DNA from: a virus | Reading direction: 5' to 3' (one strand) | Length of the DNA stretch: 47,986 nucleotides | Virus record (IMG/VR): IMGVR_UViG_3300013094_000087 | Location: 1-47,986 of that record | Shown: positions 1 to 47,986 of the stretch, piece by piece | Position numbering within the stretch: position 1 is the stretch's first letter | Layout of the letters: each line of letters starts with the position of its first letter | The notes under the pieces: model-generated | What the model saw: only the letters and a program-made list of their open reading frames with translations | Told to the model about the DNA's origin: nothing | Database searches by the model: none | Program-made: the position numbers and the translations under genes

Positions 1-2
1 CC

Positions 3-314
3 AAACCAAACGGCAGAAGCAAATATGGTTTCCAGCAATGGCATAGATATTGTATTGACTGTGCTAAAGCGATCTACAATGATAGATTCAAACATCTACA
101 GCATAAGAAAATGATATGCGAGGAATGCGGATTTGTACCAAAAGATAAGGTTCAGCTTGACCTCGTCTTCAGAGATGGTAATAAAAACAACAAATCAAAA
201 AATAATCTCTTGACTTTATGTGCTAATTGTGCTAGAATACATAATAAGAAAATGCGTACAGCACGCAAGTCAATCTACAATGCTACAGTAGACGGTGATA
301 CTAGGATTTCTTGA
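3..314 (+). CDS. HNH-like zinc-binding protein, 5'-truncated
   Basis: The frame is open from base 3, so the gene starts outside the window and the ATG at 111 is probably internal. The visible 103 residues hold cysteine pairs (CIDC, CEEC, CANC) and a block DGNKNNKSKNNLLTLCANC that resembles the second half of an HNH nuclease domain (usual pattern DHIDGN-NN-NL-TLC-NCH). The position where HNH enzymes carry the catalytic His (D-H-x-D-G-N) reads LVFRDGN here, and the final His of the NCH pattern is Ala (NCAR). It may therefore be a DNA-binding relic without nuclease activity, or a divergent form. It ends two bases before the convergent sulfotransferase gene, with no terminator between them. Confidence 0.6.
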   Translation, partial: KPNGRSKYGFQQWHRYCIDCAKAIYNDRFKHLQHKKMICEECGFVPKDKVQLDLVFRDGNKNNKSKNNLLTLCANCARIHNKKMRTARKSIYNATVDGDTRIS

Positions 315-315
315 A

Positions 316-1005
316 CTATTGATAGAACTTAACGGAATCTATCAGTTTTTGATCTTCTTCATAGAAATTTTGTATTTTTTTGAGATATTGTGGGTTTTTT
401 AGGACTTCATTGAAAAAAGTAACCCACCGTAGTGTTTTATGCGGGGTTCTGAATTTGGTATCAGTGCTATTCAACTTAGCCCAGTTTACTCCATCTTGCA
501 GCAAGCCACGTGAATTTAAAAAATCCCTAAACCGCATCGTATAGTTGTCGTGAAAGTTAAAAAATATGAGTTTATTCATATTAATTTTTTTAATAAAATC
601 AGTTTGTGATCTGGTATGCTGATCCAATTCTGTTTTGTTTATAATAATTTCTAACATTTCTTCATCTATAACGTCGGTTGAAGTATCAAGCAACTTCATA
701 TCCCACAATGCTATAGAAAAATATTCTGCCATCCCAGAAATCCATCTTTCTATGGGATCGCGTAAAACTACAATTGTGTCTTTCGCATTGATGTATTCTG
801 GGTTATGAAAAAATGTTTTATTAGTAAATCCCCTAGCAAGAAGTTCATTCACAGTCCAAGTATGGGCGTTCTTTTGTATAGGAATATATATAAAGTCTGA
901 TTCAGGGTTAGAAAGGAATGCACTACGGTATATAGGATTTATTATAGGAGCTTTTGAAATCAAATCCTTAAGTATTAATTTCGTACATAACATTTTCTTA
1001 TCCAT
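316..1005 (-). CDS. Sulfotransferase-like protein
   Basis: The 229-residue protein has a PAPS-binding-like layout. Near residue 40 is IYIPIQKNAHTW, which fits the 5'-phosphosulfate loop of carbohydrate sulfotransferases. Near residue 80 is VVLRDPIERWISGM, the usual 3'-phosphate-binding R-DP--R--S motif. The family transfers sulfate from PAPS to sugars or other acceptors; the substrate here is unknown. A GATAAATA late promoter octamer lies about 15 bases upstream, so late expression is likely, perhaps to modify a virion component or host glycan. An AAGGA sequence directly abuts the first ATG, so Met5 is an alternative start. It is a single accessory gene with no pathway partner visible. Confidence 0.72.
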   Translation of the reverse strand: MDKKMLCTKLILKDLISKAPIINPIYRSAFLSNPESDFIYIPIQKNAHTWTVNELLARGFTNKTFFHNPEYINAKDTIVVLRDPIERWISGMAEYFSIALWDMKLLDTSTDVIDEEMLEIIINKTELDQHTRSQTDFIKKINMNKLIFFNFHDNYTMRFRDFLNSRGLLQDGVNWAKLNSTDTKFRTPHKTLRWVTFFNEVLKNPQYLKKIQNFYEEDQKLIDSVKFYQ

Positions 1006-1020
1006 TCCTTACACAGTACT

Positions 1021-1028
1021 TATTTATC
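1021..1028 (-). promoter_or_regulatory. T4-type late promoter octamer
   Basis: The minus strand reads GATAAATA, one base from the T4 late consensus TATAAATA, 15 bases before the sulfotransferase ATG. Confidence 0.6.
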
Positions 1029-1080
1029 CAAGATAGGTTACGATCTCTCCATAATGGTAATTTCTTGTTCCTTATGGTAT

Positions 1081-1099
1081 TTATAGTTCCGTGCCAACG
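1081..1099 (-). repeat. Short copy of GIY-YIG 3'-end sequence
   Basis: The minus strand carries CGTTGGCACGG followed by AACTATAA. The same 11 bases occur at 1702-1712 and at 2853-2863, where they encode the C-terminal RWHG of the intact GIY-YIG gene. Here the copy lies 7 bases beyond the GNAT stop codon and looks like the 3'-end sequence with a small deletion. Confidence 0.4.
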
Positions 1100-1105
1100 A
1101 ACATA

Positions 1106-1672
1106 TCAGTCTATGTAAGGATCGTATGATTCCGACATAAAGCTTTTACCTTCTGTAAATTTAGGCCAACTTGAGAAATCACCAGCATTCTCTAACATCA
1201 GTCTCCATGGCGTGATCTGTGTGTACGAGTAGAAATCATCAAGGGTGTCTGATGAAAATGGCTTCTTTTCTTTGGTTTCAATATTATACCAATACTTGTC
1301 AAATCTACTAAGTCCTTTTATGACTTCTTGCATATCTTTAGAATGGACTTGTCCTATTAATATGTTATCTCTGTTCAGTCTAGTCTTGTAGAACCATATA
1401 AGTTTAGAGAATATTTTTTGTCCTCTATACTCAGGATTTACCCATACATCATCTACTATATTTGTATCAGTAGAACCTTTTAAAGAAGTACAAGCAACTA
1501 TTTCATCATTGTCCCAGATAGAGAAATAATAGCCATCTTGTGATACTGAGAAGTTCTCAATATCACCTACATGTTTGCCGTTCTTTTTCCATTCATCTTT
1601 TTTGGCGGCAACAAATTTGTTAGCAACATCATTGAAGTCGCCACCTCGCATGGTCATCTCATGGATTTTCAT
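1106..1672 (-). CDS. GNAT-fold acetyltransferase-like protein
   Basis: The protein is 188 residues when started at the ATG at 1672, which has AGAAGAAAG upstream; a longer frame to 1801 exists but runs through a homing endonuclease remnant and overlaps the neighbouring gene. Centre: DDVWVNPEYRGQKIFSKLI fits GNAT motif A, in which acetyl-CoA pyrophosphate is bound by R/Q-x-x-G-x-G/A. Here the loop is RGQKIF, without the second Gly, so activity is uncertain. Upstream strands (YYFSIWDNDEIVACTSL) look like the fold's N-terminal sheet. The substrate is unknown. Short remnants of a GIY-YIG 3' end lie on both sides of the gene. Confidence 0.6.
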   Translation of the reverse strand: MKIHEMTMRGGDFNDVANKFVAAKKDEWKKNGKHVGDIENFSVSQDGYYFSIWDNDEIVACTSLKGSTDTNIVDDVWVNPEYRGQKIFSKLIWFYKTRLNRDNILIGQVHSKDMQEVIKGLSRFDKYWYNIETKEKKPFSSDTLDDFYSYTQITPWRLMLENAGDFSSWPKFTEGKSFMSESYDPYID

Positions 1673-1673
1673 T

Positions 1674-1718
1674 TTAGCTATCTTTCTTCTTACAGTTATC
1701 ACCGTGCCAACGAGCGAT
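1674..1718 (-). pseudogene. Remnant of a GIY-YIG endonuclease C-terminus
   Basis: The minus strand encodes IARWHGDNCKKKDS followed by TAA, preceded two codons upstream by an in-frame TAG. This matches the C-terminal zinc-finger end of the intact GIY-YIG gene (KRWHGENCKSR). The DNA of the two ends is almost identical over 23 bases (1690-1712 against 2841-2863). The remnant ends one base before the GNAT start codon. Confidence 0.6.
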
Positions 1719-1772
1719 CTATTTACCAGAACGCATTTTTTCATATTGTCTAGAAGTTGTCGCAACCAACAA

Positions 1773-2234
1773 TTAACTAGGTACCGGGCCACCGTTGACA
1801 TCAGGAGAATTCACGATAGTGACTGGGAAATTGTAAGTACCAGTGGCTCCTGTCTTATAAGTAGTGTCAGTAGGGTCAATTACCCATAGTGTATAACACG
1901 GATTGCCGAACAATGCGAGTGTATCATACCATACTTCAACTGGAGTCGTAGCATATGTACTGCCTTCTGCCCAGATAGCGGTATAAACATATCCGTGCAA
2001 AGGATTCTGTCCTGAACTGGTATTAGCAATAATATCAAATTGTTCTTGATTGATCTTCATCGCTATACCCGAGCCTGTGAGGTTAGGCGATACTTTACCG
2101 AACACCGGTGTTCCGTTGACGATAGTAACCCCAGTGCCAGTCTTTCCTGCACCAACTGTCTCATCTTCTGTGGAATATACTTGATCATAGGTAAAAGTTA
2201 GTTGTTCACCTGTTGTTAGTGTGGTGTCTGTCAT
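1773..2234 (-). CDS. Unknown late protein, possibly structural
   Basis: I do not recognise this 153-residue protein. It is rich in Thr, Gly, Val and Pro, has few charged residues and contains many predicted beta segments (FPVTIVNSPDV, YTLWVIDP). No signal peptide or membrane segment is seen. It has a strong ribosome binding site (AGGAG, 7 bases before the ATG) and a GATAAATA octamer 26 bases upstream, so it is expected late and abundant. That fits a virion or head-decoration protein, but this is inference from composition and position only. Confidence 0.55.
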   Translation of the reverse strand: MTDTTLTTGEQLTFTYDQVYSTEDETVGAGKTGTGVTIVNGTPVFGKVSPNLTGSGIAMKINQEQFDIIANTSSGQNPLHGYVYTAIWAEGSTYATTPVEVWYDTLALFGNPCYTLWVIDPTDTTYKTGATGTYNFPVTIVNSPDVNGGPVPS

Positions 2235-2259
2235 TTTTATCTCCTATTGATAATGTATA

Positions 2260-2267
2260 TATTTATC
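2260..2267 (-). promoter_or_regulatory. T4-type late promoter octamer
   Basis: The minus strand reads GATAAATA, 26 bases upstream of the ATG at 2234 and just beyond the stop codon of the kinase-like gene. The leader then carries AGGAG. Spacing and context fit a functional late promoter. Confidence 0.65.
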
Positions 2268-2268
2268 A

Positions 2269-2823
2269 TTACATCACTGGATCCGTTATTACTAGCACGT
2301 TTCCACGCATCATGATATTAAAGCTATGGAGATCAAGTTCGTATGTTGGTAACAATTTATTGGCGATGAGATCACATACAGCTTTTATACCCGGCTGACT
2401 CTTTTCTATCATATCCATCTGCTGTTCTCGGTGTTCATCCGGAGGAGCTATCATGTAGTTGTCCATTATATCGGCTACAGTCCGGGCATTACCTACTTCT
2501 GGTATAGACAGAACAGGCGTCAATCTCTCTATACGTATAGCATGGTATTGATCAGTGACCCTGATCATCTTACCTTTGAATACTGGAAAATGTATGTTTT
2601 TGTTGGCTCTTGCAAGATCAACAAAAGCCATATAAGCAGTGTCATGAGATTTGAATAGTTTTATTACATAGGCGGCACCGGGCTTCGCATAGACTTGAGC
2701 ATAGGCTGCATCATTATTATCTAGTCTCTTGTAACCAGCCTTGAATAGGATATATTCAGCCTGAACCAACGGCGGCCTGGTTATCTCATCCAATTGACTT
2801 TCAAATAATTCTTTTATACGCAT
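2269..2823 (-). CDS. Protein-kinase-like fold protein
   Basis: The 184-residue protein starts MRIKELFES, a common N-terminus for this phage family. It shows a reduced protein-kinase-like pattern: an ATP-site lysine in AAYVIKLF (near residue 55), a middle segment AIRIERLTPVL, and near the C-terminus DLHSFNIMMRGNVLVITDP. The last resembles the catalytic loop D-x-x-x-x-N and the metal-binding Asp of the DFG position. The protein is much smaller than a full kinase and may be a kinase-like regulator or antibiotic-kinase-like relative. No target can be named. A GATAAATA octamer lies only 5 bases before its ATG, overlapping the stop codon of the GIY-YIG gene. Confidence 0.55.
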   Translation of the reverse strand: MRIKELFESQLDEITRPPLVQAEYILFKAGYKRLDNNDAAYAQVYAKPGAAYVIKLFKSHDTAYMAFVDLARANKNIHFPVFKGKMIRVTDQYHAIRIERLTPVLSIPEVGNARTVADIMDNYMIAPPDEHREQQMDMIEKSQPGIKAVCDLIANKLLPTYELDLHSFNIMMRGNVLVITDPVM

Positions 2824-2827
2824 CTTC

Positions 2828-2835
2828 TATTTATC
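2828..2835 (-). promoter_or_regulatory. Late-promoter-like octamer next to a start codon
   Basis: GATAAATA on the minus strand, 4 bases before the kinase-like ATG. If used, the transcript would be nearly leaderless, so it may instead be a chance match at the GIY-YIG stop codon. Confidence 0.35.
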
Positions 2836-3619
2836 GTGATTTACAGTTTTCACCGTGCCAACGCTTATACATACCAACACTTGCGGTCTTTCCGCAGTGT
2901 TCGCATGTCTTCTTTTTCTGTGATGGATGCGTACCTGCTGCTAATCGTGCTAGGTTGGCTTCTGATCCTACAAAGTTATGAGTACCCGCTTCAACTCGCT
3001 TCTTGTTCATGTCAGGTCCCAAGAAGTTATGAGTACCGTCAGCAATCAACTTCTTATTGAGTTTGCCATCAGCATTAGGACTTTTGCCATTTTGCCAATG
3101 ATGCGTACCCTTCTCAGCATTTACGGTTGATGGGTTATTAGTGATAGAGTTGTGTGTTCCTCGTTCATATGCAAGTTTGGCGTTTCTACCATCTAAGTTA
3201 GGATGATTAGTTACCCAGGGATGTGAACCAGATGAGAATGCTTCTATTTGTCTATCACTTGCAGTTTTTCTTGCCCCAGCATCTTTTCTCATGTAATGAT
3301 TGTCACCTGTTATTTTTGCTGCGACTTTAGGATTAAGCATAGGATTATTTTTTCCAGTACCGAACCCAATAGGATCAATGTTTTGATTCATACAGTTAGG
3401 CTTACCGTAATGTTCGGTAAGGTATTCGCCTTCTCGTTGTTTCAATGTTTCAAAGTCATCCGCAAACTCTAATATCTCTCGTGTTAGTGTAGATTTATCT
3501 TTAATAGATAATGGCCATCTACCCGAACCGATATATCCGTCATCTAAGTTTTCAGTGCTATGCCTACCTATGTAGTACTTGCCATTAATATGAGTGGTTT
3601 TGTAAATAAAGTGTTTCAT
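2831..3619 (-). CDS. GIY-YIG homing endonuclease with GTH repeats
   Basis: The N-terminus FIYKTTHINGKYYIGRHS is a GIY-YIG nuclease core with the catalytic Tyr and Arg region. The core is followed by a DNA-binding tail of about 19-residue repeats, each with a GTHNF or GTHHW-like core (five to six copies, GTHNSI, GTHHWQ, GTHNFL, GTHNFV, GTHPSQ). A C-terminal zinc finger (CEHCGK...RWHGENC) closes the protein. Such free-standing enzymes cut phage DNA at a long site and spread their own gene. The gene lies after the gp23 terminator. I chose the ATG at 3619, giving 262 residues, because the ATG at 3634 overlaps a late promoter octamer; neither has a clear ribosome binding site. Confidence 0.85.
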   Translation of the reverse strand: MKHFIYKTTHINGKYYIGRHSTENLDDGYIGSGRWPLSIKDKSTLTREILEFADDFETLKQREGEYLTEHYGKPNCMNQNIDPIGFGTGKNNPMLNPKVAAKITGDNHYMRKDAGARKTASDRQIEAFSSGSHPWVTNHPNLDGRNAKLAYERGTHNSITNNPSTVNAEKGTHHWQNGKSPNADGKLNKKLIADGTHNFLGPDMNKKRVEAGTHNFVGSEANLARLAAGTHPSQKKKTCEHCGKTASVGMYKRWHGENCKSR

Positions 3620-3624
3620 ATCTT

Positions 3625-3632
3625 TATTTATC
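3625..3632 (-). promoter_or_regulatory. Late promoter octamer of the GIY-YIG gene
   Basis: The minus strand reads GATAAATA, just beyond the gp23 terminator and 5 bases before the likely ATG at 3619. A TTGACA sequence lies 15 bases upstream of the octamer (3648-3653), so a host-type promoter could overlap the late one. Confidence 0.5.
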
Positions 3633-3666
3633 ATAGTCTGCTGCGTTTGTCAATAATAACCATAAG

Positions 3667-3690
3667 AAAAGGGGACCGAAGTCCCCTTTT
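3667..3690 (-). terminator. Intrinsic terminator of gp23
   Basis: The minus strand reads AAAAGGGGAC-TTCG-GTCCCCTTTT: a perfect 10-bp stem closed by the extra-stable C(UUCG)G tetraloop and ending in a U-run. It begins about 42 bases after the gp23 stop codon and separates the head operon from the GIY-YIG gene. Confidence 0.9.
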
Positions 3691-3732
3691 CCACCTTGTA
3701 TAACTTTCTAATAGTTATCACTGTAACGTGAT

Positions 3733-4929
3733 CTATTGGAATGTCAAATTTTGTACTGCTATCTCGCCAACGTAATCGGCGGCATTGCCAAAACTGCTCG
3801 CGGTATTAGTGAGTTCTATGTAGCCGTAACGTGTCATGAATGATACGACCGGCTCGAAAGTGGTCGGATCAAGTACGACGCCAGAACTCATCAGAGGAAT
3901 GTATGGGCAATAGAATGCCGCTGCATCAGTTTCTGATGATCCCTTGTAGCCTACGAGTACTGGCTGAGTGTCTGGTGAATAAGAGTTTACGAACACTCTC
4001 ATTGCGCCATTCAGAGTACCAACAAACTTAGTGTTAGTTGGGGCTTCGAATGTACCTTCAGTTGTACGAGCGAATGCTGAAGTAGTTGCTGACTGAAGGA
4101 CAGTGAGCGAGGCTGGGGAAACGACTGCCCAGTTACCAGCACCACGACGAGTACGCTGTGCGATCAAGTTAGCAACACGATTGATGAGGACTGCAAGAGC
4201 AGCATGTTCGTCACCAACGTATGTAGCAGTACCTGAAACAGTTGCCTGATTGAAGGTATACTCAGTTGAAGCGAGTGTTGAAAGTGATAGGAGGATTTCC
4301 TGATCGATTTCAGCAGTGATTTCTTGAGCAAGTGCTGCCATGATTTCTGCTTCAACGTCAATACCATGCTGTGACTGTGCGTCTTGCGCTGCTTCGAAAG
4401 TCCAACGAGCTTGGAGCTTACGAGACTTTGCTTCGACTGCTTGTCTCAGGATCTGTACGCTGATTTGCTTTCCGCCGTTACCTTCTAGGGTAGCAGTGTC
4501 TGCACCAGTGTAGTAGTTAGTTGCAGTTGTACCTTCTTGAACGCGGGAATATGCCTGTGCGATCTTGAATGGTGAAAGTGCTTCTTCACCAGCTTGTACG
4601 CTTGTTTGTGCTGCTGAGTTATCAGTCAAGCTGTTAGCATAGCGTACACGAAGGGTATGAATCTGACCAACTGGGCCAGTCATTGGCTGAACACCAACAA
4701 GTTCGTTAGCGATAACAGTCGGCATAACACGACGGATTACTGGGAGGATAACGCGATTCAGAGTTGCGATATTACCAGCTGTAGTCGTACCTGCTGAACT
4801 TTCAGCGAGTAGTTGCTTCTTGGTGTTTTCGAGAATAACACCCATTGTTGAGCGGCGATTGCCCTTTAAGCCTTCTAACAGAGCTTCTTTGGTCTCGCCC
4901 CAACGGCTTTCTAAAAGTAGTTTTGACAT
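3733..4929 (-). CDS. 23: Major capsid protein, gp23-like
   Basis: The 398-residue protein is the shell-forming subunit of the prolate or isometric head. The N-terminus (SKLLLESRWGETKEALLEG) is a helical delta region typical of gp23. A prohead-protease site L-x-E is seen as LLAE|S near residue 43, so the mature protein probably starts SAGTTTAGN. The following segment VILPVIRRVMPTVIANELVGVQPM is the most conserved gp23 signature. It is shorter than T4 gp23 (521 residues), consistent with loss of the insertion domain, as in distant T4-like phages. It is the last gene of the 20-67/68-21-22-23 series, has AGGAG before the ATG and a strong terminator after the stop. Confidence 0.93.
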   Translation of the reverse strand: MSKLLLESRWGETKEALLEGLKGNRRSTMGVILENTKKQLLAESSAGTTTAGNIATLNRVILPVIRRVMPTVIANELVGVQPMTGPVGQIHTLRVRYANSLTDNSAAQTSVQAGEEALSPFKIAQAYSRVQEGTTATNYYTGADTATLEGNGGKQISVQILRQAVEAKSRKLQARWTFEAAQDAQSQHGIDVEAEIMAALAQEITAEIDQEILLSLSTLASTEYTFNQATVSGTATYVGDEHAALAVLINRVANLIAQRTRRGAGNWAVVSPASLTVLQSATTSAFARTTEGTFEAPTNTKFVGTLNGAMRVFVNSYSPDTQPVLVGYKGSSETDAAAFYCPYIPLMSSGVVLDPTTFEPVVSFMTRYGYIELTNTASSFGNAADYVGEIAVQNLTFQ

Positions 4930-4958
4930 TATATGTAATCTCCTAAATTATGTCTATA

Positions 4959-6065
4959 TTAAAGCCCTGCCAGACGCTTGATGTCGATAACGTTGTCTTT
5001 TTCCAACATATCAACTTCAGGCTGAACCTGTGCAGTTTTATTACCAGTTGCTTCTACGATAATGGATCCAGTTGTTCTGGCCTTTGCAGGCTTTGCATCT
5101 GAACCAGTATTGAGAACTGCTGGTAAATACTTGTCGAATGCGGCCTGTAATTTGGGGGTTTGGACGCTTTCGAGTAAACTCTTCATCACGCCGGCTTTTT
5201 CCTCATTGAGAGTAGACAATAGATTACCTAATGTCTGTTCACGTTGAGTTGATTCCTTGATGATTCGGACTTCACGATCCTTGCTTTCTACGAGCTTTGC
5301 TGCTTGTTGCAACTTGCTAGTAGCTTCGGCCAATTGTTGATCCTTGTGTGCGAGTGCCTTCATTACCTTGCGGGTTTCTGCCTTATCGTTGAGATAGGTG
5401 ACAGAGAATTCACTTGCGAAAGATTCAAAAATCTTACGGCCGAAATTGTTTTGTCTTGCGACTTTGATGTCTTCTTTGAGTTGTGATAGTTCACCCTTAA
5501 GATGGGATGTGACGATGTTGCTAACTCTCTTGGCACTTTCAGCAACAAACTTGTTCTTGAGTGCTTCGATCTGCTTGCGTCCCTCAGCAACTAATCTGAC
5601 CTTTGCTTCTACTACTGCTTGTCTGTCTACTGCGAATTCTTTGATTTCGCGAGATAGGGCGTGAACAATGAATTGTTCTAGCTTCTTCTGATTTTCCATT
5701 TGAATATTACGATCATTGCGTAGTTCTCTGATCTCTTCGGCTAGTTTTGTAACCATGAAGTCATTGAACTTAGTAGCACTTTCACGCAGCTTCAACTGTG
5801 CTTTTACACGGTCTTCGTTCATTGCTGTTCTTTCATTCTGAAATTCTGCAATTTCTTCTGAAAGATTTTCTGTCATCATCTTATCTAGGGCTTCTACCAT
5901 AACGCTGCGATCATGTTCGTAACGTTGTGCGAACTCTTCGTGGAGTTCGGCACGAACTTGAATGCGGGCTTCGTTCAACTTAGATTCCCAGGCTTCGTTA
6001 AGTTCTCTGCCTACGTCTTCGTTGATTAGACCACTTTCAAGTAATGGTTTGATAGCATCTAGCAT
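4959..6065 (-). CDS. 22: Prohead scaffold (core) protein, gp22-like
   Basis: The 368-residue protein is almost entirely charged helix with long heptad-like stretches (residues about 30-270), as expected for the internal scaffold on which gp23 assembles. It begins MLDAIKPLLESGLINEDVG, the usual gp22 start. Several L-x-E or I-x-E sites that the prohead protease could cut are present (LLESG, LAEAT, LAEEI). It lies between gp21 and gp23, 29 bases before gp23, and no own promoter was found, so it is probably cotranscribed with both. Confidence 0.9.
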   Translation of the reverse strand: MLDAIKPLLESGLINEDVGRELNEAWESKLNEARIQVRAELHEEFAQRYEHDRSVMVEALDKMMTENLSEEIAEFQNERTAMNEDRVKAQLKLRESATKFNDFMVTKLAEEIRELRNDRNIQMENQKKLEQFIVHALSREIKEFAVDRQAVVEAKVRLVAEGRKQIEALKNKFVAESAKRVSNIVTSHLKGELSQLKEDIKVARQNNFGRKIFESFASEFSVTYLNDKAETRKVMKALAHKDQQLAEATSKLQQAAKLVESKDREVRIIKESTQREQTLGNLLSTLNEEKAGVMKSLLESVQTPKLQAAFDKYLPAVLNTGSDAKPAKARTTGSIIVEATGNKTAQVQPEVDMLEKDNVIDIKRLAGL

Positions 6066-6079
6066 ACCTTTAATCCTTT

Positions 6080-6721
6080 TTAAAGTTTTAGTTCAGTGAT
6101 GAGGCGTTTTACTTCCTCAGCTAAGTATCGTTGTACTTTCTTGTTGCCCTGAGCATCCTTAGCAATCTCTAACACTTTATTTCCGTACTTCATATTCTGA
6201 AGTCCTTCATAAATTGCTTTGGGATATGCATTTGGAGCGCTCGGTTGAGCAACAATATCAACAGTGATGATTTCAAAATCACTGACCCGGCCATCCATAT
6301 CGTTAACGTTTCCGCTACCTCTACTAGAGACGCCGAGCTTCACTCCCGATTCCAACATTGTTCTTACGAGTTGACCCATTGGAGTCGGAAGAATTTTCAA
6401 TTTCCCAAAACCATTAGCACCGTCCATCCACATATGAGTGATCATATGAGATACACGATCTAGATTGATTTTGAGATCATCTGGGTGATCAACTTCGCCC
6501 AGAACTGAGTAACCCTCATGAATTTGTTTATTGAGAGTTTCCACAGCAGTTTCAATTTCTCGGACGGGGTAAATACGCTCGTTCGCATTCTTAATTCCGC
6601 CCATGATGAAAATACCTTTCATATACAGAGTTTTTAGACTGTCGTCGCCTTCTTTTACAGACTCAACAATCATCCCTGCTTTATCAAAAGTGAGATTTTC
6701 TCTTAGATAACTATTAGCCAT
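6080..6721 (-). CDS. 21: Prohead core protease, gp21-like
   Basis: The 213-residue serine protease matures the head by cutting scaffold and capsid proteins. A catalytic His is expected in GEVDHPDD and the Ser in GVSSRGSG; the third conserved site is VDIVAQPSAPNA. These are the motifs of the T4 gp21 (U9/S78) family. I chose the ATG at 6721: GGAG lies 7 bases upstream, and a longer frame to 6754 would run into the GIY-YIG gene. The ribosome binding site and the start codon both lie inside the last codons of the upstream homing endonuclease gene, with an 8-base overlap. Confidence 0.92.
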   Translation of the reverse strand: MANSYLRENLTFDKAGMIVESVKEGDDSLKTLYMKGIFIMGGIKNANERIYPVREIETAVETLNKQIHEGYSVLGEVDHPDDLKINLDRVSHMITHMWMDGANGFGKLKILPTPMGQLVRTMLESGVKLGVSSRGSGNVNDMDGRVSDFEIITVDIVAQPSAPNAYPKAIYEGLQNMKYGNKVLEIAKDAQGNKKVQRYLAEEVKRLITELKL

Positions 6722-7514
6722 GTATTTCTCCACATGGTTCAAATGACCATCCATTTTTATTAGTATTGCACCATATTCTTAAATTATTCAAAGCAACAAC
6801 TGGATATTTTAAATGAGCTTCTTTGATGGTGGTAAATTTTTCACCAGAAGGAGCAATCCAATATCCTTTCCATTTTGTTGATTTGGTTCCCTTGTTTTTA
6901 GAACCACACTTTATTTTCGTCTCATCTGTGTGAGTTTTGCCATAAAAATGATTCTTCTCGCCGAGGTGTGCCAATCTATTTTTTTCTCTAGCACTATCAC
7001 TTTGTACTCTGCCGGTGCTGGCAATTCCAATTTTTTGTTTAGTAATATCTGATACAGATTTACCTTTATGAACTGCACTAACCATGTCGCCAAATCCTTC
7101 AGGTTTCTTAATACCTTTTAGTTTAGCTGCTCGTGCTTGTTTCATATCTTCCGGTTCAATGCGACCTAATGTAGTAAACTTACCGTCACCGTTGTGTCTA
7201 TTGAAACTTTTCGGATCATTTTTTGCATCCGATTGTTTCAACATTTCTGCTTCTAAGTTACGCATTTGTGCTGCATCACCTGTTGCAAGTATCTCTCTTT
7301 TCCATTCAGATGGATTAGATTGAATCAATGGCTTTACTTCTCTACTTGAACAGAAATAGCCGTCGTTTGGATGGCATCCCTTTGCTGTACGTGAACCCAC
7401 GTACCACTTTCCAGTAGGTACGTGAGTCCATCTATACACATATGCAGATTTACCTTCTGCATTAAAAGATTCGGAATTACGTGTAACCGAATCGTCTGAG
7501 AGATACAAAGCCAT
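6714..7514 (-). CDS. GIY-YIG homing endonuclease between core gene and gp21
   Basis: The 266-residue protein has the GIY-YIG core AYVYRWTHVPTGKWYVGSR at residues about 24-42 after an unusual 22-residue N-terminal extension. Downstream is a NUMOD3-like motif (GEKNHFYGKTHTDE), and at the C-terminus a helix-turn-helix segment resembling NUMOD1 (WIAPSGEKFTTIKEAHLKY). It is inserted between the acidic core gene and gp21 in an otherwise T4-ordered head cassette. Its final codons carry the gp21 ribosome binding site and start codon, so its loss or disruption could affect head maturation. GGGA lies before its own ATG. Confidence 0.88.
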   Translation of the reverse strand: MALYLSDDSVTRNSESFNAEGKSAYVYRWTHVPTGKWYVGSRTAKGCHPNDGYFCSSREVKPLIQSNPSEWKREILATGDAAQMRNLEAEMLKQSDAKNDPKSFNRHNGDGKFTTLGRIEPEDMKQARAAKLKGIKKPEGFGDMVSAVHKGKSVSDITKQKIGIASTGRVQSDSAREKNRLAHLGEKNHFYGKTHTDETKIKCGSKNKGTKSTKWKGYWIAPSGEKFTTIKEAHLKYPVVALNNLRIWCNTNKNGWSFEPCGEIHG

Positions 7515-7534
7515 TTGTTCCCAGATCCCTTATA

Positions 7535-8377
7535 TTATCTAATTGGCTTGCGGGTAGGACGACGGGATTCTGCAACTGGGCTGTGTGTTCCGGATGCTTC
7601 ATCCTTCTTCACAGGCTTTGGTGTTGCGTCACCCTTGTCCTTGAAGTTGTTCTTACCTGGAACGTTCTTGAAGTTACCTGCTCCTGGAAGATTGCCTTCG
7701 CTCTTTGAACCGTAGTTGCTTGGACCTTTAGGACTAGTTGGAACTGTTTCTGAATAACCAGCGAACTTTACTGGTCTGCTGTCCATTCCTGCTTGTCCTG
7801 AATTTGCTGTCTTACCGATTGGGCTCTTTGTCTGTGCACCATCGTCACCATGAGTTACTGGAACCTTCTGAAGATTGATATTTTCCATCATCATGTCTTC
7901 GTCCATCTCGTCTTCTTCGTCGCCCATGTCTTCGTCGCCCATGTCTTCGTCGCCCATGTCTTCGTCGCCGCCGCCCATGATATCTTCAAACTCAGCCATC
8001 AATTGGTCGAGCTTATCTTCAATACGGATCACTGCATCTTCAATTTCTTCATGCTCTTCAGCTTCGTCACCCTCGTCATGATCCATTTCTAGATCGTGGG
8101 TTAATTCTTCGCCGTCATCTTCAGCCTCATCGTCAAAGTCGATGTCATCTTCGTCTTCCATCATGCCTTCGCCTGATTCTTCGGCATCGATCTCATCGAG
8201 TAGGTCACCGACTTTGCCGCCCATGCCTTCGTCCATGTCATCCATTTCTTCAGCCATGATTGACTCAAAGATTTCGCGTGACTTTTCGACTACGATTTCG
8301 TGGAATAGCTCGTGAGCTTGATCGATATCCTCGTTAACAACGAGGTTGATTAACTTTTCGTACTTCTTAATGTCCAT
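7535..8377 (-). CDS. Acidic prohead core protein (gp68/67-like position)
   Basis: The protein has 280 residues when started at the ATG at 8377, preceded by AGGAG; a longer frame to 8446 covers the promoter region and is rejected. The N-terminal 45 residues are helical (MDIKKYEKLINLVVNED). Residues about 45-165 are extremely acidic (Asp/Glu with Met and Gly, four GDEDM-like repeats). The C-terminal 100 residues are basic and Pro/Gly/Ser-rich. Position between portal and protease matches the T4 core proteins gp67 and gp68, which are internal head components. The sequence does not align clearly with either, so the assignment rests on order and composition. Confidence 0.65.
   Translation of the reverse strand: MDIKKYEKLINLVVNEDIDQAHELFHEIVVEKSREIFESIMAEEMDDMDEGMGGKVGDLLDEIDAEESGEGMMEDEDDIDFDDEAEDDGEELTHDLEMDHDEGDEAEEHEEIEDAVIRIEDKLDQLMAEFEDIMGGGDEDMGDEDMGDEDMGDEEDEMDEDMMMENINLQKVPVTHGDDGAQTKSPIGKTANSGQAGMDSRPVKFAGYSETVPTSPKGPSNYGSKSEGNLPGAGNFKNVPGKNNFKDKGDATPKPVKKDEASGTHSPVAESRRPTRKPIR
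7921..7965. repeat. Three perfect 15-base repeats
   Basis: The unit CGCCCATGTCTTCGT occurs three times in tandem on the plus strand and encodes GDEDM-type repeats of the acidic core protein on the minus strand. Repeat number could vary by slippage. Confidence 0.9.
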
Positions 8378-8415
8378 TATTTTTCTCCTGATAGTAAATG
8401 GCTTTGTATAACATA

Positions 8416-8423
8416 TATTTAAG
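8416..8423 (-). promoter_or_regulatory. Possible late promoter of the acidic core gene
   Basis: The minus strand reads CTTAAATA, six of eight bases of the T4 late consensus, 38 bases before the ATG at 8377. It follows a hairpin terminator, so the core gene would need its own start. Confidence 0.4.
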
Positions 8424-8432
8424 CCGTATACC

Positions 8433-8462
8433 AAAAAAGCACTCATTATGTGCTATTTTTTT
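8433..8462 (-). terminator. Hairpin terminator inside the head cassette
   Basis: On the minus strand the stem AGCAC / GTGCT with a 7-base loop is followed by TTTTTT. The left flank is A-rich, so the hairpin can work in both directions. It lies between the small gene at 8497-8721 and the acidic core gene. Confidence 0.65.
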
Positions 8463-8496
8463 GCGTTTTTAGTATTACTATAGGATAATGGGTTAT

Positions 8497-8721
8497 TTAG
8501 ACTCCAGGCGCCGCTTCAGGTTTAGCACCATATTGTTCGCGGACCCTATCCAGATACAACTTCTTTTCATAGTTGCGAACATCTAACATCTTCCTGAGTT
8601 TACGAATTTGTTTCAGGGTTAGTTTAGTCTTACGGGACGTTCTGTACACAGGTTTGCTATTGTCATCGTTGACATCTTGTAAACCTATGATAGGTTCGTT
8701 GAACATCTCTAGTAACAACAT
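8497..8721 (-). CDS. Small core-region protein (gp67 position)
   Basis: The 74-residue protein lies directly after the portal gene, where T4 has gp67. Residues 28-62 form a basic amphipathic helix (SRKTKLTLKQIRKLRKMLDV). The N-terminus is mildly acidic, and the C-terminus is PEAAPGV. It is not obviously homologous to T4 gp67, which is acidic, so function is assigned by position only. A GATAAATA octamer (8739-8746) and GGAG lie upstream at normal spacing, which supports a real gene. Confidence 0.6.
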   Translation of the reverse strand: MLLLEMFNEPIIGLQDVNDDNSKPVYRTSRKTKLTLKQIRKLRKMLDVRNYEKKLYLDRVREQYGAKPEAAPGV

Positions 8722-8738
8722 TAGCTTGCTCCGTAATA

Positions 8739-8746
8739 TATTTATC
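8739..8746 (-). promoter_or_regulatory. T4-type late promoter octamer
   Basis: The minus strand reads GATAAATA, 17 bases before the ATG of the small core-region gene; it overlaps the portal gene stop region. Confidence 0.65.
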
Positions 8747-8747
8747 T

Positions 8748-11700
8748 TTAGAATTGCATTGGGCTGCCGCCACCTGGTGCTCCACCGGCGGCGCCAGCCG
8801 CAGCATTAGGAGCCGAAGCAGCATTAGACACAGGGCCGGCAACACCGCCTGGTTCTCCTTCAGGAGCCCCTTCAGCACCTTCGATGTTATCGGCAGTTTC
8901 AGTGTCGGCGTCAAAGTCTCCAGTAGATATACCAATATTTCGTAGATCAGATCCCTTAGGATCCTGTACGACTTCCTTCTTGTTTTCTTCTTCCCACATC
9001 TTTTCGTTCTTTTTGATCTCTTCCTCGCTGAGACCTAAGAATCTCTCAAGTGCAAATCTCTTTGAGATGTATGGAAATGCTTCCATCGATTGGAAAGTAG
9101 CAACCCTCGCAGTATCCATCTCTGCTTGACGATATGAAGCAAAGTTTTGTGGTGGATTGAAGGTAAGATTGAATAGGGCAGTGTCGATATTAAATCCTCT
9201 CCAACGGAGGAATAATTTGAACTCTTCATCTAACTTCAGTGAGATATAATTCTGCAAGCGTTCGCAATACTGATTGAATCGGAACTCTTGGATCATCGCA
9301 GTACCTACACGCCCGTCATTCATTGGTGTCGTGTTGTCATCGGGGCCAGTTGGCAAATATGAACTTGGAACACGGAGACCGCGAGCAAGGCGATTGTTGA
9401 AGTATTTCAAGTCATCGATCTCACCGAGATTCTGTCCACCAGGTAGGACTTCAACTGATGATCCACGCCCTTCTGCTGTCACAGGAAAGAAGTAATCTTC
9501 ATTCATCGAGTTTTTGACAAAGATTCCTGAATCAATAGCAAATGTATGGTAATCATGCCAACGATGATGACCATCAATTGTGATTGTGCCTGTATCACGA
9601 TTTTCAACTTTGGTTATTTTAACTATTTTATGATTAAAATTGTCTATGTCACTTACAAATTGCTTCCAATTTTTATAATTGTACTTTTTCAATAACCTAT
9701 TTAACTTGCTGTACCCAAATTTTGTATAATCAATTTTGTTATGTGCGTTCTTATAATCAAGAGGTGTTGAATTGTTTTCCTTAACTAAATTAAGTAGTTT
9801 TTCATCCTTATCACAATACGCAATAATTTCATTCTTGTTAGTTACCCCAGACTTAACTGCATCCGCAACTATTTGTAGCATATCAAAATTAAGATTCAAT
9901 GATTGATTCTTAATTTTAACTCTCTTAGCAAAGTTATCTCTCAGTATGTTCAAAAATTCAGGATTCTTAGAAATATAATTCTTTCTAACTTTACTCATAG
10001 ATATGCTGTATTTTTCTTTAGTATTTGGGTTATTTAACCTATCGAATACCGCCTTTTTCTGCGCCGCTCTAATATTCCAAAGACTAACTAATCGTTGTTC
10101 TTCGGTCATATTTTGCCAATTTTCTTTTAATGTTTGAGAAATCTTTGATGTCATTTCCTTTTTATATTCAGGTGACATGTTTTTCCAAAAATCTTTCTTT
10201 TGAGCAGCATGATAAAGGATATGATCTTTTTTGCTCATATATGTAAGATTTCTAGGATCGTTGTTGAACCTATCATGATCTTTATGATGAACAACGACTC
10301 TAGTATCTAGTGCATATTCAGTAAGATAATTAAATTCTTGGTGCTTTCCCTTAGACCTAAAAAATTCACCAACCATTCTATGAGTGTAAACCCATTTCTT
10401 CTCTTCATGATCCCACACTTGTTGATATTCATTAGACTTAGGACCTGATATATTTTGATACTGTACATTGAATGCTATCAGACTATCTTGTTCTGTCAAA
10501 TCTTTAGCCTCTACAAATCCTTTACCAAACACTGGTATTTTATGATCTGGAGTGCATACTAAAGTTTTTCCATTGTCAAAAGTCAATTCGAGCACTTCAG
10601 TGTTTTTTCTAGTAATGCCGGCCCAATTAATTAATCCAGGAACTATTTTACCTGTAACAGGATCGCAACTGTATGTCCAATTTTCTTTACCTGCTTCAAA
10701 TTCATCTATGATTTCACTCAATTTTAGTGTTCTACCATCCAGCAATGGAATTTTAGTATCCAAATCCAAACAAAGTGGATTATAAGTAGCGTCAACAACA
10801 GATTGTCCACCATAGAGTGAGGGAATCCTGCGCTGGTGAATCTCATTCTTGACGCGATCAACGAATGCCATAGCCATATGACTTGGCATATTACCAACGT
10901 CAATCTTGAACATCCTGCGTTCTGGCGCACGTTGTACACGATAGATGAGGACAGCATCTTCTAGTAGTTCTTTTTGCTTATAGACCTTGAAGATGTTCTC
11001 TAGTATAGATTGACCGAAAGGCCAGAACCTATCAAGACCTTCAGTCAATGACAAGTGAACGATGTGCTTTGCATCGACTGCTGATTCAGATTGTCCTAGA
11101 GTGAATCGTGAACCAGAAGTATTATAAGGCATTGCCGGAGTCGTGTAGGGCGTGTTAGTTCCTCCACCACTACCACCTAATCCAGTTGCTGGGTTAGCAG
11201 CGAAATCGGTATTGGTCTTCTGTGCTACTGATAGATTCTGTAGGTTGATATTGATGTCTTTGATGACATACTGTTCCGGCTTCTTGCCTTCAGATTCGTT
11301 GACGATAACCTTGATGACTTTTACCATGTCAACCCAATAGAGTTTGAAATTTTCTGGGTCACGGACAAATACTTGATCACCGAACTTGATCACGTTTCTG
11401 AAGATTTTGAACATACGCACATCAAATTCATTCAACTTACACCACTGATGTAGTTGCTTACCTAACAATTCTACTTCGTGTGGAGTAGGTTCTTCTTTGA
11501 ATTCAAATGAGAATGGTGTCTTATTGTGTTCATTTCTTTGTGTAGAGAACTCTGATATGATGTCTAGGCAAGCGTTGATTTCAGCATCAACATCCATCAT
11601 CTCGTATTGGTTATATCGCTCAATCCTGTTTGGGTGACCAGTATAGACTTCAGGAAGCCTAGACATGTAGTTCTTATAACCAAATTCAGTGTTATTCCAC

Positions 11701-11822
11701 CCACCTGTTTCAGAACCGTTCTGTCCAGGTGATCCGTTCCAAGCACCAGAGTTGCTGTTCATGCCCGAGATAGGACTTGATACACCGCTCTTATTTAGAA
11801 ATTTCTTTTTGTATGTTGCCAT
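8748..11822 (-). CDS. 20: Portal protein gp20 precursor with intein
   Basis: The 1024-residue frame encodes portal residues 1-350, an intein (351-771) and portal residues 772-1024, so the spliced portal would have 603 residues (T4 gp20 has 524). gp20 forms the dodecameric DNA entry ring at one head vertex. Typical segments are YNQYEMMDVDAEINACLDII, EDAVLIYRVQRAPERRMFKID and VLPGGQNLGEIDDL. A Gly/Pro-rich low-complexity tail (last 70 residues) extends the C-terminus. The insertion lies between NPL and SMNEDYFFP, a highly conserved part of the portal. An ACTAAATA octamer lies 24 bases upstream. Confidence 0.93.
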   Translation of the reverse strand: MATYKKKFLNKSGVSSPISGMNSNSGAWNGSPGQNGSETGGWNNTEFGYKNYMSRLPEVYTGHPNRIERYNQYEMMDVDAEINACLDIISEFSTQRNEHNKTPFSFEFKEEPTPHEVELLGKQLHQWCKLNEFDVRMFKIFRNVIKFGDQVFVRDPENFKLYWVDMVKVIKVIVNESEGKKPEQYVIKDININLQNLSVAQKTNTDFAANPATGLGGSGGGTNTPYTTPAMPYNTSGSRFTLGQSESAVDAKHIVHLSLTEGLDRFWPFGQSILENIFKVYKQKELLEDAVLIYRVQRAPERRMFKIDVGNMPSHMAMAFVDRVKNEIHQRRIPSLYGGQSVVDATYNPLCLDLDTKIPLLDGRTLKLSEIIDEFEAGKENWTYSCDPVTGKIVPGLINWAGITRKNTEVLELTFDNGKTLVCTPDHKIPVFGKGFVEAKDLTEQDSLIAFNVQYQNISGPKSNEYQQVWDHEEKKWVYTHRMVGEFFRSKGKHQEFNYLTEYALDTRVVVHHKDHDRFNNDPRNLTYMSKKDHILYHAAQKKDFWKNMSPEYKKEMTSKISQTLKENWQNMTEEQRLVSLWNIRAAQKKAVFDRLNNPNTKEKYSISMSKVRKNYISKNPEFLNILRDNFAKRVKIKNQSLNLNFDMLQIVADAVKSGVTNKNEIIAYCDKDEKLLNLVKENNSTPLDYKNAHNKIDYTKFGYSKLNRLLKKYNYKNWKQFVSDIDNFNHKIVKITKVENRDTGTITIDGHHRWHDYHTFAIDSGIFVKNSMNEDYFFPVTAEGRGSSVEVLPGGQNLGEIDDLKYFNNRLARGLRVPSSYLPTGPDDNTTPMNDGRVGTAMIQEFRFNQYCERLQNYISLKLDEEFKLFLRWRGFNIDTALFNLTFNPPQNFASYRQAEMDTARVATFQSMEAFPYISKRFALERFLGLSEEEIKKNEKMWEEENKKEVVQDPKGSDLRNIGISTGDFDADTETADNIEGAEGAPEGEPGGVAGPVSNAASAPNAAAGAAGGAPGGGSPMQF
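9510..10772 (-). mobile_element. HNH-endonuclease intein in the portal protein
   Basis: The 421-residue intein starts at Cys351 (block A, CLDLDTKIPLLDG) and has block B VCTPDHKIPV with the usual T-x-x-H. The inserted endonuclease has an HNH core (VVVHHKDHDRFNNDPRNLTY) and a basic helical tail. Block F/G is DYHTFAIDSGIFVKN followed by Ser772. The terminal Asn and the +1 Ser are present, but the penultimate residue is Lys rather than the usual His. The element is more AT-rich than the flanking portal sequence, consistent with recent arrival. Confidence 0.9.
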
Positions 11823-11845
11823 TTTAACCGATACTCTGAATATAG

Positions 11846-11853
11846 TATTTAGT
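11846..11853 (-). promoter_or_regulatory. Possible late promoter of the portal gene
   Basis: The minus strand reads ACTAAATA, 24 bases before the portal ATG. It differs from TATAAATA at two positions; the same variant occurs at 15137-15144 on the plus strand. Confidence 0.4.
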
Positions 11854-11854
11854 G

Positions 11855-14800
11855 TTAGATCATTGATTGTCGCAATATCTTATTCTGTGTGCTATGAGTA
11901 CTTTCTAACACATGGATGACTGAATCTAGCTTGTGTGATAGTAGCTTCATCGTGTCTTGATGCAGACCCATAACTTGTTTCATCGAGTTATCGACTGTAG
12001 TTTGTGCAGTAACTGCTTCATGCGAGGTTTTACTTTCTGCTGCATTAGCGGGCGTCTTAGCCAACCTCATCAGCACTGAATCAGCATTTAGAGGCGCTAT
12101 CATCTCTCTGCCGTGAAGTTCTACTGGATAACCGGTAGTAGGACCATCAAATACGCCGCCTTTCGCAGCTTGCATCTTACCGCCATGTCGAATCAAATCG
12201 ACCGTCCTAGCTGCACGCTTCCCTACTTGTTTATACCATAGGCTATGTTCAAGTCCATTTGCTGCGCCTTCAGCATCACCCGCTTCTAAAGCTTTGACGG
12301 TATTAGGCCACTTTTTGTACCAAGCTGGACCCATATTGAAGGTCAAATCTATTAAGCCCGCCTTCCCTTTTTCATTCATTTTATCGAATCCAGGAATTCT
12401 AGCAGCGGCGGCGGCGTGTACCCCGTAATCTTTTTTGAACATCTCTGTGATTTCTTGCTTAGAGAATTCTCTATTCATTTCAGGAGGAAGCGTCTTGCCA
12501 TTACCAATCAAGTGGCCCACACCCACAGTCCAAAGTCCTAAACTATCTTTATAAGGTCGTGTCCTCGCACCTTCATTGCCGGCAATCATATCCATGATCC
12601 AGTTGCCCATCGAACCTAATACAGTTGATGCAAACTTACCTACTCCTGATGCAGCTCCGGACCCTAACTTACCTAAATTAGTCATAGCAGAACCTGCTGA
12701 ACCAGCTTCAGTTCCTAACCATTTTTCAGCGGAACTAGCTGTGTTAAGTAGTGCGGAACCGGCTTTATTGATTATGGAGGAAATTCCACCTCCTCCGCCG
12801 CTAGGTGGGGGGCCGCCTCCGCCACCTCCGCCTCCAGCGCCTCCAGCGCCGGCAGAACTACCGGCCATTGATCCGGGACGGCTAGTTACGGCAGCAAGAA
12901 TTGAGGACAACAGTCCATTAGATATTCCTATACCTTTGGCTATAGCATCTAGTCTTTTTAGAGATTGTGATACGGGATCTGCTGGATTGTTAGGATCTAC
13001 ATTAGGTGCCTGTGGAGAAGCCGCAGCTTCTTTAGTTCTCGGTCTTCCGCTAAATAAGCCACCTATCCCTTTGCCTAAAGCACTAACACCACCATATAAT
13101 CCTTTTCCTAATTTTTCTCCTCCGAAATAACCTAGTGCGCCGCCGGCAAGTCCTCCTACTACAGAAGCACCTCCAAATGTAAACGGGTCTAATGCGAGTG
13201 CCAATGGGTTGCCGGCACCGAGGGCCGCGCCTGCGAGGCCGCCGGCAACCCCACCGCCCGATCCTGCAAGATTTTTTCCAGTTAGTTCTTTTTTTCCGGA
13301 TGCATAATCTAGTGCCTCCATTCCGGCCATGCCGATCCAACCTGCATGTTTGCCCAGCGCGCCGCCTACTTTACCTAATGCTCCGGCTTCGCCTCCGCCT
13401 AGTAGTCCACCAACTTTACCTAATATTCCTCCGCCTTTGCCGCCTCCGCCTAGTAGTCCACCAATTTTACCTAATATTCCTCCGCCTTTGCCGCCTCCGC
13501 CTAGTAGTCCACCAATTTTACCTAATATTCCTCCGCCGCCAGCCAAACCTCCTAAAGCAAGTGCTGCTGCTCCAGCAGCAAGAGTTAATGCTCCAAATCC
13601 TGCTAAAAGACCATCCATTGCTACTTTAACACTTCTTTCTACTTCAGTTAAAGCATTTCTTGCCATTTGTCGTGGGTCTTCAGCAACAGGTCCCTTACCT
13701 GCTTTATTTGCAGCTATTTTATCTGCTTCAGCTTGAGCAGCCTGAACTCTATTCTCGCCATTCATAGCTTGCGCTTGTCTAGTGTTAGAATCAGCTAATG
13801 TTTTGTCAGTTATATGAGTAAACTGTTGCAGTTTATCCGATAAAGCTAGACTTGACCCTGCCATAGTTTCAAATCTATCCATACCTTTATCATATGCATC
13901 AACAAGTTGACCTTGTTTATAACTACCGTCTTTAGCTGCATCTGCCATTTTTCTAATATCAAGACCCGCAGCTGCGTATCCAGCGCCTGCTTTGGTCACG
14001 GCCCCAGTAAGATAAGTCGTTGCTGCTGCTGCTGCCATGGCAGGGCCTCCGGCAGCCTGTGCGTCATCCATCATCTTATTGGCGGCGGCTCGCTGCATAT
14101 CAATTCGTTTTACTGCGGTATCGTCTCCCTTGTCCACCGCAGCCTGTCTTTCAGTTGCCCATTTGTGTTCTTGAATTTTCCATGCCACATTAGCACGAGC
14201 AATTTCTTGTTCTTTTTTATTTTCTTCAATAGATTTTCCGGTTATTGCACTGAGTTTTATTAAGTTTTCGGTATAATCCTGAGAACTAGTTTGCAGGGCT
14301 CTTTGCGTTAGCTGATCTTTAGCCAGCATTGCTCCTGAACTTCTTTGGAGTTGCACATAATCAGCAGTTGCTTGGATTCTTTTTTCGTCGTCAAACCCCA
14401 ATCTTTGGAAATTCTTACGAACTTCCGGAGTTACCTGATTCATTTGAGCGAACTTTTTTACGGCCTCGTCCATAGATCCGCCGAGCGTTTGTAACCCACC
14501 ATGCATATTTTGCATAGGCTTAGTTAGTTTACCTAAATCAGTAGAGGTCAAACCTACCTGATTAGCCATCTGTTGTAATTTGTCAGTTGAAAATGAGCCT
14601 GCGGCACCCATCTGACTAATGTCATCAGATGCCTTTAAGAGTGCGTCAGATTGCTTATTGAGTACTCCTGCTAGTGCAGTAAATCCTTTTATAACTAACC
14701 CGATTATTATTCCTTCAGGACCAAACATTGCACCAAATGCAAGTGCAGCGTCTCCTGCTTTAGATAAACTATCATTATACTTCGCGAAGGATCCACCACC

Positions 14801-15097
14801 CTCGTTCATCGCTTTAGCAAAACTACTAACTGCCCCTAAACTAGCATCCAAACCTTTTCCAAAATTTAATGCAGATGCGGCCCCCATATCATGTGATTTT
14901 TTTAAGGATCCTAATGCACCGACATATTCGTTATGAGATTTAGTAGCATTAGTAATGCTACTAATAAATCCACCAACAGTGCCGGGAATTCGTTGTTGGC
15001 TAGAAGCGGCCTGTTCGGCAGATTTACCGAAATTACCCAATGCCTCATTTAATTGACGCATTTGCTCGTTAAACGCTTCTAATTGTTCCGGATCCAT
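11855..15097 (-). CDS. Tape measure protein with lysozyme domain
   Basis: With the ATG at 15097 (GGAA 8 bases upstream; a TTG at 15109 is an alternative) the protein has 1080 residues. The first 500 are helical with hydrophobic stretches, as in tape measure proteins that set tail length. Residues about 520-720 are Gly/Leu-rich, with three 17-residue repeats. Residues about 830-980 form a GH24 (T4-lysozyme-type) domain: Glu842 in GNEGAR, Asp851 in YKDSLG and Thr857 in WTVGVGH have exactly the spacing of T4 lysozyme E11-D20-T26. The C-terminus (AAKGGVFDGPTTGYPVELHG) is typical of tape measure proteins. It would cut peptidoglycan during DNA entry. Confidence 0.85.
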   Translation of the reverse strand: MDPEQLEAFNEQMRQLNEALGNFGKSAEQAASSQQRIPGTVGGFISSITNATKSHNEYVGALGSLKKSHDMGAASALNFGKGLDASLGAVSSFAKAMNEGGGSFAKYNDSLSKAGDAALAFGAMFGPEGIIIGLVIKGFTALAGVLNKQSDALLKASDDISQMGAAGSFSTDKLQQMANQVGLTSTDLGKLTKPMQNMHGGLQTLGGSMDEAVKKFAQMNQVTPEVRKNFQRLGFDDEKRIQATADYVQLQRSSGAMLAKDQLTQRALQTSSQDYTENLIKLSAITGKSIEENKKEQEIARANVAWKIQEHKWATERQAAVDKGDDTAVKRIDMQRAAANKMMDDAQAAGGPAMAAAAATTYLTGAVTKAGAGYAAAGLDIRKMADAAKDGSYKQGQLVDAYDKGMDRFETMAGSSLALSDKLQQFTHITDKTLADSNTRQAQAMNGENRVQAAQAEADKIAANKAGKGPVAEDPRQMARNALTEVERSVKVAMDGLLAGFGALTLAAGAAALALGGLAGGGGILGKIGGLLGGGGKGGGILGKIGGLLGGGGKGGGILGKVGGLLGGGEAGALGKVGGALGKHAGWIGMAGMEALDYASGKKELTGKNLAGSGGGVAGGLAGAALGAGNPLALALDPFTFGGASVVGGLAGGALGYFGGEKLGKGLYGGVSALGKGIGGLFSGRPRTKEAAASPQAPNVDPNNPADPVSQSLKRLDAIAKGIGISNGLLSSILAAVTSRPGSMAGSSAGAGGAGGGGGGGGPPPSGGGGGISSIINKAGSALLNTASSAEKWLGTEAGSAGSAMTNLGKLGSGAASGVGKFASTVLGSMGNWIMDMIAGNEGARTRPYKDSLGLWTVGVGHLIGNGKTLPPEMNREFSKQEITEMFKKDYGVHAAAAARIPGFDKMNEKGKAGLIDLTFNMGPAWYKKWPNTVKALEAGDAEGAANGLEHSLWYKQVGKRAARTVDLIRHGGKMQAAKGGVFDGPTTGYPVELHGREMIAPLNADSVLMRLAKTPANAAESKTSHEAVTAQTTVDNSMKQVMGLHQDTMKLLSHKLDSVIHVLESTHSTQNKILRQSMI
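13391..13537. repeat. 51-base tandem repeat, about three copies
   Basis: Units start at 13391, 13442 and 13493, the last incomplete. They are almost identical and encode a 17-residue Gly/Lys/Leu unit (GGGILGKIGGLLGGGGK) in the tape measure protein. Confidence 0.9.
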
Positions 15098-15136
15098 ATA
15101 TATTTCCAAACTTTAAATTTAGGGTATATTAAGGTA

Positions 15137-15169
15137 ACTAAATATATTTGTATTTATCGTTAGTAAATA
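15137..15169. promoter_or_regulatory. Divergent late promoter region
   Basis: On the minus strand GATAAATA (15151-15158) points to the tape measure gene. On the plus strand ACTAAATA (15137-15144) and AGTAAATA (15162-15169) point to the gp26-like gene. The three octamers lie within 33 bases in the gap between the divergent genes. Confidence 0.6.
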
Positions 15170-15191
15170 ACCCAATTTTTATGAGGAACAT

Positions 15192-16016
15192 ATGGACAAC
15201 AATCCACTAAGACAGTATTTTAGAAGGCCAGCAGTATACATCAAACTTCCATCGCAAGGGAAAGACTATCCACCGAAAGTTATCGAGTTCCCCGAAACCG
15301 GAGAACTCCCTGTATATCCTATGACCGCGATTGACGAGATCACTGCAAGGACTCCTGATGCATTGTTCAACGGTACTGCGCTAGCAGAACTAATTAAAAG
15401 TTGTATTCCAGCAATCAAGGATCCATGGCAAGTAAGCAGTAATGATATAGATTCTATTCTTATCGCAATCAAGATCGCATCCGGCAATGAAATTACAGAA
15501 ATAATATCAGATTGTCCGGAATGTAAAGAGACTAATACCGTCGGAGTAAACTTGACTGGAGTCTTGAGTACGTTAAAAGCAGGGGACTATGATTCTATCT
15601 TGGAATTAGGTGATCTTTCCATCAAGTACAAACCTATAACATACGAGATTATGAATGAGGCCGCTTTAGGACAATTCGAGTTGCAGAGAACTTTTTCACA
15701 GCTAGATGATACCAAAGACGATGCCGCTAGAAATAAAATAACTAAGGCAGCATTAGAAAATCTTACTTCCCTTACTATGAAAATCCTTAGCCAATCCATC
15801 GAGTACATTAAAACCCCTACAGCAGAAGTTAGAGAAGAAGAGTTTATTCTAGACTTCTTGAAGAGTTGCGGACGTGTCGAGTATGCTAAAATCAGAGATA
15901 CCAATGCAAAAATACGTTCAGACACTGAGGTTAAACCGCTAAAGATTGAATGCGAAAGTTGCAAGCACCAATACGAACAAACCTTTAGCATAAGCCCATC
16001 AGATTTTTTCGAATAA
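15192..16016 (+). CDS. 26: Baseplate hub protein gp26-like
   Basis: The 274-residue protein resembles the T4 baseplate gp26 family. It starts with a short proline-containing arm (RPAVYIKLPSQGKDY). It has a Cys pair CPECKE near residue 120 and ends CESCKHQYEQTFSISPSDFFE; the Cys pairs and the terminal ISPSDFF are family hallmarks. In T4, gp26 takes part in building the baseplate hub. GAGGAAC lies before the ATG. It is divergent from the tape measure gene, which suggests a role in tape measure or hub assembly. The last codons contain T TTT TTC, a candidate -1 slippage site into the following frame. Confidence 0.75.
   Translation: MDNNPLRQYFRRPAVYIKLPSQGKDYPPKVIEFPETGELPVYPMTAIDEITARTPDALFNGTALAELIKSCIPAIKDPWQVSSNDIDSILIAIKIASGNEITEIISDCPECKETNTVGVNLTGVLSTLKAGDYDSILELGDLSIKYKPITYEIMNEAALGQFELQRTFSQLDDTKDDAARNKITKAALENLTSLTMKILSQSIEYIKTPTAEVREEEFILDFLKSCGRVEYAKIRDTNAKIRSDTEVKPLKIECESCKHQYEQTFSISPSDFFE
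16004..16010 (+). promoter_or_regulatory. Candidate -1 ribosomal frameshift site
   Basis: T TTT TTC in the gp26 frame is a classic X XXY YYZ slippery heptamer, two codons before the stop. A small hairpin TCCTC-TCCG-GAGGA follows about 18 bases downstream, further than usual for a stimulator. Confidence 0.55.
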
Positions 16017-16240
16017 GGCTTCTTAAATCCTCTCCGGAGGAAGTTCAGAAGCTCATCGAAAGATATGAAAAAGAAGTTCAATCATTAAAAAAAGAAGCAT
16101 TGCAGTTGTCATGGTATATGAGAGGGGGCGCGACGTATGAAGATGTTCTTAACATGAGCGATTTTGAAAGGAAATCTATCAGCGAATTGGTAGAAAGTAA
16201 CCTAGAAATAACGAAACAATCCAACATTCCATTCTTCTAA
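16010..16240 (+). CDS. -1-frame extension of gp26-like gene (gp51-like, WYMRGG)
   Basis: This frame is open from the TAG near 15985 to the TAA at 16238 but has no ATG before the internal WYMRGG. After a -1 slip at T TTT TTC (16004-16010) the reading would continue RIRLLKSSPEEVQKLI and end NIPFF, adding 76 residues to give a 349-residue fusion. The region is coding-like: heptad-type helix (QKLIERYEKEVQSLKKEA), then LSWYMRGGATYEDVLNMSD, then a terminal PFF. Small proteins with this pattern follow gp26 in related phages and are called gp51 or hub assembly catalyst (from memory, not checked). Start at a non-ATG codon after GGAGG (16039-16043) is an alternative to frameshifting. Confidence 0.65.
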   Translation, partial: RIRLLKSSPEEVQKLIERYEKEVQSLKKEALQLSWYMRGGATYEDVLNMSDFERKSISELVESNLEITKQSNIPFF

Positions 16241-16300
16241 AGAGAGAACTATTCATTTAGTTTTCTCTAAGAGAGAACTATTCATTTAGTTCTCTCTTTT
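16241..16300 (+). terminator. Two tandem duplicated terminators
   Basis: Two nearly identical hairpins, AGAGAGAACTA-TTCATT-TAGTTTTCTCT (16241-16268) and AGAGAGAACTA-TTCATT-TAGTTCTCTCT (16270-16297), follow the stop codon directly. The second has a perfect 11-bp stem and is followed by TTTTCCTTTT. They end the gp26-like transcription unit. Confidence 0.85.
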
Positions 16301-16789
16301 CCTTTTAGAGTTGTCCTTCAGACAACTTATACCTTACTCGCTTTGCTCGTTTCGGTATACGCTTTTCAATCGTAGTTGTTTATTCATCTCTTCTTTAATA
16401 CATTGCTGTTCAGGAAGCCATGGTAGTGCTACTCAGCACTACCACAGATTTTGGATCATATTGCTACGTCCTGTCATCCTGTGTTGTCTGTTCCCCGTCA
16501 CACTAGCTATTGGTGCTGCATGACGCCACCGGTTGCCCTGTAAAGTTTAATGGGACTGTAGTGAAGCTATTAGGTGGCACACACCTAATCCTTCGGCAAC
16601 GCATGTCCTGCACCATCAAGACAAAATAGATGCAGGCTCATTGAGGGTTCGCTTAACCTAACGAGAGCCCTCTCGGTATTCCTTGGATAGTAATTATCCA
16701 AGCTGACTCCAGATCCGTTGATGGTATTTCACATCTTCTCAAGGAGAGTCGAGCACCCCGACCAAACATCAATGTAGGGTTCTGTGTTT
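16301..16789. ncRNA. Gene-free, hairpin-rich region; candidate structured RNA
   Basis: About 490 bases hold no convincing gene. Perfect or near-perfect stems are dense: 16310-16326 (GTTGTC), 16328-16359 (TATACC), 16421-16444 (10 bp, TGGTAGTGCT), 16570-16588 (TTAGGTG), 16607-16636 (CCTGCA), 16645-16659, 16662-16675, 16682-16702 (8 bp, CTTGGATA), 16748-16762 (GTCG). GCCACC at 16525 can pair with GGTGGC at 16573, competing with the TTAGGTG hairpin. G-U pairs do not agree on one strand, so direction is open. The region lies between tandem plus-strand terminators and a minus-strand nuclease gene. I could not match it to a known RNA class by eye. Confidence 0.5.
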
Positions 16790-17356
16790 TTAAGCTAAAG
16801 CGGTGTTGATAGTGAGCAAGTTGCCTGACGTGGTGTCTGTTGGTGTCACTGTGCTTGAATATGCTTTAAGAAGGTCTTTGTTGTGCTGAAAAAAATGTTC
16901 GAATTCTATTATTAGCCAGTCACCTGTCTTAGATGAACTGTAGTATAAAAAGTTGTCGGTGACCCAAGTGAACTTAGTTTGGACTGCAACATACTTGCCC
17001 TTACGACTAACCTTGAGGAATAAAATATTTAAATCATCTTCATCAGCTACTGTCATAAGTTGACCTAACCAAGTATCAAATTGTTTACAGTTGCCGGTAA
17101 GCAGTAAGTGAAAGGGGAAGTCTGCATAGTTTTTGCATTCAGAATTAAAGTGAGTCCAAATGTCAGGAGGAACAATGTCGCCTTTGAAAGACTTCGCTTG
17201 ATTTCCGTCTAACGTTGTTTTGCGATAGGCATTTGCTCCGCCAATGTAGGCACCGGAATTAGGAACTCTAACGAATGATTCACTGTATAATCCGCTAAGA
17301 AACTTAGCGACCTCTCGTTCGAACCCTGATCCTTTTGTTTTGCTAGGAGATGTCAT
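16790..17356 (-). CDS. PD-(D/E)XK nuclease-like protein
   Basis: The protein has 188 residues from the ATG at 17356, or 198 from a TTG at 17386. The pattern KGSGFEREVAKFLS ... NSGAYIGG ... KGDIVPPD ... FNSECKNYADFPFH fits the PD-(D/E)XK fold, with an N-terminal Glu, Asp in KGDI and E-C-K as the E-x-K. Related phage proteins are Holliday-junction-resolvase-like or restriction-like nucleases; the DNA target is unknown. It lies next to gp46/47 and may act in recombination or DNA processing. No clear ribosome binding site was found, so the start is uncertain. Confidence 0.7.
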   Translation of the reverse strand: MTSPSKTKGSGFEREVAKFLSGLYSESFVRVPNSGAYIGGANAYRKTTLDGNQAKSFKGDIVPPDIWTHFNSECKNYADFPFHLLLTGNCKQFDTWLGQLMTVADEDDLNILFLKVSRKGKYVAVQTKFTWVTDNFLYYSSSKTGDWLIIEFEHFFQHNKDLLKAYSSTVTPTDTTSGNLLTINTALA

Positions 17357-17394
17357 ACTATGATTTATCTCTTGTGAAGTAGTCAATATATTTT

Positions 17395-18144
17395 CTACAG
17401 AGCATTTGGGTTACTTTTACACTGATCGCCGTGATACATTGTATAATGATTTTTAGCAACCGTTTTACCGCAATGATCGCATGTGCGTTGATGCTCCGGC
17501 TTCTTCATTGGATTGTTATCTCCTGAATTTTTCAAAGTTGTCATCGCTTTATTGTAATCCGATGCCGGAATACCAAACATCGGGTTATTCTTGCCCTGCA
17601 TTCTAGCCGATAGTTTAGGATTTCCTAGCAATGATTTAGAGATGTTTTCGTTGTGTGCAGCAGGACGACATTCGCTATATTTTTTTACCCCAGAGCTTTG
17701 TTTCTCACGCCGCTCATCAGAATAAGTTTTTCCATAATGAGGTGATAGATTACCTTTTTTACCAAACATAGGATTCTTTGCACCTAATCTTGCTTCTCGC
17801 TTTTTTAGTCTCGTCTCTTTGTTTTCTTTAACACCGAAACGATTATATAAACCGTCACCGTTGTGTTGATTAAAGCTCATAGGATCATTTCGTGCATCTA
17901 AACTGATTAATATAGTAGTTTCTAAAGACACAATGTATTCAGGATCACCGGTATGTAATATTTCATATATCCACTCTTCTCTATTTTCTAAGATTAGTGG
18001 TTTTACTTCTTTACTTGAGCAAAGGTATTCTTCGTGACGATCAGGGTTCCATCCCTGTCTAACTTTTGATCCTATGTACCATTTGCCGGTAGCAAGGTGT
18101 GTCCACTTATAGATATATGGAATAGTAGGGTGATAAATATTCAT
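17395..18144 (-). CDS. GIY-YIG homing endonuclease
   Basis: The 249-residue protein starts at the ATG at 18144 (AAGGAAA at normal spacing); the longer frame to 18201 crosses a leader hairpin. The core YIYKWTHLATGKWYIGSKV is followed by three NUMOD3-like motifs (GAKNPMFGKKG, SPHYGKTYSDE, GKNNPMFGI). A zinc finger CDHCGK...MYHGDQCK closes the protein. It sits between the nuclease gene and the C-terminal part of gp46. A GATAAATA octamer 61 bases upstream overlaps the gp46 stop codon, and a long hairpin lies between that promoter and the ribosome binding site. Confidence 0.88.
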   Translation of the reverse strand: MNIYHPTIPYIYKWTHLATGKWYIGSKVRQGWNPDRHEEYLCSSKEVKPLILENREEWIYEILHTGDPEYIVSLETTILISLDARNDPMSFNQHNGDGLYNRFGVKENKETRLKKREARLGAKNPMFGKKGNLSPHYGKTYSDERREKQSSGVKKYSECRPAAHNENISKSLLGNPKLSARMQGKNNPMFGIPASDYNKAMTTLKNSGDNNPMKKPEHQRTCDHCGKTVAKNHYTMYHGDQCKSNPNAL

Positions 18145-18171
18145 GCTGATGTTTCCTTTGATAGCATTAGA

Positions 18172-18201
18172 GTGAGTGGGGATTGCACTCCCGCGACTCA
18201 C
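18172..18201 (-). promoter_or_regulatory. Leader hairpin of GIY-YIG gene
   Basis: GTGAGT pairs with ACTCAC, with an inner GGG/CCC extension, between the late promoter and the ribosome binding site. In T4, hairpins in homing endonuclease leaders limit early translation; a similar role here is inference. Confidence 0.5.
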
Positions 18202-18204
18202 AAC

Positions 18205-18212
18205 TATTTATC
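18205..18212 (-). promoter_or_regulatory. T4-type late promoter octamer
   Basis: The minus strand reads GATAAATA at the stop codon of the gp46 C-terminal gene, directing the GIY-YIG gene. Confidence 0.6.
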
Positions 18213-20505
18213 TTTCCGACTCTTTTTCACTACAGTAGGAAGTAAATCCTCCCTCCTTTACTGCTTTAACTACACTATCTACTCTATTAACCAACTCATC
18301 TTTATGACTGATTAACCACACTGATTTGTTTCGAGTTCTAGTCATATTTTTAAGCAGAGCCATAGAATTTTCAATCCCTACACTATCCATCCCCGCATCG
18401 ACTAACTCATCAATGAATATCGCGTTGATGGGACAGTAAAGATTTTCCCATACATCTCTAAACGCGAAGGATAATCCAAGAATGAGACGGTTCATCTCTC
18501 CCCTGCTAAGGTTATAGAAATCCAACTCTCTACCGAGTTCTGTGATCTCAACTGACAAGTCGTTCTTGAAGATGACTGTGTGTGGTAGCCCGATCTTGTC
18601 AAGATAGTTTGTGAGCCTAGAATTCAGATAAGACAAATTCTGATCAATGATCTTCTTGCGGACGAAGGAATCCTTGCTAGTCAGCAGATCAAGGAGGAAC
18701 TTCAGATGCTCTCCGGTACGGGTGAGTTGATTGATCTTGTTGAAGTCAATCTCTTGTAGGGCTTGTTTCTCCATGTCAGAGACTTGTTCTGCGTATGGGT
18801 CAACCTCAGCATCCTTGATAGCGATATGCCGCAGAAGATTCGCGACAGTACTGCGATGTTCGATTGCCTCTGCTTCAGTATCATAGTGCGTTACCGGTAT
18901 GGTTCCTAGAACGATGTCAGAATAATCGCACAACTGGTCAGCATACGGATCAGATTCTCCCTTCTTTGCATTGATCTGATTTTGGATGTTTTCGAGTTCA
19001 GAACTATGCTTGATAGCCTCATATTCAGTCTTATAATAAGGTTCGGGAATCGCGCCCAAAATGAATACAGAATTTTTATTTTTTTCTAGAGCAATCTGGA
19101 ATTGGGCAAGATCATTCTTTGCACCTTCTAGAAGAATCCTCTTGTTTGACAAGACCTTATCATGATTATGCGTATGGAAATCTTGCCCACAAGCATAGCA
19201 GGTGTTGCTTTCTAGGGTCTTGATCTCGGTTTCTAATTTGTCAATCGCTTTCTGTTCTTTAGCGATACTGACTCCTAGAGTCGCGATCTCCGTAGTAATG
19301 CTAGATAATTCGGCTGATCTCCTGTTATATTCGGCTAAATTTTTATGAGTCCGTAGTTCAGCATCTATATCAATGTGACTCAGTTTGTCGTATGACTTCT
19401 GCAAAGCACTGAGATCAGCATCTATCTTTTGCTTCCAGGCGATCTGCCGGGCAATCAAGGAATCGTGAGTATCTTTCCTCTTCTTGTTGTCGTTGTACAC
19501 TGCTAAATCTTTGTGAGCCTGAAGTTCGGCTTCAACGTCTATCTTACTCAATTCATCATAATCGTTGACTAACTTGCTTAAATCTTCATCATGCTTCTTA
19601 AGCCATAGATTCTGCCTTCGCTTCAGAGCCTCGATCTGTTCTTGGACACGCTTGTTGGCTTCTTCGATAGCCTTGACCCGGAATTCTTCTAATTGAATAG
19701 TGTCCTTGTTGTCACGGATCTTTTCTTTTAGTATTTCTGCTTTCTCTGATAGAAGGGTGATACCAAGCAGTTGCTCAATGATCTTTCGCTGTTCACCTGA
19801 AGGCAGAGAGAGGAATGGTTCTGAATATGTGTTCAATGCAATGATGTGCTTGAACATATCAGGAGTCATTCCGATAGCCCGTTCTATCTGAACCTGGGTT
19901 TCCTTGTTTTCTCCTTGGGCATCATCTTTGCCTTCTTGAAGATTGTTATTGACATAGAATCGGAGTGTATTTGGTCTGCGTCCACGCTCAATCTTGTATT
20001 CAGTGCCATGAGCAGAGAACTCAAGGGTACACATCATACCTTTACCGTTGGTACGATTGATCAGATTGTCTTTGCGGATGTTATTGATGGGGGAACCAAA
20101 CAGGACATAAGACAAACCTTGGATGAGTGTCGTATTGTGAGATAGAATATTATTAGTATAATAACGATGATCAGGGGAATCAACGGTAATGTCATACATG
20201 TTTTCGGCGTAAGACTTTCTAGTTACCGATTTAATGCGGTCCAAACCGATGCTAGTTTGAATACACGAAACACCTGCTATAAGATTCTTAACAAAAATTT
20301 CGTTATAGTTATGATCAAAGACGATGTGATCATCTGCACATTCTAGATGTAATCCGCTGGCTGTGTATATTTCCCATACATCATATGGTATAGTTTTATG
20401 AATATGGGTTATCGGTTGCCAACCGGTATCGGTCTCAATTTCTAAATTTTCTAAACTTACACTATCTACAAACTTGCGTGTTAGTGATTCAGAAAGTTTA
20501 CGCAT
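18208..20505 (-). CDS. 46: gp46 recombination nuclease, C-terminal part with C-intein
   Basis: The 765-residue protein starts with 124 residues of split intein, then 641 residues of gp46 from Thr125 (TTLIQGLSYVLFG). gp46 is the SMC/Rad50-like ATPase that works with gp47 to resect DNA ends. The exteins show a long coiled coil, a zinc hook CYACGQ (Cys436, Cys439), the ABC signature LSRGE (666-670) and Walker B FIDE (Asp699-Glu700). The Walker A P-loop is missing here because its first half is on the upstream gene at 21529-21801. AAGGAAC precedes the ATG, which overlaps the end of the nested endonuclease gene by 25 bases. Function requires protein trans-splicing. Confidence 0.9.
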   Translation of the reverse strand: MRKLSESLTRKFVDSVSLENLEIETDTGWQPITHIHKTIPYDVWEIYTASGLHLECADDHIVFDHNYNEIFVKNLIAGVSCIQTSIGLDRIKSVTRKSYAENMYDITVDSPDHRYYTNNILSHNTTLIQGLSYVLFGSPINNIRKDNLINRTNGKGMMCTLEFSAHGTEYKIERGRRPNTLRFYVNNNLQEGKDDAQGENKETQVQIERAIGMTPDMFKHIIALNTYSEPFLSLPSGEQRKIIEQLLGITLLSEKAEILKEKIRDNKDTIQLEEFRVKAIEEANKRVQEQIEALKRRQNLWLKKHDEDLSKLVNDYDELSKIDVEAELQAHKDLAVYNDNKKRKDTHDSLIARQIAWKQKIDADLSALQKSYDKLSHIDIDAELRTHKNLAEYNRRSAELSSITTEIATLGVSIAKEQKAIDKLETEIKTLESNTCYACGQDFHTHNHDKVLSNKRILLEGAKNDLAQFQIALEKNKNSVFILGAIPEPYYKTEYEAIKHSSELENIQNQINAKKGESDPYADQLCDYSDIVLGTIPVTHYDTEAEAIEHRSTVANLLRHIAIKDAEVDPYAEQVSDMEKQALQEIDFNKINQLTRTGEHLKFLLDLLTSKDSFVRKKIIDQNLSYLNSRLTNYLDKIGLPHTVIFKNDLSVEITELGRELDFYNLSRGEMNRLILGLSFAFRDVWENLYCPINAIFIDELVDAGMDSVGIENSMALLKNMTRTRNKSVWLISHKDELVNRVDSVVKAVKEGGFTSYCSEKESER
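20134..20505 (-). mobile_element. C-terminal half of split intein (124 residues)
   Basis: Residues 1-124 contain block B (LECADDHIVF; the usual Thr of T-x-x-H is Ala), block F (YDITVDSPDHRYYTN) and block G (NILSHN), then Thr125 as +1 residue. The penultimate His and final Asn needed for cleavage are present. Block B usually lies in the N-half, so the split is unusually early. Confidence 0.88.
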
Positions 20506-21569
20506 TGGTCTATTGTTCCTTGTTTGTCCTTATTGTATTCCGATTCCCATACTACTAGTACTTGATAACCGGCATCGGTTAGTGTCTTTAATTTATTTTC
20601 GTCATGTTTCCATATGTTTTCAACAAGTTTACCTTTTATCATATCACCGGCTGAAAACTTGATAGGGTTCGCATGCCAATAGTCACCGAAAAACTCTATT
20701 ATTTTTTTGTTAGTTTGGTGTAAACAATCGACCGTGTACGATAATCCGGAAACAGTGATTATTGCTTCATTTACCCCGAACAATATGTCAGGAATTTTTT
20801 CGCTTATATGAGTAAAAAAGGTCATTGATATTTTAGAGTATCCACCGTGAATCCCGGATGCTTTTAGCGAGTTTAACCATTGTTTCTGCCTAGCACTCCA
20901 AACTTTCTTCCCTTCAATTTCACCGTACTTTGATATACATGTATCAATGGAGAACAATTTTTGTGCTGCTGACACCTTAGCAATCGCATCGTCTTCCGAA
21001 AAACCACGCAGCATCCAGTAGTCAGCGGTTCGATGACTATGCGCTCGCAATCTGCTCGGGCTACGATTTTTTGATCCTGCAGCACCGGCTATATTATTTT
21101 TTAATTTTTGGGCTTTGGCTAATTCTATAGCATCCACTTCATTGTATCCCTTTGCAATCCAATATTCCTTTCGTATTGGTCGTCTTGAATTTCGTTCCTG
21201 TTCCGCTTCGGCTGTAGTATAGTTGAGGTTTGTTTTAGGGTTAATTTTTTTAGTCCAAAAGATAATTGAGTATGGGCTATTTCTATTTGCAGACTTATTA
21301 ATAGTCTTCATATTCTCTTTGGCTTTTATTTCAGCCTGCAAACTGTCCCATCCCCGTTCAGTCCAATATCGGGCGCTTCCTGATCCTATTCCGGGCAAAG
21401 ATAGTAGCGCCCGGGCAGCAGATTCGCATTGTTTCATGCTTGTCATGGGAAATTTATGCTCCATGAGTTTGTTGCATATTTCAGCCCGCAGATTAGGTTC
21501 TAGGTTTTTTATCCTATGATCTAACACATCATTTACTATTTCTAGTTTGGTTTTCTTTGCTGGTGGCAT
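20481..21569 (-). CDS. Vsr-like homing endonuclease nested in split intein
   Basis: The 362-residue protein carries in its last 85 residues a Vsr-type (very-short-patch-repair-like, EDxHD family) nuclease pattern: Asp281 in YTVDCL, then FFGDYWHANP (Trp298, His299), then GYQVLVVWESE (Trp341, Glu342). The N-terminal 230 residues contain three repeats of about 20 residues with the core YW-xxx-G (YWTERGW, YWIAKGY, YWMLRGF), likely DNA-binding modules, and a linker SKYGEIEGKKVW. The gene overlaps the upstream gp46 N-part by 41 bases and the downstream C-part by 25 bases. GGAG lies 6 bases before its ATG. It is expected to cut gp46 genes that lack the intein and so spread the whole cassette. Confidence 0.85.
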   Translation of the reverse strand: MPPAKKTKLEIVNDVLDHRIKNLEPNLRAEICNKLMEHKFPMTSMKQCESAARALLSLPGIGSGSARYWTERGWDSLQAEIKAKENMKTINKSANRNSPYSIIFWTKKINPKTNLNYTTAEAEQERNSRRPIRKEYWIAKGYNEVDAIELAKAQKLKNNIAGAAGSKNRSPSRLRAHSHRTADYWMLRGFSEDDAIAKVSAAQKLFSIDTCISKYGEIEGKKVWSARQKQWLNSLKASGIHGGYSKISMTFFTHISEKIPDILFGVNEAIITVSGLSYTVDCLHQTNKKIIEFFGDYWHANPIKFSAGDMIKGKLVENIWKHDENKLKTLTDAGYQVLVVWESEYNKDKQGTIDQCVNFLNH

Positions 21570-21648
21570 ACAAGTCTCCTACAGTAGTTTCAAATATTTC
21601 GCCGGTAACGGTGTTTCTTACTTTTACTACAGTATTTATGCCAACGCA
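21529..21648 (-). mobile_element. N-terminal half of split intein (39 residues)
   Basis: It begins at Cys52 of the gp46 N-part, directly after the P-loop Lys, and ends at the stop codon. Only block A is present. The nested endonuclease start codon lies inside it. Confidence 0.88.
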
Positions 21649-21801
21649 CTTGCCTGTACCGTTACGAGCGCCGTCTCCGCCTAGATCCAGATTCTCTCCT
21701 AGGATGAGCGTGAGTTCTTTGCTATCAAAGTTGACTGCTTGGCAAACCGCCCCGATAGAAAGGAAGTTACGTAGAGTGATATTCTTAAGTACAATTGACA
21801 T
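21529..21801 (-). CDS. 46: gp46 recombination nuclease, N-terminal part with N-intein
   Basis: The 90-residue protein starts at the ATG at 21801 (GAGGAAC 8 bases upstream). Residues 1-51 are the N-extein of gp46, MSIVLKNITLRNFLSIG up to the P-loop half GARNGTGK. Residues 52-90 are a 39-residue N-intein: Cys52 and block A (CVGINTVVKVRN), then ETTVGDLY, then stop. Joined in trans to the downstream gene it restores NGTGK-TT, a complete Walker A. The mature gp46 would have 692 residues (T4 gp46 has 560). On its own the peptide cannot bind ATP. Confidence 0.88.
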   Translation of the reverse strand: MSIVLKNITLRNFLSIGAVCQAVNFDSKELTLILGENLDLGGDGARNGTGKCVGINTVVKVRNTVTGEIFETTVGDLYATSKENQTRNSK

Positions 21802-21926
21802 TAAATATAGTTCCTCATTAAGTTCTGCTTCCACGGAAGCATTCTAAGATTAGATAAAGACGCTGCTTCTTCAGCAGGAATTCCTTGTTCAAAGCATTCT
21901 TTAATCGTTTTAAGATAATCATAGAC
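21801..21926 (-). CDS. Possible small ORF between gp47 and gp46
   Basis: A frame open from 21938 would encode up to about 45 residues, including VYDYLKTIKECFEQGIPAEE and RMLPWKQNLMRNYI. Its stop TAA overlaps the gp46 start codon (TAATG), suggesting coupling. It has no ATG or GTG at the upstream end, so its start is unclear (GTC or ATA), or it is a frameshifted continuation of gp47. The composition looks coding, but it is unproven. Confidence 0.35.
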   Translation of the reverse strand, partial: VYDYLKTIKECFEQGIPAEEAASLSNLRMLPWKQNLMRNYI

Positions 21927-22932
21927 CGTTATAAATCTCTAGCAATAGTTTAGAATCATAGAACTCACTCTCAATATTAGTGATGCTCTCTAGCACGATC
22001 TGGTCAACACTCTCAAACTTGATATCACCGCCACCTTCTTGCGAGAGTTGCTCGTTCTTGATTGGAATCAATGATACTTCTCTTAGACTGTATTCTGGAA
22101 TAAGCGTCTCCCTGATATAGTTAGCCTCTTCATATGATACATCAATGTCAAGATGCACACGGATGCTAGCTTTTGGCAAGAGTAGTCCTTTCGGATTGTC
22201 TAATACAGAACTGAGTTTGTAGACACGGAAGATAGGTTGATTGGGCCAAGAATGAAATACAGGATCTTCTCCCCATTCTAACACCATCATACCGCGAGCA
22301 TCATCACCAGCATCAGCGTAGTTATGCGGAAACGCATTCCCTGTATACCAGATGTTCTTGCGAGATTGACGCTTGTGGAAGTGTCCAGAGAATACGGTTC
22401 CTGTATCTGCAAAATCATCGTCGCTGACAAACCCATGATCTGGCATTAGCACCTGTGCGTTCATATAAAAATTAGGAAGTTCAAAGTGTCCGAAGGTATA
22501 TTTGGATTTAATTTTTTTAACTTGCTTTATTTCATCTCCTACCAACCACGGGCACAGCGTTACGTCACCTTCGGTATAAATATCATTTATTATATGAATG
22601 TTATCTAAGTATCCGGCCCAAGCCACACTGTGGATATCTCTTTTTTCTCGGTAATACAGGTCATGATTTCCGGTCAAGAACAGGACTCTGCTGAAATTTG
22701 CATTTAACAACTCTAGGCAACGCATTGAATAGTGTAAGCTATGGATGTTAATACTAGCACGATGGTTGTGCCAGTCACCACAAATGATTGCTGTATCACA
22801 ACTTTCTTCTTTTGCCTTATTAACAAACCATTGTACGAATTCTAAGCAATCCTCATTGTGTATTACACTGTTTGACTTCAGTCCTATATGAAGGTCTGTC
22901 ATGACTGCTGCTTTTTTAAATAGATTTGTCAT
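21919..22932 (-). CDS. 47: gp47 recombination nuclease (SbcD/Mre11-like)
   Basis: The 337-residue metallophosphoesterase is close to T4 gp47 in length (339). All signature motifs are visible: TDLHIG (Asp13, His15), CGDWHNHR (Asp53), TGNHDLYY (Asn89, His90) and SGHFHKRQ. With gp46 it trims DNA ends for recombination-dependent replication. It is transcribed before the two gp46 parts. No ribosome binding site is seen before the ATG, but a host-type promoter with a -10 box only a few bases upstream suggests a very short leader. Confidence 0.93.
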   Translation of the reverse strand: MTNLFKKAAVMTDLHIGLKSNSVIHNEDCLEFVQWFVNKAKEESCDTAIICGDWHNHRASINIHSLHYSMRCLELLNANFSRVLFLTGNHDLYYREKRDIHSVAWAGYLDNIHIINDIYTEGDVTLCPWLVGDEIKQVKKIKSKYTFGHFELPNFYMNAQVLMPDHGFVSDDDFADTGTVFSGHFHKRQSRKNIWYTGNAFPHNYADAGDDARGMMVLEWGEDPVFHSWPNQPIFRVYKLSSVLDNPKGLLLPKASIRVHLDIDVSYEEANYIRETLIPEYSLREVSLIPIKNEQLSQEGGGDIKFESVDQIVLESITNIESEFYDSKLLLEIYNGL

Positions 22933-22938
22933 ACTTGT

Positions 22939-22967
22939 ACTATACTACTCTTTATCATAAAAAACAA
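22939..22967 (-). promoter_or_regulatory. Host-type (sigma-70-like) promoter of gp47
   Basis: The minus strand reads TTGTTT, a 17-base spacer, then TATAGT. The predicted start of transcription falls at about the gp47 ATG, giving a leaderless or nearly leaderless mRNA. Confidence 0.45.
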
Positions 22968-22981
22968 TGATTCTGGTAACC

Positions 22982-23875
22982 TTAAGTGTCTAACTGGAAC
23001 TTCATGTCCTTATTTTGTCTTGAGAATGATGGATTCATTCCATTCATTTCAAGTATATCGTCACGGATATTCTGGCTACGCTTCTCAGTGTTGAGTACCC
23101 TACAGAAACTATTTGTTATAGCCGCAGTATAGTATGCGAATGGATTAGCAGACTTCGCTTCATTGAATCTTAGACCAACATAAGTGAGTTGAAGGATAGC
23201 AGAGTTCTTCATCTCATCGTTATAGGTATAACCGCGCCAATTGAACTTCATAGCATACTTCTCGCATAGCATCATATACATGCGAGCGAGTTTGTTTGTG
23301 ATGTTACCATGATCCTTTGAGAAGTGTCCGTTCTCAATGCCACCAATCCAATGTGACTTGCCTACGCATCGCATAGTTCCAGTCTCGTCTAGCTTGAAAT
23401 GCTGAAAAGGAGGGAAGTTGACTTTGACATGGACCATATCATCCACTTCAGCCTTTGTCGTCTTATCTTCTAAGTCAGCAAATTCTTCACCGTCATCATC
23501 GTAGAAAATTAAAATATCTTTGGCTGTCTTCTTCTTGATAGTCTTCCTTGGTTGCTTCTGGCTTAATGGAATATGATCCCATGTCATCACGCGAAAAATC
23601 AAGTCTTCAGTAAGAATGTCGTCAGGACTAATCTTAGTCTCGGTTTCAATAGAGAGCCTAGCTGCTCTCGCTTCTTTTGCTGCTTGAATCTGTTCTGGTT
23701 CTGATGCGAACTTTAAACTAGTTATAATATCAGCTTCTGGCATATCAATGATGAGGTCATAACGATGATATTCAGGTTGGGTATAATAACAAAAGCTATT
23801 TTTGCTGATATGGATTTCTTTTAGGATATCACGATTGTTTAGATAATTTATTGGTTTTCTTGGTTTTATAGACAC
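22982..23875 (-). CDS. 55: Late sigma factor gp55-like
   Basis: The 297-residue protein belongs to the gp55 family, which directs host RNA polymerase to late promoters. Conserved segments are NKLARMYMMLCEKYAMKFNW, RGYTYNDEMKNSAILQL and ANPFAYYTAAITNSFCRVLN, which correspond to the sigma region 2-like core. It is much longer than T4 gp55 (185 residues): the first 165 residues hold an extension with a basic Lys-rich stretch (PRKTIKKKTAKD) and acidic stretch (YDDDGEEFADLED). The N-terminus PINYLNNRDILKEI resembles that of T4 gp55. In T4 the C-terminal tail binds the sliding clamp; the tail here is MKFQLDT. Confidence 0.85.
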   Translation of the reverse strand: MSIKPRKPINYLNNRDILKEIHISKNSFCYYTQPEYHRYDLIIDMPEADIITSLKFASEPEQIQAAKEARAARLSIETETKISPDDILTEDLIFRVMTWDHIPLSQKQPRKTIKKKTAKDILIFYDDDGEEFADLEDKTTKAEVDDMVHVKVNFPPFQHFKLDETGTMRCVGKSHWIGGIENGHFSKDHGNITNKLARMYMMLCEKYAMKFNWRGYTYNDEMKNSAILQLTYVGLRFNEAKSANPFAYYTAAITNSFCRVLNTEKRSQNIRDDILEMNGMNPSFSRQNKDMKFQLDT

Positions 23876-23903
23876 TGGTATTCCTTTTACAATATATGAT
23901 TAT

Positions 23904-23931
23904 ACTGTTGCTGTTGTAAAATTGCAACAGT
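23904..23931 (-). promoter_or_regulatory. Hairpin in the gp55 leader
   Basis: ACTGTTGC pairs with GCAACAGT (8 bp, 12-base loop) between the late promoter and the gp55 ATG. A regulatory role is possible but not shown. Confidence 0.35.
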
Positions 23932-23958
23932 TACGGGTAAATTTTGTAGTTTTTTGAA

Positions 23959-23992
23959 GTGATAAATACAATCAGAATACTTTATTTATCAC
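23959..23992. promoter_or_regulatory. Opposed pair of late promoters
   Basis: GTGATAAATA (plus, 23959-23968) and its exact inverted copy (minus, 23983-23992) are separated by 14 bases. The plus copy points to the tail gene at 24002 and the minus copy to gp55. Confidence 0.7.
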
Positions 23993-24001
23993 GGGATAAG
24001 C

Positions 24002-25288
24002 ATGTCAATAGGAACATATACCGCAACAACGAGTAGTGGGTGGTCAGTACAAGCAACAGTTGATACTACCACTGCATCCGTTTCTTATATTATTACTGAT
24101 CCGGACGGGAACACTTATTACGGAAAACCTAACGAAGACATATTAAACTCATTACAAGCTCAAGGATATTCCGGAACATCTTTACCCGCTGGATTAACAG
24201 ATGCTGTAATCACGAGTCATGATCAAGCGAAAGCAATAGCAGTGTCAGACGCCGCCGCTGGAATTGACTCGTCAGCCCCTGTTCCGATAACTCCCGAAAA
24301 TAATCCTAACTTAACGTCCTCTGCAACATCAGACACACCTATTCAAGTAGTTACTGCCCCAACTACACTTGATATTGCAAACACTCCTGATGTAAATGCT
24401 AATATTGTGACGACGGCTCCGCCTATTATTACATCTCCTAATTCTGGAACAGGAATAACTGCTGCAAAAACAGATGCACAAGCGACTCCGGCTAATCAAG
24501 ATCAAACAAATGCTGTAGCGCAGGCAGATTGGAGAGTGCGTGTTGCGTTGTCCCAGGATCCTAGTGTCACTTATCTATACAAAGATCCAAAAAACGTACT
24601 TCTTAGTCCACTGAACAGAACAAATGGTGTCATATTCCCTTATACTCCTACTATCTCGGTAAGTTATGATGCTCAATACGATCCAACAACACTTGTGCAT
24701 AGTAATTATAAGGTCTTTCAGTACGGAAGCAGTTCTATTGATAATATATCTATTGCAGGCGACTTTACATGCCAAGATGTAGCTGAGGCAAATTATGTTA
24801 TGGCAGTCATACATTTTTTTAGAACGATGACTAAAATGTTTTACGGACAGGATACGAATCCTAAACCAGGTACACCCCCGCCTCTCTGCTATCTGTATGG
24901 ATTGGGTCAGTATCAATTTGCTGGACAACCGATGGCTATACAATCATTTACGTACACGACTCCCCCTGATGTTGACTACATAGCAACTACTGGCCCTGCA
25001 TCGTCAGGTTCTCCGCAGAAAAACATAAATCCAAATGCTAACAGTAATTCAAGAATAGGTGCTGGATCACAGCTGGCGGTAGGTGGAACTCCTCAACCAG
25101 TAACATGGCCAAGTTCACCTGTATCTGCTGGACAGGGGGCAACATATGTACCTACAAAAATCAATATGTCAATCAGTTGTGTACCGATGATGAGTAGAAA
25201 TCAAGTATCTAATCAGTTTAGCCTGACGGATTATGCTAGCGGTAAGCTATTAAAAGGTACACAAAACGGAACAGGAGCATTCTGGTAA
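24002..25288 (+). CDS. Tail tube/baseplate protein, gp48-like
   Basis: The 428-residue protein has an N-terminal Thr/Ala-rich region (1-170) and a more conserved core (175-330) with WRVRVALSQDP and IAGDFTCQDVAEANYVMAVI followed by FFRTMTKMFYGQD. In T4 gp48 and gp54, which cap the tail tube on the baseplate, a similar segment (helix followed by F-Y) is present. The match is weak, so the assignment as gp48 is by pattern and by its place at the head of the baseplate operon. An alternative is a related tube-end protein. It is preceded by a late promoter. Confidence 0.5.
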   Translation: MSIGTYTATTSSGWSVQATVDTTTASVSYIITDPDGNTYYGKPNEDILNSLQAQGYSGTSLPAGLTDAVITSHDQAKAIAVSDAAAGIDSSAPVPITPENNPNLTSSATSDTPIQVVTAPTTLDIANTPDVNANIVTTAPPIITSPNSGTGITAAKTDAQATPANQDQTNAVAQADWRVRVALSQDPSVTYLYKDPKNVLLSPLNRTNGVIFPYTPTISVSYDAQYDPTTLVHSNYKVFQYGSSSIDNISIAGDFTCQDVAEANYVMAVIHFFRTMTKMFYGQDTNPKPGTPPPLCYLYGLGQYQFAGQPMAIQSFTYTTPPDVDYIATTGPASSGSPQKNINPNANSNSRIGAGSQLAVGGTPQPVTWPSSPVSAGQGATYVPTKINMSISCVPMMSRNQVSNQFSLTDYASGKLLKGTQNGTGAFW

Positions 25289-25611
25289 TGTCATTATCAT
25301 CTAATCAGGGTTTTTATCCAGCAACAAGTCCCTACACTAATACTAACATAATAAACAACAAATATCTAGATGTGATGAACTATCTTCCGATACCGATGTA
25401 TCCGAGCGATGTTTATTATTTAATTCCTATAGTTTATCAATATAGACCAGACATGCTAGCTTATGACCTATATACTGATGCTCGTCTATGGTGGGTATTT
25501 GCTTCTCGTAATCCTAATCTGCTAGGACCCGACCCTTATTTTAATTTCACTGCTGGTTTAGGGATATATATACCTACACTGAGTACACTGCAATCAGTAT
25601 TAGGAACATAA
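25288..25611 (+). CDS. 53: Baseplate wedge protein, gp53-like
   Basis: The 107-residue protein overlaps the preceding stop codon by one base (TAATG), which couples translation. The segment RPDMLAYDLYTDARLWWVFASRNP, followed by a terminal G-IYIPT motif (YNF-TAGLGIYIPT), is the signature of gp53-type wedge proteins, which contact gp6 and gp25 in T4. It is shorter than T4 gp53 (196 residues), having only the conserved N-domain. Confidence 0.7.
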   Translation: MSLSSNQGFYPATSPYTNTNIINNKYLDVMNYLPIPMYPSDVYYLIPIVYQYRPDMLAYDLYTDARLWWVFASRNPNLLGPDPYFNFTAGLGIYIPTLSTLQSVLGT

Positions 25612-25614
25612 TAT

Positions 25615-28074
25615 ATGCCTTTATTCGGGTCAGCAAACGACGATAGCGGCGCAAAACAACCTAATCCTGCAGGATCAAGCGGTGGCACGCCCAGTTCTCC
25701 AACAAATACTGCATCAACTCCGACTACCGGTACTCCGGGTTCACCTGGTGGAGCAGGTTCTCCTGGAGCTCCTAGCAGTAGTCAAGATGGCACGGCACCT
25801 GCTAACGCAAGTAGCCCGATCAATCAAACTGCGTCTGCACCGCCTCCGACTGATACCACGTCAACCCCTCCGATAAACACTTCAAACCCAGGAAAAAGAT
25901 TAAAAAATCCATTAGGAGAGTTCGCTAGTTACACTTATCAAATAAGTTTATACATGATTACTCCTGATGCATATGACGCTTTTATCGCGTCAGGTAGGAC
26001 TAACATCAACGCAATAAAAAGCGTAGCACCTTCTGGCGGAGCGACTGGTGCTAACATACCTAACCAAGGAGGGGCATTCCTCCTTGCCCAAAGTGGGGGT
26101 ATAAACAACACCGATGATGTCCGTGCTGAAGGGTTTAACTTTGATTATTACATTGACAATCTAACCTTCACGACACAAGTTATGGCGCAAGGTGCAGCGA
26201 TAGTTACTGATATTGAATTTACTATAACTGAACCATATGGATTTTCATTCATTCAAAATTTAAAGCGGGCATCTGACGCTATATCACAATATTTGGGGTC
26301 TAATACAGCAAATATTACTTTTGCAAAGCAATTTTTTATATTAGGTATAAGATTTTTTGGTTATGATCAACAAGGAAAATTAGTTAAACCAGAAAATCAA
26401 TTTTTCGGTTCTACGTTAGATCCAAGTTCAATCGATGGATCGTTATTCCAGCAATATTTTGATATTCAGATAACCGGAATATCTTCTAAGATTAATGGTA
26501 AAACTATGACTTATCAATGCAGTGCTACCGGATTAGCTCCGGGCACTGCATATAGTCAGTCCAAAGGTACTTTGCCTAGTGATCATCCTATAACTGCTAC
26601 TACTGTAGGAGATGCTCTAACAAAACTCAAGAATCAACTTAATGACGAGCAACAAAAACTAGTCAAAGCCGGATCACAAACCTATCCCATAGTATATAAT
26701 TTTAGATTTGCACCCGGAGCAGAAATAATCGCACAGTCTCCGATAGTTTCTCCCGCAGATTTAGATAAAAGCAAATGGGCAGGAAGTGGCGCCAAAACAA
26801 CTAGTCAATCAAATGCTAGTAAAGAAACAACTGCTACCCCTGAAAATAACTCAAGAAATATAAATTTTACCTCTAGTACTACTATAACTCAGGGAATACA
26901 GCAAGTCATTACGCAAAGCGAATATTTACGCAAGGCCCTAACTGTTGTATACGCATCCTCACTGCAAACAGATCAATTAAAAAACGCTCCTCCAGAAATA
27001 GTATCTTCTAGAGACCGGCCGATAAGTTGGTACCGATGTACGACAGAAATTTCAAATGCTAAATGGGATCCAAAGTTAAACAACTGGATAACTGATATAA
27101 CTTATGTGATACACGAGTATGATACACCGGTAGTTGCTAGTAGCTATGCTAGTTCTACTTTAAAATACTATGGGCCGCATAAAAGATATGAGTATTGGTA
27201 TACGGGAGAAAATAGTGAAGTTATAAGCTATGAACAAAATATAGAAACCCTTTATACTAGTACCGTGGTTTCCCCGCCGGATCCAAATAATCCTACAGGT
27301 CCGGCAACTCCGCCTTCCGGAACAGCAAGCCCTAGTACTACTCAAAATGCAAAAACTCCCAACACCCAATCTCCTTTACCTAGAACAAATACACAAGGAT
27401 ATGCAGCTACTGCTCAAAATAACTACCTTACTAGTCTTTATGACTACAATTCCTATGCTGAAGCCAGCGTGACTATTCTAGGAGATCCGGATTTTTTGAT
27501 TCAGGATTCCGATACAAGTATAAATCAGGTGTATGATAAGTATTACGGAAGTGATGGTTTTACTATAAGTGCTAACGGCGGACAAGTTTTTATTGAAATT
27601 GATTTTAAAGAAGCAGTTGACTATACTAATACTGGACAAGTCAACGGTGTTAATTCGTCAGAAGGCGGCACGCTGAATATCAATAACTCTATTTTGTTTT
27701 TCCCGTATCCTCCTCCTCTTGACAAGATAATACATGGCATAAGTTTACAAGTAAGAGAAGTCAAGAGTAAGTTTGATAATGGAAAATTTACTCAAGATTT
27801 ATCTTGTTTTCTAAATGATTTTGGAAAAGTAAGTCAAGATGCTAACTCTGCTGAAGCGACAGGAATATCAAATTCTAATAAACCAACCGGTTCAGGACCC
27901 GCAGCCGGAAATTCTGCGGTCACCACTAGCAATACGGGAACGAAAACGGATCCGGCTATCAACACTACTAAAACCCAAACCCCCACTAAAAACTCAAATC
28001 AGACTCCTGCACAGCCAGTGACGAACACTGGCCCCGGTGGAAAACCTGTCGCAAATGATCACGGAGGAGGATAA
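25615..28074 (+). CDS. Baseplate hub-like protein, gp27 position
   Basis: The 819-residue protein lies directly before the gp5-like spike gene, where a hub protein is expected. It has Pro/Ser/Thr/Gly-rich linkers at both ends (1-95 and 735-819) and in the middle (545-595). The ordered part starts SYTYQISLYMITPDAYDAFI. It contains many aromatic beta segments and a stretch PIVYNFRFAPGAEIIAQSPI. A later block SEYLRKALTVVYASS...RDRPISWYRCTTEI resembles hub segments seen in related phages. No enzyme motif was found. AGGAAC precedes the ATG. Confidence 0.5.
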   Translation: MPLFGSANDDSGAKQPNPAGSSGGTPSSPTNTASTPTTGTPGSPGGAGSPGAPSSSQDGTAPANASSPINQTASAPPPTDTTSTPPINTSNPGKRLKNPLGEFASYTYQISLYMITPDAYDAFIASGRTNINAIKSVAPSGGATGANIPNQGGAFLLAQSGGINNTDDVRAEGFNFDYYIDNLTFTTQVMAQGAAIVTDIEFTITEPYGFSFIQNLKRASDAISQYLGSNTANITFAKQFFILGIRFFGYDQQGKLVKPENQFFGSTLDPSSIDGSLFQQYFDIQITGISSKINGKTMTYQCSATGLAPGTAYSQSKGTLPSDHPITATTVGDALTKLKNQLNDEQQKLVKAGSQTYPIVYNFRFAPGAEIIAQSPIVSPADLDKSKWAGSGAKTTSQSNASKETTATPENNSRNINFTSSTTITQGIQQVITQSEYLRKALTVVYASSLQTDQLKNAPPEIVSSRDRPISWYRCTTEISNAKWDPKLNNWITDITYVIHEYDTPVVASSYASSTLKYYGPHKRYEYWYTGENSEVISYEQNIETLYTSTVVSPPDPNNPTGPATPPSGTASPSTTQNAKTPNTQSPLPRTNTQGYAATAQNNYLTSLYDYNSYAEASVTILGDPDFLIQDSDTSINQVYDKYYGSDGFTISANGGQVFIEIDFKEAVDYTNTGQVNGVNSSEGGTLNINNSILFFPYPPPLDKIIHGISLQVREVKSKFDNGKFTQDLSCFLNDFGKVSQDANSAEATGISNSNKPTGSGPAAGNSAVTTSNTGTKTDPAINTTKTQTPTKNSNQTPAQPVTNTGPGGKPVANDHGGG

Positions 28075-28080
28075 AATCAC

Positions 28081-31000
28081 ATGCCAATAGACTCTATTAA
28101 AACATTTGGTCCAGTCAAATCAAGTAAGCCTGATACCGGCGGAGCTATTACTAAAATGGTTCCTCTTTTTGGAATCGTTAAGGATAACATCGATCCTACC
28201 CGAGCAGGAAGAATTAAAGTTCTGTTATCTGACAAGCCACCAATGGACTCTGACTCGTCTGATCACTGGATAACGGTAAGTTATCTGAGCACCTTTTTTG
28301 GTCAAGTCGGGAGTACTGCTGGAAATGACGGTCACGGCACCTATAAATCTAATCCTAGTTCCTACGGTATGTGGCACGCTCCTCCTGATATCGGAACTAC
28401 TGTTATCTGTATCTTTATCAACGGTGATCCTAACTATGGTTTCTACATAGGATCAGTTCCATCAGCAGAAACATTGCACATGGTACCTGCTATTGGTTCA
28501 GCAGATAACATCGTTGCCAATGAAGGAGAAGCACAAGGGTTTGGTGGTGCAACTAGGTTGCCAGTAACAAACATTAATACAAACAATGCGCCAGTAACCA
28601 ATAGTCCGGAATTTAATTCAGCACCTAGACCTGTTCATAGCTATTCTGCTGCAATCATGAATCAACAAGGAATCATACGAGACCCTATTCGTGGTCCTAT
28701 ATCATCAAGTGCATCTCGCGAAGCAGCAAGTCGTGTAGGCTGGGGAGTGTCTACTCCTGGTAGACCTATCTATCAGGGCGGATATGATGATTCTACTGTT
28801 GTCAACAATCTTACTCCGGACAAAGATGCCCAACTACAAGTCGTTGCAAGACGGGGAGGTCACAGCCTCGTCATGGATGACGGTGATGTCATCGGTAGAG
28901 ACCAGCTAATTAGATTGAGGACTGCATTGGGCCATCAGATTCTGATGAGCGATGACGGCCAGACCCTCATGATACTTCACTCTAATGGACAGAGTTATAT
29001 TGAATTAGGTAAAGAAGGTACGATTGATATGTACTCTACTAATTCAGTCAATATTAGAACTCAAGGAGACTTGAATCTCCACGCAGATCAGGATATTAAT
29101 ATGCACGCCATGGGGAAATTTAATCTCCAAGCTAATAGCATAAACACTAACTCTGAGACAACGACCCAGATGAGAGCTACTACTGATATTAACTTCGGTG
29201 CATTAGGAAAAATCACTGGTCTAGCAGGCGGCGCTATTGCTTGGGGTGCCGGAGGAGATGCGTCTATGGTCGCTGGTGGCCAGGCGTATGTTAACGGTTC
29301 TAAGGTGAATCTAAACAGCGGGGCTCCCGGTACTTCGCCAGCATCAGTACCCAGCATCCCCCTCATCGCACAGACTGATACCTTGCATGACAGCACAAAG
29401 GGTTACATGGCTGCACCTGCAAAGTTACTCACTGTCTGCTCCCGCGCCCCTGCTCACGCGCCGTGGGCTAATGCAGGTCAAGGAGTGGATGCAAAAACAA
29501 ATCTTGATGCCGCTGCTAGTTTACCACCGGCACCTTCTGGGGCAGTTGATGCGACTAATACTGCTGGAGCAGCGACCGGACCTTCTCCGCCGGCAAGTGC
29601 GACGGTAGCATCTGCACCTGTAACAGCCGCCCCTTCGGCTGGCGTAAGCACTAATACGACAGGTGCAACTCTAGCTGCTCAAGCAACTGCTGCGGCAACA
29701 GGTCCAGCCGCAGCCGCCGTGACACAGGGCGCCGCAGTGATTGAAACATCTGAGGGCAAGGTCGCGGCAGTAGGTGCATTTGCACAGACCCCTGCTCAGT
29801 TAGTAAGTGGTAATATATTAAAACCAGGAGCCGCCACACTTGTCACTGGGCTCGTTCAGCAGGGTGCAAACATAGCACAAGCGATGCCGGCATCATTATT
29901 CACAGGAGCATCCGGCATAGGAAATCTGACGAGTCTGATTAAAAATACAACTGCTCAGGCTACTGGCATCGTTAGTGGTATGCAAAAAGCCCAGACAGCA
30001 TTGACAACCATTGGTGCGATCACTGGCAAAGAAGCACCAGCAGCACTTACCGGATTAGTTCACGCAGCAACGACTGTAGATGTGGGATCAACTATAAATG
30101 CAATCAAACAAGTATCAGGAACACTGAATGCTGCTGCTAATGCTGCTGCTAATCTTGCTGGCGCGGCGAATTCGGTTTCTAAGGCATTGAGTGGCGGCGC
30201 GGCTGGAGTCGTTAATAATCTCGGAGGATCTCTCGTTGGTTCGGGGTCCGCCGCATTGAATAGTGCTACGTCTGCTGCGGCAAACGCAGCATCATCGGTT
30301 ACTGGTTCAGTTAATAAGATAGATAGTGCCCTCAGTGCTATCGGCGCCGGCAGTGCGGCAGCAAAACTAGCCACTAACCTAACCGGTGGTCTGGGCGGCG
30401 TAGCTAGTGCATTGACTGCTATGAGTTCAATTCCCGGCCTCAGTTCATTAGTAGACCAAAGCAAAGGCATAGCAGCGTCAGCGTTTAATGCCATTAAAAA
30501 TTCTTTTACTCCACTACAAGCCGGCATACCGCAAAATCTTACTGCTATCGCCAAAGCAAACGCCGCCGCAGCAGCCACAATTGCCGATCAGACCTCTCAA
30601 GCAAGTGGTTCTTTATTGGGTAAAGTGACCGGAGCAGTGAGTTCTCTTGCAGGTGCCGCCGGCTCAGTTTCTAGTCTAGCAAAAGATGCTATTGGCAGCG
30701 TGTCCGGAGCAGTAGCAGCGGTAACATCTACTGCTGCTTCATTAAGTAATATTGCCAAAGCTACCGGAGCGGTAAATAATAGCATTGCGTCAGTCGCAGG
30801 CGAGATATCATCCGTGAGTAAATCTTTATCATCCATTGCCAATGCTGTGGGGGGAACTTCTACTGGAATTACGGTAGGTGGTATAACAGGTGCGGCAAAC
30901 TCTATATCTGCTGCGGTTACAGGACACGCACTCAATACTACTATCGGTGGAGTAGAGAATGCAGTAAACAATGTTGCTGCAATTGCTGGTGCAGGATCAA

Positions 31001-31836
31001 CATTAGCAGCAGGCGGACTGCCGGCTCTATCAAATGCAGCATCTGTTATCCAACAAGGAGCATCGGCTGCGACATCATCAGTTCTTGCTAGTGGATTAAG
31101 CAATCTGCCCGGTGGAATAAACACAGTGTCAGCAGTTCTTAATAACGCAAAGGGGGCAATCAACAGCATACCTGGATCAACCGCGCTTTCTGGGCTAATA
31201 GATAATGCACATTCTTCAGCATTAAATGCAGTGTCGCCGGCAGCTGGACCATTAGGAGGATTGACATCTGCTACTAACACTCTAACTAATCTAACTTCTT
31301 CGTCTATAAACGGAATTGTTGGAGCATTAGGTGCCGCTGCGAGTAAACTAGGAGGATTAACTTCTCTAGCTTCTGCTGGATTATCGGCGGGTGGAATCGC
31401 ACAATTACAATCTTCCATAGCATCATTGGCGTCAGGCGGCCCAGCAGCAATCAATCTTCCTACAGTTGGCTTCAATACAAATGATCGTACTTCTATCACT
31501 GCCCAGACAACAAGTCTACTCGGTGATCCGGGAATACCTCCTCCTAATCTGACTGGAGCAGTGTCTACAGATACGATATCTACTTACGAGGCACAACAAG
31601 CGGCAAACCAAGCACTATCTGATCAGTATAACGTGCTGTTGAATGCAGTATCATCGGCGTTAAGTAATCTGGCAATAACTCAAAGTGCGTACATGACAGC
31701 CGAAAATAATCTTCCTGCTGGAGATCCCGGAATTTCCACTGCATATCAAGCATTTCTTGCAGCCTCCGCCGTTTTAGCTGCTGCTGAGGATGCAGTAAAC
31801 GCATTCCAACAATCTAATCCTCAATTCGCCCAATAA
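28081..31836 (+). CDS. 5: Baseplate spike, gp5-like, without lysozyme
   Basis: The 1251-residue protein starts with an OB-fold (residues about 25-135, MVPLFGIVKDNIDPTRAGRI), as in gp5 and VgrG. Residues about 250-370 hold a gp5-type beta-helix (IELGKEGTIDMYSTNSVNI, LNLHADQDINMHAMG) that forms the needle. A short motif CSRAPAHAPWANAGQG (about 450-465) follows. The remaining 780 residues are Ala/Ser/Gly-rich and repetitive. No T4-lysozyme motif lies between OB-fold and needle, unlike T4 gp5; the lysozyme domain is on the tape measure protein instead. GGAGG precedes the ATG. Confidence 0.8.
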   Translation: MPIDSIKTFGPVKSSKPDTGGAITKMVPLFGIVKDNIDPTRAGRIKVLLSDKPPMDSDSSDHWITVSYLSTFFGQVGSTAGNDGHGTYKSNPSSYGMWHAPPDIGTTVICIFINGDPNYGFYIGSVPSAETLHMVPAIGSADNIVANEGEAQGFGGATRLPVTNINTNNAPVTNSPEFNSAPRPVHSYSAAIMNQQGIIRDPIRGPISSSASREAASRVGWGVSTPGRPIYQGGYDDSTVVNNLTPDKDAQLQVVARRGGHSLVMDDGDVIGRDQLIRLRTALGHQILMSDDGQTLMILHSNGQSYIELGKEGTIDMYSTNSVNIRTQGDLNLHADQDINMHAMGKFNLQANSINTNSETTTQMRATTDINFGALGKITGLAGGAIAWGAGGDASMVAGGQAYVNGSKVNLNSGAPGTSPASVPSIPLIAQTDTLHDSTKGYMAAPAKLLTVCSRAPAHAPWANAGQGVDAKTNLDAAASLPPAPSGAVDATNTAGAATGPSPPASATVASAPVTAAPSAGVSTNTTGATLAAQATAAATGPAAAAVTQGAAVIETSEGKVAAVGAFAQTPAQLVSGNILKPGAATLVTGLVQQGANIAQAMPASLFTGASGIGNLTSLIKNTTAQATGIVSGMQKAQTALTTIGAITGKEAPAALTGLVHAATTVDVGSTINAIKQVSGTLNAAANAAANLAGAANSVSKALSGGAAGVVNNLGGSLVGSGSAALNSATSAAANAASSVTGSVNKIDSALSAIGAGSAAAKLATNLTGGLGGVASALTAMSSIPGLSSLVDQSKGIAASAFNAIKNSFTPLQAGIPQNLTAIAKANAAAAATIADQTSQASGSLLGKVTGAVSSLAGAAGSVSSLAKDAIGSVSGAVAAVTSTAASLSNIAKATGAVNNSIASVAGEISSVSKSLSSIANAVGGTSTGITVGGITGAANSISAAVTGHALNTTIGGVENAVNNVAAIAGAGSTLAAGGLPALSNAASVIQQGASAATSSVLASGLSNLPGGINTVSAVLNNAKGAINSIPGSTALSGLIDNAHSSALNAVSPAAGPLGGLTSATNTLTNLTSSSINGIVGALGAAASKLGGLTSLASAGLSAGGIAQLQSSIASLASGGPAAINLPTVGFNTNDRTSITAQTTSLLGDPGIPPPNLTGAVSTDTISTYEAQQAANQALSDQYNVLLNAVSSALSNLAITQSAYMTAENNLPAGDPGISTAYQAFLAASAVLAAAEDAVNAFQQSNPQFAQ

Positions 31837-31844
31837 TATAAATA
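31837..31844 (+). promoter_or_regulatory. Exact T4 late promoter consensus
   Basis: TATAAATA, 17 bases before the gp25 ATG and followed by AAGGA. This is the only exact match to the T4 consensus noticed in the window. Confidence 0.75.
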
Positions 31845-31861
31845 CTATAAAGGAATAAGAT

Positions 31862-32374
31862 ATGCCACAATACATCGGATTCAGTACATTAAATGCTTGT
31901 CAACCCAGAAGTAATAACATTCAGATTGACAGTATGTCTACGAGTTATATTGCTGTAGGCCCCAATGGATTGACTCCTATCAATGGATACGGTGTTACTT
32001 CAGGGTTAGGCTCAACTATTACACCTATCTACTCTGGCAAAAAATTTCTTACTATTGATGAGCAACTCGTAATTACAGATTTTATCAATGCATTGAACAT
32101 TCCACGAGGACAAAAAGTCGGTCAACCTGGCTTCGGCACTGGAATTTGGGATTATATCTTTGAACCAAATACACCCGACTTACAATTATTATTAGAAAAC
32201 GATATCAGAAGAATCGCAGCGAATGATCCAAGAATAGACATTAATTATTTGAAATCGTACACACAAGAAAACGGTATTTTGTTAGAAATTCAAATGGCTA
32301 TTCTCCCCTTTAATAATCCACAAACACTAAGTGTATTTTTTAACTCTCAGACTAATTCCGCCTCACTAGTATAA
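31862..32374 (+). CDS. 25: Baseplate wedge protein gp25-like
   Basis: The 170-residue protein has the gp25/GpW-type core: LTIDEQLVITDFINALNI, then PRGQKVGQPGFGTGIWDYIF with EP directly after (the E-P-x-T turn), then DIRRIAANDPRIDI. In T4 gp25 initiates sheath assembly on the baseplate and is part of the wedge core. An N-terminal extension of about 50 residues makes it longer than T4 gp25 (132 residues). Its own late promoter lies upstream. Confidence 0.85.
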   Translation: MPQYIGFSTLNACQPRSNNIQIDSMSTSYIAVGPNGLTPINGYGVTSGLGSTITPIYSGKKFLTIDEQLVITDFINALNIPRGQKVGQPGFGTGIWDYIFEPNTPDLQLLLENDIRRIAANDPRIDINYLKSYTQENGILLEIQMAILPFNNPQTLSVFFNSQTNSASLV

Positions 32375-32393
32375 AATCCACTTTTTTGATAAT

Positions 32394-32401
32394 GATAAAT
32401 A
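32394..32401 (+). promoter_or_regulatory. T4-type late promoter octamer
   Basis: GATAAATA, 21 bases before the ATG of the GIY-YIG gene. Confidence 0.65.
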
Positions 32402-32422
32402 CTTAATCAAAAGAGAGTAGCC

Positions 32423-33124
32423 ATGTCATCATTAGAATTTTATGTGTACGCATATTTACGTGAAGACGGTAGTCCTTATTATATCGGTAAAGGTAAAGAT
32501 TTGCGTGCATGGACGAAAGGCAAGGGTGAAGTTAGACCACCCAAAGCCCTCAACCGAGTAATAATTGTTGAACGAAATTTAACGGATATTGGTGCATTAG
32601 CAATTGAACGAAGACTTATTATTTGGTATGGTCGCAAAGATCAAAGAACCGGAATACTACATAATAAGACAGACGGTGGCGATGGTTCCGCCGGTAGAGT
32701 TGTATCCGATGAGCAACTAAAAAAACAGATTGCTACTAAAATTAGAAATGGAAATACTGGGAAAGGGAAAAAACGAGACCCTAAAGCAGTTGAAGCGACG
32801 GCGGCAAAACTCCGAGGAAGAAAACAAACCAAAGAACATATTGAAGCGTCAGTTGCACCTCGTCGAGGAGTAAAGTTTACTGCTGAAAGATGTGAAAATA
32901 TAAGTAGATCGCTGCTGGGAAACATACCATGGAATCTAGGCAAAAAAACCGAATCTAGATCAATGGAATCAAGAATGAAACAAAAAGAAAATGCTAAGGG
33001 TATAAATTCCGGCCCACAACAAATAATTATGTGTCCACATTGTAATAAAAAAGGTGGATTGTCAAATATGAAAAGATATCATTTTAAAAATTGCATTCTA
33101 TCTAAAATAGAAGGAGTACAATAA
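32423..33124 (+). CDS. GIY-YIG homing endonuclease before gp6
   Basis: The 233-residue protein has the variant core [20 protein letters not shown] (residues 7-26), different from the other three GIY-YIG genes. The catalytic Arg region is LRAWTKGKG, then [12 protein letters not shown] with the likely metal-binding Glu. NUMOD-like basic segments follow ([34 protein letters not shown]). A terminal zinc finger CPHCNKKGG...RYHFKNC closes it. It is inserted between gp25 and gp6. Its last codons (GAAGGAGTACAATAA) contain AAGGAG, the ribosome binding site of gp6, so gp6 expression now depends on this element. Confidence 0.88.
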
Positions 33125-33125
33125 G

Positions 33126-36100
33126 GTGGTAACGTCATCACGCCAAGCAGCATTATTCGGTACGAATGACTGGCAAGCACTATATCAAACTTACCAGCAA
33201 GCGGATTTTAAAAGCTATGACTACGAGACCTTGCGTAAGAGTTTCATTGATTATCTACAACTGTACTATCCGGAAACATTCAATGACTTTACTGAATCCT
33301 CAGAATACATCGCGCTACTTGATATCATCGCATTTATGGGTCAAGGGCTGGCATTCAGAGATGACTTGAATGCGAGGGAGAATTTTATTGACACTGCTCA
33401 ACGCAGAGATTCAGTGATCAAACTCGCAAATCTGGTCAGTTACACTCCAAAAAGAAATCTGGCAGGTCAAGGATATCTAAAGGTAACCGGTATATCAACT
33501 ACCCAAAATATAACTGATATCACCGGAATGAATCTGAGTAATACGACTATTCTCTGGAATGATCCAGCTAATCCCAGTTGGTTAAATCAGATGAATACTA
33601 TCTGGAATGCTGCTTTTGTTAGTTCGCAACGAATCGGACAACCAGGTAATACTGCTGATATTCTAGGTGTCACAACTAGTGAATATGCTATTCAGATAGC
33701 TCCTACAGCATTACCTATCATACCGTTCACTTCTTCTATCAGTGGTCAAAATATGAACTTTGAACTCGTAAGTGTGACTTCCGCGAATGAAGATTATGTA
33801 TATGAGATTCCTCCTGCACCTTCAGGTAGATTCAACGTGCTTTATCGTAATGATCAATTAGGATTTGGCAGTCCTCAAACAGGTTTCTTTTTCTATTTCA
33901 AGCAGGGTAGTCTACAGACATACGATTTCGCCCTACAACAACAAATCTCCAATCAGATCATTCCTATAGGAACTATTCAAGGTGTCAACAATACAGATAC
34001 TTGGTTGAACCAATTTGCTACTGATGGCACAAGAATCCCGTGGGTACAGGTACCTAATGTATATTCAAATGCATATCTGCAAACCGAATCTAGTGGTAAG
34101 AAAATCTTTTCTGTAAATTCCGGATTCAATGACCAAGTGTCATATGTATTTGGTGATGGTGTGTTCTCTGAGATTCCAGTAGGAAACTTCAGGGCATATG
34201 TCCGTGCAGGTAATGCCCTTACATATACTATTGAACCAAGCGAGATGAATGGTATCTCTGTCTCATTCACCTATATTGACAGAACAAACAAAGCACAGAC
34301 GCTCACTGTCAGCCTCGCTCTGCCACTGACTGTATCAAATGCCCAGGCCCGTGAATCGCTAGATGATATCAGACTCCGTGCTCCTACCCGTTACTATTCT
34401 CAGAATCGTATGGTTAACGGAGAAGATTACAACAACTTCCCGTTCACCCTTTATAGTTCAATTGTCAAGTCTAAAGCATTAAATCGTTCTTCCGTAGGTG
34501 TATCTAAAAATTTAGACCTGCTTGATCCTACAGGCAAGTATTCAAGCACCAACTCATTTGGTGATGATGGTGCGTTATGGCAAGATAATACTGACGGATT
34601 CCTAACACTGACCGTGAACAACTCTAATGATATAATATCATTTTTTACGAATAACCTTGCAGCGGTACTGGCACAAAATGATGCAAATCAGTATTATATT
34701 CAAAATTATACTAGATATCCAGTAAACACCTCAACCGGAGACGGTGTAGTTTATTGGCAGACAAGCACCGTTGATACTGGATCTGAGACAGGTTATGTAT
34801 ATAACATGATTCAGGATATAAAATCTCCTATAGTAGTAGGTACATACAATACTAATAATCTAAAGTATCTAACAGCCGGGGCTCTCGTGCAGTTTACTGC
34901 GCCGTCAGGTAAGTATTTTGATTCTAATAACAGACTACAGTCTGGTATTCCAGGACCCGGGGATACGACTTATGTCTGGTCTACTGTGTTGTCAGTTATA
35001 GGTGACGGAAGTAATTTTGGTCAGGGAAATTTTGCTAATGGTAACGGACCTATCTCACTGAGTGGGTACATTCCTACCGGTGCGATAATTTCACAGATTA
35101 TTCCTGTTTTTGATAATGTATTTTATTCAACTTTAATTCAGCAAGCAGTAATTCAAATGGAACTTCAGCAGAGTTTTAGTCTTGTGTTTGATAATTCTTT
35201 ATTAGTCAATCAAGAAAGATGGTCAATATCTACCTATGATGATCCTGCTGCTTTTGTATATTTCTATAGCACACCAAATAGCAATGTTTATACTATAACC
35301 TATCACTCTACGAAATATTTCTTTGGTTCAGTCGCAGACACCCGATTCATATTCAACGAGAATCAAATTGTTTATGATCCATTTTCAGGAACTGTTATAC
35401 AAGATAATATTAATGTACTTCCAATTAATACTCAGTATGGTTCTTCATTACCGCTGGGAACAAGTTATATACTGAACATTGTTGGTCAACCAGTACTACC
35501 TGACGGATACACGAATCAATTTCAGATTGAAGTCTCGGCAACTGATGTAAACAATCAACAACTGATTTTGAATCCCGATTTCTTCAATACCATTACTGGG
35601 TATGTTAATGGCGGTTCAAATGCTGGAATCTATACTTTCTTTGAAACAGTAGTTGACCCTAATAATCTATCAGTAGAATACTTAGTGCCATCATCGTCAG
35701 TGGTTTACAGCTATGCTACTCTAGGAGAAATAGAAGTAGTTAAGTATGACTACCCGGTTGGACAATTATTCTATGCGTACAACCAGACTAATCCAAATGA
35801 TCCTTCTTTACCAAATGGAGTATTTTATATTTCTGTGCAAGATCCAACTGTAATTATACCTTCATATACTATGATTGTGCAACCTCAATATTCAGTATTG
35901 CCCGGTAGACAAGGACTTTCTTTTCAATACAAACATAATTCAAATGATACAAATAGAATTGATCCAGTTGTAACAAATATTATTGACTTGTACGTGTTAA
36001 CCCAATCATATTATACTTCTTATACTAATTATATTCAAGATACTACAAATACTATTCCTGAACCTGATCCTCCTACTCTAGATGAGTTAAATCAAGATTA

Positions 36101-36530
36101 TGGAAACGTCCAAGACTATAAAATGTTGTCAGATGCAGTGATCCTAAACAGTGCAGTATTTAAGCCGTTATTTGGACCCAAAGCAGATCCAGCATTACAA
36201 GCTACACTAAAGGTTGTCCCTGCAGCAAATACTAGTTATAGTAATAATCAAATTGTCAGCGCGGTGTTAGCGGCGATGAATAACTACTTTGACATCAACA
36301 ACTGGAACTTCGGAGCCACATTCTATTTCTCAGAACTAAGTGCATATCTTCATGCACAGTGTGGAGAATTAATTAGTGCAGTGGTTCTTGTACCAAATGA
36401 TCCAAGCAAACCGTTCGGATATCTATATGAGATAACTTGCTTACCTTATGAGATTTTCGCGAATGCCGCAGTTGCTGACACGATAGTCGTGGTTCCTGCA
36501 TTAACACCCACTGAATTGCAAATAGGATAA
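33126..36530 (+). CDS. 6: Baseplate wedge protein gp6-like
   Basis: The 1134-residue protein, much longer than T4 gp6 (660), is the ring-forming wedge subunit. The N-terminus has the typical gp6 layout: SYDYETLRKSFIDYLQLYYPE, then EYIALLDIIAFMGQGLAFRDD, then DTAQRRDSVIKLANLVSYTP. Middle parts (residues about 130-1000) are beta-rich with Tyr/Asn/Gly. The C-terminal 100 residues (FKPLFGPKADPALQATLKVV, then ISAVVLVPNDPSKPFG) resemble the gp6 dimer domain. The start is GTG at 33126 with AAGGAG nine bases upstream in the endonuclease gene. Confidence 0.8.
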   Translation: MVTSSRQAALFGTNDWQALYQTYQQADFKSYDYETLRKSFIDYLQLYYPETFNDFTESSEYIALLDIIAFMGQGLAFRDDLNARENFIDTAQRRDSVIKLANLVSYTPKRNLAGQGYLKVTGISTTQNITDITGMNLSNTTILWNDPANPSWLNQMNTIWNAAFVSSQRIGQPGNTADILGVTTSEYAIQIAPTALPIIPFTSSISGQNMNFELVSVTSANEDYVYEIPPAPSGRFNVLYRNDQLGFGSPQTGFFFYFKQGSLQTYDFALQQQISNQIIPIGTIQGVNNTDTWLNQFATDGTRIPWVQVPNVYSNAYLQTESSGKKIFSVNSGFNDQVSYVFGDGVFSEIPVGNFRAYVRAGNALTYTIEPSEMNGISVSFTYIDRTNKAQTLTVSLALPLTVSNAQARESLDDIRLRAPTRYYSQNRMVNGEDYNNFPFTLYSSIVKSKALNRSSVGVSKNLDLLDPTGKYSSTNSFGDDGALWQDNTDGFLTLTVNNSNDIISFFTNNLAAVLAQNDANQYYIQNYTRYPVNTSTGDGVVYWQTSTVDTGSETGYVYNMIQDIKSPIVVGTYNTNNLKYLTAGALVQFTAPSGKYFDSNNRLQSGIPGPGDTTYVWSTVLSVIGDGSNFGQGNFANGNGPISLSGYIPTGAIISQIIPVFDNVFYSTLIQQAVIQMELQQSFSLVFDNSLLVNQERWSISTYDDPAAFVYFYSTPNSNVYTITYHSTKYFFGSVADTRFIFNENQIVYDPFSGTVIQDNINVLPINTQYGSSLPLGTSYILNIVGQPVLPDGYTNQFQIEVSATDVNNQQLILNPDFFNTITGYVNGGSNAGIYTFFETVVDPNNLSVEYLVPSSSVVYSYATLGEIEVVKYDYPVGQLFYAYNQTNPNDPSLPNGVFYISVQDPTVIIPSYTMIVQPQYSVLPGRQGLSFQYKHNSNDTNRIDPVVTNIIDLYVLTQSYYTSYTNYIQDTTNTIPEPDPPTLDELNQDYGNVQDYKMLSDAVILNSAVFKPLFGPKADPALQATLKVVPAANTSYSNNQIVSAVLAAMNNYFDINNWNFGATFYFSELSAYLHAQCGELISAVVLVPNDPSKPFGYLYEITCLPYEIFANAAVADTIVVVPALTPTELQIG

Positions 36531-36540
36531 AGCATACAAA

Positions 36541-39500
36541 ATGGCAAACACTAGAATAAGAACTTTAACATTTCTTCCGGAAATATTTCAGACTCCGTCT
36601 AACTCGCAATTCTTAGCAGCTACGCTGGATCAACTTGTTAATCCTCCTGTATCTACTAAGATACAAGGTTATGTCGGTAGTAGATTTGGTTACGGAGTGA
36701 ATGCCAATGATTACTATGTCACGGAACCTACCAAAACACGCACAGATTATCAATTAGATCCAGGCGTAATTTTTACTGCTCCTCCTACATCTCAAACCGA
36801 AGTTGCCGGAACTGCTGATGACTTTATCTCTTATCCAGGAATCATCGATGCCCTTAAAACAGACGGTGGTGCAACTGATAACAACAGCGCGTTATTCAAC
36901 AGCCAATTCTATTCTTGGGATTCTTTTGCTGATCTAGATAAACTCATCAATTTCAACGAATACTATTGGTTGCCATTAGGTCCACCAGCAGTAACTGTTG
37001 CAGCCAGTACTATCTACACTACCGAACAGTATGTGATAACTGACCTACCTAATGGTTATGAAGTTTCAATACAGAATCAAGTCGGCAGCAGCATCAATCC
37101 TACCCTCACTCTAATAAGGGGAGGAACATATACATTCACTGTAAATCAAGCTTCTCAATTTTGGATTCAGACCCTTCCTGGAACGTCAGGCTATGAGCCT
37201 CCCCCTAATCAAAATATCTACACAAGAAATGTTTTCGGAGTAACCAACAACGGCGCCGAACAAGGAACTGTGACCTTCAATGTTCCTGCTGCTGATGCAC
37301 AGAATGAATACATAATTCCTGGTAATCTTACAGTTGATCTAGTTAGCACGACTCCATTTGAGAGCATCAACGGTCAACTCTTGTCATCATTTGAGAATAT
37401 AGATGGTGTGACATCGCTAGAAGGTCTGACAGTGATGTTCTATGGTACTGGAATTGATCCGGGCAATCCTACTGGATATGTCTCTTCTTATTTCAGTGAG
37501 GATGGAGTTCCATATGACACTAACAGCACTTTAATACAGTCAGTCACTCCTCTGACCCTGACGGTCGGAAGTTCTAGTGCCACTAACTTTACACTAAGTA
37601 CCGGCGATACGAACATGTTCACTGGAGGGAGCTTGATCACATTTGACGCTCCCACATTTGGTGGCATTAATGCAGGACAGTTCTACTATATCAGTTCAAT
37701 ATTGAACTCAGTTGATTTTACTATCTCTGCTACGCCCGGCGGCTCTGATCTTGCATTGATACCAGGTGCCGGTGCCATGCCAATCAATTTTGATAATGTT
37801 CCTAGATCAGAACAAACTTTAACCGTAGGAAGCATCGCGAACATAAGCGGCACTGATTATCTCATCCTATCTTCTGGTAACACAAATAATATGGTCGTTA
37901 ACACGACGGTCACATTTAATAATGTGTTCGGCGGCATCACTGATGGTCAAGTTTACTACATCAGTGAAATCAAAGATTCTGTAACTTTTTCTGTATCCAG
38001 TATCGCTGATGGGACACCTCTAAATTTGACTGTTGGCACATGTAATATGGGAGTCGTGATCAATCAGGGTCAACTTGAAGATGGATTTACGACTACGGTA
38101 AGAGACAATTTTTATCAGATTGAATACGTAGGGGATCCTTCTGATCCTGTAGTCAGGCTCTATCCAGCCGGAGCTATTCCAATCAATGAACGTATCATTC
38201 CCCAATTAGGACAACAATATAGGAGCATACCTTTCTATCGTGATGCCCTCGGCGACCTACAGGAAATTCCTGCCATAACTGCACCGCTTGATACGCTTTA
38301 TTATCAAGACGGGACTTACGCGGATAAGGTAGGTATCATCAAACTCATTGATAACAGCGCCAGCAACGGCATAGATGTAGCTACGCAGATTTTAGGTAGA
38401 AAAAATTATACTTCTCCTAATGGAGTAAAATTTACTAATGGTCTAAAGGTTCAGTTTAACGGAAATATTGTTCCTTCAAGTTATTTAACGGGTCAATATT
38501 ATGTTCAAGGTGTAGGAACTGCGATTGAATTAGTCGCAGTCAGTGAGCTAGTATGCCCAGAAAATTTCACTCAAGGTAACTATGTTCCTTATGACTCAAC
38601 TCCGTTTGATACTACGAATTGGGACGCAGAATTATACATTCCTGTGTTACCAGATTACTTGACTATTGCAAGAAACTCAATAAGCAGAAACCCATGGTCT
38701 AGAAGTAATAGATGGTTCCATATTGATGTCATCAATGCCACTGCGGTATACAATAATAATCCTGATATACTTACAGCATATGCGACGGCAACCAATAAGG
38801 CGGCCCGTCCTATCATTGAGTTCTATCCAAATCTAAAACTATTCAATACTGGTATTGATGGCAAAAGCCCAGTAGACTTCGTTGATACTAGGACAGTGAG
38901 TCCTTTAGTTGATGTTGCAGGTGCATTAAACTATTATCCAGATGTTCAAGTCTACACAAATGCGACTGCTACGCTATCAGCAGCAGCAAGTGCGACGACA
39001 ACTACTATCACAGTTCCTGCAACTTCGGTTACCGGAGAGATTCAGAATCTTATGTATATTTCTGATTCTCTTGGTGAACTGCCAACAAACGCTCAGATCA
39101 CTGATATTACCGGAACTGACACATTAACGATCACTGTGTCATGGGCAAGCCCCGCAACTTTTGCAGGCGGAAGTGATATCTCATTTGTCGCATCTGCTAA
39201 TACCTTAAATGATTATGCTCTATTCTCAGGTGCCCGCATCATCTTTGCTGCTGCCGGCGATGTGTTTGCTGCCAGCGAGTTCACGGTCGGACAAGAATAC
39301 ACTATCGTGACTTTGGGTGATACGAACTGGAATGCTATCGGTGTTATCGGTGTCCCGACAGTTGGTACAAAGTTCATTGCTACTAGCGTCGGCACAGGTA
39401 CCGGCACTGCTAGTATTCCTGATCCAAATGTAAGAAACAAGATATATGTTTCTGAGTTCTCCACCATCGTACCTGATACCCGGCCGGTGCTCACGCTTAC

Positions 39501-42500
39501 TGTTGCTGAGGATGGTGTCTGCGTTCCCGAAACACAAACAGTCGCAGTGCGTGGCTACAATTATCAAGGTGTCAGTTTCTGGTATGATGGTATTAAATGG
39601 ATCGAATCTCAACAAAAGATCACCGTAAATCAGGCACCGTTGTTTGATATCTTTGACTCAAATGGAATCGGCCTGAGCGATGTGGCAGTATATCCAAGCT
39701 CATCGTTTGTCGGTAGCAAACTGTTTGCATATGGTATCGGCAGCGGATCTCCTGACTCAGTGTTAGGATTCCCAGTAAGATACAGTTCAATCGCAAATTC
39801 CGGAGACATAAGCTTTGACGTATCGCTCAATACAGACACGTTTACGTATGTCAGCGGAAGTTCCCCTATCACTGAAAATATCAATATTGGATACGTATAC
39901 AACTATACATCATCCACTGTTTATGAAAGACAGCTAGGATGGCAGACTGCTGTTGCTCCTAGCGAACAGTATCAAATCTTTAGTTTCAACTATGACCCTG
40001 TTAATCCTACTTATAATTTATTGTGTGACATCGCTGCTACACCAGAACCAACAGGAACTACGGTTGCTGGCGGATTTGTCAACGGCGGCACATATACTAT
40101 ATCGTTCCCAGGAACAACTGACTTCACCTCGTTTGGTGCTGCTGCAAATATAATAGGAGAAAAGTTTGTTGCGAATCTGACAAACCCAATCTCTGTCAAT
40201 GCTATGTTGAGCGAATACGAATACACTATCGTATCTTTAGGCGCTACTAATTGGAACGCTATAGGTTATGTAGGTACTCCTGTTGTAGGTGGCACATTTA
40301 CATATAACGGCACTGCTGTGATTGGTGCCGGAACAGTGTCAGGTGCAAGCGCTGGTACTGGTATCGCGAATAGTGTCGGTTGGCCAACAGTTCAAGTCTA
40401 CGTAAACAACGTGTATCAGGATCCGGCTAATTATACTGTTACTATCGGATCTACTACGACTAATATCAGTTTATCTACTAACATCACAAATTATATCTTA
40501 ACCAGCACAGTGATTCAAGTATTAGTTATAAGCGACCAAGTAAGCACGGCGGCATATTATAGTATTCCGATCAATCTTAACAACAATCCGTTCAACGAAG
40601 ACTTGACGGTCGTCAATTACGGAGACATCAGCAATCAATATCGCGACATCTTTATCAATGCTCCTGGCACTACTGGTGATATTTACGGTGCAAACAACTT
40701 CAGAGATTTAGGAAATCTCGTGCCATACGGTACTAAACTGATCCAGAACTCTTCATCATTAGTTCTACCTGGTGCATTCTTGCGTTCGCTGAGTACCAAC
40801 TTGTTTGACTCGTTGCTTTATAATAGCAGATCCTATATCAATTACAAGCAGCTTATAGTAGATACCGTCCAAAACACTGATTTTGTCCAGCGTTATACCC
40901 CTTCACAGATTTTAGACTCTGCTCTAGCCCAGATCACCGCTTCAATGAGTGAGGTCAACTCATTCTTTTGGTCGGATATGCTACCATCAAAAACTACCTA
41001 TGTCTCAAACACATATGTCTTTAATAATGGGCTAGATGTTTCTATATATCCCCTAACGCAAGTATACAATTTCAGCAGTGCTAACTATAACGGCGTTTTA
41101 GTATATCTCTATAGAATAATTGATGGGGTCACGGTCGAAAAGCAATTGACGACTGGCGTAGATTATATTGTCAGTACTACAACCCCGTCATTGTCAATCA
41201 TTATTCCTTTGCAGGATCAAGACCGAATCACGATTAACGAATATAACCAAACATACGGTTCTTATGTTCCAAATACTCCAACCAAATTGGGGTTATATCC
41301 TTCATTCCAACCAGGAGTCGTTCTTGATAGTGACTACTTGATACCAACATACTTTATCAGGGGACATGACGGATCATTTACTAAACTCTATGGTGACTAT
41401 AATGCAGAATTAGGAATACTCGTTGACTTCAGAGACCAAGCATTATTAGAATTTGAATTAAGGATTTATAATAACCTCAAGTTGAGTACTACTGTTCCTA
41501 TCTCAAAGTTTGAGGTCGTTCCGGGCTTCTTTAGAAACACTGGTTATACTTGGAGCGAATTCCTAGACATTTATAGTCCAGCATTCCTGAACTGGATCGG
41601 TCAGAATCGCCTGAATTATAAGACACAGTATTATACTAAAAATTATGAATTCGGGTACAACTACACAAACTCAGGCAACAAGTTAAATGGTGCTCCTATA
41701 CAACAAGGATATTGGAGAGGTGTCTATGAATATTTCTATGACACCACTACACCTAACGAAACTCCATGGGAGATGTTGGGCTTCACTGATCAGCCTATTT
41801 GGTGGGAAACTAGATATGGTCCTGCTCCTTACACCAGTGACAACGGTGTTCTTTGGGGAGATTTGGAAGCAGGTTATGTTTGGAATAACGGCAACTCTTA
41901 TGTAAGACCAGAATGTGCCCGTCCCGGATTGAATAGAATCATTCCAGTAGACTCTGCTGGACAATTGCTCTCACCTCTCAATTCAATCGTAGGAAATTAC
42001 AATCCTAATACTTTCCAGAAAGATTGGGTAGTAGGAGATGATGGCCCTACAGAACTAAGTTATCGTCGCAGTTCTACATATCCTTTCGACCTCATGAGGA
42101 TATTTGCGTTAACGAAGCCAGCCGAATTCTATAATTTAGGAGTTGATTTAGACAATTACAAGTATAACGCAGAGTTTGATCAGTATTTGGTCAACGATAG
42201 AAGCCATCTTGTCATCTCAAATATTCAAGTGTACGGTAATGGTATCGCAAAAACTAGCTATATTAATTGGATTGTTGATTACCAAAAGCAACAAGGAGTA
42301 GATGCCACTAACACTATCACTACTTTATTAAACAATCTAGATGTAAGATTAGTTTATAGACTAGCTGGATACAGCGATAAAGATCAGTTGCAGTTCTTTG
42401 TTGAGAAACCATCTCCAACCAACATTAATTCTTCATTATTAATTCCTGACGAGAGCTATTCTGTTCTGTTATATGAGAATCAACCATTTGATAGTATCAT

Positions 42501-45500
42501 GTTCAGCGGCATTATTGTGCAGCAGAATGAAGGATATTGGACTGTATTTGGTAATTCACAAGACCTCGCATACTTTGAAATCCTTGATCCTATGTACAGC
42601 GGTCAGACAGAAACAATAACCATATTAAAACAGACGATTAAAATCACAACTTCCTATTATAAAACAAAAACCCTGATTCCTTATGGCACTGCATTTTATA
42701 ATACACAAGAACTGTCACAATTTATATTAGCATATGGGGCCAACCTAGAATCTAAAGGAATGATTTTTAACAATACCCAGAATGGTATGGTAATAGACTG
42801 GAAGCAAATGGTCTATGAATTCCTATATTGGACCCAGACTGGTTGGACTAACGGTAGCCTCATCACGTTAAATCCTGCTGCGACAGACATGTCTATTGAT
42901 CCAGCAACTGCATTGGTTCAGCCGCTGACCGTCCAAGAGCATAACTTCATACTGAATCAAAATCTATATCCTATCAATCTGAAGGACCTATGCATCAATC
43001 GTGACGGAACTGCGTTTAATGTCCATACGTTGAACAATGGCGATGCTATGGCATATGCCCAGTTTAACATAAGCAACTTTGAACATGGTATCGTATTTAA
43101 TAACACGACCCTGTTTAACGATGTGATATATAACCTAGTTACTGGTCTGCGCCAGAATCGCATCAGTGTCCGAGGCGCGAAGTCTGCTGAATGGAACGGT
43201 ACTGTAAATGCTCTAGGCTTCATCTTCAATCAGAATAACATTCAGCAATGGAACGGAAATCTAAAGTACACCAAAGGCGAGATTGTTATCTACAAGAATA
43301 AGTATTGGGCTTCACAAAAAGTAATAGAGCCGGCAATGACCTTTGACCAACTGGCATGGCAAGAGATCACATATGACACATCAAAGCAAGGATTGTTGGC
43401 GAACCCATCTACCCGTGCATATGAGAGTACGCTTTATTATGACATCTATCAAGCAAACCTGCAGCAGGATGCTGATCTACTCGCGTTCTCCTTGATCGGT
43501 TATCGTCCTAGAGATTATCTCGCACTTATTGATCTTACCGACATTGCACAAGTTCAAATATATCAGAACATGATCATCAATAAGGGCACGCTAAATGCTA
43601 TCAATGCATTTAATGGCGCCAACCTCCCACAAGGAGGAATTCAATACCAGACATTTGAGAATTGGTCTATTAAGATAGGTGATTACGGTGGAGTATTAAA
43701 TCAGAACTTCATTGACTTCAGGACTGATCAAAAATACATGACCGGAGACCCTTCAATCATCAGCTTGACTGATGGTACTGGTCCATCAACCCCAGGATCA
43801 CTGCAAGTCATCCCTATATATAATTTGTTCAACTATAGTAGACAGATTACTAATGAAAACATTTTGAACACTACTAGCACCGAACCTACATCATTCCTAT
43901 TCCCTAGTGCAGGATATGTCAACTTCAATGATATCAAGATGTCTTCTTATTTCTATTCTGGCTTACCAACCGCAGTAGATAAAACTGGAACTATAATTCC
44001 TATTCAGAACTTCTATGTAGGTGAATATCTTTGGCTGGCTAACTTCAAGGAGAAGTGGGCAGTCTATAGATGGAAAACTATCGGTGAAATAACTGCCGTT
44101 CAGAATAATCTTAATCAGACTGCTACTATTACCTTCTCTCAACCTCATGGATTGCAGGCATTAGATCCTATGGCAATCGTCAACTTCTCAACACAGATAG
44201 ATGGTTATTATCTAGTGGTTCAGTCTGTAAATCTTTATCAAGTAATTATTAACATCTCGTTGCCTACTTCATCTCCTGTTATCATTCAGGGTGGAGGATT
44301 GGGTATGTCCTTTGAATCGCATCGGGTCGCAACCCCATCAGAACTCATTAGCTATGATCTTACTGAAAATGAATTCATAGCCAATACCTTCTGGGTAGAT
44401 GAAAACAATGACGGCAGTTGGGCAGTCTATCGCAAGACTATAAACTACCTCTATCAAAATGCGCTAGAAAAACTTGAATCAACCACATTAGGCACTGCGG
44501 TTGCTTATACACCTGATATCGGTTATATGATAAGCGACGCCGGTGAAGGTAAAGTATACATTTATTCTTACAATGCATTAACTGAATCATATGCATTAGG
44601 TCAGACATTTACACAAGGTGCATCTTTTGGTTCCAATATCGTATATGCAGGAAATACTTATGTAATCACTCAGCCTGAGAATACTGCTTCGGTGTATGTC
44701 TATGTATTAAACAACACGAATATTACCTACAATGATCTTATTCTAGCACAGACAATCGTTCCAGCAGCAGCAGATAAGGTTGCTATCTCAGGTGATGGAA
44801 ACTGGATCTATGTTTCTGATGTCACCAGCAATCTGGTCTATGTATATCGTAAAGGTAACATAAATCTTAATGCAGGGTATTTCACATTAGGTCAAACATA
44901 TGTTATCACTAGCGTAGGTGACACTGACTTCACTGCTATCGGAGCGGCTGATAATCAGATTGGCATCACTTTTGTTGCAACTGGAATAGGCACAGGAACT
45001 GGTACTGCGACACAGGTCACATATGAGTTGGCAAACACGATTGTTGGAAGTGATGTGGGAATCGTTTCAGGTGATAAGTTTGGTTTCTCGCTCTCAACGA
45101 ACTACAATGGAGATACGCTTGTCGTAGGTGCACCATTCAAAGACTATAGTCCGACAATTAGCAACTGGGGTACTGCTTATACATACCAGAGAACCCTGCA
45201 AAACTTCATAGCTAACTATACTTCGGTCACAGGGAGTCCGCAACAGTTCACATTGGCATGGACTCCAGATCAGATAACTAGACCAATAACCGGAGTTAGC
45301 AGTAACTTCATAGCGGTCTCTAGTGCTGCCGGACTTAGCGTAAATGATCCAGTAATCTTTAGTGGTGGTTCATTAGGCATCTCTGGTATTCAACCCCTGA
45401 CTGTCTACTATGTCTGCGAGATCGTTAGTGATACCTTCACGATTAAAACATCCCGTTCAACGAATACCCCTATTAATCTAGCAGACTGCACCGGACTGAC

Positions 45501-47986
45501 TTGCAATGTATACGACCAGATCGCTCCGCTATATGTTTCTCGTAATGGTGTATCAGTAACTGACAACAACTATGCTGTGATCGGTACCACATTCTATTAT
45601 ACGGCGCCACTATTAGCAGGAGATATCATCTCTGTAAATGATAGCCAGTTCACCCTAGCACAAGAACTCACTTCAATCTACACGAATAGACCTGATGTTG
45701 AGTTCGGATACGCTACAGATATGAATACCTTTGGTACAAATATTCTTGTCGGTTCACCATACGAGATTGACACTAACGGTGAAGAAGGTGCTGTATACAG
45801 TTATATAAATGGTGGTGCAAGATACGGCATGGTTATAGGTACTGCTGAATGCAATGTCACTGGTAATAAAACTGTATTGATAAATGGTTATACAGTAAAT
45901 CTAAATGCAGGCGATGCAGCTAGCATAGCTAACATCATAAATCATAGCAAAATCATAAATGTCCAAGCAGCGGCAACAGACGACAATAAGTTGATCATTC
46001 AACTTATCAATACAACCATTGCTCCGGTCAATAACAAATTGGTTATCAGTGCGTTTGATGATACTGTTCTGTCAGAACTAGGAATTACCCTATATACAGA
46101 GACGCAAATAATCAAATGCCCACATGGTACAGGTCCGACTGAGTTCGGTTCTACTATCAAAATCAGCGGCAATAGTGTGGTAATCTCTGCGCCAGTAGGT
46201 ACAAGATATGAAGGCACTGTGTTTGATTTTGTGGACCAATTTAATCTAGACAATGACACTGTATTTGACAATAATGCTACACAGTTTGTTGATGCGTATC
46301 CGAATGCAGGTGCTGTCTACATGTTTGACTATCTTGCAAACTACAACGAGAATATATCTGATCCAGGTGCATATGTATATGCACAGAGCGTGAATGACAA
46401 ATCACTTGATTATGGATACGAACCAAGATATGGCACTGCATTAGACTTCAACGATAATGTAGTTGTTATAGGTACGCCTAACTTCATGCCTTCAACTCAA
46501 GGCGGACAAGTCATATCATATTTAAATGAAACGGGTATTTCAGACTGGGCAGTATACAGAAATTCTGCTCCAGTAGTAGATATCAATCTTATTCAGAATA
46601 CACAGTTATACAGCGCCACTACTAATAACACACTTGTAAATCTGGATTATATAGATCCTCTGCAAGGTAAACTATTAGGTGCAGCAAGAGAGAACCTTGA
46701 CTTTATAACTGGTACTGACCCTGCAAAATACAATGTTGATGCTTCTGGCCAATCGGGTATGATTTGGGGCGCCGAACATGTGGGCAGGCTATGGTTAGAT
46801 ACGACTAACATCAGGTTTGTGAATTATCACCAAAACGATGACGCTGTTTACAACAGCCAATATTGGGGTGCCGTCTTTCCGGGATCAGATGTAGCAGTCT
46901 ATAGCTGGATCGCAAGTTTCGTTCCTCCTGTAAACTATCAGGGTCCTGGTGTACCCTATGATGTGAATACATATTCAGTTAACAATACCTTGAATGCTTC
47001 AAATATAATCTCACCTGTATACTATTTCTGGGTTCGCAATACTAATATCATCTTTAGTAAGACTAACAAGACGCTATCAGATAGCGTTGTCGCATCCTAC
47101 ATCCAAAATCCAATAGCATCGGGTATCTCATTTATGGCACCGTTGCTTCCAAATACATTCGCGCTATACAATGCGTTGAGCTATTTCAATAATACTGATA
47201 CTGTGTTCCATATAGGATTCGCGAATGGTACTACTGATGACGCATATCACCAAGAGTTCGCCCTTATCAGAGAGAACTATCCTGATGACTTCTTGCCAGG
47301 ATTTCCTAAAATCTCGCATGGCAACGTGTATAATCAGTATGGCACACCTACATCACTGTATGCTAGGATGCTTGACTCGCTATCAGGGTGCGATCCTTCC
47401 GGTGAGATTGTTCCGGATCCAGCGCTGCCGCTCGCAGTACAATCCGGTGTTCAATCAAGACCAAAACAGAGTTTCTTCTATGATAGATTCTTGGCACTTA
47501 AAAACTATCTAACATATGCGAATACTACACTCGCACAGTATCCTATCTTTGAACTCAGAGAAGAACTATCCTTCTTGTTCCTAATAGGGCCTATAAATCC
47601 AAGCAATGGTCTTACTTATTACGACACGACCCAGTACTGGAGTTACATAGACTGGTGGGCACCTGGTTATGGCAATAGCACGAGAGCGACTATACAAGTC
47701 GCGTTCTATGCTGACCTGTCCGCTCTCAATCCTCCGGTAAATACGCTAGCAAAGGTCCTACAGAACGGCGCCGGTAAATGGGAAATCTATAACTATAATG
47801 GTAATGGAAACTGGAGTAGGATTGGTTTAGAGAACGGCACTATTGAGTTCAGTAGTTATCTATGGGATTATGCTGCTGGACATCTAGGATGGAGCGGTAA
47901 TTTCTATGACACGACTCCTTTTGATCTGTATCCGAGCGAAGAGACAAGGAATATCATACGGGCGTTGAACGAACAAATCTATATCA
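36541..47986 (+). CDS. Giant baseplate/structural protein, 3'-truncated
   Basis: From the ATG at 36541 the frame is open to the window edge, more than 3,815 codons. It follows gp6, where T4 has gp7, so a greatly enlarged wedge protein is possible; I do not recognise the N-terminus for certain. It starts MANTRIRTLTFLPEIFQTPS. A conserved block near residues 700-800 reads PDYLTIARNSISRNPWSRSN, then RPIIEFYPNLKLFN. Repeats are listed separately: two beta modules and at least four FG-GAP-like propeller blades (2850-3330). The late part has Trp-rich segments (WGAVFPGSD, YWSYIDWWAPGYG). No enzyme motif or coiled coil was seen. Confidence 0.85.
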   Translation, partial: MANTRIRTLTFLPEIFQTPSNSQFLAATLDQLVNPPVSTKIQGYVGSRFGYGVNANDYYVTEPTKTRTDYQLDPGVIFTAPPTSQTEVAGTADDFISYPGIIDALKTDGGATDNNSALFNSQFYSWDSFADLDKLINFNEYYWLPLGPPAVTVAASTIYTTEQYVITDLPNGYEVSIQNQVGSSINPTLTLIRGGTYTFTVNQASQFWIQTLPGTSGYEPPPNQNIYTRNVFGVTNNGAEQGTVTFNVPAADAQNEYIIPGNLTVDLVSTTPFESINGQLLSSFENIDGVTSLEGLTVMFYGTGIDPGNPTGYVSSYFSEDGVPYDTNSTLIQSVTPLTLTVGSSSATNFTLSTGDTNMFTGGSLITFDAPTFGGINAGQFYYISSILNSVDFTISATPGGSDLALIPGAGAMPINFDNVPRSEQTLTVGSIANISGTDYLILSSGNTNNMVVNTTVTFNNVFGGITDGQVYYISEIKDSVTFSVSSIADGTPLNLTVGTCNMGVVINQGQLEDGFTTTVRDNFYQIEYVGDPSDPVVRLYPAGAIPINERIIPQLGQQYRSIPFYRDALGDLQEIPAITAPLDTLYYQDGTYADKVGIIKLIDNSASNGIDVATQILGRKNYTSPNGVKFTNGLKVQFNGNIVPSSYLTGQYYVQGVGTAIELVAVSELVCPENFTQGNYVPYDSTPFDTTNWDAELYIPVLPDYLTIARNSISRNPWSRSNRWFHIDVINATAVYNNNPDILTAYATATNKAARPIIEFYPNLKLFNTGIDGKSPVDFVDTRTVSPLVDVAGALNYYPDVQVYTNATATLSAAASATTTTITVPATSVTGEIQNLMYISDSLGELPTNAQITDITGTDTLTITVSWASPATFAGGSDISFVASANTLNDYALFSGARIIFAAAGDVFAASEFTVGQEYTIVTLGDTNWNAIGVIGVPTVGTKFIATSVGTGTGTASIPDPNVRNKIYVSEFSTIVPDTRPVLTLTVAEDGVCVPETQTVAVRGYNYQGVSFWYDGIKWIESQQKITVNQAPLFDIFDSNGIGLSDVAVYPSSSFVGSKLFAYGIGSGSPDSVLGFPVRYSSIANSGDISFDVSLNTDTFTYVSGSSPITENINIGYVYNYTSSTVYERQLGWQTAVAPSEQYQIFSFNYDPVNPTYNLLCDIAATPEPTGTTVAGGFVNGGTYTISFPGTTDFTSFGAAANIIGEKFVANLTNPISVNAMLSEYEYTIVSLGATNWNAIGYVGTPVVGGTFTYNGTAVIGAGTVSGASAGTGIANSVGWPTVQVYVNNVYQDPANYTVTIGSTTTNISLSTNITNYILTSTVIQVLVISDQVSTAAYYSIPINLNNNPFNEDLTVVNYGDISNQYRDIFINAPGTTGDIYGANNFRDLGNLVPYGTKLIQNSSSLVLPGAFLRSLSTNLFDSLLYNSRSYINYKQLIVDTVQNTDFVQRYTPSQILDSALAQITASMSEVNSFFWSDMLPSKTTYVSNTYVFNNGLDVSIYPLTQVYNFSSANYNGVLVYLYRIIDGVTVEKQLTTGVDYIVSTTTPSLSIIIPLQDQDRITINEYNQTYGSYVPNTPTKLGLYPSFQPGVVLDSDYLIPTYFIRGHDGSFTKLYGDYNAELGILVDFRDQALLEFELRIYNNLKLSTTVPISKFEVVPGFFRNTGYTWSEFLDIYSPAFLNWIGQNRLNYKTQYYTKNYEFGYNYTNSGNKLNGAPIQQGYWRGVYEYFYDTTTPNETPWEMLGFTDQPIWWETRYGPAPYTSDNGVLWGDLEAGYVWNNGNSYVRPECARPGLNRIIPVDSAGQLLSPLNSIVGNYNPNTFQKDWVVGDDGPTELSYRRSSTYPFDLMRIFALTKPAEFYNLGVDLDNYKYNAEFDQYLVNDRSHLVISNIQVYGNGIAKTSYINWIVDYQKQQGVDATNTITTLLNNLDVRLVYRLAGYSDKDQLQFFVEKPSPTNINSSLLIPDESYSVLLYENQPFDSIMFSGIIVQQNEGYWTVFGNSQDLAYFEILDPMYSGQTETITILKQTIKITTSYYKTKTLIPYGTAFYNTQELSQFILAYGANLESKGMIFNNTQNGMVIDWKQMVYEFLYWTQTGWTNGSLITLNPAATDMSIDPATALVQPLTVQEHNFILNQNLYPINLKDLCINRDGTAFNVHTLNNGDAMAYAQFNISNFEHGIVFNNTTLFNDVIYNLVTGLRQNRISVRGAKSAEWNGTVNALGFIFNQNNIQQWNGNLKYTKGEIVIYKNKYWASQKVIEPAMTFDQLAWQEITYDTSKQGLLANPSTRAYESTLYYDIYQANLQQDADLLAFSLIGYRPRDYLALIDLTDIAQVQIYQNMIINKGTLNAINAFNGANLPQGGIQYQTFENWSIKIGDYGGVLNQNFIDFRTDQKYMTGDPSIISLTDGTGPSTPGSLQVIPIYNLFNYSRQITNENILNTTSTEPTSFLFPSAGYVNFNDIKMSSYFYSGLPTAVDKTGTIIPIQNFYVGEYLWLANFKEKWAVYRWKTIGEITAVQNNLNQTATITFSQPHGLQALDPMAIVNFSTQIDGYYLVVQSVNLYQVIINISLPTSSPVIIQGGGLGMSFESHRVATPSELISYDLTENEFIANTFWVDENNDGSWAVYRKTINYLYQNALEKLESTTLGTAVAYTPDIGYMISDAGEGKVYIYSYNALTESYALGQTFTQGASFGSNIVYAGNTYVITQPENTASVYVYVLNNTNITYNDLILAQTIVPAAADKVAISGDGNWIYVSDVTSNLVYVYRKGNINLNAGYFTLGQTYVITSVGDTDFTAIGAADNQIGITFVATGIGTGTGTATQVTYELANTIVGSDVGIVSGDKFGFSLSTNYNGDTLVVGAPFKDYSPTISNWGTAYTYQRTLQNFIANYTSVTGSPQQFTLAWTPDQITRPITGVSSNFIAVSSAAGLSVNDPVIFSGGSLGISGIQPLTVYYVCEIVSDTFTIKTSRSTNTPINLADCTGLTCNVYDQIAPLYVSRNGVSVTDNNYAVIGTTFYYTAPLLAGDIISVNDSQFTLAQELTSIYTNRPDVEFGYATDMNTFGTNILVGSPYEIDTNGEEGAVYSYINGGARYGMVIGTAECNVTGNKTVLINGYTVNLNAGDAASIANIINHSKIINVQAAATDDNKLIIQLINTTIAPVNNKLVISAFDDTVLSELGITLYTETQIIKCPHGTGPTEFGSTIKISGNSVVISAPVGTRYEGTVFDFVDQFNLDNDTVFDNNATQFVDAYPNAGAVYMFDYLANYNENISDPGAYVYAQSVNDKSLDYGYEPRYGTALDFNDNVVVIGTPNFMPSTQGGQVISYLNETGISDWAVYRNSAPVVDINLIQNTQLYSATTNNTLVNLDYIDPLQGKLLGAARENLDFITGTDPAKYNVDASGQSGMIWGAEHVGRLWLDTTNIRFVNYHQNDDAVYNSQYWGAVFPGSDVAVYSWIASFVPPVNYQGPGVPYDVNTYSVNNTLNASNIISPVYYFWVRNTNIIFSKTNKTLSDSVVASYIQNPIASGISFMAPLLPNTFALYNALSYFNNTDTVFHIGFANGTTDDAYHQEFALIRENYPDDFLPGFPKISHGNVYNQYGTPTSLYARMLDSLSGCDPSGEIVPDPALPLAVQSGVQSRPKQSFFYDRFLALKNYLTYANTTLAQYPIFELREELSFLFLIGPINPSNGLTYYDTTQYWSYIDWWAPGYGNSTRATIQVAFYADLSALNPPVNTLAKVLQNGAGKWEIYNYNGNGNWSRIGLENGTIEFSSYLWDYAAGHLGWSGNFYDTTPFDLYPSEETRNIIRALNEQIYI
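37558..38052 (+). repeat. Tandem beta module A in the giant protein
   Basis: Two copies, residues about 340-418 and 427-503, share LTVGS...F-GGI-xG-Q-YYIS-I-xSV-FT-S. A third, more distant copy lies at 45301-45510 (YYVCEIVSDTFTI). Confidence 0.6.
39277..40371 (+). repeat. Repeated beta module B (YTI-G-T-W/F-AIG)
   Basis: Copies near residues 913-958 (YTIVTLGDTNWNAIG...GTGTGTA), 1177-1214 (YTISFPGTTDFTSFG) and 1221-1277 (YTIVSLGATNWNAIG), with a fourth at 44881-45009 (YVITSVGDTDFTAIG...GTGTGTA). Confidence 0.75.
45079..46530 (+). repeat. FG-GAP-like beta-propeller blades
   Basis: Four repeats start with FG or YG and carry VVGAP-like strands: FGFSLS...TLVVGAPF (residue 2847), FGYATD...NILVGSPY (3055), FGSTIK...SVVISAPV (3202), YGTALD...VVVIGTPN (3297). 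Spacing is irregular because other modules are inserted between blades. Confidence 0.65.

What the first reader, a model, noticed from the sequence alone, without database searches (positions are those of the whole stretch)
18208..21801. gp46 gene fractured by an atypically split intein with a nested Vsr-like homing endonuclease
The Rad50-like gp46 is made from two genes. The upstream one ends in the P-loop half GARNGTGK followed by a 39-residue N-intein; the downstream one begins with a 124-residue C-intein ending SHN and then TTLIQ. Joining them restores a full Walker A. Between them lies a Vsr-like (EDxHD type) endonuclease gene that overlaps both halves by 41 and 25 bases. The arrangement matches the fractured-gene class reported from environmental metagenomes. 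The early split before block B (39/124) is unusual and recalls the AceL-TerL type. I do not recall this insertion point in gp46. An essential nuclease would be active only after trans-splicing.
Basis: partly seen in the sequence, partly recalled or inferred. Interest (0 to 1): 0.92.

Follow-up and report, generated by a model that had tools for sequence, protein, structure and literature searches.

The report
Phage gene split by mobile intein
In this environmental phage the gene for a Rad50-like DNA-repair ATPase (gp46) is cut in two by a self-splicing protein element with a DNA-cutting 'homing' gene nested inside it; the two protein halves are expected to be stitched together after translation, and the same kind of insertion is found in related wild phages.

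Summary
gp46 is encoded as an N-half (51 aa extein + 39 aa N-intein) and a C-half (124 aa C-intein + 641 aa extein), with a 362-aa endonuclease gene between, overlapping them by 41 and 25 nt. It is not a one-off: one capped IMG/VR scan gave 27 distinct early-split gp46 alleles at the same Walker-A codon (23 with intact endonuclease, 1 frame-broken, 3 without); 232 of 239 gp46 relatives from other scans are empty. Intein presence is patchy on a gp46 tree (at least 10 changes forced by starred branches), and in one pair the 1491-nt element differs at 1 base while flanking sequence diverges: the mark of recent transfer. New here: the endonuclease's likely ribosome-binding site and start codon are written into N-intein codons; endonuclease-less but still split derivatives; two terminase relatives that keep one continuous intein frame over an out-of-frame endonuclease. 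Splicing and cleavage are untested. New variant of the known fractured-gene/atypically split intein class.

The parts
21649..21801 (-). gp46 N-extein, 51 aa, ends in the P-loop half GARNGTGK
   Evidence: same residues directly joined to TTLIQ in empty-site relatives
21532..21648 (-). N-intein, 39 aa (CVGINTVVKVRNTVTGEIFETTVGDLYATSKENQTRNSK), stop codon at 21529-21531
   Evidence: homologous N-inteins in relatives
21575..21580 (-). AGGAGA: candidate ribosome-binding site of the endonuclease gene, inside the N-intein codons for V-G-D
   Evidence: Gly codon here is GGA or GGG in 26 of 31 motif-bearing N-inteins against 16 of 34 at the upstream T-G-E glycine
20481..21569 (-). Vsr-like (EDxHD-type) homing endonuclease gene, 362 aa; overlaps the N-half by 41 nt and the C-half by 25 nt
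   Evidence: phrog_22677, function unknown
20517..20521 (-). AAGGA: weak candidate ribosome-binding site of the C-half, inside the endonuclease's last codons
   Evidence: by eye; long spacing
20134..20505 (-). C-intein, 124 aa, ends ILSHN
18208..20133 (-). gp46 C-extein, 641 aa, begins TTLIQ; zinc hook CYAC, LSRGE signature, IFIDE Walker B (motifs by eye)

Best explanation
This is a fractured gp46 gene. A class-1-like intein sits in the Walker A P-loop codons (GK^T) of the phage Rad50-like ATPase and is itself cut early (39/124) by an EDxHD/Vsr-fold homing endonuclease gene lying in another frame. One polycistronic message is inferred to be read as three overlapping genes: N-half; endonuclease, started from a Shine-Dalgarno and ATG written into the N-intein codons (V-G-D-L-Y); C-half, started inside the end of the endonuclease gene. 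The intein halves then associate, Cys1 and Thr+1 carry out the acyl shifts, Asn163 cyclises, and a 692-aa gp46 with an intact P-loop is released. The endonuclease is inferred to cut intein-free gp46 alleles of co-infecting phages at or near the P-loop codons, so that repair copies the whole element across. Shown: the anatomy, homology, folds of predicted models, empty sites, patchy distribution, one near-identical element in two diverged gp46 genes, purifying selection on the C-intein in relatives. Inferred: splicing, translational coupling, cleavage site, mobility mechanism.
For: Contiguous profile match across the two halves. Joined intein against PDB sequences: VidaL 5.8e-5, gp41-1 0.018, CatC 0.072; 11-member profile: VidaL 2.4e-10, gp41-1 1.7e-9, CatC 8e-7, NrdJ-1 2.6e-4. 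C-intein AlphaFold model pLDDT 93.6: best match VidaL, Foldseek E 7e-7, Z 14.1, 108 residues, 2.1 A; the 50 rows shown are inteins, Hedgehog or bacterial intein-like domains. Endonuclease model pLDDT 89, pTM 0.53: residues 240-362 match Vsr 1cw0 (Z 12.2, 114 residues, 2.6 A) and I-Bth0305I 3r3p (Z 11.2, 94 residues, 3.2 A); 3r3p is the only PDB sequence hit, weak at E 0.051. Empty sites: 232 of 239 classifiable loci from three extein scans. Quick tree of 124 representatives: 14 changes of intein state, at least 10 forced by starred branches; the window sits in a starred 3-row set with two empties. L160/L165: the 1491-nt element differs at 1 position, while the flanks show about 7-10% mismatches nearby and the C-exteins are 76% identical with dS 0.85. 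C-intein dN/dS 0 to 0.19 in 9 of 9 pairs of relatives (pairs share members). Three endonuclease-less gp46 alleles stay split with intact intein ends, expected if the split intein works without the nuclease.
Against: No splicing or cleavage data. The endonuclease's sequence link to I-Bth0305I is weak (E 0.051); no Foldseek match of its model is below 0.001, Vsr (0.054) ranks third behind mitoribosomal proteins of Toxoplasma (0.019, 0.033), and two such proteins also reach Z 10.2 and 10.0 over the same domain, so the domain Z-scores show a fold shared more widely. The block-B Thr of the usual TxxH motif is Ala throughout the family (A57 invariant in 38 of 38), though VidaL is alike. N-intein dN/dS is unsettled (0.11 to 0.95 in 8 pairs; short and overlapping the endonuclease). 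PF14890 scores stay under its gathering cut-off of 35.8 bits (16.4 for the C-half; 28.9 joined). The N-half finder required GK followed by C, so neither the constancy of Cys1 nor of the GK site is independent evidence. The gp46 tree is a quick one with long branches (L193, L181, L195) flagged. The L160/L165 contigs are metagenome assemblies; a shared mis-assembled segment is not excluded.
Confidence: 0.9

Rival explanations
1. The gene is split but not spliced: the endonuclease broke gp46 and the two polypeptides assemble non-covalently, as reported for Aeh1 NrdA split by mobE; the flanking sequences are relics.
For: T4-type precedents for functional split proteins without splicing (PMC2988022, passages).
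Against: The breakpoint is inside the P-loop and is flanked by both halves of a complete intein with Cys1 and His-Asn/Thr+1; C-intein under purifying selection in relatives; intein kept in three alleles that have no endonuclease; C-intein model is a well-formed Hint fold.
Confidence: 0.05
2. Dead element: gp46 is a pseudogene in this phage and the arrangement is decaying.
For: One relative (L058/L149, one contig) has a frame-broken endonuclease.
Against: The whole stretch is present without indels in the window and six other records (L078 holds two thirds of it); gp46 lies at a single place in 10 of 10 intein-bearing records searched; purifying selection on the C-intein in relatives. The breaks in L058 lie at runs of A and may be sequencing errors.
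Confidence: 0.03
3. Assembly or sequencing artefact joining or breaking an intact gene.
For: Metagenomic origin.
Against: Same stretch in six further records and the same arrangement in 26 further distinct gp46 alleles.
Confidence: 0.01
4. The nested gene is not the homing nuclease of this intein but an unrelated free-standing nuclease that landed there.
For: Relatives of the nuclease also lie in records in which the intein family PF14890 (itself insensitive here) finds nothing: 17 of 27 records searched, e.g. those of L093, L095, L100.
Against: It lies at the same point of the intein in 23 of 27 gp46 alleles, with conserved overlaps (25 nt with the C-half in 27 of 37 gp46 and terminase loci), and is as nearly identical as the intein in L160/L165.
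Confidence: 0.05

Closest known systems
Atypically split terminase inteins GOS-TerL and AceL-TerL (and consensus Cat)
   Same: Early split: tabulated 37/115 and 25/104 (PMC11766414 passages) against 39/124; CatC is among the PDB matches; the same intein family sits after GK of a motif read as terminase Walker A in 29 loci, 23 distinct alleles.
   Different: Host gene is gp46; nucleophiles Cys1/Thr+1 rather than Ser1/Cys+1 or Cys1/Cys+1; an endonuclease gene lies in the gap. Whether the published TerL pairs carry one I could not read.
VidaL split intein (PDB 6vgv)
   Same: Best sequence and structure match; also has Ala at the block-B Thr position (alignment).
   Different: Other host gene and a shorter N-part (both recalled).
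Fractured genes with EDxHD endonucleases (Dassa et al. 2009; definition recalled, paper not held), with gp41-1 and NrdJ-1 as members (recalled)
   Same: Split intein halves on two genes with a Vsr-like endonuclease gene between; gp41-1 and NrdJ-1 are PDB matches.
   Different: The common natural split gives about 100 and 40 aa (PMC11923092 passages); here 39/124.
Split DNA polymerase B of Pseudomonas phage MIJ3
   Same: Split intein genes with an endonuclease gene between (PMC6892783 passages); a relative of our endonuclease is in MIJ3 (27.5% identity over residues 131-362; whether it is that same gene was not checked).
   Different: Other host gene; blocks A, N2, B and N4 are on the N-part there; the authors call the endonuclease HNH-type.
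I-Bth0305I (PDB 3r3p) and Vsr (1cw0)
   Same: Fold of the endonuclease's residues 240-362.
   Different: 3r3p is named 'Mobile intron protein'; the N-terminal two thirds here is a separate mostly helical part.
Salicola phage SCTP-2 gp539 intein
   Same: An intein at the same gp46 codon (GIGK^...THN^TTIING).
   Different: Contiguous, begins with Ala; Intein_splicing 25.1 bits and LAGLIDADG_3 E 0.029, both below their cut-offs; annotated only as hypothetical protein.

Membership tests
Intein (Hint domain, protein splicing) | Hint/horseshoe fold | tested here: met
   C-intein model pLDDT 93.6; VidaL Z 14.1; the N-intein was not in the model
Intein (Hint domain, protein splicing) | Cys/Ser at position 1, C-terminal His-Asn, Ser/Thr/Cys at +1 | tested here: met
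   C1, H162-N163, T+1 in the window; H and N invariant in 38 of 38 C-inteins; +1 is T in 14 and S in 13 of 27 gp46 alleles, as Walker A itself demands; Cys1 was a search criterion and is not counted
Intein (Hint domain, protein splicing) | Block-B TxxH | tested here: inconclusive
   His conserved (H60 invariant), Thr replaced by Ala (A57 invariant) in 38 of 38; VidaL aligned alike
Intein (Hint domain, protein splicing) | Catalysis of splicing | not testable with these tools
   needs co-expression
Atypically split inteins (GOS-TerL/AceL-TerL type) | Short N-intein, long C-intein, split before block B | tested here: met
   39/124; 31-43 / 123-128 in all 27 gp46 alleles
Fractured gene | Host gene split in two ORFs by intein halves with an endonuclease ORF between | tested here: met
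   23 of 27 gp46 alleles with an endonuclease ORF of over 800 nt
Fractured gene | Split at the usual endonuclease site (about 100/40) | tested here: not met
   39/124; therefore filed as a variant, not as a typical fractured-gene intein
EDxHD / Vsr-like homing endonuclease | Vsr/I-Bth0305I catalytic fold | tested here: met
   Z 12.2 and 11.2 over residues 240-362; two mitoribosomal proteins reach Z 10 on the same domain
EDxHD / Vsr-like homing endonuclease | Conserved E-D-x-H-D residues | tested here: inconclusive
   D281, E292, H299 conserved in 31, 32 and 31 of 38; their match to the published motif is recalled, not checked
EDxHD / Vsr-like homing endonuclease | Site-specific cleavage of the empty allele | not testable with these tools
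   needs protein
gp46 / Rad50-like SbcC | Profile match over both exteins with restored Walker A | tested here: met
   phrog_77 294-333 and 334-956 contiguous; E 1.2e-88 for the C-half, 1.6e-4 for the N-half; gp47 homologue is the next gene upstream (21919-22932, phrog_100)

The most novel reading that the evidence does not exclude
The family records how natural split inteins arise and persist. An endonuclease gene invades a contiguous intein early, in another frame, borrowing intein codons (V/I-G-E/D-L/F-Y) as its ribosome-binding site and start; at first the intein frame stays open across it (terminase loci L185, L208: 0 stops, where synonymous shuffles give a mean of 19 and 15), then stops accumulate and the protein is rescued by trans-splicing (the window), and when the endonuclease is lost the split stays, with the C-half frame in one lineage opening at the place of the endonuclease's old start codon (L181/L183).
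Probability: 0.35. Interest if true: 0.78.

Novelty: new variant of a known kind. Interest (0 to 1): 0.63.

Why it matters
It puts a well-populated family of early-split inteins in the catalytic P-loop of a recombination enzyme, gp46, which with gp47 has itself been named as possibly taking part in phage homing (PMC2988022 passages). The set holds empty sites, intact cassettes, a broken and three endonuclease-less alleles, and contiguous relatives, so the long-standing question of how split inteins originate and why splits are kept becomes directly testable. It also supplies new natural pairs with a short N-part, of the kind used for protein labelling (PMC11766414 passages), and gp46 activity would depend on trans-splicing.

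Tried and rejected
Pfam and PHROGs alone did not name the intein or the endonuclease over threshold, so profiles, models and fold comparison were used. Salmonella phage Munch looked like a possible gp46 intein carrier because its match began inside the C-intein; its translation shows no intein. No cultured phage with an early-split gp46 intein appeared among the listed rows of two tblastn searches (318 and 467 records matched, 40 and 15 listed; most listed matches are annotated as terminase, the rest as hypothetical protein, 'pretoxin HINT domain protein' or not at all), so absence from the whole collection is not shown. A quick tree of 49 C-inteins needs only 4 changes between gp46 and terminase, poorly supported (9 of 46 inner branches starred), so transfer between the two genes is neither shown nor excluded. 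19 of 27 gp46 alleles have both halves in one frame; this may only reflect overlaps conserved by descent and I do not lean on it. The Fisher test on Gly codons treats related sequences as independent. Genes were called gp46 or terminase from motif and extein likeness; PHROGs was run on six of them: L161, L181, L193 as gp46 and L185, L201, L208 as terminase. Literature: no gp46 intein found in searches (0 papers; 5 papers, passages read of PMC2988022 only; 9, listing only; 28, 20 listed; 1; 12; 8; 94, 25 listed; 101, 12 listed); I read passages of seven papers in all and none whole. Dassa 2009, Thiel 2014 and Carvajal-Vallejos 2012 are not held, so prior description is not excluded. The scans of genome contigs were not used.
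Full report
What was checked. The strongest single test of the join is the PHROG 77 profile (SbcC-like subunit): N-half residues 1-51 cover profile positions 294-333 (E 1.6e-4) and C-half residues 125-762 cover 334-956 (E 1.2e-88), so removing exactly the proposed intein leaves no gap. The next gene upstream is the gp47 (SbcD-like) homologue and beyond it a late sigma factor. No other gp46 was found in the 48-kb record; the 57-kb record of the same phage and nine further intein-bearing records have gp46 at one place only; all may be incomplete. Six other records hold the stretch with 0 to 2 mismatches and no indel.

The intein. Pfam's Intein_splicing model scores below its cut-off (16.4 bits for the C-half; 28.9 joined; cut-off 35.8), so I built profiles. 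The joined window intein finds VidaL, gp41-1 and CatC among seven PDB hits at E up to 1, and a profile of 11 joined relatives finds VidaL at 2.4e-10, gp41-1 at 1.7e-9, CatC at 8e-7 and NrdJ-1 at 2.6e-4. A model of the C-intein (pLDDT 93.6) is a Hint fold with VidaL first (Z 14.1, 108 residues, 2.1 A; rows within 1 Z are tied). Cys1, the terminal His-Asn and Thr+1 are in place. One oddity: the block-B Thr of the usual TxxH is Ala in all 38 aligned C-inteins, as in VidaL (alignment).

The endonuclease. A 30-member alignment has one PDB hit at E up to 1, I-Bth0305I (E 0.051). The model (pLDDT 89, pTM 0.53) matches Vsr (Z 12.2) and I-Bth0305I (Z 11.2) over residues 240-362; Foldseek E-values are not significant, Vsr ranks third at 0.054 behind Toxoplasma mitoribosomal proteins, two of which also reach Z 10 on the same domain. 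D281, E292 and H299 are conserved in 31, 32 and 31 of 38 relatives. The N-terminal part, mostly helical with repeated YW..G motifs (by eye) and a strongly conserved G...W..RQ..W stretch, is probably a DNA-binding module (inference).

How common it is. A scan of IMG/VR with a C-intein alignment gave 398 confirmed places, of which the best 80 were kept. Of 74 non-duplicate, readable loci, 64 gave both halves: 35 in gp46 (27 distinct alleles) and 29 in what reads as the terminase large subunit (23 distinct); 7 had no N-half in the locus and 3 were contiguous. The finder looked for GK followed by Cys, so other sites or first residues would have been missed. Of the 27 gp46 alleles, 23 have an endonuclease ORF of over 800 nt, 1 has it broken into frames (L149, at runs of A, perhaps sequencing error) and 3 have none yet remain split (L151, L181, L193). 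Relatives of the endonuclease also lie between N- and C-halves of a DNA helicase (L088), a DnaB-like helicase (L094) and a UvsX-like recombinase (L098) (N-halves by PHROGs; the splits by eye; the L094 C-intein aligned).

Mobility. On a quick tree of 124 representatives intein state changes 14 times, at least 10 forced by starred branches, and the window lies in a starred set of three with two empty alleles; three intein rows have long branches. L160 and L165 are the clearest sign of recent movement: their C-exteins are 76% identical (dS 0.85), but the element from first to last base differs at 1 of 1491 positions, and the nearest mismatches outside are at -16 and +12; near flanks are about 90-93% identical. 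The C-intein shows dN/dS 0-0.19 in 9 of 9 pairs; the endonuclease 0.13-0.38 in the 7 of 8 pairs with an estimate; the N-intein is too short to judge (0.11-0.95 in 8 of 9). Pairs were chosen by me and share members.

Expression. Among 37 distinct endonuclease-bearing N-inteins, 31 have the G-E/D-L/F-Y type motif; in 28 of these 31 the endonuclease ATG lies 10 or 13 nt after the start of the Gly codon, and that codon is GGA or GGG in 26 of 31, against 16 of 34 at the upstream T-G-E glycine (Fisher p 0.004, not corrected for relatedness) and 305 of 667 C-extein glycines. So the N-intein codons seem to double as the nuclease's Shine-Dalgarno and start. In the endonuclease-less L181/L183 the first ATG of the C-half frame is at that same position; in L193 stop and start overlap as ATGA; in L151 one stop codon separates the halves.

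Contiguous relatives. In two terminase loci (L185, L208) N-extein, intein and C-extein are one open frame while the endonuclease lies in another frame of the same DNA: 0 stops in the intein frame, against synonymous-shuffle means of 19.1 and 15.4 (minimum 9 and 8 of 3000); five fractured controls have 35-49 (terminase identity). This resembles, but is not, the out-of-frame HNH element of PMC11855218 (passages), for which no splicing domain was found. L201 is contiguous without an endonuclease match, and the terminase genes of Kuja and ZQ1 are annotated as single genes over the intein match. The order of these states is not rooted, so the origin pathway is a proposal.

Comparison with the known. 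By split position this belongs with GOS-TerL (37/115) and AceL-TerL (25/104) (PMC11766414 passages) and the 15/168 PolB16 OarG intein (PMC10189870 passages); by gene arrangement with the fractured genes of Dassa 2009 (recalled). The common 100/40 split is not met. Salicola phage SCTP-2 has a contiguous intein of another make at the same gp46 codon, annotated as hypothetical protein. I found no paper describing a gp46 intein in the searches listed under Tried and rejected, but the key papers were not readable here. Verdict: real, well supported, a new variant of a known kind; splicing and cutting remain to be shown at the bench.

Noticed in passing
window 8751-11822 (-), residues about 350-770: The portal protein gene (gp20) holds a second, contiguous intein with an HNH endonuclease (Portal_T4 E 1.6e-93, Intein_splicing 41 bits over its cut-off, HNH_3 just under its cut-off), so this phage carries two inteins of different kinds.
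   Followed up: partly
L185:1496-4513 and L208:3783-6653: Terminase genes with a stop-free intein frame running over an out-of-frame EDxHD-type endonuclease gene: overlapping-frame endonuclease inside a contiguous intein.
   Followed up: partly
window 17395-18201 (-) and 2831-3634 (-): Two free-standing homing endonuclease genes (phrog_314; the first with NUMOD3 motifs) next to gp46 and next to the major capsid gene; a GATAAATA stretch resembling a T4 late promoter (recalled consensus) lies just upstream of the first (by eye).
   Followed up: no
L186:3722-5014: The endonuclease in this terminase intein keeps the family's N-terminal module but its end looks like another nuclease type (GIY-YIG-like by eye; only a weak MUG113 match): possible domain swap.
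   Followed up: no
L119 (MF360958.1 gene 539): Salicola phage SCTP-2 gp46 carries an unannotated contiguous intein at the same codon, starting with Ala.
   Followed up: partly
L095:4127-6127: An endonuclease of the same family (47% over residues 275-361) sits between two ORFs that look like parts of one gene, RtcB-like by eye, with no PF14890 match in the record: perhaps a gene split without an intein.
   Followed up: no
L058:3458-4015 (-) and L058:7362-8108 (+): Further GIY-YIG-like genes (by eye) flank the fractured gp46 of this relative, so the gp46 region may be a hot spot for homing genes.
   Followed up: no
window 36541-47985 (+): An open frame of at least 3815 codons runs off the end of the window; unidentified giant protein.
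   Followed up: no
L151, L181, L183, L193: gp46 still split by intein halves with no endonuclease gene between.
   Followed up: yes
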